From assembly GCA_961205875.1 (NCBI GenBank), contig OY540809.1, positions 29,710,267-29,774,266 of the forward strand: 64,000 nt of DNA, read 5' to 3'. This DNA is from Sialis fuliginosa (lineage: Eukaryota > Arthropoda > Insecta > Megaloptera > Sialidae). The number at the start of each line of letters is the position of its first letter. Within the stretch, counting starts at the first letter, position 1. Position numbers and translations under genes: made by a program. Shown in pieces: positions 1 to 64,000 of the stretch. The notes below the pieces were generated by a model, which had not been told where the DNA came from, ran no database searches, and saw nothing but the letters and a program-made list of their open reading frames with translations.

Positions 1-71
1 AAAATGATAAAAAATATTATTAAAAAATTTATTTAATTTACTGAAAGAAAAGCAATAAAATACATTGATAC
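1..71 (+). repeat. Inner left arm of the fold-back element, first copy
   Basis: This stretch matches 3112-3182, the inner left arm of the fold-back element at 2670-4295, at every position I compared. It ends in ATAC, the 4-bp target duplication of the LTR that follows. The rest of this copy lies before the window. Confidence 0.8.
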
Positions 72-664
72 TTTAGTGACTGTGTGCAAGGTACATTTTG
101 AATAATAACACTTTTGAAGTTTTTAGTAATTATTTATTTATTGTTGTATAAATGTATGTATATGTTGTATGATGTATGTTACTTATAGTGTATTATGTGT
201 ATTCAGCGCGAAGGTACTGTAGTGAGATGTTTACTATGTCAGGAGTTGAAACCGAGTGTTTAGCGAGATGTTTACTATGTCAGGAGTTGAAACGAACTGT
301 CCTGTCTCGAAAAATGAAAGATCCTGTTTTAGAGCGGTTATAAAAGGATAGCGATAGATATTTAGAGAGAGGGAAAAATTCAGAACGTACTCAGAACGTT
401 TTGGAAAAACCCCGGTCGGCATGTTTAAAGCATGTTTAAAGCCTTTAAGCCTTATTGGACCTTTCCGCCAGCATTATCGGGAATTCCAAATCGAACGTGT
501 TTAAAACGAAATGGACAGGCTTAAGAGATTTGAAAGTTTTATAATCCTGTAAGAAATTTGTCGCCAAACTGCAATAAAATTATTTCTTAAAAATAAATGT
601 GTGTATGAAATATTTACATTAAAATTTCGGAAATCTAATATGTTTTCGTGGGAACGTCGCTACA
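72..664 (-). mobile_element. LTR of a Ty3/gypsy-type retrotransposon (3' LTR)
   Basis: A 593-bp LTR read on the minus strand. It begins TGTAGCGACGTTCCC at 664. It recurs as a solo LTR at 3183-3775 with no difference noticed. Here it is followed on its right by a polypurine tract (minus strand, 676-668, run of G) and an internal region, so this is the element's 3' LTR. The boundary is supported by the ATAC duplication around the solo copy and by an LTR-free arm of the same host repeat near 62.54 kb. Ty3/gypsy is inferred from the primer type and the 4-bp duplication. Confidence 0.75.
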
Positions 665-699
665 GTACCCCCCTGCCAGTGATTCAAATCACGAAAAAC

Positions 700-1269
700 C
701 TATCTGTAGACGATCCGTGAAGCGGACACGTCTACCTGACCGTGTTCTTCGTACTCCTTCGTCTGGCTGAACTTCGGGCTGGTGGGCTGGGATGACTCGA
801 GCTCTAGGTGCGACGATGGCGTCTTCTGGTACTTCAGTTCGATCGTTGTCGTTTGTTTGTTTGCTTGTGCGTTTGGTTGCGTTTGTTTGCTTGTGTGTTT
901 GGTTGCGTTTGTTTGCTTGTGTGTTTGGTTGCGTTTGTTTGCTTGCGTTTGTTTGCTTGTGTGTTTGGTTGCGTTTGTTTGCTTGTGCGTTTGGTTGCGT
1001 TTGTTTGCTTGTGCGTTTGGTTGAGTTTGTTTGCTTGTGCGCTTGGTTGCGTTTGTTTGCTTGTCCAGGTGTAATGAGAATGTGATGCCTGGTGGTGAAG
1101 TGAACTGCTTACGGTGCATCATCTGGTCGTTAGGAAGCCTGGGAAACACCTCGAGGTATTGTGATGATACTGAGGTGGTGTTGACTGTTGGGACTGTAGA
1201 CTCAGTCACCTCTCCTTGGGAGGTGATATGGGTGGTTAGGTCCAGGAGTCGTTGATTCCGCATGTCCAT
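700..1269 (-). CDS. Low-complexity 189-aa frame in the LTR element
   Basis: I do not recognise this protein. The frame is open for 189 codons because the 26-bp minisatellite at 851-1063 encodes a Lys/Gln/Thr/Asn-rich repeat (KQTNATKHTS-like) through residues about 70-142. The flanks (residues 1-69 and 145-189) are non-repetitive and hydrophilic, with no transmembrane segment and no zinc motif. It could be the tail of an ancestral gag-pol frame kept open by chance. Expression is unproven. Confidence 0.25.
   Translation of the reverse strand: MDMRNQRLLDLTTHITSQGEVTESTVPTVNTTSVSSQYLEVFPRLPNDQMMHRKQFTSPPGITFSLHLDKQTNATKRTSKQTQPNAQANKRNQTHKQTNATKHTSKQTQANKRNQTHKQTNATKHTSKQTQPNAQANKQTTTIELKYQKTPSSHLELESSQPTSPKFSQTKEYEEHGQVDVSASRIVYR
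851..1063. repeat. Minisatellite, about 26-bp unit
   Basis: Tandem repeats built from GTTTGTTTGCTTGTG and GTTTGGTTGC alternate about eight times. The array lies inside the internal region of the LTR element and generates long artificial frames on both strands. Confidence 0.85.
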
Positions 1270-1697
1270 AGTGTTGATCCAGAGATAGTTTTGATTCTTA
1301 GGACTTTAAACTCAGTCACCTTCTTGAGAGGTGATATGGGTAGGTAGGTCCGGGAGTCGATGAATCCGTATGTTTACTAGAATTGCAACTTGGTATTCAT
1401 GTTTGTAATGAAGGTGCGGCGCGTGCCGTAGGGCAGGTGTCGTCTGTCACGACTGCCCGTTGTAGGGCCACTTTATAGTCGAGGCCGTAGATGCGCTATA
1501 ATTTGGTTAATTGTCGCGAACCTGGTTGCAATTTCCGCGAGAGCGGTTATTGTTTCTGGTGATGCCATGTTTGTTGAACTCCGATATTGTCACTTGGTCA
1601 GTTACACGGAACACCATTAAAAAATGTCACTTGCACTAATCACCTTAAAAATTGTCACCATTTTCACGTGAAGAAAAACACAACTTGTCACTAGCGG

Positions 1698-1829
1698 ATA
1701 AATCACGATGGTTGCGGATTAATAACTTCAAGTCGGTCGCGGATTAATCACTTCACGTTGGTCGCGGACAAATCACGTCGGTCGCGGTTAAATCACGTCG
1801 GTCGTGGTCAAATCACGTCGGGGTCACCA
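1698..1829. repeat. Tandem degenerate copies of the primer-binding motif
   Basis: About six imperfect repeats of 20-25 bp share the core AAATCACGTCGG followed by TCGCGG. The last repeat runs into the true primer-binding site. The core is the T-arm and acceptor part of the tRNA-Trp match, so the array looks like amplification of the primer-binding site. Confidence 0.7.
1808..1829 (-). other. tRNA-Trp primer-binding site
   Basis: The plus strand reads ATCACGTCGGGGTCACCA here, matching as I remember it the 3' end of eukaryotic cytosolic tRNA-Trp including CCA. The match extends a few bases into the T arm. On the minus strand it is a primer-binding site one base from the LTR at 1831. This fixes the orientation of the element. 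Confidence 0.75.
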
Positions 1830-1830
1830 C

Positions 1831-1884
1831 TTTAGTGACTGTGTGCAAGGTACATTTTGAATAATAACACTTTTGAAGTTTTTA
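1831..1884 (-). mobile_element. Truncated 5' LTR (54 bp left)
   Basis: TTTAGTGACTGTG and the following bases repeat the first 54 bp of the LTR at 72 and 3183, then stop abruptly at GTTTTTA. The remaining 540 bp of this LTR are missing and replaced by an unrelated dispersed repeat. The element therefore lacks a complete promoter LTR. Confidence 0.75.
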
Positions 1885-2033
1885 CGTGACATGGGGTGAA
1901 ATATTTAAATTTCCTTTATTTGTTTTTTATTGATATTATTTATTTGTTTGTATTGAAGAGTATTTATTTTAAGTTTCAAATAAATCCGGTCAAAAAATAT
2001 GCAAGATAGGGGGTTGCTTCCCCCCCTAAACCC
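1885..2033. repeat. Fragment of a dispersed AT-rich repeat (family also at 20.6-21.5 kb)
   Basis: It starts CGTGACATGGGGTGAAATA and continues with the same text as 20687 onward, including TTGTATTGAAGAGTATTTAT and TTTTAAGTTTCAA. Non-coding; the transposon class is not established. Confidence 0.6.
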
Positions 2034-2668
2034 CTCTCCACCGTACAACCCTCCACGCGTGACATAGGATGAATTATTTTACATACAAACGGTATATATA
2101 CAAACCGAAACTGTAATACGGTTTGTGTCTAAGATAGGTTTGTATCATTGGTTTTCTCTGTTTTTCTAATTTTCCGCGCAATTTTTTAAATTTTTTCTTT
2201 CATAAGAATCTTCTCCTGACAAAAACAAACACAACAAAAAAAAAATATTGAAATCGGTCCAGCCGTTCACGCGTGATGTCGTGACCAAGGGAAATAGGGA
2301 TTTATTTTTATATATATAAAAATAAATCCCTATTTATTATTTTTTAAATCCCTATTTATTATTTTTTATTTTTATATATATAAAAATAAATCCCTATTTC
2401 CCTTGGTCACGACATCACGCGTGAACGGCTGGACCGATTTCAATATTTTTTTTTTGTTGTGTTTGTTTTTGTCAGGAGAAGATTCTTATGAAAGAAAAAA
2501 TTTAAAAAATTGCGCGGAAAATTAGAAAAACAGAGAAAACCAATGATACAAACCTATCTTAGACACAAACCGTATTACAGTTTCGGTTTGTATATATACC
2601 GTTTGTATGTAAAATAATTCATCCTATGTCACGCGTGGAGGGTTGTACGGTGGAGAGGGTTTTAGGGT
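2034..2668. repeat. Large palindrome (two inverted arms of about 300 bp)
   Basis: The left arm (from CCCTAAACCCCTCTCCACCG) is repeated inverted as the right arm (ending GGTGGAGAGGG). The centre near 2310-2395 carries repeated AAATAAATCCCTATTT blocks. The arms contain CACGCGTGAACGGCTGGACC, a motif I have seen in common insect repeats. I saw few arm mismatches, so it is recent or gene-converted. Confidence 0.85.
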
Positions 2669-2669
2669 A

Positions 2670-4295
2670 TATACCGGGTAGACCATTTTAACCTTTAATG
2701 GAAAATAACTCGACCGGTAAACGAAATAATAAAAAAAGTTTTATACAAAAGTTGTTGGGCAAGGAGGGGGACGTACGACCATGACCTTGAATTTGACCTT
2801 GACCTTAGGGGTTATTTGAAGGCCAACTATAATTTTTCAAATAGAAATGCCTATTTTCGACCCCGGATTCGGAAGGAACGGGAAATTCTACAATAGGATA
2901 TGTAGATTGATAAGTTCAAATGTCATGTTTTGAGGTCATTTCAAGGTCAAAAGGAACTTGTACGTGTATTCATGCGAAAATCGTATCTGTACACGGGTAT
3001 TTCTAAACGTTGGCGTTGGAAACAGGATAAAGTGTAATTTTGATAGGAAAACAATTGAATTTTCCATGGGGGCGTGATAAAACTAAAAGGGGGGCGCGAG
3101 CATATCGAGAAAAAATGATAAAAAATATTATTAAAAAATTTATTTAATTTACTGAAAGAAAAGCAATAAAATACATTGATACTTTAGTGACTGTGTGCAA
3201 GGTACATTTTGAATAATAACACTTTTGAAGTTTTTAGTAATTATTTATTTATTGTTGTATAAATGTATGTATATGTTGTATGATGTATGTTACTTATAGT
3301 GTATTATGTGTATTCAGCGCGAAGGTACTGTAGTGAGATGTTTACTATGTCAGGAGTTGAAACCGAGTGTTTAGCGAGATGTTTACTATGTCAGGAGTTG
3401 AAACGAACTGTCCTGTCTCGAAAAATGAAAGATCCTGTTTTAGAGCGGTTATAAAAGGATAGCGATAGATATTTAGAGAGAGGGAAAAATTCAGAACGTA
3501 CTCAGAACGTTTTGGAAAAACCCCGGTCGGCATGTTTAAAGCATGTTTAAAGCCTTTAAGCCTTATTGGACCTTTCCGCCAGCATTATCGGGAATTCCAA
3601 ATCGAACGTGTTTAAAACGAAATGGACAGGCTTAAGAGATTTGAAAGTTTTATAATCCTGTAAGAAATTTGTCGCCAAACTGCAATAAAATTATTTCTTA
3701 AAAATAAATGTGTGTATGAAATATTTACATTAAAATTTCGGAAATCTAATATGTTTTCGTGGGAACGTCGCTACAATACAATCCTATTTATAAGTGTATT
3801 TTATTTTTTGTTACACCAGAACGTTTTTTTAAGCTTTTCTTTCAGTAAATTAAAGAAATTTTTTAGTAATATTTTTTATCATTTTTTCTCGATATGCTCG
3901 TGCCCCCCTTTTAGTTTCATCACGCCCCCATGGAAAATTCAATTGTTTTCCTATCAAAATTACACATTATTCTGTTTCCAACGCCAACGTTTAGAGATAC
4001 CCGTGTACAGATACGATTTTCGCATGAATACACGTACAAGTTCCTTTTGACCTACATATCTACATATCCTATTGTAGAATTTCCCGTTCTTTCCGAATCC
4101 GGGGTCGAAAATAGGCATTTCCATTTGAAAAATTATAGTTGGCCTTCAAATAACCCCTACGGTCAAGGTCAAACTCAAGATCATGGTCGTACGTCCCCAT
4201 CCTTGCCCAACAACTTTTGTTTAAAACTTTTTTTATTATTTCGATTACCGGTCGAGTTATTTTCCATTAAAGGTTAAAATGGTCCACCCGGTATA
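2670..4295. mobile_element. Fold-back element with about 510-bp inverted arms, split by a solo LTR
   Basis: Both ends read TATACCGGGT(A/G)GACC inward, and the arms (2670-3182 and 3776-4295) are inverted copies with one 35-bp deletion in the right arm. They meet near CAATAAAATACATTGATACA. No coding region is present. The solo LTR 3183-3775 sits at the middle. A third, LTR-free arm lies at 62094-62552. I found no clear duplication at its own ends, so the superfamily is open. Confidence 0.7.
3183..3775 (-). mobile_element. Solo LTR of the tRNA-Trp-primed element
   Basis: It matches 72-664 throughout the positions I compared. It is flanked by ATAC on both sides (3179-3182, 3776-3779), a 4-bp target duplication. 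The corresponding arm at 62.54 kb reads through without it, giving an empty-site comparison. Confidence 0.8.
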
Positions 4296-4774
4296 GATGT
4301 AGGACTCTAAGAAATACCATATAAAAAACTTCTGCCAAGTAAATGCACAGTGCTTCCTCGTGCTAAATTCACTAAAACCGATAGGTTCAGATAAATTGCC
4401 TGGCATTGGTTAACCATTTAATTTTTATACAAATTTTACTAAAAAATCTTAGATCGAAATTTTTCTTAAAACGCACCTGAATATTTTTTCATATATTTTT
4501 AATTTTTTGACAATTTCAATCTAAATCTAAATTTATGCAAATGTCAAAATGACATTTAAAACGTCAAAGTGACATTTAATATATCCAATCAAATATCAAT
4601 TTAGAAAAACAAAACACGAATTTTTAAAATAAATTGAGATAAATCTTTGTAAGGGAATATTTTACAACAAACTTAGTAGACCCATATTATAGGAAATTTA
4701 ATGCTCTACAAAAAATATTCTATAAAATTTTCTCGTAACATGTTGAGATATCTTGAAAAAATAAATATTTTGGG
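4296..4774. other. AT-rich stretch, nothing recognised
   Basis: No open frame of interest, no terminal repeats and no match to other parts of the window were noticed. Confidence 0.5.
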
Positions 4775-4951
4775 GTGTCACCCCTCCCCCTTACACACGA
4801 TTTTGATGATTTTGAAATGGGACCGTCCTCAAACCAAACCCAACCATCCGACCAAGTTTCAATAATATCGGTTCAGTGGTTCATGAGTTATGCGTGTGAC
4901 AAGGATTCAGGGGACAAACGGACAGACGGGCGGACAGACAGACAGACACGG
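4775..4951 (+). repeat. Dispersed repeat ending in a GACA microsatellite
   Basis: Text such as ACCAAGTTTCAATAATATCG and GTGGTTCATGAGTTATGCG followed by ACAGACAGACAGACA resembles a repeat tail common in invertebrate genomes. The 65-codon open frame across it is an artefact of the microsatellite. Confidence 0.5.
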
Positions 4952-5083
4952 AACGAAAAGTGTTTGTCTTGACGTGAAACGGATAAATCAATTTAAAATT
5001 TTGAAATTGGAGAACTTTTTTTTTGTTTCAATCTGAAACGATCACATAGCTTCTCGTATCTTCGATATTGCGAGGAAGCAAAA
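4952..5083. repeat. Direct repeat, copy 1
   Basis: AACGAAAAGTGTTTGTCTTG through ATTGCGAGGAAGCAAAA recurs at 5406-5537 with two or three differences. The intervening 320 bp show nothing recognisable. Confidence 0.8.
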
Positions 5084-5405
5084 AGTTTCCAATGAAAGAT
5101 TCGGTTTTTTTAACGTAATATAGTAAGATTACTAAATAAAAATTATAGGTTCCTATTATAAAAAATGACGTTGACCTTCAAATAACCTTGAAGGCTACGT
5201 TAAAATAACAAATAAATATTACTATTCGACTACCCCCTTACAACCAAACATTTTTTTTAAATATGCGATGCTTTTGAGATAATAATCTGTAACATTTTAA
5301 ATGCCCCACCCTATATAGTTTACTAGATATTTTATTGTGACTGGATGGATGAAAAAATTAGATTATTAGGGTTTTTTGGAACCCGGTAAACATGTTAACA
5401 TGGGT

Positions 5406-5537
5406 AACGAAAAGTGTTTGTCTTGACGTGAAACGGATAAATCAATTTAAAATTTTGAAATTGGAGAACTTTTTTTTTGTCTCAATCTGAAACGATCACA
5501 TAACTTCTCGTATCTTCGATATTGCGAGGAAGCAAAA
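5406..5537. repeat. Direct repeat, copy 2
   Basis: Second copy of the 132-bp segment at 4952. Such a pair suggests a local duplication; it lacks the TG...CA ends expected of LTRs. Confidence 0.8.
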
Positions 5538-5667
5538 TGGTATATTAATTTAAGACAATAATCTATGTAGAAAGCATACATAGGTATATTGTTTTAATTA
5601 TTATTTATTGAAATAGAATTTTTTGAAAAAAATTCTGGTTCGGCCGGAACTGAAAATTCCCCTAATT

Positions 5668-5871
5668 ATGAATATTAGTTTTCTAATATCCTAATGTCAA
5701 TAATATAACACACATTTTTAGAATAACTAGTCTGACAATTTATATTTAATTGCATTTGTTTCCAAGGCAATATGAATTGTAGACTTATTTATTAGTATTT
5801 AAAATTCAAATTTTGAGAGTGGTTTTCACCTTTCACCCCCTCAATGGTTGTTTTGGCACGTTTAACAAAAA
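5668..5871. repeat. Dispersed repeat shared with 46126-46315
   Basis: Shared blocks include AATATTAGTTTTCTAAT, GCATTTGTTTCCAAGG and TTAGTATTTAAAATTCAAAT. Non-coding. The rest of 5538-6330 shows nothing I recognise. Confidence 0.65.
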
Positions 5872-6332
5872 AAATACTGAATTACATGTTTCATTATTTG
5901 TAGTTTCAAGTAAATCAGACCAAAAAAAAAAAACTGTACACCCCTTTTTACACCCATATGAATATGCCACATTCAGTGGTCATAGATAATGACAAAAACA
6001 AGATTTATAATTGGGAGCCACATGAAAATCCGTGCAGGACACAAAATGATGGTATCAAAGATGGCCCCACTGGTGTTATCAAATTGGCTGTATCTCAGCT
6101 CCTATAGTGATCCGATTACAAATTTATTTTGTTTATTGTAAAGTTATTTTTGATATTATTTATTTTTCTCTAAATATTGAGGGTTCCCAAAATTTTTCGA
6201 AAATCTAAAATTTTACTTTTTTTGAACTTTATTGCTAAATAACTTATTTTCAAAAATTGAGGGCAACCCTCAACAGTTTTTTTGACATTGGAACTACTAT
6301 GTCCAAGTAAATTAGATATTTTAGAAGAACAA

Positions 6333-9155
6333 ATTCATAAAGTTTTGATACTTTGTCCACGAACTCTTAGTAGGGTTTGAAATAAGAGCCCGAAAAGTTC
6401 CCACCTAAATCGTGGATGGAACATCCCCTTTCACGTAAAAAACTACCCCCGGAATTAAATTTATTCCAGTTTTTCCCATTTTTCATCCGAACCGCCGTTC
6501 GGAGAAAAAAATATTACAGGAATTAAAGATTCTACATAAAATTCTACGTAAAAATGTCATGTTCACTATTCGGTTAATTCCCAGCCTACTCTCGCAATCG
6601 TTGCTCAAAGTGAAGGGTAGTTTTAGGAACGCAGCGAAAAATCGGCGTAACAATAGTTTTCAACATACATATTTCCAAAACGGCTGATTTTACATAAAAA
6701 ATGATTATGATAAAAATTATAGAATTTAATCTTCTCTATGAGATCCATGCACCACGAATTTTTTTCAAACGTTTTTCATTGATTTTACTCTTTTTCACAA
6801 ACGTACTTTCCATATTTTGAGCTCTTGTCCATACAACCCATCGAGTAGCTTTTAACAAACTTTAATTTAATGGTTTACCCTCGTAGGTCTATTCCACTAA
6901 GGCCCGGTATTATAAAAGCCAGATAACTTTTACTCTAGGGAATAAATTTATTCCACAAATAGTTTACACATTCTATGAGGTCCTATTTGAGAAATGTCAT
7001 TGTCAGAAATGTCATATCAATTTCGGTTTTTTTACACAAAGTAATGTTTAGACATATTAAATACAAAGTAAAACGTGATTATATACATGTAAAAACTCCA
7101 AAATATCTATTTTTAATTCAATATTATGGAGATTTCTAATAAATTTTTACATTAGAAAATATTGTTACCAATAACGTCTATATGATTTCTTTATCTATGT
7201 ACTGAAATGTCAAATTCTGTGCGTCAATCCTGTGCTGCATCAGATAACCTAAAATTTGATTCTAACCTTGTGTGCATATAACGCTTAACACGAAATTATG
7301 AATTTTATTATGTGCTCGAAATGAAGATTCAATTTAATTGATATATAATAATACAAAAATATTGGCACATATTTCTTCATTTTTAGATGGGATTGTATAA
7401 AACATGCGGAAGATTATTTAAAAAAAAGGTTAGATAAAATTTCAAAGAAATGTTCAGAGTTAAAAACAACTTGAATTCATTTGAAAATCCATAAGACAGT
7501 TCGGTATCTTTTGGTTTTTAGTTTTTTATATTACTGTATTCCTTCAATCTAAATAGGTATATACAATTTTTCCCCATATGTGTCCAAAAAAGTTTTAGAA
7601 TCGATAATGTCTTGCAGTCGCAGGTATAATTGACTGCATATTACATTATCAATTAAAATTTGCAGGTTTATTAAAATTAGACTACAGTTGAAAGAAACAG
7701 GAATGATTTAGTACTTTATTTTATTTCTTATTATCATAGAGCACAGCTTCGGGTATGAAATAAAAATGTAAATAGTTATGCAAAAAAATTTATTAATTAT
7801 AATTATACATTAATTTTCAAAACGATGTACAAGAAACAAAACTATTTTTCTTGTGAAACTGTTAATAAATATAATTTCTAGTTTAAAAAAAATGTATATG
7901 TACTTACGATGTTGTTCGGTACAAACCTTTAAAAACATGAATTCCTCTCCGTAACAAACGGCAAAGTAATTTTGGTTTAGTTTTTTGTATTTATTCGTAT
8001 AAATACGACGTTATTTTGTTCGGTACAAACCTTTACAAAACATTAATTTCTTTACGTATCAAACTGCAAAGTAATTTTGGTTTAATTTTTTGTATATTCG
8101 TATGTGACTATGTGCTTCAAATGAAAAAGTAATTTCTTGGCTGATTTATGTGTCGTTTGCTTCAGTCATATCACATACATATGTACAATGTATGGATATT
8201 TGTATATATGTACTATGTACATATAAATAAACAGGCTTGTTTCTAAAAATTATAAAAATATAAAACTACCACAAAATCTACATTATTATAAGCACAAATA
8301 ATTATTAATTAAGTTACTATGTTTTTCAAAAATTATTATTAAAGCATCCCTACCTGGTTGCAGTTTCAATATCATCATAAATTCATAACATTACTCGTTT
8401 CTTTGTATACAAAACAAATTTGTCATTTACGCGTGAGTGATAGGTAACCTTATTACCACAAATAACAGCTGTCGCCTATGACTATGGTTGCCACAATTTA
8501 TTCTAATTACCACGTGACCAAGTAAATATTTATTCCTTGCAAAAATATCGGAATAAATTTAATGGTATAATATAGTGATATTTATAGTGAATTTGTTATT
8601 TTTATTCTGTTTTTAGTAATTTTTTGTTCCAAATGTTGAACTAGTCGACATCAGAAAGAGAAGAACTTATCTGTAGCAAGTGAAACAACAATACTATTTT
8701 TACTACCTAGTACTGTCGCTATATTTATTCATCGAGTAAACTTATCTGCCTTTTATAATACCGGCCCTAAGTTTTGTATATTTTTATTGATTTTATGTTG
8801 GCTTCTTGGATTAATTCCTCTTCGGTTGACGAATTTAGACAACCTTCTCTATGGTAGTTGAAATATATGGTTAAGCAGCGCAAACCAATTTTAATACAGC
8901 CGGATCATTTCCAGCAACCCACTTGACAGTTCTTTATGTAGAATCTTTAATTCCTGTAATCTTTTTTTCTCCGAACAGCGGTTCGGATGAAAAATGGGAA
9001 AAACTGGGATAAATTTCATTCCGGGGGTAATTTTTTACGTAAAAGGAGATGTTTCATCCACGATTTAGGTGGGAACTTTTCGGGCTCTTATTCCGAACCT
9101 TACTGAGAGTTCGTGGACAAAGTATCAAAACTTTATAATTTTTTCTTCTATTTGG
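6333..9155. mobile_element. Non-coding element with about 215-bp terminal inverted repeats
   Basis: The left arm (about 6333-6546, AAAGTTTTGATACTTTGTCC to AAAGATTCTACATAAA) is inverted at about 8932-9155. Arm similarity is roughly 90% by eye, including CCCATTTTTCATCCGAACCG. No transposase remains. The Harbinger-like element 6901-8767 lies inside it. True ends and target duplication are unclear. Confidence 0.65.
6901..8767. mobile_element. PIF/Harbinger-like non-autonomous element
   Basis: Ends are GGCCCGGTATTATAAAAG and its inverted partner CTTTTATAATACCGGCCC, with about 34 bp of similarity. TAA flanks both sides (6898-6900, 8768-8770). A 3-bp TWA duplication with GGCC-type ends fits PIF/Harbinger. 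The 1.87-kb interior has no transposase frame. Confidence 0.6.
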
Positions 9156-9271
9156 CGAATTTTAATCTATATACCGTGGACTAACTTTAACAAAGGTGTT
9201 TACGATGATGTATAATGGAACAACCGGCAATCCCTTTTTACCGAGTGACTGTAGGCTAATAATAATAAATA
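9156..9271. other. Short unannotated gap between two elements
   Basis: AT-rich sequence containing TAATAATAATAAA; nothing recognised. Confidence 0.4.
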
Positions 9272-10418
9272 CAGTCGGGACTCGTTTATTCCAAGCCTTC
9301 TGAATCGTTTTGACACAAGGAAGTCACGTTTATTCTAAGTCGAGAAGGGGTCCCACTAAGTTATGTATAGATCCTTGACCAATCAGCGTTGGTGCGGGAA
9401 TTCAAATGTTATAAATGTATAATAGAATATCAATTACAAGAAATCCTTTATTTATTCTTGTCTTCGTATTTTTTTATATTTTAACAACATATACAATCAA
9501 AGAAGTACAAATTCAACATTGCAAAATCATGAAAAAGCTATCACAGACAATTTTGTCTATTCGGGAAGTGTCATTTGACTATTCTTATGTTGGCAAAATA
9601 CGTTCTGTGGTTTTGAGTTTTTGACAGTTTTCTTTGATTTTGCAATGTCGAATTTGTATGTACTTCTTTGATTGAATGTGTTGTTAAAATATCAGAAAAT
9701 ACGAAAACAAGAATAAATGACGGATTTTTTCGTAATTGATATACTATTGTACATTTATAACATTTGAATACGTCTTCGTGGTGCAGTGGCGTAGATAGTT
9801 TTTTGCGATGGGGGGGGGGGGATATGACCAGGGAAAAGGTGGTTGAGGGGTCCCCAAAGTATGCAAAAAAAATATATTATAATTTTTTTTTTTAATTATT
9901 ATAATTTTTTTTAGAGCATATAATTATAGAAATTGTAGATTTTGTACTTGGTATTACTAAAAAAAAGGTCCTTCAATTGAAAAGTAAGAAATAACTGAAA
10001 ACCTTTGTTTTACTCTTCATTTAACCAATTTTTCCTATTTTACTATTTTGCTCATACTAAAAAAGTTTAAAATAATGTCTGTCGTGGTGACTTCAATTCC
10101 CGCGTCAACGCTGATTGGTCAAGGAGCTATAGAGACTATGTACAATGTACATATGTAAACCTTGGTATTTAATATTTATCGTTAATAGTTAATCGTGATA
10201 GTGAAATAATTTTACTTTACTTTTAATTTCGAATATGAGCAAGGTGACGAGTGACGACGGTGATAAGTGTCTCTAATTAATTCTACAAAAATTTCAAAAA
10301 TATGTTCGTTTACGCCATAACTCGAGAATGGTGGGAGGTGAAAGAGGACAAAAAATTTCGAATAAACGAAACTTGGCATTTCAGATAAACGAGATTTACA
10401 ATAAACGAGTCCCGACTG
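9272..10418. mobile_element. pogo/Tc1-mariner-like non-autonomous element
   Basis: Ends are CAGTCGGGACTCGTTTAT and the inverted ATAAACGAGTCCCGACTG, flanked by TA (9270-9271, 10419-10420). CAG ends with a TA duplication fit the pogo/Tigger group. Inside is a second inverted pair, CCTTGACCAATCAGCG (9374) with CGCTGATTGGTCAAGG (10115), and a hairpin of about 130-bp arms at 9400-9530 and 9630-9765, so further elements are nested. The interior also holds a 12-G run at 9811. No transposase survives. Confidence 0.65.
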
Positions 10419-10422
10419 TAAA

Positions 10423-10454
10423 TGAATATTCAAGGTAGTAACCTTGAATATTCA
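10423..10454. repeat. Short perfect palindrome
   Basis: TGAATATTCAAGGT and its inverted copy ACCTTGAATATTCA surround AGTA, just upstream of the split 5S gene. Confidence 0.8.
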
Positions 10455-10483
10455 CTTATTTATTACATTAACTAATATCAATC

Positions 10484-10523
10484 GGCAACGGCCATACCAT
10501 GTTGAACACACCAGTTCTCGTCC
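10484..10523 (+). rRNA. 5S_rRNA: 5S rRNA gene, 5' part (nt 1-40), split by LINE A1
   Basis: GGCAACGGCCATACCATG through AGTTCTCGTCC is the first 40 nt of a 5S gene; the rest is at 15156-15243. Its helix-I strand has G at nt 2 where the array copies have A, and the 3' part carries the matching C. It lacks the upstream promoter dyad of the array copies, so it is a diverged 5S copy. Confidence 0.9.
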
Positions 10524-10742
10524 GAGTCCTTGCCAGGCATCCGAGCCGACAAGAGCAATAAAACCTCTGAAATCCTTACCGCATGTGCACCAAATTTGTT
10601 AAAAGTGTCTATGTTAGAAATTTTTACAAATATTATATTTTAAATAAGTGAACAAAGAATTCAAACAAAAACAAAAATTGAATCAAAAGAAAAACGCAAT
10701 CAAGACCCAGTGGCCTTAGGGTCACTGACTAACAACACAACA

Positions 10743-12038
10743 ATGGCGAGAAGAAACAAAAGAAAAAATACAGACGATCCAAACGAAAAAACAACTAAAA
10801 AGATTGAAACTTCAAACCGATTTGCACCGCTATCGTCAGATGAAGATGACAGTGATGAAGAAATGTTAACCGAAAATACAGAAAACACTGAAACCAAAAC
10901 TAAGAACAACCCAACACCGCCAATAGTAGTACATGGGAAAAACAACAACAAAAACATCCACACGCTACTAAAAAGAACGGTTGGTGATAATTACACGATC
11001 AAATATTCCGGACAAAACATAAACATCAGAACGACTGACGAAAGAGATCATACTACTATCTGCAGTGCATTAAAAACAGAAAAAATTGAATTCCATACGT
11101 ATACAAAAAAGAATGAAAAAACCCACGCATTTGTAATACGTGGATTAGACAATGAACCGACAACCGATGAAATAGAAAGTGAACTAAAAGAAAAATATCA
11201 AATTGATGTCAAAAAAGTATATAAAATGAAAACGAACTACAACCCGCTTTACATGATTGTGACATCAGCAAGTTACACGATTAAAAACCTACAAAATATA
11301 AAAGCATTATCACATACAATCATTAGGTGGGACAGACACCGAAATAACAAAATCATTATTCAATGTCATCGATGCCAAGAATGGGGGCATGCCACCAGCA
11401 ATTGCGAGGCCCAGCCAAAATGCCTAAAATGTGCCAAAAGCCATCTAACTAGTACATGCACGAAAACTTTAGAACAGCCTCCAAAATGCGCAAATTGCAA
11501 AGGTGAGCATGTCGCCAATAGCACCGTTTGTCCCATCTACATAGAAAAAATCAATATAATAAAAATGAGACAAAATACAACGATACAACAGAAAACATCG
11601 ATGAAAAATGACTTCCCGACACTACCACAGCCAAGAAGATTCGCACCTGCACCAACAACAAACCCATGGACAAGAAACCAACAACAACAACAACCTCAAC
11701 AACAACGACAAGAACAACCTCAACAACAACGACCAGAACAACCTCAACAACAACAACAACCCCGGCAATATCAACAAAAACAACAAGAACAATCTCGACA
11801 ACAAGAACAACCTCGACCACAACAAACCCGACAATATCAACAACATAGCGACAATCCACTTGGGGACTTCTGGGCGCTGAAGGATGAGATCGGTGAGTTG
11901 AACAGTATCATTAATATAGGCGCCATGCTTAATGCAGTTAGGGACCTTAATCAAAAATTGAAAAATACCACTAATACCATAGAAAAATTCACAGTATTCA
12001 ACAGTTTCCTAATGAATTTGGAAAGTTATGGAATATAA
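10743..12038 (+). CDS. LINE A1 ORF1 (nucleic-acid-binding, CCHC knuckles)
   Basis: A 431-aa ORF1 protein, expected to coat the element RNA and carry it to the target. The start is the first ATG in frame (MARRNKRKN); the frame also runs 11 codons upstream from a GTG. Residues 1-70 are basic then acidic. About 130-200 form a domain of PRE_C2HC type (FVIRGLDNEP, VTSASYTIKN). Residues 208-263 hold three zinc knuckles: CHRC-x4-H-x4-C, CLKC-x3-H-x4-C and CANC-x4-H-x5-C. About 310-370 is a Gln/Pro/Arg-rich tract that differs in length from A2 by one 8-residue unit. The stop lies inside the ORF2 start region, an 11-nt overlap in another frame. Confidence 0.9.
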   Translation: MARRNKRKNTDDPNEKTTKKIETSNRFAPLSSDEDDSDEEMLTENTENTETKTKNNPTPPIVVHGKNNNKNIHTLLKRTVGDNYTIKYSGQNINIRTTDERDHTTICSALKTEKIEFHTYTKKNEKTHAFVIRGLDNEPTTDEIESELKEKYQIDVKKVYKMKTNYNPLYMIVTSASYTIKNLQNIKALSHTIIRWDRHRNNKIIIQCHRCQEWGHATSNCEAQPKCLKCAKSHLTSTCTKTLEQPPKCANCKGEHVANSTVCPIYIEKINIIKMRQNTTIQQKTSMKNDFPTLPQPRRFAPAPTTNPWTRNQQQQQPQQQRQEQPQQQRPEQPQQQQQPRQYQQKQQEQSRQQEQPRPQQTRQYQQHSDNPLGDFWALKDEIGELNSIINIGAMLNAVRDLNQKLKNTTNTIEKFTVFNSFLMNLESYGI

Positions 12039-14727
12039 GACAACATTTGTCAGCTGGAATGCGAACGGTGTCAAAGGAAAAATGACTCAACTGACTAACT
12101 TACTACAGACACACATAATACATATTATGTTTATAAACGAGACTAAACTGAAAGACAATGACAAACTAAAAATAAAAGGTTATACGATATACAGACGAGA
12201 CAGACCAAACAACGAAAACGGCGGAGGTGTAGCGGTCCTCGTAAGGGACAACACACCACACAGGAAAAAAGACACTCCGGACACAACGCTTGAAACTATT
12301 GCTATTGAGCTGAGTGGGGACATTGTTATCGTTGGCGCGTATAACAGGCCGGCAAACAGGTACACCCAGGACGAGCTAAATAGACTGCTTAATACAGGTA
12401 ATAAAACAATTCTGGTAGGAGATCTAAACTCGAGACATACGACATGGGGCAACCACAGAAATAATACAAACGGACTGACACTAAGACAATTTATAGACAA
12501 TAACAATGTAAATTTGCATTACTCGACTGAACATACGCACTTCCCGCTCAATAATGGTACTCCGACTACAATAGACATTGCCATAACAAAAAATGTTATC
12601 ATAACGCGACCATACACAAAGACAGTACTTGACTCTGACCACAATCCAGTTTTTTCACATCTGACATATCACAAGACTAAAGAAATAAAAAAACAAATTA
12701 AATCACATGCTGATACGGACTGGAATAAATTTAGAAGTGACCTAGACAAATTAATAAAAATAAATAATAAAATTGACTCGGCAGAGGACATTGATAAAGA
12801 AATTACAAAACTGACTAACGCGATACAGAAAGCGGACAAGCTAAATTCAAAAATAAAAACTATAAATACAAATAGAGACAAACTACCATACGACATAATA
12901 AATGACATTAAATCAAAAAATCTGCAAAGGAAACTTTGGCAGCAAACAGGACTCGAACAACACAAACAGGCAATGCGACGACAAAATACCCAAGTAAAAC
13001 AAAAAATTAGACAATACAGAAATGATAAATGGACAGAGACTCTTCAAAATCTCAAACCAACTGACAACACACTTTGGAAAATTGCAAAATCACTTACGAA
13101 AACAAGAGTACCTATCCCTACTCTTGAAAAAGACGACCACATTGCGTACACAGACAAACAAAAAAGCGAATTAATAGCAGAGCAATTTGGAAAAGTACAT
13201 AAACCACGTGACAATACCATGACAGTACATAACCAAATTGAGCAAGAGGTGCGAACATACCTTGATAGCAAACAAAAACTGACAGACGAACAAATGACAA
13301 AAATAATGACATCACCGACAGAACTAACAAATTATATCAAAAAACTACCAAACAACAAAGCCCCTGGACCCGACGAAATAACAAATTTGACGATTAAAAA
13401 CTTATCAAAAAAGACAATAGTACAGACGACACACTTAATTAACGCAATACTCAGACATCAATATTTTCCAGAAATGTGGAAAACTGCTACAATATTACCA
13501 ATTCCAAAACAAAATAAAAATATCAAATACCCACAAAATTATAGACCGATAAGTTTACTCAATACCCTTTCGAAACTGACTGAAAAAATTATACTAGACA
13601 GACTGAAAAAACACGAACATAAAAATAAAATATTAATTGACGAACAATTTGGATTTAGACAAAAATACAATACGATACAACAGATCACCAGAATTGTTAA
13701 CGACATCACTCATGAATTTAATAAACAAAAAGTTACGTGCATGACACTACTGGACATTGAAAAGGCATTCGACACCGTATGGATCCAGGGTTTATTGCAC
13801 AAACTCATACAACAAAAAATTCCCGATTACCTTATACACCTGATAGACTCGTACCTGGGTGCGAGAAACTTCAAAGTGAAAATAAACAACACGTACTCAC
13901 CTTTAAAAGAAATAGGCGCCGGAGTGCCGCAAGGCTCCGTCCTAGGACCTCGACTCTTCCTGCACTATATAAATGACATACCGAAATTCACAAGAACCAA
14001 AATAGCTCTGTTTGCCGACGATACGGCGATATACACCCACTCGTTCAGTGCAATAGTTGCGACTAAACAAATTCAAATTCACATTAACTTACTGACTCAA
14101 TATTTAGACAAATGGAAAATTAAAATTAATACGGACAAGACTGAATATATAACATTTACTAAAAAATTCAAAGACACTAAAATATTTGACAGACTGACAA
14201 TTAACAAACAAAAAATCGAGTCAACGCACAAGGTCAAGTACCTCGGCGTGACACTCGACTATCGACTTAACTACAAAGAACACATCAAAAATATTATAAG
14301 AAAAACTCATGCAACGATTAAAACGCTATACGCATTATTAATCAACAACGGCATGAGCGAGAAAAATAAAAAACTACTATACACCGCAATAATACGACCA
14401 ATAATTACGTACGCAGCACCTGTGTGGTGTAGTGCCTCGAAACCTACGCTGAGACCGCTACAAGTACTACAAAATAAATGCCTCAGACTAATAACAAACA
14501 AAGACAGATATACTCGAGTGACCGAACTACACGAACTTACAGACCTCGAGTATATACAAGACTATATAAATAGAATGTCACAAAAATTCTATACAACACA
14601 ACTTGACGCGCACGAGCTGACAAAAACCATAACCGAAACTAGAGAACACAACTTGACGCACAGACTAAAACATAAAATACCGTATCAGACATTACCAATA
14701 TTTAGAGACAACAATGACAATAATTAA
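12028..14727 (+). CDS. LINE A1 ORF2: APE endonuclease plus reverse transcriptase
   Basis: An 899-aa protein that would nick the 5S gene and prime reverse transcription there. The endonuclease covers about residues 1-225: WNANG near 8-12, the catalytic Glu in NETKL (38), GDLNSRH near 131, TTIDIAI near 179 and SDHNP near 203-207. The RT runs about 430-740: LPNNKAPGPDE, YRPISLLNTLSKL, EQFGF, LLDIEKAFDTVW (574-585, first catalytic Asp), GVPQGSVLGP (632), the FADDT catalytic box (about 662-666) and VKYLGVTLD. A Jockey-type C-terminal segment follows (AAPVWC, LQNKCLRLIT). No RNase H domain is seen, consistent with Jockey. The ATG overlaps the ORF1 stop, so reinitiation is likely. All key residues are present. 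Confidence 0.93.
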   Translation: MEYKTTFVSWNANGVKGKMTQLTNLLQTHIIHIMFINETKLKDNDKLKIKGYTIYRRDRPNNENGGGVAVLVRDNTPHRKKDTPDTTLETIAIELSGDIVIVGAYNRPANRYTQDELNRLLNTGNKTILVGDLNSRHTTWGNHRNNTNGLTLRQFIDNNNVNLHYSTEHTHFPLNNGTPTTIDIAITKNVIITRPYTKTVLDSDHNPVFSHLTYHKTKEIKKQIKSHADTDWNKFRSDLDKLIKINNKIDSAEDIDKEITKLTNAIQKADKLNSKIKTINTNRDKLPYDIINDIKSKNLQRKLWQQTGLEQHKQAMRRQNTQVKQKIRQYRNDKWTETLQNLKPTDNTLWKIAKSLTKTRVPIPTLEKDDHIAYTDKQKSELIAEQFGKVHKPRDNTMTVHNQIEQEVRTYLDSKQKLTDEQMTKIMTSPTELTNYIKKLPNNKAPGPDEITNLTIKNLSKKTIVQTTHLINAILRHQYFPEMWKTATILPIPKQNKNIKYPQNYRPISLLNTLSKLTEKIILDRLKKHEHKNKILIDEQFGFRQKYNTIQQITRIVNDITHEFNKQKVTCMTLLDIEKAFDTVWIQGLLHKLIQQKIPDYLIHLIDSYLGARNFKVKINNTYSPLKEIGAGVPQGSVLGPRLFLHYINDIPKFTRTKIALFADDTAIYTHSFSAIVATKQIQIHINLLTQYLDKWKIKINTDKTEYITFTKKFKDTKIFDRLTINKQKIESTHKVKYLGVTLDYRLNYKEHIKNIIRKTHATIKTLYALLINNGMSEKNKKLLYTAIIRPIITYAAPVWCSASKPTLRPLQVLQNKCLRLITNKDRYTRVTELHELTDLEYIQDYINRMSQKFYTTQLDAHELTKTITETREHNLTHRLKHKIPYQTLPIFRDNNDNN

Positions 14728-15155
14728 AAACACGTGTGCTTGGAGTGAGTGAGAGATGTCTGGCGCCATGGCGCTTGATGTCTCTCTCATGCTTCAAAAG
14801 ACGCGTGGACAACAACTGACTGACCAATGAGAGCGAGAGGTAGCAAGCATAAGCGAACTATCTCTCGCTCTCTGTACGCAACAATTGACTTAACCAGGTT
14901 TTTCACCGTTGCTTTTCCTGGCAACAATAACCATAACTTTCAAAAACCCTAACTGTAAGGCTGGCGCCTGTGTTTATGTAATTGTTTTTAGACTCTCTGA
15001 TGTCATCCAACAGCGCTTTAGGATAATCCTCAAGTGGAAGGAACCTATATGAATAAAACCAATTATTTTAAATAAAATGTAAATAAATATATATATTTTT
15101 TAATCTTTTGTATATAGTGTAAAAATGTAAATAAAATGTTTTTGAATTGAATTGA
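14728..15155 (+). other. A1 3' UTR with two stem-loops
   Basis: Hairpin 1 (14751-14788) has a GCGCCATGGCGC core and outer GAGAGA/TCTCTC arms. Hairpin 2 (14829-14872) pairs GAGAGCGAGAGGTA with TATCTCTCGCTCTC across about 16 nt. Both recur in A2 (56592-56629, 56508-56551). In other LINEs 3' RNA structure is what the RT recognises; that role here is inferred. Confidence 0.65.
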
Positions 15156-15243
15156 GTTCTCGTCCGATCACTGAAGTTAAGCAACATCGGGCGCGGTTAG
15201 TACTTGGATGGGTGACCGCTTGGGAACACCGCGTGCCGTTGCC
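15156..15243 (+). rRNA. 5S_rRNA: 5S rRNA gene, 3' part, downstream of A1
   Basis: From GTTCTCGTCCGATCACTG to GCCGTTGCC followed by T7. It contains the whole internal control region. The terminal GCCGTTGCC is the exact complement of the 5' part's GGCAACGGC, showing that both parts come from one 5S gene. Confidence 0.9.
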
Positions 15244-15450
15244 TTTTTTTAATTTTATTTTTTATAAATTTATAAAATTGCAAAACCAAACTAGCTATTG
15301 TACTATTATACAAAATTTTAAAATAAATTTGTTTATTTTTTAAATTAATTTTAATAATTATTTTGTTCTAACAAGACATTTTTACATATAACTATGTTTA
15401 CACTTTTTAAATACTGTAAAATTATAATTTCCTCCTTTTTATTTTTACAG

Positions 15451-15539
15451 GAAACAGTAGCAGTATAGAACAAGTAAAGAAACATCGTCCATCTGATTAT
15501 AAACAATGGCTGGAACAAGTTTGCAATTTTGAACCATAA
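15451..15539 (+). pseudogene. Possible terminal exon of an unidentified host gene
   Basis: A pyrimidine-rich stretch ending TTTTTACAG (splice-acceptor-like) is followed by a 28-codon frame ending in TAA. It includes the peptide KKHRPSDYKQWLEQVCNFEP, of ordinary protein composition. Its 3' part and following bases (TTTTGAACCATAATG) recur in all downstream 5S spacers, where the rest of the exon is eroded. I do not recognise the protein. It may be the tail of a host gene from which part of the 5S spacer was derived. Confidence 0.4.
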
Positions 15540-16437
15540 TGAAACATGCTTTGAAAATTATCTCAATGATTGAACTGATGAAATGACGAAACTGATTAAA
15601 AAAGAAAAATATAAGAAAATATGCACAATAATTCTGATGCTAAAATAATACTGCATTTTGCTGATTAATTCTTATACTCTTCTTGAAGAAACCAAATTTA
15701 TAATTGATATCAAGAGTTGTTCAATAATTTTTTTTCTGTCCACAGAATGTTAAAAACATTTTTATTCGACATTTCTGTTACATAACGAAAACCGATTCAA
15801 GATATACTTCTAAAGGATTCTTTTCTTTTTTTTCCACTAAAATTGTGATTAAAAATTAAATATTTTTTGAATGTGGCAAAACAGATGTTGGCATATATAA
15901 TTCAATATTTCAAATTGAAATATATAGGTATTCTTAATTTTACAAGTGAGTGGTAAAACTTTACTTTTAAAGTAAATGAAAAATCAAATTTTGGTACATC
16001 AAGATAATTTCCACTGTTGTAAATTGAAATATTTCTTGATATCCTTCATTCTCCAAGTGAGTGATAAAACAAGTATTGCATTAAAAAAAATTTAAAAAAT
16101 AGAACAAAATGGTACATTAACAATGTACAATGTCCACTTCTGTACATTGAAAAAGAAATATTTCAATGTTTTCCAGTAAAAATCTACTCGCGGTCTACTC
16201 TTTAAAAAAATGAGATGACTGAATTTACAAAAAAATTGGCACATATTCCAACATCCACATTTCACAAATTTTTGTAGTAAATGTTCATTACGTTATTCAC
16301 ACCTCTGAAGTGAGAAAAAAAATTCTAGTACATCAGGATCTTTTCAATCAGAAATGATAATAATTTTGTTGTAGTATATGCAATTGTATGTACTTATATA
16401 AGTTTCACCTATACAATAGTGTATAGTTTATTATTTA
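15540..16437 (+). other. 5S intergenic spacer (diverged unit)
   Basis: It shares blocks with the spacers at 26.5-27.9 kb: TTTGCTGATTAATTCT, AAAACCGATT, AAGTGAGTGATAAAAC, and the end CACCTATACAATAGTGTATAG. No gene was found beyond the exon relic. Confidence 0.7.
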
Positions 16438-16477
16438 GACAATGGCCATACCATGTTGAATACACCGGTTCTCGTCC
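16438..16477 (+). rRNA. 5S_rRNA: 5S rRNA gene, 5' part, split by LINE B1
   Basis: Nt 1-40 of 5S with one change (AATGGCC for AACGGCC), preceded by the array promoter dyad. LINE B1 follows directly after CTCGTCC. Confidence 0.9.
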
Positions 16478-16645
16478 CGAGTCCTTGCCAGGCATCCGAG
16501 CCGACAAGAGCAATAAAAATCCTAGAATACCGCATGTGAACTAGAATTGTTAAAAATATAGAAATTAGAAATTTTGTGAAAAAATAAAAATAAAACAAAA
16601 CTTGAAACGTGTGAAAGTGGCCCCTGGGGCAACCAGTGGTAAAAA

Positions 16646-17793
16646 ATGAAAACAACAAAAATAAAAAAACACAGAGGACCCAAACGAAAAAAATACGAAG
16701 AAATTAGAAGTATCAAACCGATTTACGCCACTGCAGATCGATGACGATGATGAAGAAGAAAGCGCCGAAATGGAACAAGATGATACGCCAGCACCATCAC
16801 GTAAAAATACACCACCTCCGATTGTTATACATGGAAAAGAAAAAAACATACACTCCATTTTAAAGAATATATATACCAATAACACAATAAACGTAAAATC
16901 AAATAATGACCACGACCATGAAAAAATCTGTGAAGTGTTGAAAACTTCACAGATTGAATACCATACCTACACCAAGAAGACGGAAAAACCCATGCATTCG
17001 TTATACGGGGACTAGATAATGAACCAGCAACGGAGGAAATAAAAAAAGAACTGATTGAACACTATCAAATCGCAGTTAAACAGGTATTCAAAATGAATAC
17101 AAAATATAGCCCACTATACATGATAGTTACAAGTGCAAACTATCTATTGAAACACTTAAAACACATACAAGCCCTGACACATACAATAATACGATGGGAA
17201 AGGCACATCAACACCAAAAAAATTATTCAGTGTCACAGATGTCAAGAATGGGACCACGCTACCAGCAATTGCCAAGCAAAACCCAAATGTCTTAAGTGTG
17301 CGAAAGGACATCTAACAAAGTGGTGATAAACCTCTAGAAACAACACCAACATGTGCTAACTGCAGTGGACCGCACGTGTCCAACAGTATACAGTGCCCGA
17401 CCTACATAAATAAAATACAACAAATACAGGTGAAACAATCAAGAAACCACCCCCGACAGAAAATACTATCACCAGAAGATTTCCCACAATTGCCAAAACA
17501 AAAATTCATACCTGCACCATTGCCGACGACAAATCCGTGGCATAAAACAAAATTAAATGAAGAAAAACCACAGCCGATATCAGAACCAAAGACTCAAATA
17601 ACAGAAAATCCCCTTACGGAGATGTATACATTAAAAGAAGAATTTGAAAAATTAAATTCCTTTATAAACGTAGGTGCCATGCTCATCGCAGTTAGGGACC
17701 TCAACTCAAAACTAAAAGATGCAACCAACAGTATCGAAAAATTTACAGTATTCAATACATTTCTACTAACATTAGACAGTTATAAATATAAAA
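16646..17793 (+). pseudogene. B1 ORF1 remnant
   Basis: Starting at ATG 16646, this aligns with ORF1 of B2. Frameshifts split it into pieces around 16770-17015, 17093-17326 and 17376-17793. Zinc knuckles remain as CHRCQEWDHATSNC and CANCSGPHVSNS. The usual ATG of the ORF1/ORF2 overlap has decayed to ATA, so ORF2 has lost its start. Confidence 0.85.
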
Positions 17794-20057
17794 CAAAAAT
17801 ATCTACATGGAATGCAAACAGTGTTAAAGGTAAGTTGACACAATTAACGCACTTTTTATTAACACACAACATACACATAATGATAATTAACGAAACGAGA
17901 CTTAAGACACATGACAATTTTAAAATCAGAGGATACACCACAGACCTAATAACGAAAACGGCGGAGGAGTAGCGGTTTTAATAAAAAACAATACCCCACA
18001 TAAAAAAATTAACACACCAAATACCACACTGGAAACAATTGCAATAGAACTGAGCCAAGGTATCGTCGTAATCGGTGCATACAATAGACCCTCCAATAAC
18101 TTTACAACGACTGACATTGACGCACTAATAAACACAGGAACCAAGACACTTCTGGTAGGTGACTTAAATGCCAGACACACAGACTGGAACAATCACAGAA
18201 ATAACAGAAACGGTAATACTATTAAAAACTATATTAACGACAATAACATTACATTACACCACACAACTGAACACACTCACTTTCCACTAAACAACAATAG
18301 ACGTAATACTGAGCAAAAACCTACACATAACACAGTCATACACAAGTAATTTTCCAACTGACAAATCACAAAACTAAAGAAATCAAAAAACAAATCACTT
18401 CATATATAGACACTTACTGGTCAAAATTTCGTACAGACCTAGACAAAATTTTAATAATAAACGCAAATATTTACTCTCCAGAGGACATAGACAACGAAGT
18501 AACAAAACTGACGTACGCAATACAGACCGCGGAAAAAAAACTAGTATTAAAACAAATAAAGACAAATTACCAGCCGATATAATAACTGACATAAAAAATA
18601 AAAATTATCAAAGAAAACTCTGGCAAGACACGGGACTCCCTTTTCACAAAGAAAAAATGAAAAAACTAAACAAAGAAGTCCAACAAAAAATCACTGATTA
18701 CCGTAATAATAAATGGACAGAAACACTACAAAACCTCAAACCGACAGACAACATTCTCTGGAAAATAACAAAATTATTGACAAAAACCTTAACCCCTATC
18801 CCTACCCTGAAAAAATACAATGTAACATTATACACAGACAAACAAAAACCTGAAACACTGGCGAACGTATTCGAAAACATACACAAACTACAAGAAAACA
18901 CTACACAAGAACAACAACAAATACACGAACAAGTAGAACATTACGTAACACAAACATACACCCTCACAGACAGACAATTTATAAAAATAATTACGTCATC
19001 TGCCGAAGTGATACAGACAATTAAATAACTACCCAATAACAAAGCCCCCGGACCAGACGGTATCACAAACACACTATTAACCCTTAATTAGGCGCATTAA
19101 GAAAATCACATAAGTAGTCGCATGGGGTCACTACTGACTCCAAACAAATTAATGAAAATGGAGTGGAAAAATAGATTAAATGCTTTATTATTATCATAAT
19201 ACCAAAACAAAAACATAACTTTGACTTCAAACAATTAAAAATATAAAATAACTTTTAATCCCTCTAAAAACTACACATTTTTGGAATAGCAGAGATCATT
19301 TACAAAAAAAATTATTCAGATTCATCAGTAGATTCATCTATTCTGCATCCGATACAGTAAACCCTGAAGTGTTGTTGGCAAACAAATTTACCACACTTAT
19401 GGCATTTATTTGGCACTTTTTTGTCGTCCTTTCTAGGGTATTACCTTACGTCAAAAATTGTTACGTAATTGGTCGCATGGGGTCACCACGCAAGAGAGCA
19501 GCGACATATGCGTACGCGTTGACTATCCGACGGTGACTGATTTGTGTACCCTGCGGAGAGGTAGGAAGCTAGAAAGAGCACTGTCGCGTTCCAAACACTT
19601 AAACACATTATTTTTTCAATTTGAAATTGTCTTGACCCCATGCGCCTAATTAAGGGTTAAAAAACATTACACAAAAAACACTCGTACAAATAACGCACAT
19701 AATTAACGCTATAATTAAATATCAATATTTCCCTAAATCATGGAAATTCGCAACAATAATACCCATTCCAAAACCGAACAAAAACATTTACTGACCTACG
19801 GAACTACAGACCCATCAGCCTACTAAATACGCTATCTAAACTGACGGAAAAAATTATACTCTCACGACTTAACAAAATCGAAATAAAAAACAAAACAATA
19901 GTAAACGAACAGTTTGGGTTTCGATCCAAACACAACACGACGCAACAAATAACACGTATCGTTACAGACATTACGCAACAATTTAACAGACAAAACGTAA
20001 CCGCAATGGTGCTACTGGACATTGAAAAAGCCTTTGATACGGTATGGATACAGGGGC
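17783..20057 (+). pseudogene. B1 ORF2 remnant (endonuclease and partial RT)
   Basis: Endonuclease pieces are readable (STWNANSVKGK, NETRLKTHDNFK, GDLNARHTDWN), as are RT pieces NEQFGF and LLDIEKAFDTVWIQG at 19900-20052. Several frameshifts and a stop occur. The piggyBac-like element at 19081-19656 lies between the PNNKAPGPD and KTLVQ blocks. After QG the sequence jumps to the 3' UTR. Confidence 0.85.
19081..19656. mobile_element. piggyBac-type non-autonomous element (576 bp)
   Basis: It is flanked by TTAA on both sides (19077-19080, 19657-19660). Ends are CCCTTAATTAGGCGCA and its inverted copy, with GTCGCATGGGGTCAC inside. A TTAA duplication plus CCCT ends is diagnostic of piggyBac. A 63-codon frame inside is not convincing. 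It inserted after B1 did. Confidence 0.85.
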
Positions 20058-20285
20058 AAATCTAGAAAACTCTAACTGCGAAAAATGGAACCTACAATTT
20101 TATTATTTGAACAGAAATAAATGTTATTTCTGATATACAAAATTAATCTGAGATAATCTTATAGAAGGAGCTCAGTAATCAATGAATTATTATTAGTACA
20201 TAATTATATATAAAACATTGTAATGATATAATAATTTGTAAATATGATTGTATTAATTTGTAAATAAATGTGTTTTGAATGAAAT

Positions 20286-20334
20286 GGTTCTCGTCCGATC
20301 ACTGAAGTTAAGCAAGATCGGGCGCGGTTAGTAC
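20286..20334 (+). rRNA. 5S_rRNA: 5S rRNA gene, truncated 3' part, downstream of B1
   Basis: GGTTCTCGTCCGATCACTG to GGTTAGTAC, then directly into spacer (ATTTGAAATATG). The last 40 nt of the gene, including the C box, are deleted. Confidence 0.9.
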
Positions 20335-20626
20335 ATTTGAAATATGTTTACTTGTTTAAAACAAGTTAAAAAAATCGAAAATATGGCGCCGAGGAAAATT
20401 AATTTATTACAAAACTTATACTGTATAAAATTGCATTTTCGAATTTATTATTGTAATGTACATAATTTCTCACATATTTATCTTCTACAATTCCAAATTC
20501 ACATTAAAAAAAAAGTTATTTTTGTAGTGGAAAATAAGCCAAGTTTTCCATTTTGAACCATAATGTCACATGCATTGATAATTATTTCAACGAGTAACGA
20601 AACTGATTTTAAATAAATATTTGAAA
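20335..20626 (+). other. 5S downstream spacer
   Basis: The same sequence as follows intact 5S genes (ATTTGAAATATGTTTACTTG, TTTTGAACCATAATGTCAC, CAACGAGTAACGAAACTG). No gene. Confidence 0.75.
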
Positions 20627-21490
20627 CTAGCTGCTACCCGCGGCTTCGCTCGCGTGGATTTCGATTAATTACAACCCTCCATACGTGACATGGGCTGAAA
20701 TATTTAATTTTTCCTTTATTTGTTTTTTATTGATTATACAAAATCGTAAATATATCGGCTCCTATGCAAGATAGTTATAACCTACAGTATAAAAACATCG
20801 AAAAAAGTATATGTGCCTAGTTTCATTCGAGTGAATACAAAAAAAATGTTTTTCTCATACAAACTTTTTCACCCCCTTGCAACCCCCTTTAAGAGTTTAA
20901 TTTTGGAAAATGCTGAAACATGTGTTTCATTGTTTGTATTGAAGAGTATATATTTTAAGTTTCAAGTAAATCTGACCAAAAAATATTTTTCCTATACAAA
21001 CTTATCCACCCCCTTGCACCCCCTTAAAGAGTTAATTTTGGAAAAGCTTGAAATATGTGTTTCATTGTTTGTATTGAAGAGTATTTATTTTAAGTTTCAA
21101 GTAAATCCGACCAAAAAATATTTTTCCCATACAAACTTTTACACCCTCTTTACCCCCTTAGGGGTTGATTATCGAAAAATCCTTTCTTAGTGAGTGGTTA
21201 GTCATAAAAGGAAGACACCCTTAAAATTTCACGTTTCTAGGACCAAAAAATATTTTTTCCATACAAACTTTTACACCCTCTTTTACCCCCTTAGGGGTTA
21301 ATTATCGAAAAATCTTTTCTTAGTGGGTGGTTACGTCATAAAAGGAAGATACCCTTAAAATTTCACATTTATAGGACCAGGGGTTTCGGCTGGGCGATGA
21401 TGAATCAGTCAGGACATGTTATTATATGTATATAGACGATGATGAATCAGTCAGGACATATGTATATAGATTATATATTATTATATTATA
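20627..21490. repeat. Dispersed insect repeat inserted in the 5S spacer
   Basis: It begins CTAGCTGCTACCCGCGGCTT and ends with repeated GATGATGAATCAGTCAGGAC. Internal units of about 115 bp (ACAAACTT, CACCCCCTTG, GTATTGAAGAGTAT, AAGTTTCAAGTAAATC) repeat about four times and create a spurious 125-codon frame. Such text is common in insect genomes; I cannot place its class. Confidence 0.65.
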
Positions 21491-22528
21491 TATAATACCG
21501 AATTTTGCTGATTAATTCTGATACTCTACTTGACGAAACTAAAACTATTTAGGAAGAAACTTAATCTTGAAACTGAGGACGAGTTGTTTGTTATATTATT
21601 AAAAGCATTTTTATTCAACTTTTCTGGTACAAAAAGAAAACCGATTAAAGTTCATAATCATATATTTTATCGCTAAAATTGTGTTTAAAAATTTAATATT
21701 AAAAAAATATTTTTTGAATCTTAATTTTTCAAGTGAGTGATAAAAAAATTTACTTTTAAAGTAAATGAAAAAAGTGAAAAATCAAATTTTGGTACACCAA
21801 GACAATGTCCACTGCTGTAAATAAAAATATTTCTTGATGTTCTTAATTTGTCAAGTGAATAATAAACCTAATTTAGTTTTATAAAAAAAATGAAAAAAAG
21901 TGAAAAATCAAATTTTGGTACACCAAGACAATGTCCACTGCTGTAAATTGAAATATTTTGTCATATTCTTTATTTTCCAAGTGAGTGAAGTATTATATTA
22001 AGGTAAATAAAAAAATCGTAAAACTTTTGGTAAATCAAGACAATGTCCAGTGCTGTAAATTGTAAATTGAAATATTTCTTAATATTCTTAATTTGTCAAA
22101 TGAGTGATAAAACAAATTTACTTTTAAAATAAATGAAAAAAGTGGAAAATCAAATTTTGGTACATCAAGATAATGTTCAGCGCTGTAAACTGAAATATTT
22201 TCTTGATAATTTCAATTGAAGTGAGTTGTAAAACAGTGAAGTCGCCTAATTTTGTTGTATTTTTCTAGTAAAATCCACTCACGATCTACTCTTTAAATAA
22301 ATGAGATAATAGGAAATTTATAAAAATATTGGTACATATTCCAACTTCCACATTTCACAAAATTTTTTAGTGAATGTTCATTTCGTTATTGACACCTCTG
22401 AAGTGAGAAAACAAATTCTAGTACATCAGGATCTGTAATCAGAAATGATAATAATTTTGTTGTAATATATGCAATTGTATGTACACACATAAGTTTCACC
22501 TATACAATAGTGTATAGTTTATTATTTC
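21491..22528 (+). other. 5S intergenic spacer with subrepeats
   Basis: Contains the coding-like block (21500-21660), several copies of the 123-bp subrepeat (AAATCAAATTTTGGTACA, ACAATGTCCACTGCTGTAAA) and the conserved 300-bp region upstream of 5S. Confidence 0.8.
22500..22517 (+). promoter_or_regulatory. Conserved dyad upstream of 5S
   Basis: CTATACA-ATAG-TGTATAG, a perfect inverted repeat at -29 to -12 of the 5S gene. It recurs at 26307, 27908 and 37021 (one change) and upstream of several split 5S genes. Position and AT content suit the upstream TATA-like element used by insect 5S genes; function is inferred. Confidence 0.5.
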
Positions 22529-22646
22529 GACAACGGCCATACCATGTTGAATACACCGGTTCTCGTCCGATCACCGAAGTTAAGCAACATCGGGCGCGGT
22601 TAGTACTTGGATGGGTGACCGCTTGGGAACACCGCGTGCCGTTGTC
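22529..22646 (+). rRNA. 5S_rRNA: 5S rRNA gene, intact
   Basis: A 118-nt 5S rRNA, structural RNA of the large ribosomal subunit, transcribed by RNA polymerase III. It runs from GACAACGGCCATACC to CCGCGTGCCGTTGTC. Both ends pair perfectly as helix I (GACAACGGC with GCCGTTGTC). The internal control region is complete (GAAGTTAAGCAACATCGGGC, GGATGGGTGACC). A run of six T after the end is the Pol III terminator. The dyad at -29 to -12 is present. Confidence 0.97.
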
Positions 22647-23256
22647 TTTTTTATTTATTTTTATTTGAAATATGTTCACTTGTTTAATATAAGTTCAAAA
22701 AATCGAAAATATTGCGTCGCGTCGAGGAAAATTAATTTATTACATAATTTAAATTGTATAAAATTGAATTTTCAAATTTATTATTGTAATGTACATAATT
22801 TCTCACATATTTATCTTCTGCAATTCCAAATTCATATTTTCAAAAAAAAGGTTATTTTTGTAGTGGAAAATAAGCCAAGTTTACCATTTTGAACCATAAT
22901 GTCACATCATTGATAATTATTTCAACGAGTAACGAAAGTGATTGTAAGGAAAAAAAAGAAGAATTTTGAAGATATGTAGAACAATTTAGATGTCAAAAAA
23001 AATATCGAATTTTGCTGATTAATTCTGATACTCTACTTGAAGAAACTAAAATTATTTAAGTAGAAACTAACTCCTGAAATTGAGGTCGAGTTGTTCGTTA
23101 TATTATTAAAAGCATTTTTATTAAACTTTTCTGTTACAAAAGGAAAACCGATTAAAGATATACTTCCAAAGGTTTTTTTTCGCTAAAAGAGTGATTAAGA
23201 ATTTAATATTTTTTTAACAAGGCTTCTTAATTTTCAAGAGTGACAAAAACACAGTT
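22647..23256 (+). other. 5S downstream spacer
   Basis: Standard spacer including the exon-tail relic (22895) and the coding-like block (22990-23180). It ends where LINE sequence begins. Confidence 0.75.
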
Positions 23257-24695
23257 ACCATTTCATTAAATTTTCGATTTCATTTTTGAAGTTTGTAAAT
23301 CTTCTATCGGATTTTCTGTACTCTTTTGTTTGTTGGTTGTTGTCTTTTCTGTGTGTCTGGCGTTCAAGTCACCTACCAGAAGTGTCTTGGTTCCTGTTTT
23401 TATTAGTACGTCAATGTCAGTCGTAAAATTATTGGAGAGTCTACTGTATGCACCAATTACGACGATATCTTGGCTCAGTCGTATTGGATTGGTTCCAATG
23501 TGGTATTATTTTTGTGTGTGGGGTATTGTTTTTTATTAAAACCGCTACTCCTCCGCCGTTTTCGTTATTCGGTCTGTCACGTCTGTATGTGGTGCATCCT
23601 CTGATTTTAAAATTGTCATGTGTCTTAAGTCTCGTTTTGTTAATTATCATTATGTGTATGTTGGGTATTAGTAAAAAGTGCGTTAGTTGTGTCAACTTAC
23701 CTTTAACATTGTTTGCATTCCATGTAGATATTATTGTTTTATATTCCATAACCGTCTAAAGTTAGTAGAAATGTATTAAATACTGTAAATTTTTCGATAC
23801 TGTTAGTTGCATCTTTTAATTTTGAATTTAGGTTCCTAACCACGTTAAGCATGGCATCTACGTTTATAAAGGAATTTAATTTTTTAAATTCTTCTCTTAA
23901 TGTGTGTATTGTGTATGTAAGTGGATTTTCTGTTATTTGAGTTGTTTTTTGAGTATTTGGTTCTGGTATCGGCTGTGGTTTTTCTTCATTTAATTTTGTT
24001 TTATGCCACGGATTTGTCGTCGGCAATGGTGCAGGTATGAATTTTTGTTTTGGCAATTGTGGGAAATCTTCTGGTGATAGTATTTTCTGTCGGGAGTAGT
24101 TTCTTGATTGCTTCGCCTGTATTTGTTGTATTTTATTTATGTAGGTCGGGCACTGTCTACTGTTGGACACATGCGGTCCACTGCAGTTAGCACATGTTGG
24201 TGTTGTTTCTAGAGGTTTATTACACTCTTTTGTTTGATGTCCTTTCGCATTTGTGTTTGGCATGGCAATTGCTGGTAGCGTGCCCCCATTTTTGACATCT
24301 GATTATTATTTATTTTTTTGATGTGTCTTTCCCATAGTATTATTGTATGTGTCAGGGCTTTTATGTGTTTTATATATTTCAATAGATAACTTGCACTTGT
24401 TACTATCATGTATAGTTAACTATATTTAGTATTCATTTTGAATATCTGTTTATCTTCGAATTGATGTAGTTTAATCAGTTATTTTTTTATTTCCTCCGTT
24501 ATTGATTCGTTATCTAGTCCCCGTATAACGAATGCATGTTTTTTTCTGTCTTCTTGGTGTAAGTATGGTATTCAATCTGTAAAGATTTTTTCATGGTCGT
24601 GGTCATTATTAGATTTTACGTTAACTGTATTGGTGAAATATTTTACGAATAATGGTACCCTATCGTTTTCTTTAAAATGGAGTGGATGTTTTATT
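23257..24695 (-). pseudogene. LINE fragment: ORF1 and start of ORF2, mosaic of two subfamilies
   Basis: Read on minus, ORF1 of B type spans about 24695-23739 with knuckle CANCSGPHVSNS and repeated frameshifts. The 11-nt overlap (23749-23739) is kept, and the endonuclease N-terminus continues to about 23346 (STWNANNVKGK, NKTRLKTHDNFK, GGGVAVLIKN). The catalytic Glu of NETRL is Lys here. At 23345 the sequence switches to the ORF1 C-terminus of the type-E LINE (compare 62830-62920). It is a recombined relic inside a 5S spacer. Confidence 0.8.
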
Positions 24696-24872
24696 TGCAC
24701 ATTTTTAATTTAATTTATTTTTTTTATTATTATTTAATTGTCATACTTTTAACGATGACACATTACCGAGACCTGTGTTATAAAAATATTGGTATATATT
24801 TTAACTTCCACATTTCACAACTTTTTGTAGTGATGGTTCATTTTGTTATTGACACCTCTGAAGTGAGAAAAC
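24696..24872 (+). other. 5S spacer remnant left of the copia LTR
   Basis: Contains the upstream-spacer block CACATTTCACAA ... GACACCTCTGAAGTGAG, cut at the LTR. Confidence 0.65.
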
Positions 24873-25036
24873 TGTTAGAATTTGCTGTATTTAAACACGT
24901 CGTCTTTACTTGTTGAAGATTTTATTAGAACTACTCTTTTACATTTTTACCGACAATCACATTATCAACTATATCGGTAATACAGTTTATTGTTACATTT
25001 AAATATAATGTACGTCACTGATACATTATTCTAACA
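24873..25036 (-). mobile_element. copia-type 3' LTR (164 bp)
   Basis: Read on minus it starts TGTTAGAATAATG and ends ATTCTAACA, perfect inverted ends. It is preceded by a purine tract (GATGGGAAG). It lies just after the copia RNase H frame. No 5' LTR is present. Confidence 0.8.
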
Positions 25037-25815
25037 CTTCCCATCGTACATTATATATTATCATACCTTAAACCTAACATATAAACTACATCTTTTGTCC
25101 CGAGAACACCTTCGTAAGAATGTCTGCTAAGTTGTTGTATGTTTCACCGTAACTAAACTTCACTTCAGCGTTTTCCACTTTTTCTCTTATTGAATGGAAT
25201 TTTACATCGATGTGTTTACTTCTTTCTGATGTTATCTTGTTCTCTGCTATGGACTTTGCTCCTTGATTATCCACATTTATTTTACATGGTTTCTCTATGA
25301 ATGACTTGTCCGATTTCTTTCAAGAATGCCTTTACCCACATCACCTCTTTCACCACTTCGTGCATTGCAATGTACTCCGCCTTTACTGTCGAACAAGCTA
25401 CTATCTGCTGCTTCTTACTTTGCCATATAACTGCACCATCAGCTAGTGTAATAACAAATCCACTTATTGACTTTCTGTCTTTACTATTTGCCCAATCTGC
25501 ATCCACATACACTTCTAATGGCTTGTTTCTTTTCTCATATGTTAACTTTAAATCTTTTGTTCCTTTCATATATCTGAATATATGTATATTTAACCTTTTC
25601 CCAATCACTTCTTGTAGGATTACTACTCTGCTGACATTGCTTTCCTATTGAATACGATAGATCTGGTCGAGTATTATTAGCTACGTAGAGTAAACTTCCC
25701 ACTGTTTGTTTGTATAATTTTACAATAAATTTTTCTGTATCTTCTTCATTATTTCTGACTCCCATCGGTAGCTGTGTTGATCGCTCCTTCGCATCTTGCA
25801 TACGATAATCGTCTT
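25037..25815 (-). pseudogene. Ty1/copia pol remnant (end of RT and RNase H)
   Basis: Three overlapping frames on minus: 25801-25535 (VGSLLYVANNTRPDLSYSIG), 25608-25282 (VDADWANSKDRKSISGFV, VACSTVKAEYIAM) and 25274-25086 (IREKVENAEVKF, ADILTK). These are classic copia RNase H and tail motifs. Frameshifts separate them. Everything upstream in pol and gag is missing; the fragment is cut at about 25815 and joined to 5S spacer. Confidence 0.88.
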
Positions 25816-26335
25816 CAAAAAGTTTATTTTCATTTATTTTTTCGCTAGAAATTGTGATTAAAAATTAAATATTTGAAACATATTTTTTTGAATTTAAAAT
25901 TTTCAAGTGAGTATAAAACAAATTTACTTTTAAAGTAAATGAAAAAAGTGGAAAATCAAATTTTGGTACATCAAGACAATGTCCAGCGCAGTATACTGAA
26001 ATATTTTTTTGATAATTTCAATTGAAGTGAGTTGTAGAACAGTGAAGTCGCCTAATTTTGTTGTATTTTTCTAGTAAAATCCACTCACAATCTACTCTTT
26101 AAATAAATGAGATAATAGGAAATTTATAAAAACATTGGTACATATTCCAACATCCACATTTCACAATTTTTTTTAGTGAATGTTTATTACGTTATTGACA
26201 CCTCTGAAGTGAGAAAACAAATTCTAGTACATCAGGATCTTTTCAATCAGAAATGATAATAATTTTGTTGTAGTATATGTAATTGATGTACGCATATAAG
26301 TTTCACCTATACAATAGTGTATAGTTTATTATTTC
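25816..26335 (+). other. 5S upstream spacer
   Basis: One 123-bp subrepeat followed by the conserved region ending in CTATACAATAGTGTATAG (26307-26324) and TTTATTATTTC before the 5S gene. Confidence 0.8.
26307..26324 (+). promoter_or_regulatory. Conserved dyad upstream of 5S
   Basis: Same 18-bp inverted repeat at -29 to -12 as at 22500. Confidence 0.5.
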
Positions 26336-26453
26336 GACAACGGCCATACCATGTTGAATACACCGGTTCTCGTCCGATCACCGAAGTTAAGCAACATCGG
26401 GCGCGGTTAGTACTTGGATGGGTGACCGCTTGGGAACACCGCGTGCCGTTGTC
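26336..26453 (+). rRNA. 5S_rRNA: 5S rRNA gene, intact
   Basis: I found no difference from the gene at 22529: complete helix I, internal control region and T6 terminator. The next 5S gene begins 1601 bp downstream, which defines the clean repeat unit. Confidence 0.97.
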
Positions 26454-27020
26454 TTTTTTGTATTTTTTTATTTGAAATATATTTACTTGTTTGAAATAAG
26501 TTAAAAAAATATGACGTCAAGGAAAATTAATTTATTACATAACTTAAATTGTATATAATTAAATTTAAAAATTGTTATTGTAAGGTTCATAATTTCTCAC
26601 ATATTTATCTTCTGCAATTCCAAATTCACATTTACAAATGGTTATTTTTGTAGTGGAAAATAAGCCAGGTTTGCCATTTTGAACCATATTGTCACGTGCT
26701 TTGATAATTATTTCAACGAGTAACGAAACTGATTTTTTTTAAATATTTGAAATTATGTAGATGTCAAAAAAATACCGAATTTTGCTGATTAAATTTGATA
26801 CTCTTCTTGAAGAAACTAAAATTATTTAGGTAGAAACTTAATCCTGAAACTGAGGTCGAGTTGTTCGTTATATTATTAAAAACATTTTTATTCAAATTTT
26901 CTGGTACAAAAAGAAAACCGATTACAGATATACTTCAAAAGGTTTATTTTCATTTATTTTTTCGCTAAAATTGTGATTAAAAATTAATTATTTAAAAAAT
27001 ATTTTTTGAATCTTAATTTT

Positions 27021-27640
27021 TCAAGTGAGTGATAAAAAAAAATTACTTTTAATGTAAATGAAAGAAGTGGAAATTAAATTTAGGTACATCAAGACAATGT
27101 CTACCGCTGTAAATAAAAATATTTCTCAATATTCTTAATTTGTCAAGTGAGTTATAAGCCTAATTTAGTTTTTAAAAAAATGAAAAAAAGTGAAAAATCA
27201 AATTTTGGTACACTAAGACAATGTCTACTACTGTAAATTGAAATATTTCTTCATATTCTTTATTTTCCAAGTGAGTGATAAAACAAGTACTTATTATATT
27301 AAGGTAAATGAAAAAATCGTAAAACAAATTTTGGTACATCAAGACAATGTCCACCGCTGTAAATTGAAATATTTCTTCATATTCTTTATTTTCAATGTGA
27401 GTGATAAAACAAATATTATATTAAATTATATGAAAAAATCGTAAACAAATTTTGGTACATCAAGACAATGTCCACCGCTGTAAATTGAAATATTTCTTCA
27501 TATTCTTTATTTTCAAAGTGAGTGATAAAACAAGTATTATATTAAATTAAATGAAAAAATCGTAAACAAATTTTGGTACATCAAGATAATGTCCAGCGCT
27601 GTAAACTGAAATATTTTTTTGATAATTTCAATTGAAGTGA
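27021..27640 (+). repeat. Five tandem subrepeats of about 123 bp
   Basis: Units begin at 27021, 27143, 27267, 27392 and 27513 with (T/C)CAA(G/A)TGAGTGATAAAAC. Each carries AAATTTTGGTACATCAAGAC and AATGTCCACCGCTGTAAAT. Copy number varies between spacers. Confidence 0.85.
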
Positions 27641-27907
27641 ATTGTAGAACAGTGAAGTCGCCTAATTTTGTTGTATTTTTCTAGTAATATCCACTCACGA
27701 TCTACTCTTTATAAATAAATGAGATAATAGTAAATTTATAAAAATTCCAACATCCACATTTCACAAATTTTTGTAGTGAATGTTCATTACATTCTTGACA
27801 CCTCTGAAGTGCGAAAAAAAATTCTAGTACATCAGGATCTTTTTAATCATTAATGATAATAATTTTGTTGTAGTATATGCAATTGTATGTACACACATAA
27901 GTTTCAC

Positions 27908-27925
27908 CTATACAATAGTGTATAG
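27908..27925 (+). promoter_or_regulatory. Conserved dyad upstream of 5S
   Basis: Same 18-bp inverted repeat at -29 to -12 as at 22500. Confidence 0.5.
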
Positions 27926-27936
27926 TTTATTATTTC

Positions 27937-28054
27937 GACAACGGCCATACCATGTTGAATACACCGGTTCTCGTCCGATCACCGAAGTTAAGCAACATCG
28001 GGCGCGGTTAGTACTTGGATGGGTGACCGCTTGGGAACACCGCGTGCCGTTGTC
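27937..28054 (+). rRNA. 5S_rRNA: 5S rRNA gene, intact
   Basis: Same sequence as 22529 and 26336, with helix I paired, internal control region complete, and TTTTTT directly after the gene. Expected to be functional. Confidence 0.97.
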
Positions 28055-28800
28055 TTTTTTATTTATTTTTATTTGAAATATGTTCACTTGTTTAATATAA
28101 GTTCAAAAAATCGAAAATATGGTTTCGAGGAAAATTAATTTATTACATAATTTAAATTGTATAAAATTAAATTTTCAAAATTATTATCATAAGTTTCATA
28201 ATTTTTTTCATTTTTTCTTCTGCAATTCCAAATTCACTTTTACAAAAAAACGCGGTTAGTTTTGTAGTGGAAAGTAAACCAAATTTGCCATTTTGAAACG
28301 TAATCTCACATGCTTTGATAATTATTTCAACGAGTAACGAAATTGATTTAAAAACATATAAGAAGATATGTTGAACAATTCAATTATGATTAATTCTGAT
28401 ACTCTTCTTGAAGAAATAAAATTATTTAAGAAGAAACTTAATCCTTAAACTGACGTCGAGTTGTTCGTTATATTATTAAAAGCATTTTCATTCAACTTTT
28501 CTGGTACAAAAGGAAAGCCGATTAAAGATATAGGTTACTTCAAAAGGTTTATTTACATTTATTTTTTCGCTAAAATGGTGATTAAAAAATATTTTTTAAA
28601 TCTTAATTTTACAAATGAGCGATAAAAAAATTTTGCTTTTAAAGTAAATGAAAAAATTGGTAAATTAAATTAAAGTACATCAAAACAATATTCACCGCTG
28701 TAAATAGAAATATTTCTTAATATTCTTAATTTGTTTAGTGAGTTATAAACTTAATTTAGTTTTAAAATGGGAAAACAATTCATGACACAACAAAAGACAA
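28055..28800 (+). other. 5S downstream spacer
   Basis: Standard spacer with the coding-like block at 28385-28550 and one subrepeat. It is cut at 28801 by LINE sequence. Confidence 0.75.
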
Positions 28801-29017
28801 TATCCAACGGTTTGATATTTCTAGTTTATTTATATATATTTTTTATTTGGGTCCTTTTTTTTCATTTGGTTGCCTTTATTTTTTTAACACTGATTGCTCC
28901 AGGGGCCACTTTCACACGTTTTGTTTTATTTTTTGTACAATATTTTTAACAATTCTTGTTCGCATGCGTTATTCTAGGGTTTTATCACTCTTGTCGGTAC
29001 GAATGACTGGCAAGGAC
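28801..29017 (-). mobile_element. LINE subfamily B 5' end (block I)
   Basis: On minus it begins GTCCTTGCCAGTCATTC, then 5' UTR and the first codons of a degraded ORF1. Its 5' end abuts BEL/Pao sequence, not 5S. The equivalent in block II is 38028-38252. Confidence 0.75.
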
Positions 29018-29935
29018 AGTCCTTCTAGTCAACAAATCATCGACGTAAAAATCGCATTTTACAACCCTTGAAGCTAATGGCAAATTATTCTGTTCATCGT
29101 CAGCGAGTTTGTGTGTAGTGTACGAACTGGTTAAAACGGGACAGAAGCTGTAACGTATGTAATTGTATTTAATTGAAATGTTTTAATTGTATCGTTTGAA
29201 TTTTCTCTCCAAATAAACTTTTGATAGTCACGATCATTTTGATCGACTAAAATTTGTATGAAAATATGTCTTCTTGGATTGTGGGATCAACCTTAAGTGA
29301 ATTGTTTAACAGGAAAAGTGTCTCTCTTTTGGCTATATCGATTCTCTTGGAAATAGACAGTTTAAGAAATTTTTCGCAATTAAATATTTTATGTGATTCG
29401 TTGCAAAAGTTATAGTTTTGTGTTATGGTAAAAATGTTTTTCTTATTTGTATTTACGTTGTAATTTGGATTAGGTATTTAAGTGTTAAATGTCGATTTAA
29501 CATGATCATGCGTATTGCAGGGGTCAAAACTAGTCAGTAAAAGTCAGTTATTTGTAACCCGGTCAGTTAAAGTCAGTTTTTTGGAAAAATGGTCAATGTT
29601 GTCAGTTTCATGGGTTTGTTTTCACATCGGTTCAGATAGTTAGTAAAAGTCAGTATTTTTAGATTTATGTGTCAGTAAAATCAGTATTTTTGAACACTGA
29701 ACTTGTTTCGACCCCTAGTATTGCGAACATTTGTAGCCTCTTAAATCTGCCACTGCTGTGTTAAAAAAGTTTTAAATTGTTTTAGTTTAGCCGTCATGCA
29801 ATGAATTAAAATTGAATTCCACTTATCTACTTCTTGCCCTAATACCTGTAGTGATCTTGTTTGTGTATTTATGCTGTCTAAGACTTGTGACACATTCTCT
29901 TGTGCACGGTAGCTTATAGATTTAATCTCCTGTCG
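29018..29935 (-). pseudogene. BEL/Pao retrotransposon remnant, block I (gag and RT pieces)
   Basis: On minus: gag pieces KSISYRAQENVSQGLDSINT and EDKWNSILFHCMTAKL-like (about 29935-29740), then NFCNESHKIFNCEKFLKLS (about 29440-29370, a C-x2-C-type gag motif). An internal deletion follows, then RT residues including FYVDDLLT (about 29060-29035), the catalytic YVDD box. A hAT-like MITE (29518-29717) interrupts gag. The protease and zinc-finger region seen in block II is deleted. Confidence 0.72.
29518..29717. mobile_element. hAT-like MITE (200 bp) in BEL gag
   Basis: Ends are CAGGGGTCAAAAC and the inverted GTTTCGACCCCTA. The flanks repeat GTATTG. The inside repeats AGTCAGTAAAAGTCAGT. Block II lacks it at the same site, so it inserted after the duplication. 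Confidence 0.65.
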
Positions 29936-30015
29936 GTTCGTTGTTGAGTCCTTTTATGACGAATGCGTGCGTCTTTTCTGATTTCTATGTGTATTGTATC
30001 TATGAGGTTTTTAAG
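29936..30015 (-). pseudogene. LINE ORF1 fragment (block I)
   Basis: Antisense of the ORF1 segment encoding SEKTHAFVIKGLNNEP, joined directly to BEL gag. Block II has the same join at 41811-41905. Confidence 0.65.
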
Positions 30016-30453
30016 CAAGTATAGTTTTAAAATAAATGGAAAAATGGAAAAAAAATAATGACACATCCAAGACAATGTCCAATTCTGTAAACTGAATTTT
30101 TTATTTTTATAATTTCAATTGAAGTGAGTTGTAAAATAGTGATGTCGCCTAATTTTGATATATTTTATTTTTCTAGTAAAATCCGCTGGTGATCTACTCT
30201 TTAAATAAATGAGATAATAGAGATTTTACAAAAATATTGATACATATTCAAACTTCCACATTTCACAAATTTTTGTAGTGAATGTTCATTATCGTTTATT
30301 ATTGACACCCCTGAAGTGAGATAATAAATTCTAGTACATCAGGATCTTTTCAATCAGAAATAATAATCATTTTGTTGTAGTATATGCAATTGTATGTACA
30401 GTAATATACACACATTAGTTTCAACTAAACAATAGTGTATAGTTTAATATTTC
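30016..30453 (+). other. 5S upstream spacer (block I)
   Basis: Conserved upstream region; the dyad before 5S has one change (CTAAACAATAGTGTATAG). Confidence 0.7.
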
Positions 30454-30488
30454 GACAAGGCCATACCGTGTTGAATACACTGGATCTC
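30454..30488 (+). rRNA. 5S_rRNA: 5S rRNA gene, 5' remnant joined to inverted LINE
   Basis: GACAAGGCCATACCGTG to CTGGATCTC, 35 nt of a diverged 5S, then antisense LINE ORF2. Same junction as 43209. Confidence 0.75.
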
Positions 30489-30835
30489 ATCATTTGTTCG
30501 TCTGTCAGTTTTTGTTTGTTTTCAAGATACGTTCACACCTCCTACTCAATTTGGCTATGTACTGTCATGGTATTGTCACGTCGTTTGTGTACTTTTTCAA
30601 ATTGCTCTGCAAGTAAGTCGCTCGTTTGTTTATCTGTATTTGTATACGCTGTGTGATCGTCTTTTTTAAGAGTAGGTACATTAGGTACTCTTGTTTTCGT
30701 CAGTGATTTTGCAATTTTCCAAAGTGAATTGTCAGTAGGTTTGAATTTTTGCAGAGTCTCTGTCCATTGGCATTGTCTGTTTATGTTGTTCAAGTCCGGT
30801 TTGCTGCCAAAATTTCCTTTGCAAATTTTTTAATT
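30489..30835 (-). pseudogene. LINE ORF2 fragment between endonuclease and RT (block I)
   Basis: On minus it reads WTETLQKFKPTDNSLWKIAK, LTKTRVP, AEQFEKVHKRRDNTMTVH and stops at the 5S junction. This is the linker region of ORF2, equal to A1 about 13020-13310. It is inverted relative to the 5S remnant. Confidence 0.8.
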
Positions 30836-31325
30836 TAATTATTTCAACGAGTAACGAAACTGATTTTAAAAAAATATTTGAAGATATGCAAAACAATTCA
30901 AATGTAAAAAAATAATGAATACTCTTCTTAAGTAACTAAAATTATTTAAGAAGAAACTAATTTCGAGTTCTTCGTTATATTAAAGCATTTTTATTAAACT
31001 TTTCTGTTACAAAAGGAAAACCAATTAAATATATACTTCAAAAGGTTTTTTTTCGCCAAAATTGTGATTAATAATTAAATATTTTTTTTAATAAGGCTTC
31101 TTAATTTTTCAAGAGTGATAAAACAAAATGAAAAAAGTGGAAAATTAAAATTTGGTACATCAAGAAAATTTCCACTGCTGTAAATTGAAATATTTCTTAA
31201 TATTCTTAATTTGTCAATTGTGTTATAAACCAAATATTTTCATATTGGTAATTTTTTTGTTAAATATTATTTGTTGGTATTTATTTTGTTTTTGATTATT
31301 TTTGATTTTCTAGTTTTTTTCTTGT
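30836..31325 (+). other. 5S spacer fragment and AT-rich sequence
   Basis: Spacer from CAACGAGTAACGAAACTG through one subrepeat; the last about 100 bp (TTGTTGGTATTTATTTTG) are not recognised. Confidence 0.6.
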
Positions 31326-31680
31326 TTCAGTGTGTTACTTATAAAGGTGTGGTCTCTATCTTCAGTTGTTCTAATATTTATATTCTGACCTGTGTATTTT
31401 ATGGTATATTTTTCACCGACCGTTTTTTCAGCAGCGTGTGAATATTAATTTAAAATTTCCATTCCGTGTACCACAATAGGTGGTGGCAAGTTCTTATTGG
31501 TTTTATTTTCATTGTTTGTGCCAGTCTCTTCCATATCCATTTCATCGTCATCTTCATTCGCAAGTGGGGAGAATCGGTTTGATGTTTCAATTTTCTTTAG
31601 TAATATGCTATTGTTTATTTCTTCGATTATTTTAGTTTATTCGTCATTGCCACGTCAGCCGATGGCAATTGTTTTTCAGT
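31326..31680 (-). pseudogene. LINE ORF1 N-terminal fragment (C type)
   Basis: Antisense of the ORF1 region encoding an acidic stretch, PPPIVVHG-like and KYTGQNINIRT-like peptides, with a frameshift at the VHG...RTVG segment. Closest to the C element at 45.5-45.9 kb. Confidence 0.75.
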
Positions 31681-31840
31681 ATTAATAATTTTCTCTATTT
31701 AAAATTTATTCAAAACGACCCTCGCAACGAATGAAATTTAAAAAGATAACTTGTGAATGTCAGAAGCAAAATCTAGGGGCAAAGAAAATTTAAAAATTGA
31801 ATACAAAATCACGATTGGTAAAATAAGACTGGAAGTGTAA

Positions 31841-31977
31841 ATGACAAAAATAATGATATCACCAATTGAATTATCAAAATATATCAAACAGTTGCCAAAC
31901 AACAAAGCCCCAGGCCCGGACGAAATAATAAATCTGACAATTAAAAATCTATCAAAAAAGACAGTATTACAGACAAC
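31841..31977 (+). pseudogene. LINE ORF2 RT fragment, 5' of hAT insertion
   Basis: Encodes MTKIMISPIELSKYIKQLPN, NKAPGPDEIINLTIKNLSKK and LQTT, matching A1 residues about 428-473. It continues at 34772 after the hAT element. 31681-31840 shows nothing recognised. Confidence 0.85.
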
Positions 31978-34763
31978 TAGGGATTGCAATCCCGGCCAAT
32001 ATTTCCAATCCCGGGATTTCGGGATTGGACAATTTTCTAATCCCGGGATTAGAAAAAAAAAATTACAATAAAATTTACCATTTAAAAAAACTTATAAATT
32101 AATTCTGAAATGTGTACTTACGGTTATATATATGATTGTGAAAAATATCCCTTCAGTGAGCTTTCAGAACAGGAAAAATACACTTGACATTTAGACATAA
32201 CTAGTGGAAAAGGTGGTTACGTTTCAAAACTATTTTTGATTACACATGTTCACTATAAATTAGTTGTTCAATTAATGATTATTTTAAAGTCCAAATAATT
32301 AATTATAGTTAAAATCTAATATTTTAATTAAACTTAATTTTTAAAATAGGTTCTCAAAAAACAAAGAGCGTCTAATGTCTTATCACTCATATGTGTTCTT
32401 AATTTTGAACATAGTATGCCTACTGACGAAAATACTCTTTCAGATTCGACACTTGTTGGAGGTATAGTAATTAAATTATTATATATTTGTTGAAGAATTT
32501 CTCCTCTTCCTGTTTCTTGAAAAGTTAAAATTTCTTTTCTTATTTTGTTACCAGTATTAATGGATTCACAATGTTTTAATTGTTGGAAGTGGCATTAAAA
32601 TGTTTTATTACATTATCTAATTCAGTTTTTAATAATTTTGTACATGTAGATTGCTGTTGAGATATAATAGAACTAGATTCATCTAAATTTGAATCTTGAG
32701 CTTGTGTTATCTCGCTGGGGTTTGTTTCTGTCTCTATATTATCACATCCAATTTCAACTTGTTGATCGTATAATCTTTCGAAAGAGTCTTTTAAATTTTG
32801 TTTTATACTTATAAGAGGTGGTATTGAAAATAAATCATTGTTATTTGCATATACTTTTGAGCCACTGTGTAGATACTGCAGAACCCCAGACAGTTCACTA
32901 CGTCTCTGTTTAATTCGATGTTTCAAAGATGTCAGCATTTGATTACTAAATTCTGTATTATTTGATTCCAATTTTGCCATCATAAATTTTAATGCAGCTT
33001 CGCAAGTTATCAAATTGGCGTCCCTTCGACAGTTATTTTAATGGGTTGTAGTTGTAAGGCCGAAAAAATTATAGACGCCAGTTTTAAGTCGTCTTCAGTA
33101 ATTATAATATTTGAATTTAAATCAATTAAAGCTTTCATTAAACATGTTTTTAGTAAAATGAATCTTTCTAGCATATCTACTAAACTATTCCATCTGGTTT
33201 TAGTATCCAATATTAATGATTTTTCTTTATTTTCAGTCTCATTTATATATTTCTGCAATGTGTCGTTTTTTGGGCGATTTTCTGAAAATCTTAACAATTT
33301 TTCGTATTTTTTGTATTAATGTTTTTATATTTTCATTTCTTAACACTGGAACTTGTCTATAATTATTAGCATGATTCCAAACTGTCAACTGTAATAGTTG
33401 TTATTTCACTACTATTTTTATATAGAACATCGATAACAGCAAGTTGAATACCATGAGCAAAACACAATTGCTGGTAACCTGTTAATAAATTTCCTACTTT
33501 AACCATTACACTTGCTCCGTCTGTTGTAATAGATATAATGTCTTTTTCTAAAGAAATATTATATTCTTGCAATTTTTTTTGTAAATACTCGACACATTTT
33601 TCTGCAGGCATACTACCACGAACTCTTAATAATCCTAAACTATAAAATTTTGCTTCCGACTCAAAATAATGTAAATTTATGTTCATATACCTCCTGTTTC
33701 GCAGAGAAGTCCATTCGTCAAATGTTAAACTAAACTTTATAAAATTATTTTTCTTATTTTTAATTTCACAAATAACTGCTATTTTTATATTTTTATAATA
33801 GTCCATTACTAAATTTCGAATTGTATTTGGCGATTTTGGTATATTATTAAAACCTCTTGCTCTAAGAGCTTCACGTAAATCTGAGGAGGTGTAAAATACG
33901 TTAAATGATAATCCATCTCGTGCAGTCATTCTAGCAAGAATTGCAGGTAAGGAATTATCTTTTTTTAAAGAAAGTAATTAGTAATTACACCTTTATTTTT
34001 AATTTCACATTCGATATTAGTATTACTGCTACCCTGATAATCTAGATTAGACACAACATAATTGCGTTTTAATAAATTTATTTTATGAATAGAATTCAAA
34101 TGCACATGAAGTCCTTTTGTGGAACCTTTACTTGTTTTCAACTCTTTATTACAGGTTTTGCACTTTGCAGATTGTCCATTCACTTCCCGCAAAAAGTATT
34201 TCCACACAGAAAATTCTTGTGCACTGTTTGATTCCACATATTTTTTATTAGAATGATTATATGAGTTAGCCATAATAATTCACCGTTAAAAACAATTTAC
34301 AATGTATATACGTTAACAAGTGCATGTTAAAAGAAATACAGTGAGATACTAAATGTCGTTGGGATGTTCTAGTTTTAGATAGATTGCTTTATCATAAATA
34401 AAATAGAAAATACTGTTAGTCAAACCTTAAAATTTGTTAAAATGTATTTTTTTAACAATTTCTTGAAAAAGACAATATATCCAGAAATATTGTTCGATGT
34501 CGCCAAAAATCCAAACGACCCTTTTTAGCTAAATATTCTTAGAAGGGTAGTTTATGTAATTGCTTCCAGATGTGTTTGTATACACCAAACTTAGAAATTT
34601 CACTTCTAATGCAGGCTAGCGTTAATATATCTTCGTAGAAATATAAGATGCAGATTTACTTATAAAAAAAATCCCGAAATCCTGGTATTTATATGTCTTC
34701 AATCCCGGGATTTCGAGATCAAATTATTGGTCGGGATTCGGGATCCCGGGATTGCAATCCCTA
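31978..34763 (-). mobile_element. hAT DNA transposon (2.79 kb), inactive
   Basis: Terminal inverted repeats TAGGGATTGCAATCCCGG and CCGGGATTGCAATCCCTA. The 8-bp duplication is CAGACAAC (31970-31977) and CAGACGAC (34764-34771), one mismatch. Subterminal ATCCCGGGATT motifs are repeated at both ends. It carries a frameshifted transposase on minus and interrupts a LINE ORF2 relic. Confidence 0.9.
32334..34273 (-). pseudogene. hAT transposase, three frameshifts
   Basis: From ATG at 34273. A BED zinc finger (WKYFLR, CKTCNKE, LHVHLNSIH) occupies about residues 20-70. The catalytic core has FDEWTSLRNRRY (first Asp), TTDGASVMVK (second Asp), CFAHGIQLAV and WNSLVDMLERF. A C-terminal dimerisation block IPPTSVESERVFSSVG is followed by LCFLRTYFK before the stop. 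Frameshifts fall near 33960 (in a T7 run on plus), 33370-33390 and 33015. The full product would be about 640 aa, normal for the family. It would cut and paste this element if repaired; as it stands it is dead. Confidence 0.88.
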
Positions 34764-34771
34764 CAGACGAC

Positions 34772-34890
34772 TCATACAATAAATGCAATACCAAGACATC
34801 AATGTTTTCCAGAAATGTGGAAAACCGCTACTATTTTACCAATACCGAAATAAAATAAAAACATCAAAGACCCACGAAGTTACAGACCGC
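34772..34890 (+). pseudogene. LINE ORF2 RT fragment, 3' of hAT insertion
   Basis: Continues 31841-31977: QTTHTINAIPRHQCFPEMWK, TATILPIPK, a stop, NKNIKDPRSYRP. It breaks off at ACACCAACTACTATG. The following 290 bp to the 5S gene show nothing I recognise. Confidence 0.85.
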
Positions 34891-35180
34891 ACACCAACTA
34901 CTATGATAACGGGGCTTCCGGTCAAGGCCCGTAAGAGAAAATTCGGCATGCCTGAAGAGGACCTAAGTAAAATTTTCTAGTCGGAAGCAAGCCAAGAAAA
35001 TCGGCACCACTTTTGTTGACAAATTCAACAAATTTACTTTTTGACGTCATGACTTCTCGGCACACGAATTTTCCTGTTAATGTGGGTCTAGTATCACACA
35101 TATATTTTTGTTTACAAGTTTTTGCAATTGTATGTACATACATAAAATTGAACTGTACCATGTTGCATGCTTTAATATTC

Positions 35181-35298
35181 GACAACGACCATACCATGTT
35201 GAGTACACCGGTTCTCGTCCGATCACCGAAGTTAAGCAACATCGGGCGCGGTTAGTACTTGGATGGGTGACTGCTTGGGAACACCGCGTGTCGTTGTC
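35181..35298 (+). rRNA. 5S_rRNA: 5S rRNA gene, variant with compensated helix I
   Basis: A 118-nt gene with GACAACGAC at the start and GTCGTTGTC at the end. Both differ from the array sequence, but they pair perfectly. Other changes are GAGTA for GAATA and GACTGCTT for GACCGCTT. A T7 run follows. The spacer on both sides is unlike the array, and the -29 dyad is absent. Confidence 0.93.
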
Positions 35299-36261
35299 TT
35301 TTTTTATATTTTTTATTAAAATACATAATATGGATACATGTAATAGTAATGTACGGTATTTGTGTTCACCATAAAAATTTTATTGATTCATTTCATGAAA
35401 AAACCTTATTTTCAAATAATAAATATTACACCTCACAGTTTGATGTAACTTGGCTTCAATCCTGACATCGTCGTAATTACTATCGGGGCAGTGTCGCTTG
35501 GCCCCTAAGAGAAGGGGTGCAGCAGCGTAGAAATTGAGGTGAGCATTGATTGATTGAGATTTAAAAAAGTCATTTTAATTAGTAATAAGTTTAAAATTCA
35601 ACTTACAATTAACAACGAGAAAAAAAGTCTTCAATTTTGTTTTTTGTCGTAAATTAATTTTCAAAATGTACATAAATTGGTATGTAAGTCGCAATTGACA
35701 CTTCTAAGTAAATAATTATCGCTTATTTATTAATGGTTAAAAATACGTAGGTTGATAAGAAATACAATAAATTTTGGTCATTAACTTAAGACTGATTTTC
35801 TAAAATAATTTTACATATAGTGAAAATAAAGAAAAGAACGGTATTTTAATTGCTACAAAAATAATAGTGACAATACTCCTATTACTTATTGATTAGAACC
35901 ATGAACTATGGATGTAATGTGTTGTGGTAATTCCAAACTCAGGTCATCTTAAGACAGATACGGTCATGTAGATTAAGAAATTCCAAGTAAAAATACATAT
36001 TGTACATACATTTGCAGAGTATTAAGGCTTGCACATGTGAAAGTAATAACACTTTAAAATTCAGCGGTAACATTTTTACATTATATAGATTTTGAAATAT
36101 TTAAGACATTGTAAAACTTCGACCGTCTTAGAAGAAAAATAAAATAATTTAAAAGAATATTATAAAAATAAATGAATATTTCAATAAAAATTTTTATATT
36201 TTGCATATACTGGGGGCCCTTCGGTCACTTGTCCCTGGGCCCCCGAACCTCTACTGACGGC
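35299..36261. other. Non-array sequence; possible transposon end near 36210-36275
   Basis: The stretch is AT-rich and non-coding. Near its end, GGGGGCCCTTCGGTCACTTG and CTCTACTGACGGCTCT resemble a transposon terminus, but I found no matching inverted end. Nothing else is recognised. Confidence 0.35.
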
Positions 36262-36640
36262 TCTACCTGACATGTGGCTCTGCATGATTTTTTAAAATTG
36301 TTTTTGTGTCGTTCCCACCTCACAACTGTGTGCATTATCGTTTTGATTTGTATTATGTTGTTAAGAATGTAACTGGCACTCGTCACAACCGTAAATATCG
36401 GACTGAGCGCAGTTTTCATTTTGAATATATTTTTAATGTCTACGCTGTGTTTAGTTTGTAGCTTCATTTTGATTTCTTCTATGTCTGGCTGCGTTTTGGT
36501 CTAGCTAGAGTCTAGACCACATAGTACAAAGACATGTTGTTATTTTTTTTGATGAAGGTGTGGTATCCAATAGATTTAGATTTCAGCATTTCACATACCT
36601 TCTGATGGTCGAAGTCTGTTATTGTTTCGCTAAAATTGTG
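36262..36640 (-). pseudogene. LINE ORF1 fragment
   Basis: On minus it encodes HSVDIKNIFKMKTALSPIF, TVVTSASYILNNI and HTVVRWERHKNN, the PRE_C2HC part just before the zinc knuckles. It is more diverged than the A or B copies, with frameshifts. Confidence 0.75.
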
Positions 36641-37049
36641 ATTAAAAATAAAATATTTTTTTAATAAGGCATCTTAATTTTTCAAATGAGTGATAAAACA
36701 AATTTAGTTTTAAAGTAAATGGAAAAAAATTTGTACATAAAGACAATGTCTACTTCTGCACATTGAGATATTTATTGGTATTCCAGTAAAAATGTACTCG
36801 CGGTCTACTATTCTAAAAATTGAAATGATAGGGAATTCACGAAAATATTGGCACAAATTCAAACTTCCACATTCTACAAATTTTTATAGTGAAAGTTCTT
36901 TACATTATAAAGTTGATTTAAAAAAATAAGAAAACTAATGCCAGTAATCAAGATCTTTTCAATCAGAAATAATAATTTTATTGTAGTATATGCAATTGTA
37001 TGTACACATATAAGTTTCACCTGTACAATAGTGTATAGTTTATTATTTC
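36641..37049 (+). other. 5S upstream spacer
   Basis: One subrepeat and the conserved region; the dyad is at 37021-37038 as CTGTACAATAGTGTATAG. Confidence 0.75.
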
Positions 37050-37167
37050 GACAACGGCCATACCATGTTGAATACACCGGTTCTCGTCCGATCACCGAAG
37101 TTAAGCAACATCGGGCGCGGTTAGTACTTGGATGGGTGACCGCTTGGGAACACCGCGTGCCGTTGTC
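37050..37167 (+). rRNA. 5S_rRNA: 5S rRNA gene, intact
   Basis: Same sequence as the genes at 22529, 26336 and 27937, with a T7 terminator. The standard spacer follows. Confidence 0.97.
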
Positions 37168-38027
37168 TTTTTTTGTATTTTTTTATTTGAAATATGTTTA
37201 CTTGTTTGAAATAAGTTAAAAAAATATGACGTCAAGGAAAATTAATTTATTACATAACTTAAATTGTATAAAATTAAATTTTCAAAATTGTTATTGTAAG
37301 GTTCATAATTTCTCACATATTTATCTTCTGCAATTCCAAATTCACATTTTCAAATGGTTATTTTTGTAGTGGAAAATAAGCCAGGTTTGCCATTTTGAAC
37401 CATATTGTTACGTGCTTTGATAATTATTTCAACGAGTAACGAAACTGATTTTTAAAAATATTTGAAGATATGAAGAACAATTCAGATATCAAAAAAAAAT
37501 ATCTACTCTACTTGAAGAAACTAAAATTATTTAAGAAGAAACTAACTCCTGACACTGAGGTCGAGTTGTTTGTTATATTATTAAAAGCATTTTTATTAAA
37601 CTTTTCTGTTACAAAAGGAAAACCGATTAAAGATATATTTCAAAAGGTTTTTTTTTTAGCTAAAATTGTGATTAAGAATTAAATATTTTTTTAATAAGGC
37701 TTCTTAATTTTCAAGAGTGATAAAACAATTTTACTTTTAAAATAAATGAAAAAAGTGGAAAATTAAATTTTGGTACATCAAGACAATTTTCCACTGCTGT
37801 AAATTGAAATATTTCTTAATATTCTTTATTTTCCAAGGGCATGATAAAACAAATTTTGTATTAAAGTAAATAAAAAAAAATCGTAAAACAAATTTTGGTA
37901 CGTCAAGACAATGTCCAGTGCTGTAAATAGAAAATATTTCTTGATATTCTTAATTTATCAAGTGAGTTATTAAACAAGTATAGTTTTAAAGTAAATGGGA
38001 AAACAATTTATGACACAACAAGACAAT
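37168..38027 (+). other. 5S downstream spacer with best-preserved coding-like block
   Basis: Carries the 70-codon frame 37470-37682 (KKLTPDTEVELFVILLKAFL, NFSVTKGKPIKDIFQK), the longest open version of the block found in every spacer, then two or three subrepeats. Confidence 0.75.
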
Positions 38028-38252
38028 GTCCAACGGTTTGATACTTCTAGTTTCTTTGTATTTTTTTCATTTGAGTCCTCTGTTTTTTCTTTTGGTTGTT
38101 TTCATTTTTTACCACTGATTGTTCCAGGGGCCACTTTCACACGTTTCAAGTTTTGTTTTATTTTTTCTACAAAATTTTTAACATTTCTATTTCACATGCG
38201 GTATTCTAAGGTTTTATCGCTATTGTCGGGTCGGATCCCTGGCAAAGACAGT
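38028..38252 (-). mobile_element. LINE subfamily B 5' end (block II)
   Basis: On minus: GTCTTTGCCAGGGATCC, 5' UTR, then the start of ORF1 in degraded form (compare 54748 upward). It abuts BEL RT at 38252. Counterpart of 28801-29017. Confidence 0.75.
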
Positions 38253-39626
38253 CCTTCGCGTTTTACAACCCCTGAAGCTAATGGAAAATTATGCTGTTCA
38301 TCATCAGCGAGTTTGTGTGTAGTGTACGTACAGCTAAAAACGGGGCATAAGCTGTAACGTATGTCATTGTATTTAATTGAAATGTTTTAATTGTATCGTT
38401 TGAATTTTCTTTCCTAAGAAACTTCGACTGAAATTTATCTGTACATTTTTTCAACGTCAGCATTAAGGACATAAATGTGAATGTTATATCGAATGAGTAA
38501 TGAAAATATGTCGTCTTGGATTGTGGGACCAACCTTAAGTGAATTGTTTAATGAAATACCGGTACTTGATTTCGCTGATCCATCAAACACAACTGGAACC
38601 TTATGTGTAGTGCTACTTACCTTAATTACAGCGTGATGTGGAAGATAATAACCAGAATTAATAGAATCCTGAGTACTTAATTTAGACATATGATTTAAAT
38701 TTTCGTATTCTTTCATGAATTTTGTGTATTGCTGTTTAAGGTCTAGATTTTTGTCTAATTTACGTTCAAGTGAATAAAACTGTTTTAATGTAATTGAATA
38801 AGAATCCCCGAGTTGTTTAATATTTTCATTGAATGTTAACTTAACAATATACCGTCTATTATTATCGCGAGATGAGTTTTCTACAAAATTTTTTTCTACC
38901 GTTGCTTCATCGACGGATAAAAATTTTGTCTATGGCACTTCCTCAAATTCCCAAAATTTTGATAATTGATCTGTTAATGAATTGAGTGCAAGATTACATG
39001 AAATTTCATTAGATTGAAATTTTTCGCCCGAATTTAGTTTTCTGTAAAAAGCTAATTGGTTATCAACGTTAAATTTTTGACCTATACATAAAATTCTGTA
39101 GAAAATTTCTGCACCTATCTACGCATTAACTTCTGATATTTTATGAAATGTTGGGTCTGCTAAAGGTACATTTGTAGCTACATTTAACAGTAAAAGATTT
39201 ATTTATTGTAAAGGTAATGGTTTTGCGATTGTTGGTACCACTAAAAGTAAAATATTTTCTTCAAAATTCCCTTGCAATGATGAGATTTTAGTTGATATCT
39301 TGAGTTTTATTTTAGTTTCTAATTGATTCAAGGTTGTTACTGGAATATTAATTTTTGTACGCTTTAATTGAATCAATTTAGTGAATTTTTCAGTGATAAA
39401 ATGTGCTTGAGCACTGCCATCTAACACAACGCGAGCTACCTACTTTGTTTTTTTTATTGTTATCAAAAAACGCTACTTGAATAATTCGTTTGTAAATTAT
39501 TAACTTATATTGATTGCTGGGATTCCTTATCATTATGATTTTCGAGATGTAAAAGTGTGTTGTGTTTTTTACTGCATTTTTTACAAGGTCCACAAATACA
39601 TGTAGTAGAATTATGTCTTTTTCTTA

Positions 39627-40143
39627 AGGCTCTGTCAAACAGGAAACGGACTGTTCGCGCGGACTAAGGTGGTCAAACAGAACGCGCAACCAGTGCAAAT
39701 TCTTTCTTCATCTAGTGATCATCATGTCCAGCAGTTCGTCTGACGAAGAAGAATTACTTCTTTTCTTAGCTGTGAGTTCAGCAGCAAGACGAAAAAGGAA
39801 ATGAATATGCCATAGTCAATGTGCATAATGCAGGCATTCTATATAGTGACTAGGCATTCTACGTTCGAGAGGGTTGTTTTCCGAGCTAAATACTGAAGCG
39901 ACGTCATACATACAACTGCACTACTGCACAAGATCAATCAACTTTTCATCATTATATTCTCTTTTACTCATTTTGCCATCCAGTCCGCGCGCGAACTCTG
40001 TAAAAATTTACAACCTGTCCGCTGTGGACTGAACTTGTCCGCCGCGGTAGTCCGCTTTCTGTTTGACCAGGGTAATGCAACATTACACGATACAGAGTTT
40101 GCGAATGTCCGTGCGACAGTCCGCTTCCTGTTTGACAGAGCCT
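39627..40143 (+). mobile_element. PIF/Harbinger deletion derivative (517 bp)
   Basis: Ends AGGCTCTGTCAAACAGGAA and the inverted TTCCTGTTTGACAGAGCCT, with TTA on both sides (39624-39626, 40144-40146). A 3-bp TWA duplication and a surviving transposase N-terminus support PIF/Harbinger. It sits in the BEL gag zinc-finger region. Confidence 0.8.
39724..39804 (+). CDS. 26-codon remnant of a Harbinger transposase N-terminus
   Basis: MSSSSSDEEELLLFLAVSSA then ARRKRK and a stop. A Ser-run, acidic patch, Leu-run and Arg/Lys patch is how many PIF/Harbinger transposases begin. The catalytic part is gone, so no activity is expected. Too short for most gene finders. Confidence 0.5.
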   Translation: MSSSSSDEEELLLFLAVSSAARRKRK

Positions 40144-40200
40144 TTAAGCAGTTGAGACAAAGTGTCACTCTTTTGGCTGTCGTGTGTCGATTCTCTTGGA

Positions 40201-41454
40201 TAGCCCAGGAAAATAAGGCGAAAAAACGGTCGCTGTGCAAAAAAAATCCATGTGAAGTTTGAGCATAAGAAATATAGTGTGAAAAGTCCATTGCGAAATC
40301 GTGTGCGCAAAAAAAGTTATTAAAGGTCAAAGGTCGCGAAAATCTGGGTTTTCAAAATATATCGTTAACTATTAGTTTTACGGCAATTTTAGTTTTAAAA
40401 TTTGTTCTTTAGCTAATTTTACATAAAAAAATTCTGAAAAAAATTTCCGTGGGGCCAATAGTTCTCGAGATATGTGGCTGAGAAAATTTGGAGTAAAGCG
40501 CGTACTCCACTACATGTTACGTACAGTTGTGTATACGAATATACTTATAATATAAGACTTTTATGCTTAGGAGAGTTGTTTAATTTACACATTCATTTTT
40601 TTTGTCTGTGGTGTTTCATATAGAAATATTCTGTATTACTATAATAATTTGTAGTGAAACTTTATCAAGTGGCAACACCACAGACAAAAAAATATAAATG
40701 TGTAAATCAAGGCTTCGAACTGGAACTGAACCGAAAACCGGAAAAACCGTTATTTTTTCCCGGAACGAAAACCGGAACAGAACCGAAATAAAAATATCGG
40801 TTTTTACGGTTCAGTACATGTTAAAATACGCGCGTTAACATGATCTTATTTCCCACTTCAATTGTCGTTCGGACTATCATACAAGTACCATAAAATATTC
40901 TAAATTATGGTAGAACATTTTTTTTAATACAGATTTTTTTTAATTAATCACTCGGAGCTGAACCGAAAACCGGAAAACCGTTATTTTTTGCGGAACGAAA
41001 ACCGGAACCGAACCGAAATATATTTTTTTACTCGAACCGGAACGAAAACCGAAACGAAAAAAATAACGGTTCGAAGCCCTGGTGTAAATTAAACAACTCT
41101 CCTATGCATAAAAGTCTTATGAGTACATTAGCATACACTACTGTACGTAACATGTAGTGGAGTACGCGCTTTACTCTAATTTTTCTCAGCCGTATTTCTC
41201 GAGAACTGTTGGTCCTACGGAAATTTTGTACATGACTTTTTTGTGTAAAATTAGTTAAAGAACAAATTTTATAATAACTAAAATTGCCGTAAAACCGATA
41301 GTTTACGTCTTACGAGATATTTGGAAAAAATCGATTTTCGCGACCGTTGACCTTGAATAACTTTTTTTGCGTACACGATTTCGCAACGTTATTTCTTATG
41401 CCTAAATAAAGATAATCCAACTTCACTTGGATTTTTTTCGCAGAAAAAGGTATA
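40201..41454. mobile_element. Inverted-repeat element with about 350-bp arms in BEL gag
   Basis: Flanked by TGGA (40197-40200, 41455-41458). The arms at about 40236-40590 and 41090-41430 are inverted (CATAAGAAATA, CGATTTCGCAACG, ACTCCACTACATGTTACGTA). No coding region. Inside lies a smaller inverted pair (TTTTTTGTCTGTGGTGTT) and the hAT MITE 40708-41081. Block I lacks this element. Confidence 0.7.
40708..41081. mobile_element. hAT-type MITE (374 bp)
   Basis: Ends CAAGGCTTCGAAC and the inverted GTTCGAAGCCCTG, with the perfect 8-bp duplication GTGTAAAT (40700-40707, 41082-41089). The interior is built of GAACCGAAAACCGGAA-like repeats. A related end occurs near 46710-46725. Confidence 0.85.
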
Positions 41455-41810
41455 TGGAAATATACAGTTCAAGAAATTTTTCGCAATTAAATATTTGATG
41501 TGATTTGTTACAAAAGTTACAGTTTTGTGTTACGGTAAAATGTTTTTCTAATTTCTATTTAATTTGTAATTTGGATTAGGTGTTTTAGTGTTAAATGTCG
41601 ATTTAACATGATCATGCGTCCTCTAAAATCTGACACTGCTGTGTTAAAAAGTTTTAAATTGTTTTAGTTTGGCCGTCATGCAATGAAATAAAATTGAGTT
41701 CCACTTATCTTCTTCATGCCCTAATACCTGCAGTGATCTTGTATGTGTATTTATGCTGTCTAAGCCTTGTGACACATTCTCTTGTGCACGGTAGCTTATA
41801 GATTTTTTCT

Positions 41811-41905
41811 GCTGTCGGTTCGTTGTTGAGTCCTTTTATGACGAATGCGTGCGTCTTTTCTGATTTCTTTGTGAATGTGTGGTATTGTATCTATGAGGGT
41901 TTTAA
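41811..41905 (-). pseudogene. LINE ORF1 fragment (block II)
   Basis: Antisense HAFVIKGLNNEPTA-type segment joined to BEL gag, as in block I. Confidence 0.65.
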
Positions 41906-42342
41906 GCAATTATAGTTTTAAAATAAATGGAAAAATGGGAAAAAAAATAATGACACATCTAAGACAATGTCCAATTCTGTAAACTGAAATATTTTTTTTT
42001 TATAATTTCATTTGAAGTGAGTTGTAAAATAATGATGTCGTCTAATTTTGATATATTTTATTTTTCTAGTAAAATCCGCTGGTGATCTACTCTTTAAATA
42101 AATGAGATGATAGAGATTTTACAAAAATATTGACACATATTCAAACTTCCTCATTTCACAAATTTTTGTAGTGAATGTTCATTACCGTTTATTATTGACA
42201 CCCCTGAAGTGAGAAAATAAGTTCTAGTACATCAGGATCTTTTCAATCAGAAATAATAATAATTTTGTTATAGTATATGCAATTGTATGTACAGTTGTAC
42301 AGTAATGTACACACATTAGTTTCAACTAAACAATAGTGTATA
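41906..42342 (+). other. 5S upstream spacer (block II)
   Basis: Nearly the same as 30016-30444, including CTAAACAATAGTGTATA, where the next element is inserted. Confidence 0.7.
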
Positions 42343-43147
42343 TGTTACCGGCAATGTATGTAATTCAGGCATTGTATAGAATTCCTAGGAATTCTATACA
42401 ATGCCTGACGATTTCAGGCAAAGTATGAAATATTTGTTTAATAGAAATTTATTATATACTTTGCCTAGGCATTATATAGAATTCCTAGGAATTCCATAGA
42501 ATGCCAAGATAATATTAGGAAATGTATGAAATAAAAGACAAAATGATATTAATAAAGCAGATAGGTATTATTTAATTAATTTTAAAAAGTCCAAATTCAT
42601 ATTATGTAAGATTTAGGTCTTTCATTGTTAAAATAACAAAACCACATAAATATTATAATAAATAAAATAAAATAATCATATTAGTCCAGACGTGTATTAA
42701 GTAAGATTTAAGGCCCTTATTGTAAAAATAACAAATTCACATAGAAACAATATACATAGTACATACATTTCTCTATTATACCTATAACGCGTAAATATAA
42801 AATGTTTATTTTGATAAATAATTCAGTATTGTACCGACAATACTGAATTATAATCTAGAAACCTACCTACAGCTATCGAGAATGAACCAAGATTTTTTTA
42901 TTGTATATATGCATCAGTATATTATAACATAAAGTAAGGCAACATCTGTACCTGGACCAAAATTGATAGATTCACCCTATTTATGTTTATATTTCATACA
43001 TTGCCGGCTATCAATTAGGTATTCTATAGAATGCCTAGGAAATGTATATAATTAAATTCATTTCATACATTGCCTGGTGATTTTAGGCATTCTATAGAAT
43101 ACCTAGGAATTCTATAGAATGCCGTATTTCATACATTGCCGGTAACA
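42343..43147. mobile_element. MITE made of repeated palindromic modules (805 bp)
   Basis: Ends TGTTACCGGCAATGTATG and the inverted CATACATTGCCGGTAACA, flanked by TATA on both sides (42339-42342, 43148-43151). Near each end are palindromes of the form GCATTCTATAGAATTCCTAG followed by its mirror (42371-42412, 42466-42505, 43011-43045, 43083-43124). The centre is AT-rich and non-coding. Block I has an empty site. Superfamily unknown. Confidence 0.75.
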
Positions 43148-43167
43148 TATACATAGTTTAATATTTC

Positions 43168-43209
43168 GACAACGGCCATACGCATACCGTGTTGAATACA
43201 CTGGATCTC
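43168..43209 (+). rRNA. 5S_rRNA: 5S rRNA gene, 5' remnant joined to inverted LINE (block II)
   Basis: As at 30454, with an extra CGCATA after GGCCATA. Followed directly by antisense LINE ORF2 at 43210. Confidence 0.75.
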
Positions 43210-44764
43210 ATCATTTGTTCGTCTGTCAGTTTTTGTTTATTTTCAAGATACGTTCACACCTCCTACTCAATTTGGTTATGTACTGTCATAGTATTGACAC
43301 GTCATTTGTGTACTTTTTCAAATTGCTCTGCAAGTAAGTCGCTCGTTTGTTTGTCTGTATTTGTATACGCTGTGTACTCGTATCTTTGTATCTTTTTCAA
43401 GAGTAGAGATAAGTACACTTGTTTTCGTCAGTGATTTTGCAATTTTCTAAAGTGAATTATCAGTAGGTTTGAGTTTTTGCAATGTCTTTGTCTATTGGGC
43501 ATTGCTTGTTTGTGTTGTTCAAGTCCGGTTTGCTGCCAAAGTTTCCTTTGCAGATTTTTTAATTTAATGTCATTTATTATGTCGTATGGTAGTTTGTCTA
43601 TATTTGAATTTATGTCTTTATTTTTGAATTAAACTGTCCGCATTCTGTATCGCGTCAGTCAGTTTTTTTATTTCTGCGTCAATATCCTCTTTCAAGTCAA
43701 AATTATTTACTTTTATTTATTTGTCTAGGTACTTCTAAATTTTTTCCAGTCCGTATCTGCATGAGATTTAATTTGTTTTTTGATATCTTTCTTTTCTTTT
43801 TTTGTCGTCTCATTGCTTGTTTATGTTGTTCGAGTCCGGTTTGCTACCAAAGTTTCCTTTCCAAATTTTTTAGTTTGATGTCGTTTATTATGTCGTATGG
43901 TAATTTGTCTCTATTTGTATTTATAGTTTTTATTTTTGAATTTAATTTGTCCGCTTTCTGTATCGCGTCAGTCAGTTTTGCAATTTCTGCGTCAATATCC
44001 TCTTTCGAGTCAAATTTATTATTTATTTTTATTAATTTATCTAAGTCACTTCTAAATTTGTTCCAGTCCGTATCCGCATGTGATTTAATTTGTTTTTTGA
44101 TTTCTTTAGTCTTGTGATTTGTCAGTTGTAAAAATACCGGGTTGTGGTCAGATTCGAGTACTGTCTTTGTGTATGGTCGCATTGGTCGCGTAATGTTAAC
44201 ATTTTTTGTTAAAGCAATGTCTATTGTAGTCGGAGTACCATTATTGAGCGGGAAGTGCGTGTGTTCAGTCGAGTAGTGTAAAGTTACATTATTGTTGTCT
44301 ATAAAATTTCTGAGTGTCAGTCCGTTTGTGTTGTTTCTGTGATTGTCCCAGGTTGTATGTCTAAATTTTAGATCGCCGACCAGAATTGTTTTATTACCTG
44401 TTTTAATTAGTCTGTTTAGCTCGTCCTGGGTGTATCTGTTTGCCGATCTGTTATACGCGCCAACGATAGCGACGTCCCCGCCAGCTCGACCGCAATCGTT
44501 TCAAGAGTTGTGTAGGAGTTTCCTTTTTCTGTGTGATGTGTTGTCCCTTACCAGGACCGCTACACCTCCGCCGTTTTCGTTATTGGGTCTATCTCGTCTG
44601 TATACTATATAACCTTTTATTTTTAGTTTGTCATTGTCTTTCAGTTTAGTCTCGTTAATGAACATAATATGTATTATGTATGTCTGAAGTAAGTTAGTCA
44701 GTTGAGTCATTTTTCCTTTGACACCATTCGCATTCCAAATTACAATTGTCGTTTTATATTCCAT
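43210..44764 (-). pseudogene. C-type LINE ORF2 fragment (endonuclease and linker)
   Basis: From ATG 44764 on minus: VIWNANGVKGKM, FINETKLKDNDKL, GGGVAVLVRDN, a frameshift near 44500, SDHNPVFLQLTNHK, then the linker to about DEQM before the 5S junction. The RT domain is absent. A segment of about 110 bp is duplicated in tandem (43505-43620 and 43815-43935). The LINE runs opposite to the 5S remnant next to it. Confidence 0.85.
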
Positions 44765-45883
44765 AGCTATCTAATGTTAATAAAAAATTATTAAATACTG
44801 TACATTTTTCAATTGAATCTGAAACATTTTTTAAATTTTGAATTTAAGTCCCTTACTGCAGAAAGCTATATTTTACTATTTAATTCATTTATTTCTTTTC
44901 TCAGATCCCAGAAATCTCCAAGTGAGTTTTCATTCTGTTGCTGATGTGATTGTCGGGATTGTTGTTCTTGCCGGGGTTGTTCATATTGTTGTTGATATCT
45001 TGTTCCATTCCATGGGTTTGTTCTTGGTGCTGTTAATTTTGGGAAGTCGTTTTTATTGGGTGTCTTCTGTTGTGTCAATGAATTTTTTTTATCTTTTATT
45101 TGTTTGATTTTTTCTAAATACGTATGGCATTCAATGTTGTTGGTGACATGCTCGCCTTTACAGTTTGCGCACTTGTGTGGTTGTTTTAATGTTTTTGTAC
45201 AAGTATTGGTTAAATGCCCTTTAGCACACTTAAGACATTTTGGTTGGGCTTCGCAGTTGCTTATTGGCATCGATGACATTGTATAATAATTTTGTTATTT
45301 CTGCACCTGTCCCATTTTATTATGGTATGTGATAAAGCTTTAATTTGCTGCAAATTTCTTATTGTATAACTCGCTGATGTGACCACCATGTACAGCAGAT
45401 TATAGTTAGTTTTCATTTTATACAGTTTTTTAACTTCAATATTATGTTTTTCTGTTAGCTCTTCTTCAATTTCTTCCGTCGAGGGTTCATTATCTAACCC
45501 ACGTATTACAAATGCGTGGGGTTTTTTGTTTTCTTTGTATATGTGTGAAATTGTATTTTTCCTAATTTAAGTGCTTCACATATAATGGTGTGGTCTCTAT
45601 CTACTGTTGTTCTTATATTTATGTTCTGACCTGTATATTTGATCGTATAATTTTCACCGACCGTTCTCTTCAGCAGTGTGTGTATATTGATTTCTTTTCC
45701 ATGTACTACAATAGGTGGTGGTAAGTTATTGTTGGTTTTATTTTGAATATTTGTTTCGGTCTCTTCCATGTCAATTTCGTTTTCATCTTCATTTTCAAGT
45801 GCTGAGAATCGATTTGATATTTCTATTTTCTTCGTTAATTTACAATTGTTTGTTTCGTCGATTATTTTACGTTTGGTTGTCAT
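44754..45883 (-). pseudogene. C-type LINE ORF1, frameshifted
   Basis: From ATG 45883 (MTTKRKIIDETN): acidic segment, PPPIVVHGKEINIHTLLKRT, KYTGQNINIRTT, knuckles CLKCAKGHLTNTC and CANCKGEHVTNNIEC, a short Gln-rich tract. Frameshifts near 45510, 45280 and 44860. The 11-nt overlap with ORF2 is conserved. 45884-45930 is 5' UTR. Confidence 0.85.
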
Positions 45884-45930
45884 TGCCACGTCAGCCAATG
45901 GTAATTGTTTTTCAATTTTTTCAATATTTA

Positions 45931-46739
45931 TAACCGAAACGAAAATATCCGGTATGGAGAACCATACATTCCATGTTCTTTCTATCTTTTTAAATAATTT
46001 TTAAATATACATTTTTTTAAATATTTTATTTATATAACCTACTACTATGAATAAACATATCGTAATACATTAAAAAAACATAAATACTTACAACGGTTAC
46101 AGCTCTTTTTGCCATTTGTATATAAATATTAGTTTTCTAATGTCAAAAGCATAAAACACATTCGTAGAAAAACTAATTTGACAATTTGAATTTAGTTGCA
46201 TTTGTTTCCAAGGAAACATTAATTAATGACATATTAGTATTTAAAATTCAAATTTTAAGTGTGTTTTTCACCCCTTTAATGGCTGTTTAGGCACGTACAA
46301 ATAATAAATGTCCCTTAGATTCAATTGAACTGCAAATGTACCAAATCTTGTCAAAATTAGTGTGATAATACTCGCAATATTCACTTTTTAGACGAAAAAA
46401 GTTACAAAATTGCGAATATTTCCAAAACCCCTAATCCGATTAGCACCAAAATCAATAGGTTTGGAGTACTCACTGAGGCAAACATTTTCCCCAAAAATAA
46501 TTCAGATCGGTGCATTTTTACAGTAGTTATCGTGAACGAAAGAAAATTCTACATCCGCACAGACACACAGACACACGCACAGCCGCCATGCGAAAATTAA
46601 CTTTTCTTTACGTTTTGAAGTTAGTACAATCAGAATTTGTCATTTTCTCGGACACGATTTTTCGATGGTATTACAATACTTCCATTTCTTTCAGAACATG
46701 GAAGTAAAATTAACGGTTTGAAGCCCTGGTTCCAATAGT
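45931..46739. repeat. Non-coding repeats, including the family at 5668 and a hAT-like end
   Basis: 46126-46315 matches 5668-5871. 46700-46725 (ACGGTTTGAAGCCCTGG) resembles the end of the hAT MITE at 41081. No gene recognised; a 65-codon frame with an ACAC repeat is not convincing. Confidence 0.5.
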
Positions 46740-46937
46740 GTTTTTTAGATTTGAATATATGTCATTAGTCCTGCCGTGAATAATTATTGGTGGTATGTAT
46801 TTGGTTTTCTTATTTAGTTTTGGTTCTTCAATTTTCATGTCTTTGATTGAATCTAACGAGTTGTTTATAATATGTATTATAGTAATAAATAGTACAGTTG
46901 TTTTATTGTACAAGAATGATATTACACCACAGAACAA
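46740..46937 (-). pseudogene. LINE ORF1 fragment, diverged
   Basis: On minus: KLNKKTKYIPPIIIHGRTND, IYSNLKNTIG, aligning with the PPPIVVHGKEINIHTLLKRT region of other copies. It is the most diverged ORF1 piece in the window. Confidence 0.6.
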
Positions 46938-47389
46938 TTATTACACTTTTCTTTGGTTTTTAGGCAGATAAATTTTTTTTGGATAGATTCCAATTTCACT
47001 GGATTGTCCATATCAACTCCAATGACCACTATGTCCCCTAAAATTATAATAAAAGTTTAAAACAGTGTTTCATAAAATTAAATTGAGATTTAGACTAAAA
47101 ACGCAGCTGATTTAAAATCAAATTATGGTTGCATGCATAAAGTCGGCACTAAATCTCTTCAAAATTCTTGCAAACATGTCTTGTCATTTATAGGTTTTAC
47201 AAGTTATTTAACATAAATCTAATAAAATCAATGAACACAACTTTATATACTTTGAATGAATAAATGAACTAACAAAAACAGTTGAAATTCAACCTTACTA
47301 ATTTTTAAGAGAATGAATGAAACTCTTATAATTTTTGAACGTATTTTTCAAGTTCTATCAGTTAGTATTAAAGACATTACAGTCCAGAT
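46938..47389. other. AT-rich stretch, nothing recognised
   Basis: No frame, terminal repeat or match to other parts of the window was noticed. Confidence 0.4.
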
Positions 47390-48208
47390 GAACTACGTAA
47401 TTGCAAAATTTCCAATTCTCTGGATCTCGTTGATTTCTGTTCCACTGCAATGATCGAATTGGTATTCGGCGCCTGGAAGAATAAGATGATTTACCAAGAC
47501 TTTATCAAGAGGCTTTCCTATTTCTCTCTCCGTGATTGTGATTGATGCAGGTATTTTATTCGCGGAGAGCATCCAGCTTGACAAGTTGATTTTTCCTCGA
47601 AGCTTACGCAATTTTTAAAGACAAAATTAGCAAGCGAAACTACATTACAGGCGCCTTTAATAGACTGAATCGATTGATTCTTTCCAATAGTCCAAATAAA
47701 GTTCCATCCTCTGTTGATATGTTCTTTGTTGGATTTTCTCCTTTGCTACGCCAAGCACCATTTGGAATAAAGTAGTCGTTTTGTTGGTTTTTAAGAACTC
47801 CAAGATTTTCATGTTATCCGTAACAGCTGCCAGTAGAATTTGGAAAATACTGTCCATAGGGCATGTATTCGTAATCGAGAATTTTGTTGACCCGATCGTC
47901 ACGAGTCCCAAATTGGAATTGCTTCCATTTTTCAGAATTGGCAATTTCCGTTTTTGTTCAGAAAGAATGATATCATTCATGTCTTGGTTCGTCTTGGTAC
48001 GGTAATAAGATTTTGATTTCTTCGTCGTTTTTCCTAGGCCCCGCCAGTTCTCAATTTCGTTCAGTGCGGTTCTTGTTAATAAATCAGAACTACGAGAGCA
48101 AGGAATGCAAATTCTCTTTTCTCCATACCCTTCTTCTTTCCCATCAATGGCGACAGAACACCCCTGGAGCAAATGAACATTTTTACTGCAAATAACGCAA
48201 ACGTGACA
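47390..48208 (-). pseudogene. Cysteine-peptidase-like gene, broken (possibly transposon-borne)
   Basis: Minus-strand reading frames join into one protein: a zinc-type pair CVICSKNVHLLQGC ... RICIPC, then ITNTCPMDSIFQIL (Asn-Thr-Cys box like that of C19 ubiquitin peptidases), MVLGVAKEKIQQRTYQQRME, GACNVVSLANFVFKNCVSFE, STCQAGC, and VNHLILPGAEYQFDHCSG-like text. Frame changes near 47665 and 47520 break it. I cannot name the family; similar Cys-box proteins occur as repeated uncharacterised genes in insects. It replaces part of a 5S spacer whose dyad remnant starts at 48209. No intron signals are clear. Confidence 0.5.
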
Positions 48209-48560
48209 CTATTGTATAGTTGAAATTTATGTGCGTACAAACAATTGCATATACTACAAAAAATTATTAAAGGGATTATTTCTGATTGAAAAGATCTTGA
48301 TGTACTAGCATTTTTTTTTCACATTTTTTTATTAACTTAAAGGTTTTCAATAATAAATTTGTGGAATGCGGAAGTTTGAATTTGTGCCAATATTTTTATA
48401 AATTCCCTATCATTTTAATTTTTAAAAGAGTAGACCGCGAGTAGATTTTTTTCCCGTTTTTTTTTTATTTATTTTAAAACTAAATTTGTTTTATCACTCA
48501 TTTGAAAAATTAAGATGCCTTATTAAAAAAATATTTTATTTTTAATTACAATTTTAGCGA
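48209..48560 (-). other. 5S upstream spacer, inverted
   Basis: Reverse complement of the conserved region before 5S (AATTGCATATACTACAA, GATTGAAAAGATCTTGATGT). No 5S gene attached. Confidence 0.7.
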
Positions 48561-48619
48561 AACAATAACAACTACGATCATCAGAAGTTATGTGAAAAAA
48601 TATAACTTCTAAGCATATA

Positions 48620-49215
48620 AGATTTTGGGAGTAGTGGAATACCGTGGCCCGCCAGTCACCCGTAGATTAGCAGAAGATATAGGGCATTACATCGGTATAT
48701 CAAGGCGATACACAAATTGGATCCAGAACCAGCCTTCGGAATATCCCCAAAAAACGTGAGGCACGAGATCTGTAACAATGTAACTGAGCGGTTTCAGCAA
48801 TCTTGGACCTCTAGACAAAGACAAGCAAGATCCTTTATTAAGGGCCTCTCGTCTAAGTCAACAAAATACCTTCTGAACTTAAACGGGCCTCCTAACAGGT
48901 CACGGGAAAACGAACAGCCATCTCCACACTATAGGTATAGCGCCTAATCCACAGTGTAGGAAATGTCGAACACAGGAGGAAACTTCTGAACACGTCCTTT
49001 GCATTTGCACAGCACTTGCTGAAATAAGGAACAAACACCTTGGCTCCCCTTTTCTTGAACCGGTGAGACATTTAAGACATACCGATGAACAGGATTCTAT
49101 CCGTCGCGGAAGCAACAGACCTGTTCAAAGAGTGAAGTCTTGATAACCTCAAGGGGGCACAATGGGTCCTAGCGGCCTAAGTGCAGGAGCCTCGCTCCAC
49201 CCCCTTTATCTATCT
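48620..49215 (+). pseudogene. 3' end of an unrelated LINE (RNase H-type C-terminus)
   Basis: Plus-strand frames read ERFQQSWTSRQRQARSFIKG, LSSKSTKYLLNLN, then after a frameshift LTGHGKTNSHLHTIG, PNPQCRKCRTQEETSEHVLC and ICTALAEIRNKHLG, a C-terminal zinc segment typical of I/Loa-like LINEs. The 3' UTR has GGGGGCACAATGGGTCC and CTAAGTGCAGGAGCC. Truncated at the 5' side. Not related to the 5S LINEs. Confidence 0.75.
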
Positions 49216-49337
49216 ATGATGATAAGAAGAAAACATCGTACCCAGTTCGTGATGAGTACAGTTTAACTGTCGAATTATTATTTTATTCATAGTTATGAAT
49301 ATGCATATTCATATCATTATTATTATAACTTCATATA

Positions 49338-49462
49338 AACTTAGCGAAGCACCCAAAAAAATAAAGAAAAATTGAGCAACAAAATCAAAATCAGCGTAAC
49401 TAATTAGCAACACATAATCCACCTTATTTCGTTTTGATTAGCAATAGGTGCTTCGCTAAGTT
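49338..49462. mobile_element. Short MITE (about 125 bp)
   Basis: AACTTAGCGAAGCACCC at the left is inverted as GGTGCTTCGCTAAGTT at the right. Non-coding. No clear target duplication seen. Confidence 0.6.
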
Positions 49463-49495
49463 CATGGTCATCAATAGTGTATAGTTTATTATTTC

Positions 49496-49535
49496 GGCAA
49501 CGGCCATACCATGTTGAATACACCGGTTCTCGTCC
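49496..49535 (+). rRNA. 5S_rRNA: 5S rRNA gene, 5' part
   Basis: Nt 1-40 (GGCAACGGCC...CTCGTCC), preceded by spacer and dyad half. A LINE 5' end follows with no extra bases. No 3' part is found nearby. Confidence 0.88.
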
Positions 49536-49588
49536 GTCCTTGCCAGGCATTCGACCCAACAAGAGCAATAAATCCTGAAATAAAATAA
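49536..49588 (+). mobile_element. LINE 5' tip (about 50 bp) after 5S nt 40
   Basis: GTCCTTGCCAGGCATTCG and following AAGAGCAATAAAT, then a switch into antisense ORF1. Confidence 0.75.
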
Positions 49589-50130
49589 ATAAATCCACGT
49601 ATTACAAATGCGTGGGTTTTTTCTGTTTTCTTAGCAAACGTGTGGAATTGTATTTTTTCTAATTTAAGAGCTTCACATACAAGGGTGTGGTCTCTGTCTA
49701 CTGTAGTTCTAACATTTATGTTCTGGCCGTTATATTTAATAGTATAATTTTCACCAACCGTTCTTTTCAGCAGTGCATGTATATTTATTTCCGTTCCATG
49801 TATTACAATGGGTGGTGGCAAGTTGTTGTTGGTTTTGTTTTCATTATTGGTTTCGGTCTCTTCCATTTCCATTTCATTTTCATCTTCATCTTCATTTACT
49901 AGTGGTGATAATCTATTTGATATTTCTATCTTCTTAGTTAGTTTACAGTTGTTTATTTCGTCAATTATTTTGCGTTTTGTTGTCATTGCCACGTCAGCCA
50001 ATGGCAATTGTTTTTCAATTTTTCCAAAATTTTTAATTTTATCAATTTCTTTACATTTGTTCTTTATTTGAGTTTTTTTCAGTCGCAAACGTTGCGGACA
50101 CTTTGTTACATTGATTCTCTTCAACAGTTG
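49589..50130 (-). pseudogene. C-type LINE ORF1 N-terminal fragment
   Basis: On minus, MTTKRKIIDEINNCKLTKKI begins at 49985, then an acidic run, PPPIVIHGTEINIHALLKRT, KYNGQNINVRTT, EKTHAFVIRG. It stops at 49589 at a palindromic switch into a plus-strand LINE tip. The open frame extends 5' (from 50124) through 5' UTR, and its last 30 residues are antisense LINE/5S and not real coding. Confidence 0.8.
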
Positions 50131-50376
50131 GCTTAGTTAAACTATTTTATTTATATAAAAAAGCAATTTTTCACAATTATTTTAGGAGCAATATTTTTTC
50201 TGACAAAACACTACAAAACATGAAAGAAATTATGAACCTTATAATAATAATTTTGAAAATTCAATTTTATACAATTTAAATTATGTAATAAATTAATTTT
50301 CCTCGACGCCATATTTTCGATTTTTTGAACTTATTTTAAACAAGTGAACATATTTCAAATAAAAATAAATAAAAAA
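50131..50376 (-). other. 5S downstream spacer, inverted
   Basis: Reverse complement of the spacer that follows 5S genes (AACAAGTGAACATATTTCAA). From here to 61 kb the 5S units read on minus. Confidence 0.75.
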
Positions 50377-50465
50377 GACAACGGCACGCGGTGTTCCCAA
50401 GCGGTCACCCATCCAAGTACTAACCGCGCCCGATGTTGCTTAACTTCGGTGATCGGACGAGAACC
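50377..50465 (-). rRNA. 5S_rRNA: 5S rRNA gene, 3' part, split by LINE B2
   Basis: On minus, GGTTCTCGTCCGATCACCG to GTGCCGTTGTC; internal control region complete. The 5' part is at 54919-54958. Confidence 0.93.
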
Positions 50466-50739
50466 AATTTCAATTCAAAAACATTTATTTACAATTTGAT
50501 ACAATAATATTTACAAATTAATAAGTATAACATTACAAGTGTTTAATATATAATTTTGTACTAAAAATAATTCCTTTCTTACTAAGCTCCTTCTATTAGA
50601 TTATCTCAGATTATTATTTTTTATCAGAAGTAACTTTTATTTCTGTTAAAATAATAAATTGTAGGTGCCATTTTTCGCAGTAAGGGTTTTGGTTTTTATA
50701 TTGTGGTTTCGTTTCCAGGAAAAGCAAACAGTGAAAAAC

Positions 50740-50775
50740 CTGGTGAAGATATTTGTGTGTGTGTGTGTGTGTATG
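50740..50775. repeat. (TG)n microsatellite in the B2 3' UTR
   Basis: About ten TG dinucleotides; the reason for several short spurious frames on both strands. Confidence 0.8.
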
Positions 50776-50902
50776 TGTTGACAATGCGGGCGAAGGCACG
50801 CACGACAAATATGCGTAAGCGAGTGCTCACCCACATGCCCCGCGCACACCCTCGCTCGTACCATCTTTTATTGTTATTGTTTTTTGTTTATATGTATTTG
50901 TG

Positions 50903-53586
50903 TTATTGTTGTGTGAAAATTGGTAGCGTCTGATATGGTAGTTTGTGTTTGAGTATGTATGGTGCATTATGGTCTCTTATTTTCGTTATGTCTTTTGTTA
51001 ACGGGTTGTTATTTAGTTGTGTGTCGTAGAATTTTTGTGATAGTCTTGTTATGTAGTCGTGTATTGTTTCAATATCAGTCAGTTCGTGTAGTTCTGTCAC
51101 TCTCGTGTAGCGGTCTTTGTAATGAGTCGTAGGATTTTGTTTTGAAAAACTTGCAGCGGTTTGAGGGTTGGTTTTGATGTATTACACCACACTGGAGCTG
51201 CGTGCATAATAGTCGGTCGTATTATCGCTGTGTAAATGAGCTTTTTGTTTTTCTGCTCTGTACCTTTGCTGATGAGCATTGGGTACAGGGCTTTTGTTGT
51301 GGCGTAGGCGTTTTGTATTACCTTTTTTACATGTTCTTTGAAATTTAGTCTATAGTCCAGTGTAACACCTAAATATTTTACTTTGTGTGTCGGTGTTATT
51401 TCGTCGTTATTTAACGTCAGTTTTTGAAATATTTTGGTATTGGTAAATTTTTTGGTAAAGATTATGTGTTCGGTTTTGTTTGTGTTTATTTTGATTTTCC
51501 AGTGTCTGAAGTATTGCGTCAGTAAGTTAGTGTGTATCTGTAATTGTTTGGTCGCAACAATGGCGCTGAATGAATGGGCGTATATTGCCGTATCATCCGC
51601 GAACAATGCTGTTTTCGTCTGTTTGAATTGTGGTATGTCGTTTATGTAGTGCAGGAATAGTTTAGGTCCGAGAACTGAGCCCTGAGGTACCCCCGCGTGT
51701 ACGTCCTTTATCGTCGAGTTAGTGTTATTTACTTTTACTGTAAAATGTCTTTCGCTTAAGTACGAGTACAGCAACTTTACGAGATAATCGGGTATTTTGT
51801 TGTTAATCAGTTTGTGTATCAACCCCTGGGTCCAGACAGTGTCAAAGGCTTTTTCTATGTCGAGTAACACCATGGCAGTGACGTTATGTTTATTGAAATT
51901 GTGTGTAATGTCTGTGGCTATACGTGTTATCTGTTGTGTAGTATTATGTTTTGCGCGGAAGCCGAACTGTTCATTTACTATTGTTTTGTTTTTTATTTCT
52001 ATTTTGTTCAGTCTCGTGTGTATGATTTTTTCCGTCAGTTTTGAAAGTGTGTTTAGTAAGCTAATAGGTCTGTAGTTTCGCGGGTCAGTAATGGTTTTGT
52101 TCGGTTTCGGGATAGGTATTATTGTGGCTAGTTTCCAGGATTTGGGAAAGTATTGATGTTTAATTATTGCATTTATTATGTGTGTGATCTGTACTAGTGT
52201 TTTTTGTGAAATGTTTTTGAGTAGTTTGTTTGTTATACCGTCTGGCCCAGGAGCTTTGTTGTTAGGTAGTTTTTTAATTGTCTGTCGCACTTCGGCAGGT
52301 GACGTCATAATTTTTATAAATTGTTTGTCTGTGAGTGTGCATGTTTGTGTTACGTATTGTTGTACCTGTTCGTGTATTTGTTGCTGTTCTTGTGTAGTGT
52401 TTTCTTGTGCTCTGTGAATGTTTTCGAATGTGTCAGCCAGTGTTTCACATTTTTGTTTGTCCGAGTAAATTGTCGTGTTGTCTATTTCCAGGGCTGGGAT
52501 TGGGGTAAATGTTTTAGTCAGTAGTTTTGTCATCCTCCAGAGAGTGTTGTCTGATGGTTTAATTTTTTGTAATGTTTCTGTCCAGTTATTGTTGCGGAAG
52601 TCAGTAATTTTTTGTTGAATTTCTTTATTTAGTTTTTTCATTGCTTCTTTGTGAATTGAAAGTCCCGTGTCTTGCCAGAGTTTTCTTTGATAATTTTTAT
52701 TTTTTATGTCTTGTATTATATCGTCTGGCAATTTGTCTTTGTTCGTGTCAATTGTTATGGTTTTTGAGTTCTTTTTTCCCGCAATCTGTATCGCGTTTGT
52801 CAGTTTAGTCACTTCGTTGTCTATCTCTTCTGGAGTGCTGATGGTCGGATTTATTTTTATGTTTTCGTCTAGGTCTGTGCGAAATTTTGTCCAGTCAGTG
52901 TCTATATATGACGTGATTTGTTTTTTGATTACTTTAGTTTTATGATTTGTCAGTTGAAATATTACTGGGTTATGGTCTGAGTCTAGTTCTGGTTTTGTGT
53001 ATGGCTGTGTTATTGGTGTGTTTTTGTTTAATATAATGTCTATTGTTGTGGGTGTTCCATTGTTGAGTGGAAAGTGAGTGTGTTTAGTTGTGTGATGTAG
53101 TGTAATGTTATTGTTGTTAATATAATTTTTAATAGTGTTACCGTTTCTGTTGTTTATATGATTGTTCCAGTCTGTGTGTCTGGCATTTAAGTCACCTACC
53201 AGAAGTGTCTTAGTCGCTGTATTCATTAATTTGTCAATGTCAGTCATTGTAAGATTGTTAGATGGTCTATTATATGCGCCGATTACGACGATACCTCGAC
53301 TCAGTTCTATTGCAATAGTTTCCAGTGTGGTGTTTGGTGTTTTAACTTTTTTATGCGGAGTGTTGTTTTTTATCAAAACCGCGACTCCACCGCCGTTTTC
53401 GTCATTTGGTCTGTCTCGTCTGTAAGTGGTGTACCCTTTGATTTTAAAATTGTCATGTGTTTTGAGTCTCGTTTCGTTAATGACCATAATGTGTATTTTG
53501 TGTGTGTGTAAAAAGTGTGTTAATTGTGTTAACTTACCTTTAACACTGTTTGCGTTCCATGTAGATACTTTTGTTTTATATTCCAT
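50903..53586 (-). pseudogene. B2 ORF2, endonuclease and RT, one late frameshift
   Basis: From ATG 53586 an 829-codon frame carries all endonuclease motifs (STWNANSVKGK, NETRLK, GDLNARHTDWN, TTIDIIL, SDHNPV) and the full RT (NNKAPGPDGITN, YRPISLLNTLSKLTEKII, LLDIEKAFDTVWTQG, GVPQGSVLGPK, LFADDTAIY, VKYLGVTLD). At about 51115 a 4-nt deletion relative to A1 (RLIT, then KTATRE and a stop) shifts the frame. The last 60 residues continue to 50903 (TELHELTDIETIHDYITRL). Only the extreme C-terminus is lost, so this is a recently disabled copy. Confidence 0.9.
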
Positions 53587-54748
53587 AACTGTCTAATGTT
53601 AGTAGAAATGTGTTGAATACTGTGAATTTTTCGATACTGTTGTTTGCATCTTTTAGTTTTGAGTTGAGGTCCCTAACTGCGTTGAGCATGGCACCTACGT
53701 TTATGAAGGAATTTAATTTTTCAAATTCTTCTTTTAATGTATGCATTTCCGTAAGGGGATTTTCTGTTATTTGAGTCTTTGGTTCTGGTATCGGCTGTAG
53801 TTTTTCTTCGTTTAATTTTGTTTTATGCCACGGATTTGTCGTCGGCAATGGTGCTGGTATAAATTTTTGTTTCGGCAATTGTGGGAAATCTTCTGGTGAT
53901 AGTGTTTTCTGTCGAGGGTGGTTTCTTGTTTGCTTCGCCTGTACTTGTTGTAATTTATTGATGTAGGTTGGGCACTGTATACTGTTGGACACGTGCGGTC
54001 CACTGCAGTTAGCACATGTTGGTTTTGTTTCCAGAGGTTTATCACACTCTATTGTTAGATGTCCTTTCTCACACTTAAGACATTTGGGTTTTGCTTGGCA
54101 ATTACTGGTAGCGTGGCCCCATTCTTGATATCTGTGACACTGAATAATTTTTTTGTTGTTGATGTGCCTTTCCCATCGTATTATTGTGTGAGTTAGGGCT
54201 TTTATGTGTTTTAAGTGTTTTAATAGATAGCTTGCGCTTGTAACTATCATGTATAGTGCGCTATATTTTGTATTCATTTTGAATACCTGTTTAACTGCGA
54301 TTTGATATTTCTCAATCAGTTCTTTTTTTATTTCTTCCGTTGCTGGTTCATTATCTAATCCCCGTATAACGAATGCATGGGTTTTTTCCGTCTTCTTGGT
54401 ATAGGTGTGGTATTCAATCTGTGAAGTTTTCAACACTTCGCAGATTTTTTCATGGTCGTGGTCATTATTTGATTTTATGTTTATTGTATTATTGGTATAT
54501 TTTAGTGAATAATGGTCCCCTACCGTTTTCTTTAGAATGGAGTGTATGTTTTTTTCTTTTCCATGTATAACAATCGGAGGTGGTGTATTTTTACGTGGTG
54601 GTGCTGGCGTTTCATCTTGTTCCATTTCGGCGGTTTCTTCTTCGTCATCGTCATCGATCTGCAGTGGCGTAAATCGGTTTGATACTTCTAATTTCTTCGT
54701 ATTTTTTTCGTTTGGGTCCTCTGTGTTTTTTCTTTTTGTTGTTTTCAT
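53576..54748 (-). CDS. LINE B2 ORF1 (CCHC-knuckle protein)
   Basis: A 390-aa ORF1 from ATG 54748 (MKTTKRKNTED); an upstream GTG in frame at 54820 is not needed. Layout as in A1: basic and acidic N-terminus, APPRKNTPPPIVIHG, PRE_C2HC (HAFVIRGLDNEPATEEI), three zinc knuckles. In the first knuckle the second Cys is Tyr (CHRYQEWGHATSNC), which should weaken nucleic-acid binding. The Gln-rich tract of A1 is absent. It overlaps ORF2 by the same 11 nt. Confidence 0.88.
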   Translation of the reverse strand: MKTTKRKNTEDPNEKNTKKLEVSNRFTPLQIDDDDEEETAEMEQDETPAPPRKNTPPPIVIHGKEKNIHSILKKTVGDHYSLKYTNNTINIKSNNDHDHEKICEVLKTSQIEYHTYTKKTEKTHAFVIRGLDNEPATEEIKKELIEKYQIAVKQVFKMNTKYSALYMIVTSASYLLKHLKHIKALTHTIIRWERHINNKKIIQCHRYQEWGHATSNCQAKPKCLKCEKGHLTIECDKPLETKPTCANCSGPHVSNSIQCPTYINKLQQVQAKQTRNHPRQKTLSPEDFPQLPKQKFIPAPLPTTNPWHKTKLNEEKLQPIPEPKTQITENPLTEMHTLKEEFEKLNSFINVGAMLNAVRDLNSKLKDANNSIEKFTVFNTFLLTLDSYGI

Positions 54749-54918
54749 TATTTTATCACTGGTTGCCCCAGGGGCCACTTTCACACGTTTCAAGTTTTGT
54801 TTTATTTTTATTTTTTTCACAAAATTTCTAATTTCTATATTTTTAACAATTCTAGTTCACATGCGGTATTCTAGGATTTTTATTGCTCTTGTCGGCTCGG
54901 ATGCCTGGCAAGGACTCG

Positions 54919-54958
54919 GGACGAGAACCGGTGTATTCAACATGGTATGGCCATTGTC
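54919..54958 (-). rRNA. 5S_rRNA: 5S rRNA gene, 5' part, split by LINE B2
   Basis: On minus, GACAATGGCC...CTCGTCC, carrying the same C-to-T change as the B1 target. Confidence 0.92.
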
Positions 54959-55248
54959 TAAATAATAAACTATACACTATTGTATAGGTGAAACTTATAT
55001 AAGTACATACAATTGCATATACTACAACAAAATTATTATCATTTCTGATTGAAAAGATCCTGATGTACTAGAATTTTTTTTCTCACTTCAGAGGTGTAAA
55101 TAACGTAATGAACATTTACTACAAAAATTTGTGAAATGTGGATGTTGGAATATGTGCCAATATTTTTGTAAATTCAGTCATCTCATTTTTTTAAAGAGTA
55201 GACCGCGAGTAGATTTTTACTGGAAAACATTGAAATATTTCTTTTTCA
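54959..55248 (-). other. 5S upstream spacer, inverted
   Basis: Dyad (CTATACACTATTGTATAG on plus) and the conserved region. Cut at a LINE tip on its right. Confidence 0.75.
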
Positions 55249-55327
55249 AAATTTTTAACAATTCTAGTTCGCATGCGGTATTCTAGGGTTTTATTGCTCT
55301 TGTCGGGTCGAATGCCTGGCAAGGACT
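55249..55327 (-). mobile_element. LINE 5' tip (about 80 bp)
   Basis: AGTCCTTGCCAGGCATTCG through GCATGCGAACTAGAATTG, then a jump into 5S spacer. It shows an insertion later removed almost completely by deletion. Confidence 0.8.
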
Positions 55328-55367
55328 GGACGAGAACCGGTGTATTCAACATGGTATGGCCGTTGTC
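55328..55367 (-). rRNA. 5S_rRNA: 5S rRNA gene, 5' part
   Basis: Nt 1-40 on minus, followed by the LINE tip at the usual site with no extra bases beyond AGTCC. The 3' part has been lost. Confidence 0.9.
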
Positions 55368-56133
55368 GAAATAATAAACTATACACTATTGTATAGGTGA
55401 AACTTATGTGTGTACATACATTTGCATATACTACAACAAAATTATTATCATTTCTGATTGAAAAGATCCTGATGTACTAGAATTTGTTTTCTCACTTCAG
55501 AGGTGTCAATAACGAAATGAACATTCACTAAAAAATTTTGTGAAATGTGGAAGTTGGAATATGTACCAATATTTTTATAAATTTCCTATTATCTCATTTA
55601 TTTAAAAAGTAGATCGTGAGTGGATTTTACTAGAAAAATACAACAAAATTAGGCGACTTCACTGTTTTACAACTCACTTTGAAATAACCTATATCTTTAA
55701 TCGGTTTTCCTTTTGTACCAGAAAAGTTGAATGAAAATGTTTTTAATAATATAACAAACAACTCGACGTCAGTTTAAGGATTAAGTTTCTTCTTAAATAA
55801 TTTTATTTCTTCAAGAAGAGTATCAGAATTAATCAGCAAAATTCGGCATAATTGAATTGTTCAACAAATCTTCTAATATGTTTTTAAATCAGTTTCGTTA
55901 CTCGTTGAAATAATTATCAAAGCATGTGATATTACATTTCAAAATGGCAAATTTGGTTTACTTTCCACTACAAAACATGAAAGAAATTATGAACCTTATA
56001 ATAATAATTTTGAAAATTCAATTTTATACAATTTAAATTATGTAATAAATTAATTTTCCTCGACGCCATATTTTCGATTTTTTGAACTTATTTTAAACAA
56101 GTGAACATATTTCAAATAAAAATAAATAAAAAA
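55368..56133 (-). other. 5S spacer, inverted, without subrepeats
   Basis: Both ends of the standard spacer are present, including the coding-like block (55690-55850), but the 123-bp subrepeats are deleted at about 55680. Confidence 0.75.
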
Positions 56134-56222
56134 GACAACGGCACGCGGTGTTCCCAAGCGGTCACCCATCCAAGTACTAACCGCGCCCGATGTTGCTTAA
56201 CTTCGGTGATCGGACGAGAACC
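56134..56222 (-). rRNA. 5S_rRNA: 5S rRNA gene, 3' part, split by LINE A2
   Basis: On minus, GGTTCTCGTCCGATCACCG to GCCGTTGTC followed by T6. Confidence 0.93.
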
Positions 56223-56652
56223 AATCAATTCAATTCAAAAACATTTTATTTACATTTTTACACTATATACAAAAGATTAAAAAATATATATATTTATTTA
56301 CATTTTATTTAAAATAATTGGTTTTATTCATATAGGTTCCTTCCACTTGAGGATTATCCTAAAGCGCTGTTGGATGACATCAGAGAGTCTAAAAACAATT
56401 ACATAAACACAGGCGCCAGCCTTACAGTTAGGGTTTTTGAAAGTTATGGTTATTGTTGCCAGGAAAAGCAACGGTGAAAAACCTGGTTAAGTCAATTGTT
56501 GCGTACAGAGAGCGAGAGATAGTTCGCTTATGCTTGCTACCTCTCGCTCTCATTGGTCAGTCAGTTGTTGTCCACGCGTCTTTTGAAGCATGAGAGAGAC
56601 ATCAAGCGCCATGGCGCCAGATATCTCTCACTCACTCCAAGCACACGTGTTT

Positions 56653-59348
56653 TTAATTATTGTCATTGTTGTCTCTAAATATTGGTAATGTCTGATACGG
56701 TATTTTATGTTTTAGTCTGTGCGTCAAGTTGTGTTCTCTAGTTTCGGTTATGGTTTTTGTCAGCTCGTGCGCGTCAAGTTGTGTTGTATAGAATTTTTGT
56801 GACATTCTATTTATGTAGTCTTGTATATACTCGAGGTCTGTAAGTTCGTGTAGTTCGGTCACTCGAGTATATCTGTCTTTGTTTGTTATTAGTCTGAGGC
56901 ATTTATTTTGTAGTACTTGTAGCGGTCTCAGCGTAGGTTTCGAGGCACTACACCACACAGGTGCTGCGTACGTAATTATTGGTCGTATTATTGCGGTGTA
57001 TAGTAGTTTTTTATTTTTCTCGCTCATGCCGTTGTTGATTAATAATGCGTATAGCGTTTTAATCGTTGCATGAGTTTTTCTTATAATATTTTTGATGTGT
57101 TCTTTGTAGTTAAGTCGATAGTCGAGTGTCACGCCGAGGTACTTGACCTTGTGCGTTGACTCGATTTTTTGTTTGTTAATTGTCAGTCTGTCAAATATTT
57201 TAGTGTCTTTGAATTTTTTAGTAAATGTTATGTATTCAGTCTTGTCCGTATTAATTTTTATTTTCCATTTGTCTAAATATTGAGTCAGTAAGTTAATGTG
57301 AATTTGAATTTGTTTAGTCGCAACTATTGCACTGAACGAGTATATCGCCGTATCGTCGGCAAACAGAGCTATTTTGGTTCTTGTGAATTTCGGTATGTCA
57401 TTTATATAGTGTAGGAAGAGTCGAGGTTCTAGAACGGAGCCTTGCGGCACTCCGGCGCCTATTTCTTTTAAAGGTGAGTACGTGTTGTTTATTTTCACTT
57501 TGAAGTTTCTCGCACCCAGGTACGAGTCTATCAGGTGTATAAGGTAATCGGGAATTTTTTGTTGTATGAGTTTGTGCAATAAACCCTGGATCCATACTGT
57601 GTCGAATGCCTTTTCAATGTCCAGTAGTGTCATGCACGTAACTTTTTGTTTATTAAATTCATGAGTGATGTCGTTAACAATTCTGGTGATCTGTTGTATC
57701 GTATTGTATTTTTGTCTAAATCCAAATTGTTCGTCAATTAATATTTTATTTTTATGTTCGTGTTTTTTCAGTCTGTCTAGTATAATTTTTTCAGTCAGTT
57801 TCGAAAGGGTATTGAGTAAACTTATCGGTCTATAATTTTGTGGGTATTTGATATTTTTATTTTGTTTTGGAATTGGTAATATTGTAGCAGTTTTCCACTT
57901 TTCTGGAAAATATTGATGTCTGAGTATTGCGTTAATTAAGTGTGTCGTCTGTACTATTGTCTTTTTTGATAAGTTTTTAATCGTCAAATTTGTTATTTCG
58001 TCGGGTCCAGGGACTTTGTTGTTTGGTAGTTTTTTGATATAATTTGTTAGTTCTGTCGGTGATGTCATTATTTTTGTCATTTGTTCGTCTGTCAGTTTTT
58101 GTTTGCTATCAAGGTATGTTCGCACCTCTTGCTCAATTTGGTTATGTACTGTCATGGTATTGTCACGTGGTTTATGTACTTTTCCAAATTGCTCTGCTAT
58201 TAATTCGCTTTTTTGTTTGTCTGTGTACGCAATGTGGTCGTCTTTTTCAAGAGTAGGGATAGGTACTCTTGTTTTCGTAAGTGATTTTGCAATTTTCCAA
58301 AGTGTGTTGTCAGTTGGTTTGAGATTTTGCAGAGTCTCTGTCCATTTTTCATTTCTGTATTGTCTAATTTTTTGTTTTACTTGGGTATTTTGTCGTCGCA
58401 TTGCCTGTTTGTGTTGTTCGAGTCCTGTTTGCTGCCAAAGTTTCCTTTGCAGATTTTTTGATTTAATGTCATTTATTATGTCGTATGGTAGTTTGTCTCT
58501 ATTTGTATTTATAGTTTTTATTTTTGAATTTAGCTTGTCCGCTTTCTGTATCGCGTTAGTCAGTTTTGTAATTTCTTTATCAATGTCCTCTGCCGAGTCA
58601 ATTTTATTATTTATTTTTATTAATTTGTCTAGGTCACTTCTAAATTTATTCCAGTCCGTATCAGCATGTGATTTAATTTGTTTTTTTATTTCTTTAGTCT
58701 TGTGATATGTCAGATGTGAAAAAACTGGATTGTGGTCAGAGTCAAGTACTGTCTTTGTGTATGGTCGCGTTATGATAACATTTTTTGTTATGGCAATGTC
58801 TATTGTAGTCGGAGTACCATTATTGAGCGGGAAGTGCGTATGTTCAGTCGAGTAATGCAAATTTACATTGTTATTGTCTATAAATTGTCTTAGTGTCAGT
58901 CCGTTTGTATTATTTCTGTGGTTGCCCCATGTCGTATGTCTCGAGTTTAGATCTCCTACCAGAATTGTTTTATTACCTGTATTAAGCAGTGTCTGTTTAG
59001 CTCGTCCTGGGTGTACCTGTTTGCCGGCCTGTTATACGCGCCAACGATAACAATGTCCCCACTCAGCTCAATAGCAATAGTTTCAAGCGTTGTGTCCGGA
59101 GTGTCTTTTTTCCTGTGTGGTGTGTTGTCCCTTACGAGGACCGCTACACCTCCGCCGTTTTCGTTGTTTGGTCTGTCTCGTCTGTATATCGTATAACCTT
59201 TTATTTTTAGTTTGTCATTGTCTTTCAGTTTAGTCTCGTTTATAAACATAATATGTATTATGTGTGTCTGTAGTAAGTTAGTCAGTTGAGTCATTTTTCC
59301 TTTGACACCGTTCGCATTCCAGCTGACAAATGTTGTCTTATATTCCAT
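56653..59348 (-). pseudogene. A2 ORF2, frameshifted in the endonuclease
   Basis: From ATG 59348 the frame matches A1 through YTQDELNR; a 2-nt insertion near 58990 shifts it (ends NRHCLIQVIKQFW). The original frame resumes and stays open for 735 codons from MHYSTEHTHFPLN at 58860 to the stop at 56653. Other changes: GSVLEPRL for GSVLGPRL in the RT, loss of two residues after FADDTAIY, KVPGPDE for KAPGPDE. The catalytic FADD is kept. Probably inactive. Confidence 0.92.
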
Positions 59349-60609
59349 AACTTTCCAAATTCATTAGGAAACTGTTGAATACTGTGAATTTTTCTATGGT
59401 ATTAGTGGTATTTTTCAATTTTTGATTAAGGTCCCTAACTGCATTAAGCATGGCGCCTATATTAATGATACTGTTCAACTCACCGATCTCATCCTTCAGC
59501 GCCCAGAAGTCCCCAAGTGGATTGTCGCTATGTTGTTGATATTGTCGGGTTTGTTGTGGTCGAGGTTGTTCTTGTTGTCGAGATTGTTCTTGTTGTTTTT
59601 GTTGATATTGCCGGGGTTGTTGTTGTTGTTGAGGTTGTTCTTGTCGTTTTTGTTGAGGTTGTTGTTGTTGTTGGTTTCTTGTCCATGGGTTTGTTGTTGG
59701 TGCAGGTGCGAATCTTCTTGGCTGTGGTAGTGTCGGGAAGTCATTTTTCATCGATGTTTTCTGTTGTATCGTTGTATTTTGTCTCATTTTTATTATATTG
59801 ATTTTTTCTATGTAGATGGGACAGACGGTGCTATTGGCGACATGCTCACCTTTGCAATTTGCGCATTTTGGAGGCTGTTCTAAAGTTTTCGTGCATGTAC
59901 TAGTTAGATGGCTTTTGGCACATTTTAGACATTTTGGCTGGGCCTCGCAATTGCTGGTGGCATGCCCCCATTCTTGGCATCGATGACATTGAATAATGAT
60001 TTTGTTATTTCGGTGTCTGTCCCACCTAATGATTGTATGTGATAATGCTTTTATATTTTGTAGGTTTTTAATCGTGTAACTTGCTGATGTCACAATCATG
60101 TAAAGCGGGTTGTAGTTCGTTTTCATTTTATATACTTTTCTGACATCAATTTGATATTTTTCTTTTAGTTCACTTTCTATTTCATCGGTTGTCGGTTCAT
60201 TGTCTAATCCACGTATTACAAATGCGTGGGTTTTTTCATTCTTTTTTGTATACGTATGGAATTCAATTTTTTCTGTTTTTAATGCACTGCAGATAGTAGT
60301 ATGATCTCTTTCGTCAGTCGTTCTGATGTTTATGTTTTGTCCGGAATATTTGATCGTGTAATTATCACCAACCGTTCTTTTTAGTAGCGTGTGGATGTTT
60401 TTGTTGTTGTTTTTCCCATGTACTACTATTGGCGGTGTTGGGTTGTTCTTAGTTTTGGTTTCAGTGTTTTCTGTATTTTCGGTTAACATTTCTTCATCAC
60501 TGTCATCTTCATCTGACGATAGCGGTGCAAATCGGTTTGAAGTTTCAATCTTTTTAGTTGTTTTTTCGTTTGGATCGTCCGTATTTTTTCTTTTGTTTCT
60601 TCTCGCCAT
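59338..60609 (-). CDS. LINE A2 ORF1 (CCHC-knuckle protein)
   Basis: 423 aa from ATG 60609 (MARRNKRKN). Nearly the same as A1 ORF1; the main difference is loss of one 8-residue PQQQRPEQ-type unit in the Gln-rich tract. All three knuckles are intact and the 11-nt overlap with ORF2 is kept. Expected role: RNA packaging and targeting of the ribonucleoprotein. Confidence 0.9.
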   Translation of the reverse strand: MARRNKRKNTDDPNEKTTKKIETSNRFAPLSSDEDDSDEEMLTENTENTETKTKNNPTPPIVVHGKNNNKNIHTLLKRTVGDNYTIKYSGQNINIRTTDERDHTTICSALKTEKIEFHTYTKKNEKTHAFVIRGLDNEPTTDEIESELKEKYQIDVRKVYKMKTNYNPLYMIVTSASYTIKNLQNIKALSHTIIRWDRHRNNKIIIQCHRCQEWGHATSNCEAQPKCLKCAKSHLTSTCTKTLEQPPKCANCKGEHVANSTVCPIYIEKINIIKMRQNTTIQQKTSMKNDFPTLPQPRRFAPAPTTNPWTRNQQQQQPQQKRQEQPQQQQQPRQYQQKQQEQSRQQEQPRPQQTRQYQQHSDNPLGDFWALKDEIGELNSIINIGAMLNAVRDLNQKLKNTTNTIEKFTVFNSFLMNLESYGI

Positions 60610-60831
60610 TGTTGTGTTGTTAGTCAGTGACCCTAAGGCCACTGGGTCTTGATTGCGTTTTTCTTTTGATTCAATTTTTGTTTTTGTTTGAATTCTTTGT
60701 TCACTTATTTAAAATATAATATTTGTAAAAATTTCTAACATAGACACTTTTAACAAATTTGGTGCACATGCGGTAAGGATTTCAGAGGTTTTATTGCTCT
60801 TGTCGGCTCGGATGCCTGGCAAGGACTGGGC

Positions 60832-60871
60832 GGACGAGAACCGGTGTATTCAACATGGTATGGCCGTTGTC
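60832..60871 (-). rRNA. 5S_rRNA: 5S rRNA gene, 5' part, split by LINE A2
   Basis: On minus, GACAACGGCC...CTCGTCC; partner of 56134-56222. Confidence 0.92.
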
Positions 60872-61281
60872 GAAATAATAAACTATACACTATTGTATAG
60901 GTGAAACTTATGTGTGTACATACAATTGCATATACTACAACAAAATTATTATCATTTCTGATTGAAAAGATCCTGATGTACTAGAATTTGTTTTCTCACT
61001 TCAGAGGTGTCAATAACGAAATGAACATTCACTAAAAAATTTTGTGAAATGTGGAAGTTGGAATATGTACCAATATTTTTATAAATTTCCTATTATCTCA
61101 TTTATTTAAAGAGTAGATCGTGAGTGGATTTTACTAGAAAAATACAACAAAATTAGGCGACTTCACTGTTTTACAACTCACTTCAATTAAAATTATCAAA
61201 AAAAATATTTCAGTTTACAGCGCTGGACATTGCCTTGATGTATATTTATTTGTTTTACAATTTTTTCATTTACTTTAATAT
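60872..61281 (-). other. 5S upstream spacer, inverted
   Basis: Dyad, conserved region and start of a subrepeat, interrupted by a solo LTR. Its last 4 bases AATA are that LTR's target duplication. Confidence 0.8.
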
Positions 61282-61817
61282 GTCGGCGCGCGGAAATTAT
61301 TTATTTCAAATTGGCGCTAAATACGTAGAAATGATGCAGACCAATCAGAAGTCAGCACCAATAACCAGTCAGCAGATCAGGAGACACGCTAAGTGGGAGG
61401 TCGGCTGGAAAGGACAGAGAAGATACCGTCATTTTGGAAAGACAGCAGTTAATCAGTGCTGGCTCAGCGGCCTACGTTATCGTGTCTTGAAACGTGTTAC
61501 GACACACTTGAAACGTGTTATGTCACACCTGAACTGCAATTACAGTGTTTGGCAGTCGCATAATATTCTGTGCATTTATAATTGTTATAAAAACATTCGA
61601 TTAGTGTTATTTTCGATAATTTAAAGATCTTGTGAAGTTAATGAAAAGGCAGTGTGTGATTTTGTAATTGTAACTTAGTGATTAATGTTGATAAAAGGAC
61701 AATATTGTTGATTTGTGTTTGTTTTATTCATGAACGACGAAAGGAGAGCAGATTAGTGACAGTGTGCGAGACGTGGCGATGCCATCAACTTATGTAATAA
61801 TATTACACGCTCCGACA
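61282..61817. mobile_element. Solo LTR (536 bp) of another LTR retrotransposon
   Basis: Starts TGTCGGCGCGCGG, ends ACGCTCCGACA; flanked by AATA (61278-61281, 61818-61821). The uninterrupted subrepeat reads TTTAATATAATACTTG, confirming the insertion. TGTCGG...CCGACA ends with a 4-bp duplication suggest Ty3/gypsy. A 129-codon frame within is not convincing. Confidence 0.82.
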
Positions 61818-62093
61818 AATATAATACTTGTTTTATCACTCACTTTAAAAGTAAAGAATATGTAGAAATATTTCAATTTACAGCAGTGGACATTGTCTTG
61901 GTGTACCTAAATTTCATTTTCTACTTTTTTCATTTACTTTAAAAGTAATTTTTTTATCACTCACTTGAAAATTTTAGATTCAAAAAATATTTTTTAAATA
62001 TTTAATTTTTAATCACAATTTCTAGCGAAAAAATAAATGAAAATAAACTTTTTGAAGAATATCTTTAATTGGGTTTCCTTTTGTAATATAACT
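61818..62093 (-). other. 5S spacer subrepeats, inverted
   Basis: Two subrepeats (TTTACAGCAGTGGACATTGT) and the start of the coding-like block, cut by a fold-back arm. Confidence 0.75.
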
Positions 62094-62552
62094 ATGTTGT
62101 AGGGGACGTACGACCATGACCTTGACTGTAGGGGTTATTTGAAGACCAAATAAAATTTTTCAAATGGAAATGCCTATTTTAGACCCCGATTCGGAAAGAA
62201 CGGGAAATTCTACAATAGGATATGTAGATTGATAAGGTCAAATGTCATGTTGTGAGGTCACTTCAAGGTCAAAGGAACTTGTACGTGTATTCATGCGAAA
62301 ATCGTATCTGTATACGGGGATTTATAAACGTTGGCGTTGGAAACAGAATAAAGTGTAATTTTGATAGGAAAACAATTGCATTTTCCATGGGGGCGTAATA
62401 AAACTAAATGGGGGGCGCGGGCATTACGAGAAAAAATATTATTAAAAAATTTATTTAATTTACTGAAAGAAAAGCAATAAAAAAAATTTTGACATAACAA
62501 ACAATAAAATAGACTTATAAATAGGATTGTACCAATATATTTTATTGCTTTT
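62094..62552. repeat. Third arm of the fold-back element, without LTR
   Basis: GGGGACGTACGACCATGACC to ATTGTACCAATATATTTTAT matches 2760-3182 and the inverted 3776-4200. It is continuous across the site where the LTR sits at 3183-3775. Confidence 0.8.
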
Positions 62553-62707
62553 CTTTTGGTGTACCCTTTGATTTTAAAATTGTCGTGTGTTTTGAGTCTC
62601 GTTTCGTTAATGACTATAATGTGTGTGTGTAAAAAATGTGTTAATTGTGTTAACTTACCTTTAACACTGTTTGCGTTCCACGTGGATATCTTCGTTTTAT
62701 ATTCCAT
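62553..62707 (-). pseudogene. E-type LINE ORF2, endonuclease N-terminus only
   Basis: MEYKTKISTWNANSVKGKLT, NETRLKTHDNFKIKGYT, then cut by the fold-back arm. B-like sequence. Confidence 0.85.
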
Positions 62708-63816
62708 AATTATCTTTTAGTAAAAAATTATGGAATGTTGTGAATTTTTCTATTTTACTGTTAGTATTTTGTAGTTGACGGTTTAAGTCCCTCACTGCTT
62801 CAAGCATGGCACTAACATTTATCATTTCATTTAGTTTTTCGATTTCATTTTTTAGATTGTGTAAATCTTCTATCGGATTTTCTGCACTCTTCTGTTTGTC
62901 GGCTGTTGTTTTTCTGTTTCTGTTTTCTGTTTTATTGTTTTTTTTTTATTCCACCGATTAATGGCTGGTGCCGGTGGAAATTCTCGTCGTGGTAATTTCG
63001 GGAAATCTTTGAGTGTCAGTGGGTTTTGTTTGGCTTGATTACTTTTGTTTTTTAACATCACTATTTTTTCTTGATATACGGGACACTCCACGCTGTTCGC
63101 GACGTGCGCCCCGCCACAATTTGCATATTTTGGCGTTTCTTCTTGTGTTTTTGTACAACTGCTTGTTAGATGTTCTTTGGCGCATTTAAGGCATTTTAGA
63201 TTTGCCTCGCAGTTACTTGTGGCGTGCCCCCATTCCTGGCACCGATGACACTGGATAATTAATTTATTGTTGCGGTGTCTCTCCCACCGAATCGCTGTAT
63301 GGGTTAGCGCTCTTATTTGTTGCACATGTTTAATGGTGTAATTTGCTGTGGTTACAGTCATGTACAACGGGTTGAAGGTTGTCTTCATTTTGTATATTTT
63401 TTTAACTTCTATTTTGTGTTTTTATGTTAATTCGTTGTAGATTTCTTCTGTTGTCGGTTCATTGTTGAGTCCTCTTACTACGAATGCATGTGTCTTGTCT
63501 GATTTTTTTGTCTATGTGTGGTATTGTATCTGTGAGGTTTTTAAAGCCTCACAGATCTTTGTATGTTCGCTGTCGTCATTTATTTTAATATTAATTTTAT
63601 TACCGGTGTATTTAATTGTATAGTTGTCTCCTACAGTTTTCTTCAACAGCGGGTGTATATTTGTATTTTTCCCATGCACTACTATTGGCGGTGTTGAATT
63701 ATTCTTAGTTTTGGTTTCCGTATTTTCAGTTAGCATTTCTTCTTCGCTGTCATCTTCGTCTGACGATAGCGGTGCAAATCGATTTGAAGTTTCTAATTTT
63801 TGTTTCGTCTCACCAT
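62697..63816 (-). pseudogene. E-type LINE ORF1, frameshifted
   Basis: From ATG 63816 on minus a TAG follows within nine codons because of a deletion; then LTENTETKTKNNSTPPIVVH, KYTGNKINIKI, PRE_C2HC (FNPLYMTVTTANYTIKH), knuckles CHRCQEWGHATSNC, CLKCAKEHLTSSC and YANCGGAHVANSVEC (first Cys replaced by Tyr). The 5' part is A-like, the 3' part B-like. The 11-nt overlap with ORF2 is kept. Confidence 0.85.
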
Positions 63817-64000
63817 TTTTGTGAAGTTATTCAGTGACCCTAAGGCCACTGAAGCTTGATTGCGATTTTCCTTTGTTTCAATTTTTGTTTGATTTATTTT
63901 TCACTTATTTAGTATACACTTTTTGTAAAAATTTCTAAACTAGACACTTTTAACAAACTTGGTGCACATGCGGTAAGGATTTCAGGTTTTATTGCTCTTG
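63817..64000 (-). mobile_element. E-type LINE 5' UTR, running off the window
   Basis: GTGGCCTTAGGGTCACTGAA and CAAGAGCAATAAAACC match the A1 5' UTR. The 5S junction should lie just beyond 64000. Confidence 0.85.

Follow-up and report, generated by a model that had tools for sequence, protein, structure and literature searches.

A probably Jockey-like LINE family at one site of the 5S rRNA genes in a 64,000-nucleotide window of Sialis fuliginosa

The window analyzed here, a stretch of 64,000 nucleotides from Sialis fuliginosa (assembly GCA_961205875.1, contig OY540809.1, positions 29,710,267 to 29,774,266 of the forward strand), lies in an array of 5S rRNA genes whose spacers consist of tandem units of about 121–126 bp. 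Five of its 13 5S loci are intact and eight are broken at or beside one site (A1, A2, B1, B2, C, D, T and the duplicate of T). As the window lies in such an array, element copies located elsewhere are undersampled. In a search for host genes, the open reading frames outside the LINEs appeared by eye to be only low-complexity or transposon-like. The features are listed in window coordinates, with a slash marking junctions:

10484..10523, plus strand: 5S nt 1–40 upstream of A1, with duplication copy 1 at 10513–10523 and the junction at 10523/10524
10524..15154, plus strand: A1, full-length LINE with both ORFs open
10743..12038, plus strand: A1 ORF1 from its first ATG, gag-like (stop-to-stop frame 10644–12038)
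12028..14727, plus strand: A1 ORF2, with APE endonuclease (PF14529/PF03372) and reverse transcriptase (RT, PF00078)
15155..15244, plus strand: 5S nt 30–119 after A1, with duplication copy 2 at 15155–15165
16478..20285, plus strand: B2, degenerate B-subfamily LINE; 5′ junction 16477/16478, 3′ end followed by 5S at 20286
22529..22647 (plus strand), 26336–26454, 27937–28055, 35181–35299 and 37050–37168: intact 5S genes (empty target)
28808..29017, minus strand: E, LINE 5′ fragment outside 5S, with its 5′ end at 29017
30454..34889, plus strand: T, 5S nt 1–39 joined to antisense LINE; partial duplicate from 43168
38034–38249: F, fragment similar to E, outside 5S, with its 5′ end at 38249
49496..49581, plus strand: C, 5S nt 1–40 followed by a short LINE 5′ end (CC/GTCCTTGCC); junction 49535/49536
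50466..54918, minus strand: B1, B-subfamily LINE; 5′ junction 54919/54918, 3′ end followed by 5S at 50465
55241..55367 (inner edge approximate), minus strand: D, 5S nt 1–40 followed by a short LINE 5′ end (CC/AGTCCTTGCC); junction 55328/55327
56223..60831, minus strand: A2, A-subfamily LINE; 5′ junction 60832/60831, 3′ end followed by 5S at 56222

ORF1 of A1 carries three CCHC-type knuckles, as judged by eye, and gave no Pfam match at a threshold of 0.001; the start of ORF2 overlaps the ORF1 stop. PF14529, PF03372 and PF00078 scored above their cut-offs in ORF2 of both A1 and B1. In a 40-row alignment, D136 and N138 of A1 ORF2 fall into invariant columns and D208, H209 and A667–D669 into nearly invariant ones. 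Pfam yielded no RNase H match in ORF2. Judged by its sequence, the element is an APE-type non-LTR retrotransposon (LINE).

The sequence GTTCTCGTCC has 15 exact copies in the window, namely the five intact 5S genes, six LINE 5′ junctions and four LINE 3′ junctions; 0.05 copies would be expected by chance, and none of 100 shuffles reached 15. Within the window, LINE 5′ ends directly follow 5S nt 40 in A1, B2, C, B1, D and A2, and 5S resumes at nt 30 after the 3′ ends of A1, B2, B1 and A2 (positions 15155, 20286, 50465 and 56222), as an earlier note on this DNA had stated. Six of the eight visible LINE 5′ ends and all four visible 3′ ends in the window thus lie at the 5S site, a count obtained with 5′ queries from A1, B1 and D and 3′ queries from A1 and B1, by which the ends of more distant copies could be missed. 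One further LINE crosses the window end. A duplication of 11 bp (10 or 11 bp in A1) is found in all four two-ended copies: GGTTCTCGTCC flanks both sides in three of them, on both strands as previously claimed, and AGTTCTCGTCC stands on either side of A1, whose duplication has two possible lengths because the downstream A (15155) could still belong to the tail of the element as its final base. Once A1, A2 or B1 is taken out together with one repeat, a whole 119-nt 5S gene is left. The halves flanking A2 (60871–60832 and 56222–56133) match the array 5S at 119 of 119 positions and those flanking B1 (54958–54919 and 50465–50376) at 118 of 119, and B2 is flanked by 5S nt 1–40 (16438–16477) and nt 30–78 (20286–20334).

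The 5′ junctions comprise five distinct sequences (CC/GAGTCC, CC/GCCCAGTCC, CC/CGAGTCC, CC/GTCC and CC/AGTCC), and the 3′ tails contain TTGAA but differ among the four copies in their last bases. B1 and B2 are 99.3% identical in their upstream flanks and 99–100% identical over the first ~270 bp of the element, so that their 5′ junctions count once; they would represent one event or were homogenized. The six 5′ ends that the earlier note called separate do all lie at nt 40, but this number is one too high. With five different 5′ junctions spread over the two strands, about five insertion events are likely. A2 differs from A1 by 18 substitutions over about 4.6 kb, and a 2-base insertion shifts its ORF2 frame; the two are 98.6% alike over 4.8 kb, with homology stopping at about the 5S edges. 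The ORF2 frame of B1 breaks near its C-terminal end, and the A1–B1 comparison of ORF2 gives a dN of 0.225 and a saturated dS of about 3. Two clear subfamilies, A and B, may be distinguished, with C and D, judged from 40–87 nt of LINE, as uncertain variants. Use of the same site by two divergent subfamilies, also proposed earlier, is borne out by A and B.

If unequal crossing-over and segmental duplication within the array had multiplied a single LINE insertion, no repeated site-specific integration would be needed. The likeness of B1 and B2 in flank and 5′ sequence agrees with this, as do the partial duplication of T at 43168 and the 409-bp tandem repeat in which D and B1 lie. The flank of D is moreover 99.3% like that of A2, so the independence of D rests on its junction and 5′ sequence. 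However, such duplication would not be expected to yield five 5′ junction sequences, 3′ tails unlike one another and two clear subfamilies along with the C and D variants. Furthermore, the 5S gene that hosts A1 is diverged (variant GGCAACGG...CCAGTTCTCGTCC), and the 290 bp upstream of A1 match none of the other 12 flanks and are unlike any array spacer, whereas A2, nearly identical to A1, occupies a regular array unit. Spacer-like sequence begins only about 270 bp downstream of A1. We consider multiplication of one insertion very unlikely as the sole source of the pattern; the five junctions and the diverged host gene of A1 also dispose of the earlier caveat that all junctions might be tandem duplicates of one insertion.

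Both 5S pieces are present in every two-ended copy, as they would be if head and tail belonged to the element and moved with the LINE instead of representing its target. Yet the A1 and A2 elements are separated by so few substitutions while their 5S halves differ at 5 of 119 sites. These are the sites at which the restored 5S of A1 departs from the array 5S, and four of them form two compensatory pairs (2/117 and 30/47) whose partners sit on opposite sides of the insert. In A2 and B1, array spacer also runs on outside the 5S edges. Capture of 5S by the element is hardly conceivable in light of these observations.

Three further copies deserve mention. The inverted part of T starts at A1 13297 and runs downwards, and a later sense part starts from A1 13292; T looks like a 5′-inverted (twin-primed) insertion at the 5S site that was later broken up. 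Its broken 5S head, which ends at nt 39, is absent from the earlier count. E and F count against strict site use, but both are without 3′ ends and look rearranged; they lie in a duplicated segment, and E adjoins what appears by eye to be BEL/Pao-like coding sequence.

Overall, the junctions within the window are good evidence that an APE-type LINE inserts site-specifically at a single 5S position. We put the probability that an APE-type non-LTR family, probably Jockey-like in ancestry, inserts at one site in the host 5S rRNA genes at about 0.9. Judging from the duplications, the endonuclease would make its bottom-strand nick between 5S nt 29 and 30, and the freed 3′ end would then serve as primer for reverse transcription, which would start in the TTGAA-containing tail of the element RNA. 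The top strand would be cut after nt 40, which corresponds to an 11-nt stagger. The product can be read from the sequence itself: it is 5S(1–40) – LINE – 5S(30–119) in sense with 5S, and it carries the 11-bp duplication as well as some variable bases at its 5′ junction. Since the site is common to A and B despite saturated synonymous divergence, the specificity is probably older than the split between them. The 3′ remnant (5S nt 30–119) retains the region of the internal Pol III promoter, so that chimeric LINE-tail/5S transcripts would be possible.

Regarding the lineage of the element, 100 proteins passed the homolog search with ORF2 among the 7992 best word-sharing candidates, and 89 passed with ORF1 among 7991. 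Among the matches listed, one relative of ORF2 (Formica) and one of ORF1 (Anthophora) are named after the X-element. A first RT tree was restricted to proteins of 550 aa or more with an RT stretch of 300 aa or more, which left 95 of 101 sequences; the final tree comprised human L1 and 44 rows chosen by hand from these 95. A1, A2 and B1 group together (100/100) inside a 16-row clade (99/92) with the Formica protein, whose X-element label is its source's name in a tree without curated Jockey, CR1 or R1 RT. The X-element belongs to the Jockey clade, and Jockey elements are not known to carry RNase H and have an ORF1 with CCHC knuckles. Our element resembles this clade in the missing RNase H match, in the ORF1 knuckles seen by eye and in the X-element-named relatives of both ORFs. 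Jockey-like ancestry, already suggested in the earlier note, is likely. In passages of PMC4120745, the ORF1 of type I is described as RRM plus CCHC and the Jockey clade as confined to arthropods. A scan of IMG/VR for ORF2 relatives returned six stretches that fit the pattern and no relatives; the 5′-junction pattern had three matches there that we judged to be chance, their contexts being neither 5S nor LINE-like by eye.

R1, TRAS and SART likewise have an APE endonuclease and an RT and insert at a constant position of a target present in many copies, and the targets of the R1 clade are 28S rDNA or telomeric repeats. Our element shares the APE plus RT layout with R1-clade LINEs and could be a member of that clade for which only the target is new. 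Moreover, Tx1 and R1 are the clades named for reported APE-type target-specific LINEs in the parts of PMC4640811 considered here. The X-element names of the Formica and Anthophora relatives argue otherwise, and the RT tree separates A1 and B1 from the RNase H-bearing rows, including P0051, whose endonuclease matches TRAS1 (1wdu) at an E value of 8e-6, so that the A1 RT lies apart from the rows nearest TRAS1. P0199 also matched 1wdu in the PDB search for a TRAS1-like outgroup, P0063 and P0065 did not match TRAS1, and a homolog search seeded with P0088 returned 12 proteins including the query, none named as R1/I. The endonuclease of A1 alone did not match 1wdu at E values up to 10, a weak point since other LINE endonucleases were not matched either. 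We regard membership in the R1 clade as unlikely.

Mutsu is a member of the Tx1 clade. Its target is of the same kind, as it is a zebrafish LINE specific for 5S rRNA genes according to passages of PMC11202950 and PMC3706591, and the present element could accordingly be a Mutsu-type (Tx1/L1) element. However, its RT falls into a 27-row clade (96/96) that contains A1 and B1 and leaves out human L1, one long-branched row that serves as root and stands for the whole L1/Tx1 group. With this stand-in the RT lineage is probably different, and the host of Mutsu is a fish. As the RT stands apart from the single L1 protein in the tree, Tx1/L1 assignment is disfavored, and a Mutsu-type origin seems most improbable to us; the concern raised beforehand that the RT might lie inside a known 5S-specific clade is eased for Tx1/L1 to the extent that human L1 can represent it in a tree without Mutsu or Tx1. 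Dada-5S elements of fish also insert in 5S rRNA genes but are DNA transposons with a DDE transposase, a machinery unrelated to that of LINEs (PMC8869645, in part). Most APE LINEs have relaxed target choice, and TART, an element of the Jockey clade, forms the telomeres of Drosophila; a Jockey-clade element in 5S does not appear in the passages of PMC4120745 from which these statements are taken.

The earlier note knew of no description of such a family. Jockey-like LINEs of about 5 kb have, however, been reported to regularly interrupt the 5S arrays of Tribolium freemani (Volaric et al. 2024, PMC11202950). According to passages of that paper, the spacers there are satellite-like with monomers of 122 and 71 bp, and 32 of 113 5S copies are without their first 30 bp, occur only with the Jockey arrangement and are called pseudogenes. 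Some of the Jockey-like copies lie outside the 5S arrays, and in T. castaneum such elements are not associated with 5S. LINE-interrupted arrays and satellite-like spacers are thus common to T. freemani and the window, and the four 5S remnants in the window that start at nt 30 beside a LINE 3′ end match the T. freemani copies without the first 30 bp. This likeness refers to the published description and not to element sequence, and the first printed 5S primer differs from the 5S of the window. In the same passages no exact insertion site or target-site duplication is given, and 'site-specific' and 'insertion site' occur 0 times, so that the association had been published but no site recognized. 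The coverage filter of >70% applied in that study would have passed over 5S halves of 40 nt. Within the CC-licensed PMC literature (subscription papers, Repbase and preprints being outside this scope), we did not find site-specific insertion of Jockey-type elements in 5S.

In conclusion, the site-specific 5S LINE in the window is real and probably Jockey-like. In a wider reading, which we give roughly even odds, a lineage of the Jockey clade evolved strict 5S-site specificity (bottom strand nt 29/30, top strand nt 40/41) independently of the Tx1-type Mutsu and retained it through at least the A/B split. It would also explain the truncated 5S copies of T. freemani and, as an old lineage tied to 5S, would be the counterpart to the R1/R2 elements in 28S rDNA. 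If true, strict specificity would have been gained once more, by a Jockey-like lineage bound to 5S, and its endonuclease could be compared with those of relatives without such specificity for the changes that underlie the choice of target. It would provide a candidate mechanism for truncated 5S copies already published for Tribolium, a model genus of beetles, and it touches on the survival of a 5S locus in which, within the window, 8 of the 13 5S copies are broken at or beside the site.

From its junctions, the LINE family is real and site-specific for 5S genes within the window. Besides many LINE copies, there are five intact 119-nt 5S genes (starts at 22529, 26336, 27937, 35181 and 37050; four identical to one another, one at 96.6%), and the 5S spacers contain tandem units of about 121-126 bp. 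The earlier note's claim of one exact site is borne out: 5S nt 40 is followed by a LINE 5' end in six cases, and a LINE 3' end by 5S resuming at nt 30 in four, in a window that is a 5S array and thus a biased sample of LINE positions. The 10-mer GTTCTCGTCC occurs 15 times in the window (five intact genes, six 5' junctions, four 3' junctions), compared with a mean of 0.05 in dinucleotide shuffles, where 15 was reached in 0/100. By our arithmetic, five independent random events in a 119-nt gene would share one position with a chance of about (1/119)^4, near 5e-9.

Features of the window
10524-15154, + strand: A1, A-subfamily LINE
10484-10523 and 15155-15244: A1 host 5S variant, two compensatory pair changes
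56223-60831, - strand: A2, A-subfamily LINE
50466-54918, - strand: B1, B-subfamily LINE
16478-20285, + strand: B2, B-subfamily LINE
16147-19076 against 55249-52222: stretch compared between B1 and B2
49496-49581, + strand: C, 5S nt 1-40 and short LINE 5' end
55241-55367, - strand: D, 5S nt 1-40 and short LINE 5' end
30454-34889, + strand: T, 5S nt 1-39 joined to antisense LINE
31977-34762: 2.8-kb insert splitting T, TAGGGATTGCAAT-type inverted ends
28808-29017: E, LINE 5' fragment beside BEL/Pao-like coding sequence (by eye), no 5S
38034-38249: F, LINE 5' fragment beside BEL/Pao-like coding sequence (by eye), no 5S

The target-site duplication, 11 bp long (10 or 11 bp at A1), suggests that the bottom strand is nicked between 5S nt 29 and 30 and the top strand is cut after nt 40. 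The sequence products point to target-primed reverse transcription, which predicts that the element tail adjoins nt 30, as is seen. The internal Pol III promoter region of 5S lies at roughly nt 50-97 and would survive in the 3' remnant because nt 30-119 stay joined downstream.

Removal of the element and one repeat restores 119/119 of the array 5S at A2 and 118/119 at B1; the 5S of B2 retains nt 1-78 only. The restored A1 host gene differs at nt 2, 24, 30, 47 and 117. In the Rfam structure, 2/117 and 30/47 are base pairs. Both members of both pairs are changed (A-U to G-C, G-C to A-U), and in each pair the insert of 4.6 kb separates one partner from the other. The private A30 is present in the upstream duplication copy; the downstream copy also has A at that position, which could alternatively be the last base of the element. 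The compensatory pairs and the private A30 indicate that A1 entered a 5S gene that was diverged but structurally maintained. This argues against 5S pieces that travel with the element rather than belonging to the target, and the restored genes and compensatory pairs argue against an assembly error. The 290 bp upstream of A1 match no array spacer, and spacer-like sequence (67-77% identity) begins about 270 bp downstream of its 5S, at 15516, a restart that precedes the next 5S piece (16438) by about 1.2 kb.

Across the 5' junction, CC is followed by GAGTCC in A1, GCCCAGTCC in A2, CGAGTCC in both B1 and B2, GTCC in C and AGTCC in D. When upstream flanks of 290 bp each were compared, that of A1 matched none of the other 12, B1 and B2 agreed at 99.3%, as did D and A2, and B2 was 80-91% identical to seven other units. 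B1 and B2 are 99-100% identical over the flank and ~270 bp into the element; identity then drops to 91-97% and, further in, mostly to 80-90%. Their 5' ends thus represent one event or were homogenised, and the pattern points to gene conversion between these copies on opposite strands or to a recent exchange. Where the earlier note had six separate 5' ends, we therefore distinguish five events (A1, A2, B, C, D), C and D being judged on 40-87 nt, over which D is 92% like B and 81% like A. With five distinct junctions and the unmatched A1 flank, the junctions are not all tandem duplicates of one insertion. Through a 409-bp tandem pair at 54824-55637, consisting of spacer, 5S nt 1-40 and LINE 5' end, B1 has another LINE 5' end (D) immediately upstream. 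D probably came to this place by unequal exchange and might serve as an additional promoter unit.

The inverted copy T is likely a sixth event. At 30454 (partial duplicate at 43168), 5S nt 1-39 is followed by antisense LINE running down from A1 13297, the sense LINE begins at A1 13292, and the target flank also ends at the insertion site. Twin priming at LINE insertion yields 5' inversions of this form, and T is likely such a product at the same site; a simple later inversion might also have produced it. T has since been broken up by spacer sequence and by the 2.8-kb insert, by eye a hAT-like DNA transposon with an apparent 8-bp duplication (CAGACAAC/CAGACGAC).

Fragments E and F are away from the 5S site and count against strict site use. 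They lie in a duplicated segment, break off after ~210 bp, lack a LINE 3' end and appear rearranged. One further LINE extends past the window end. The window also holds a direct repeat of 668 bp (1-668 and 3112-3779, 99.85% identity).

The gag-like ORF1 of A1 has CCHC-type knuckles by eye and gave no Pfam match at 0.001. Of the named relatives among the matches listed, the best is a Phyllotreta protein whose label begins nucleic-acid-binding protein from transposon; others come from Cryptolaemus, Aethina and Acanthoscelides, and an Anthophora protein is labelled X-element. ORF2 carries APE and RT domains, and the domain search returned no RNase H; its nearest named relative among the matches listed is an Asbolus verrucosus protein (50% identity), and a Formica protein labelled X-element is 47% identical. 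In an RT tree of 45 rows, rooted by choice on human L1, A1, A2 and B1 fall together (100/100) inside a 16-row clade with this Formica protein (99/92). The enclosing 27-row clade (96/96) excludes human L1 and five RNase H-bearing rows, and the RT thus does not group with the one L1 row in this tree. P0051, one of these five ORF2 relatives, matches the endonuclease of TRAS1 (R1 clade) at E 8e-6; the A1 endonuclease alone gave no TRAS1 match at E up to 10 in a search that matched no LINE endonuclease at all. The Jockey-like ancestry proposed earlier is likely on this grouping, with the sources' labels rather than curated references as its basis.

Another LINE, Mutsu, presumably belongs to Tx1. 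It is known as a 5S-specific element (PMC11202950, PMC3706591). The association of Jockey-like elements with 5S arrays is already in print: such LINEs of ~5 kb regularly interrupt T. freemani 5S arrays, mostly with 5S genes, and some copies lie outside the arrays (Volaric et al. 2024, PMC11202950). There, 32 of 113 5S copies, found only in the Jockey-like arrangement and called pseudogenes, miss the first 30 bp, a close fit to the present site when the two are set side by side by description, not element sequence. Since that 5S search needed >70% coverage, 40-nt 5' halves would escape it. The window's 5S does not agree with the first 5S primer given in that paper, and the window is thus probably from another species. 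In T. castaneum, Jockey-like elements show no association with 5S, and the present site leaves unexplained about 20 5S copies of that species that lack 30 bases at the other end (PMC11202950). In the CC-licensed PMC papers searched and in the available text of PMC11202950, we found neither the exact site nor the duplication, the compensatory-pair argument or the target-specific reading.

Between A1 and A2 there are 18 substitutions plus three internal indels (24, 2 and 6 bases); the 2-base one is an insertion that puts ORF2 of A2 out of frame. Both ORFs of A1 are open. This copy looks recent and, as the earlier note supposed, may still be competent. A and B are clear subfamilies, and two divergent subfamilies do use the site. 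Their ORF2 sequences (A1-B1) give a dN of 0.225 with synonymous sites saturated (dS about 3), which points to an old family and to a long, selected separation during which both lineages would have kept the same target.
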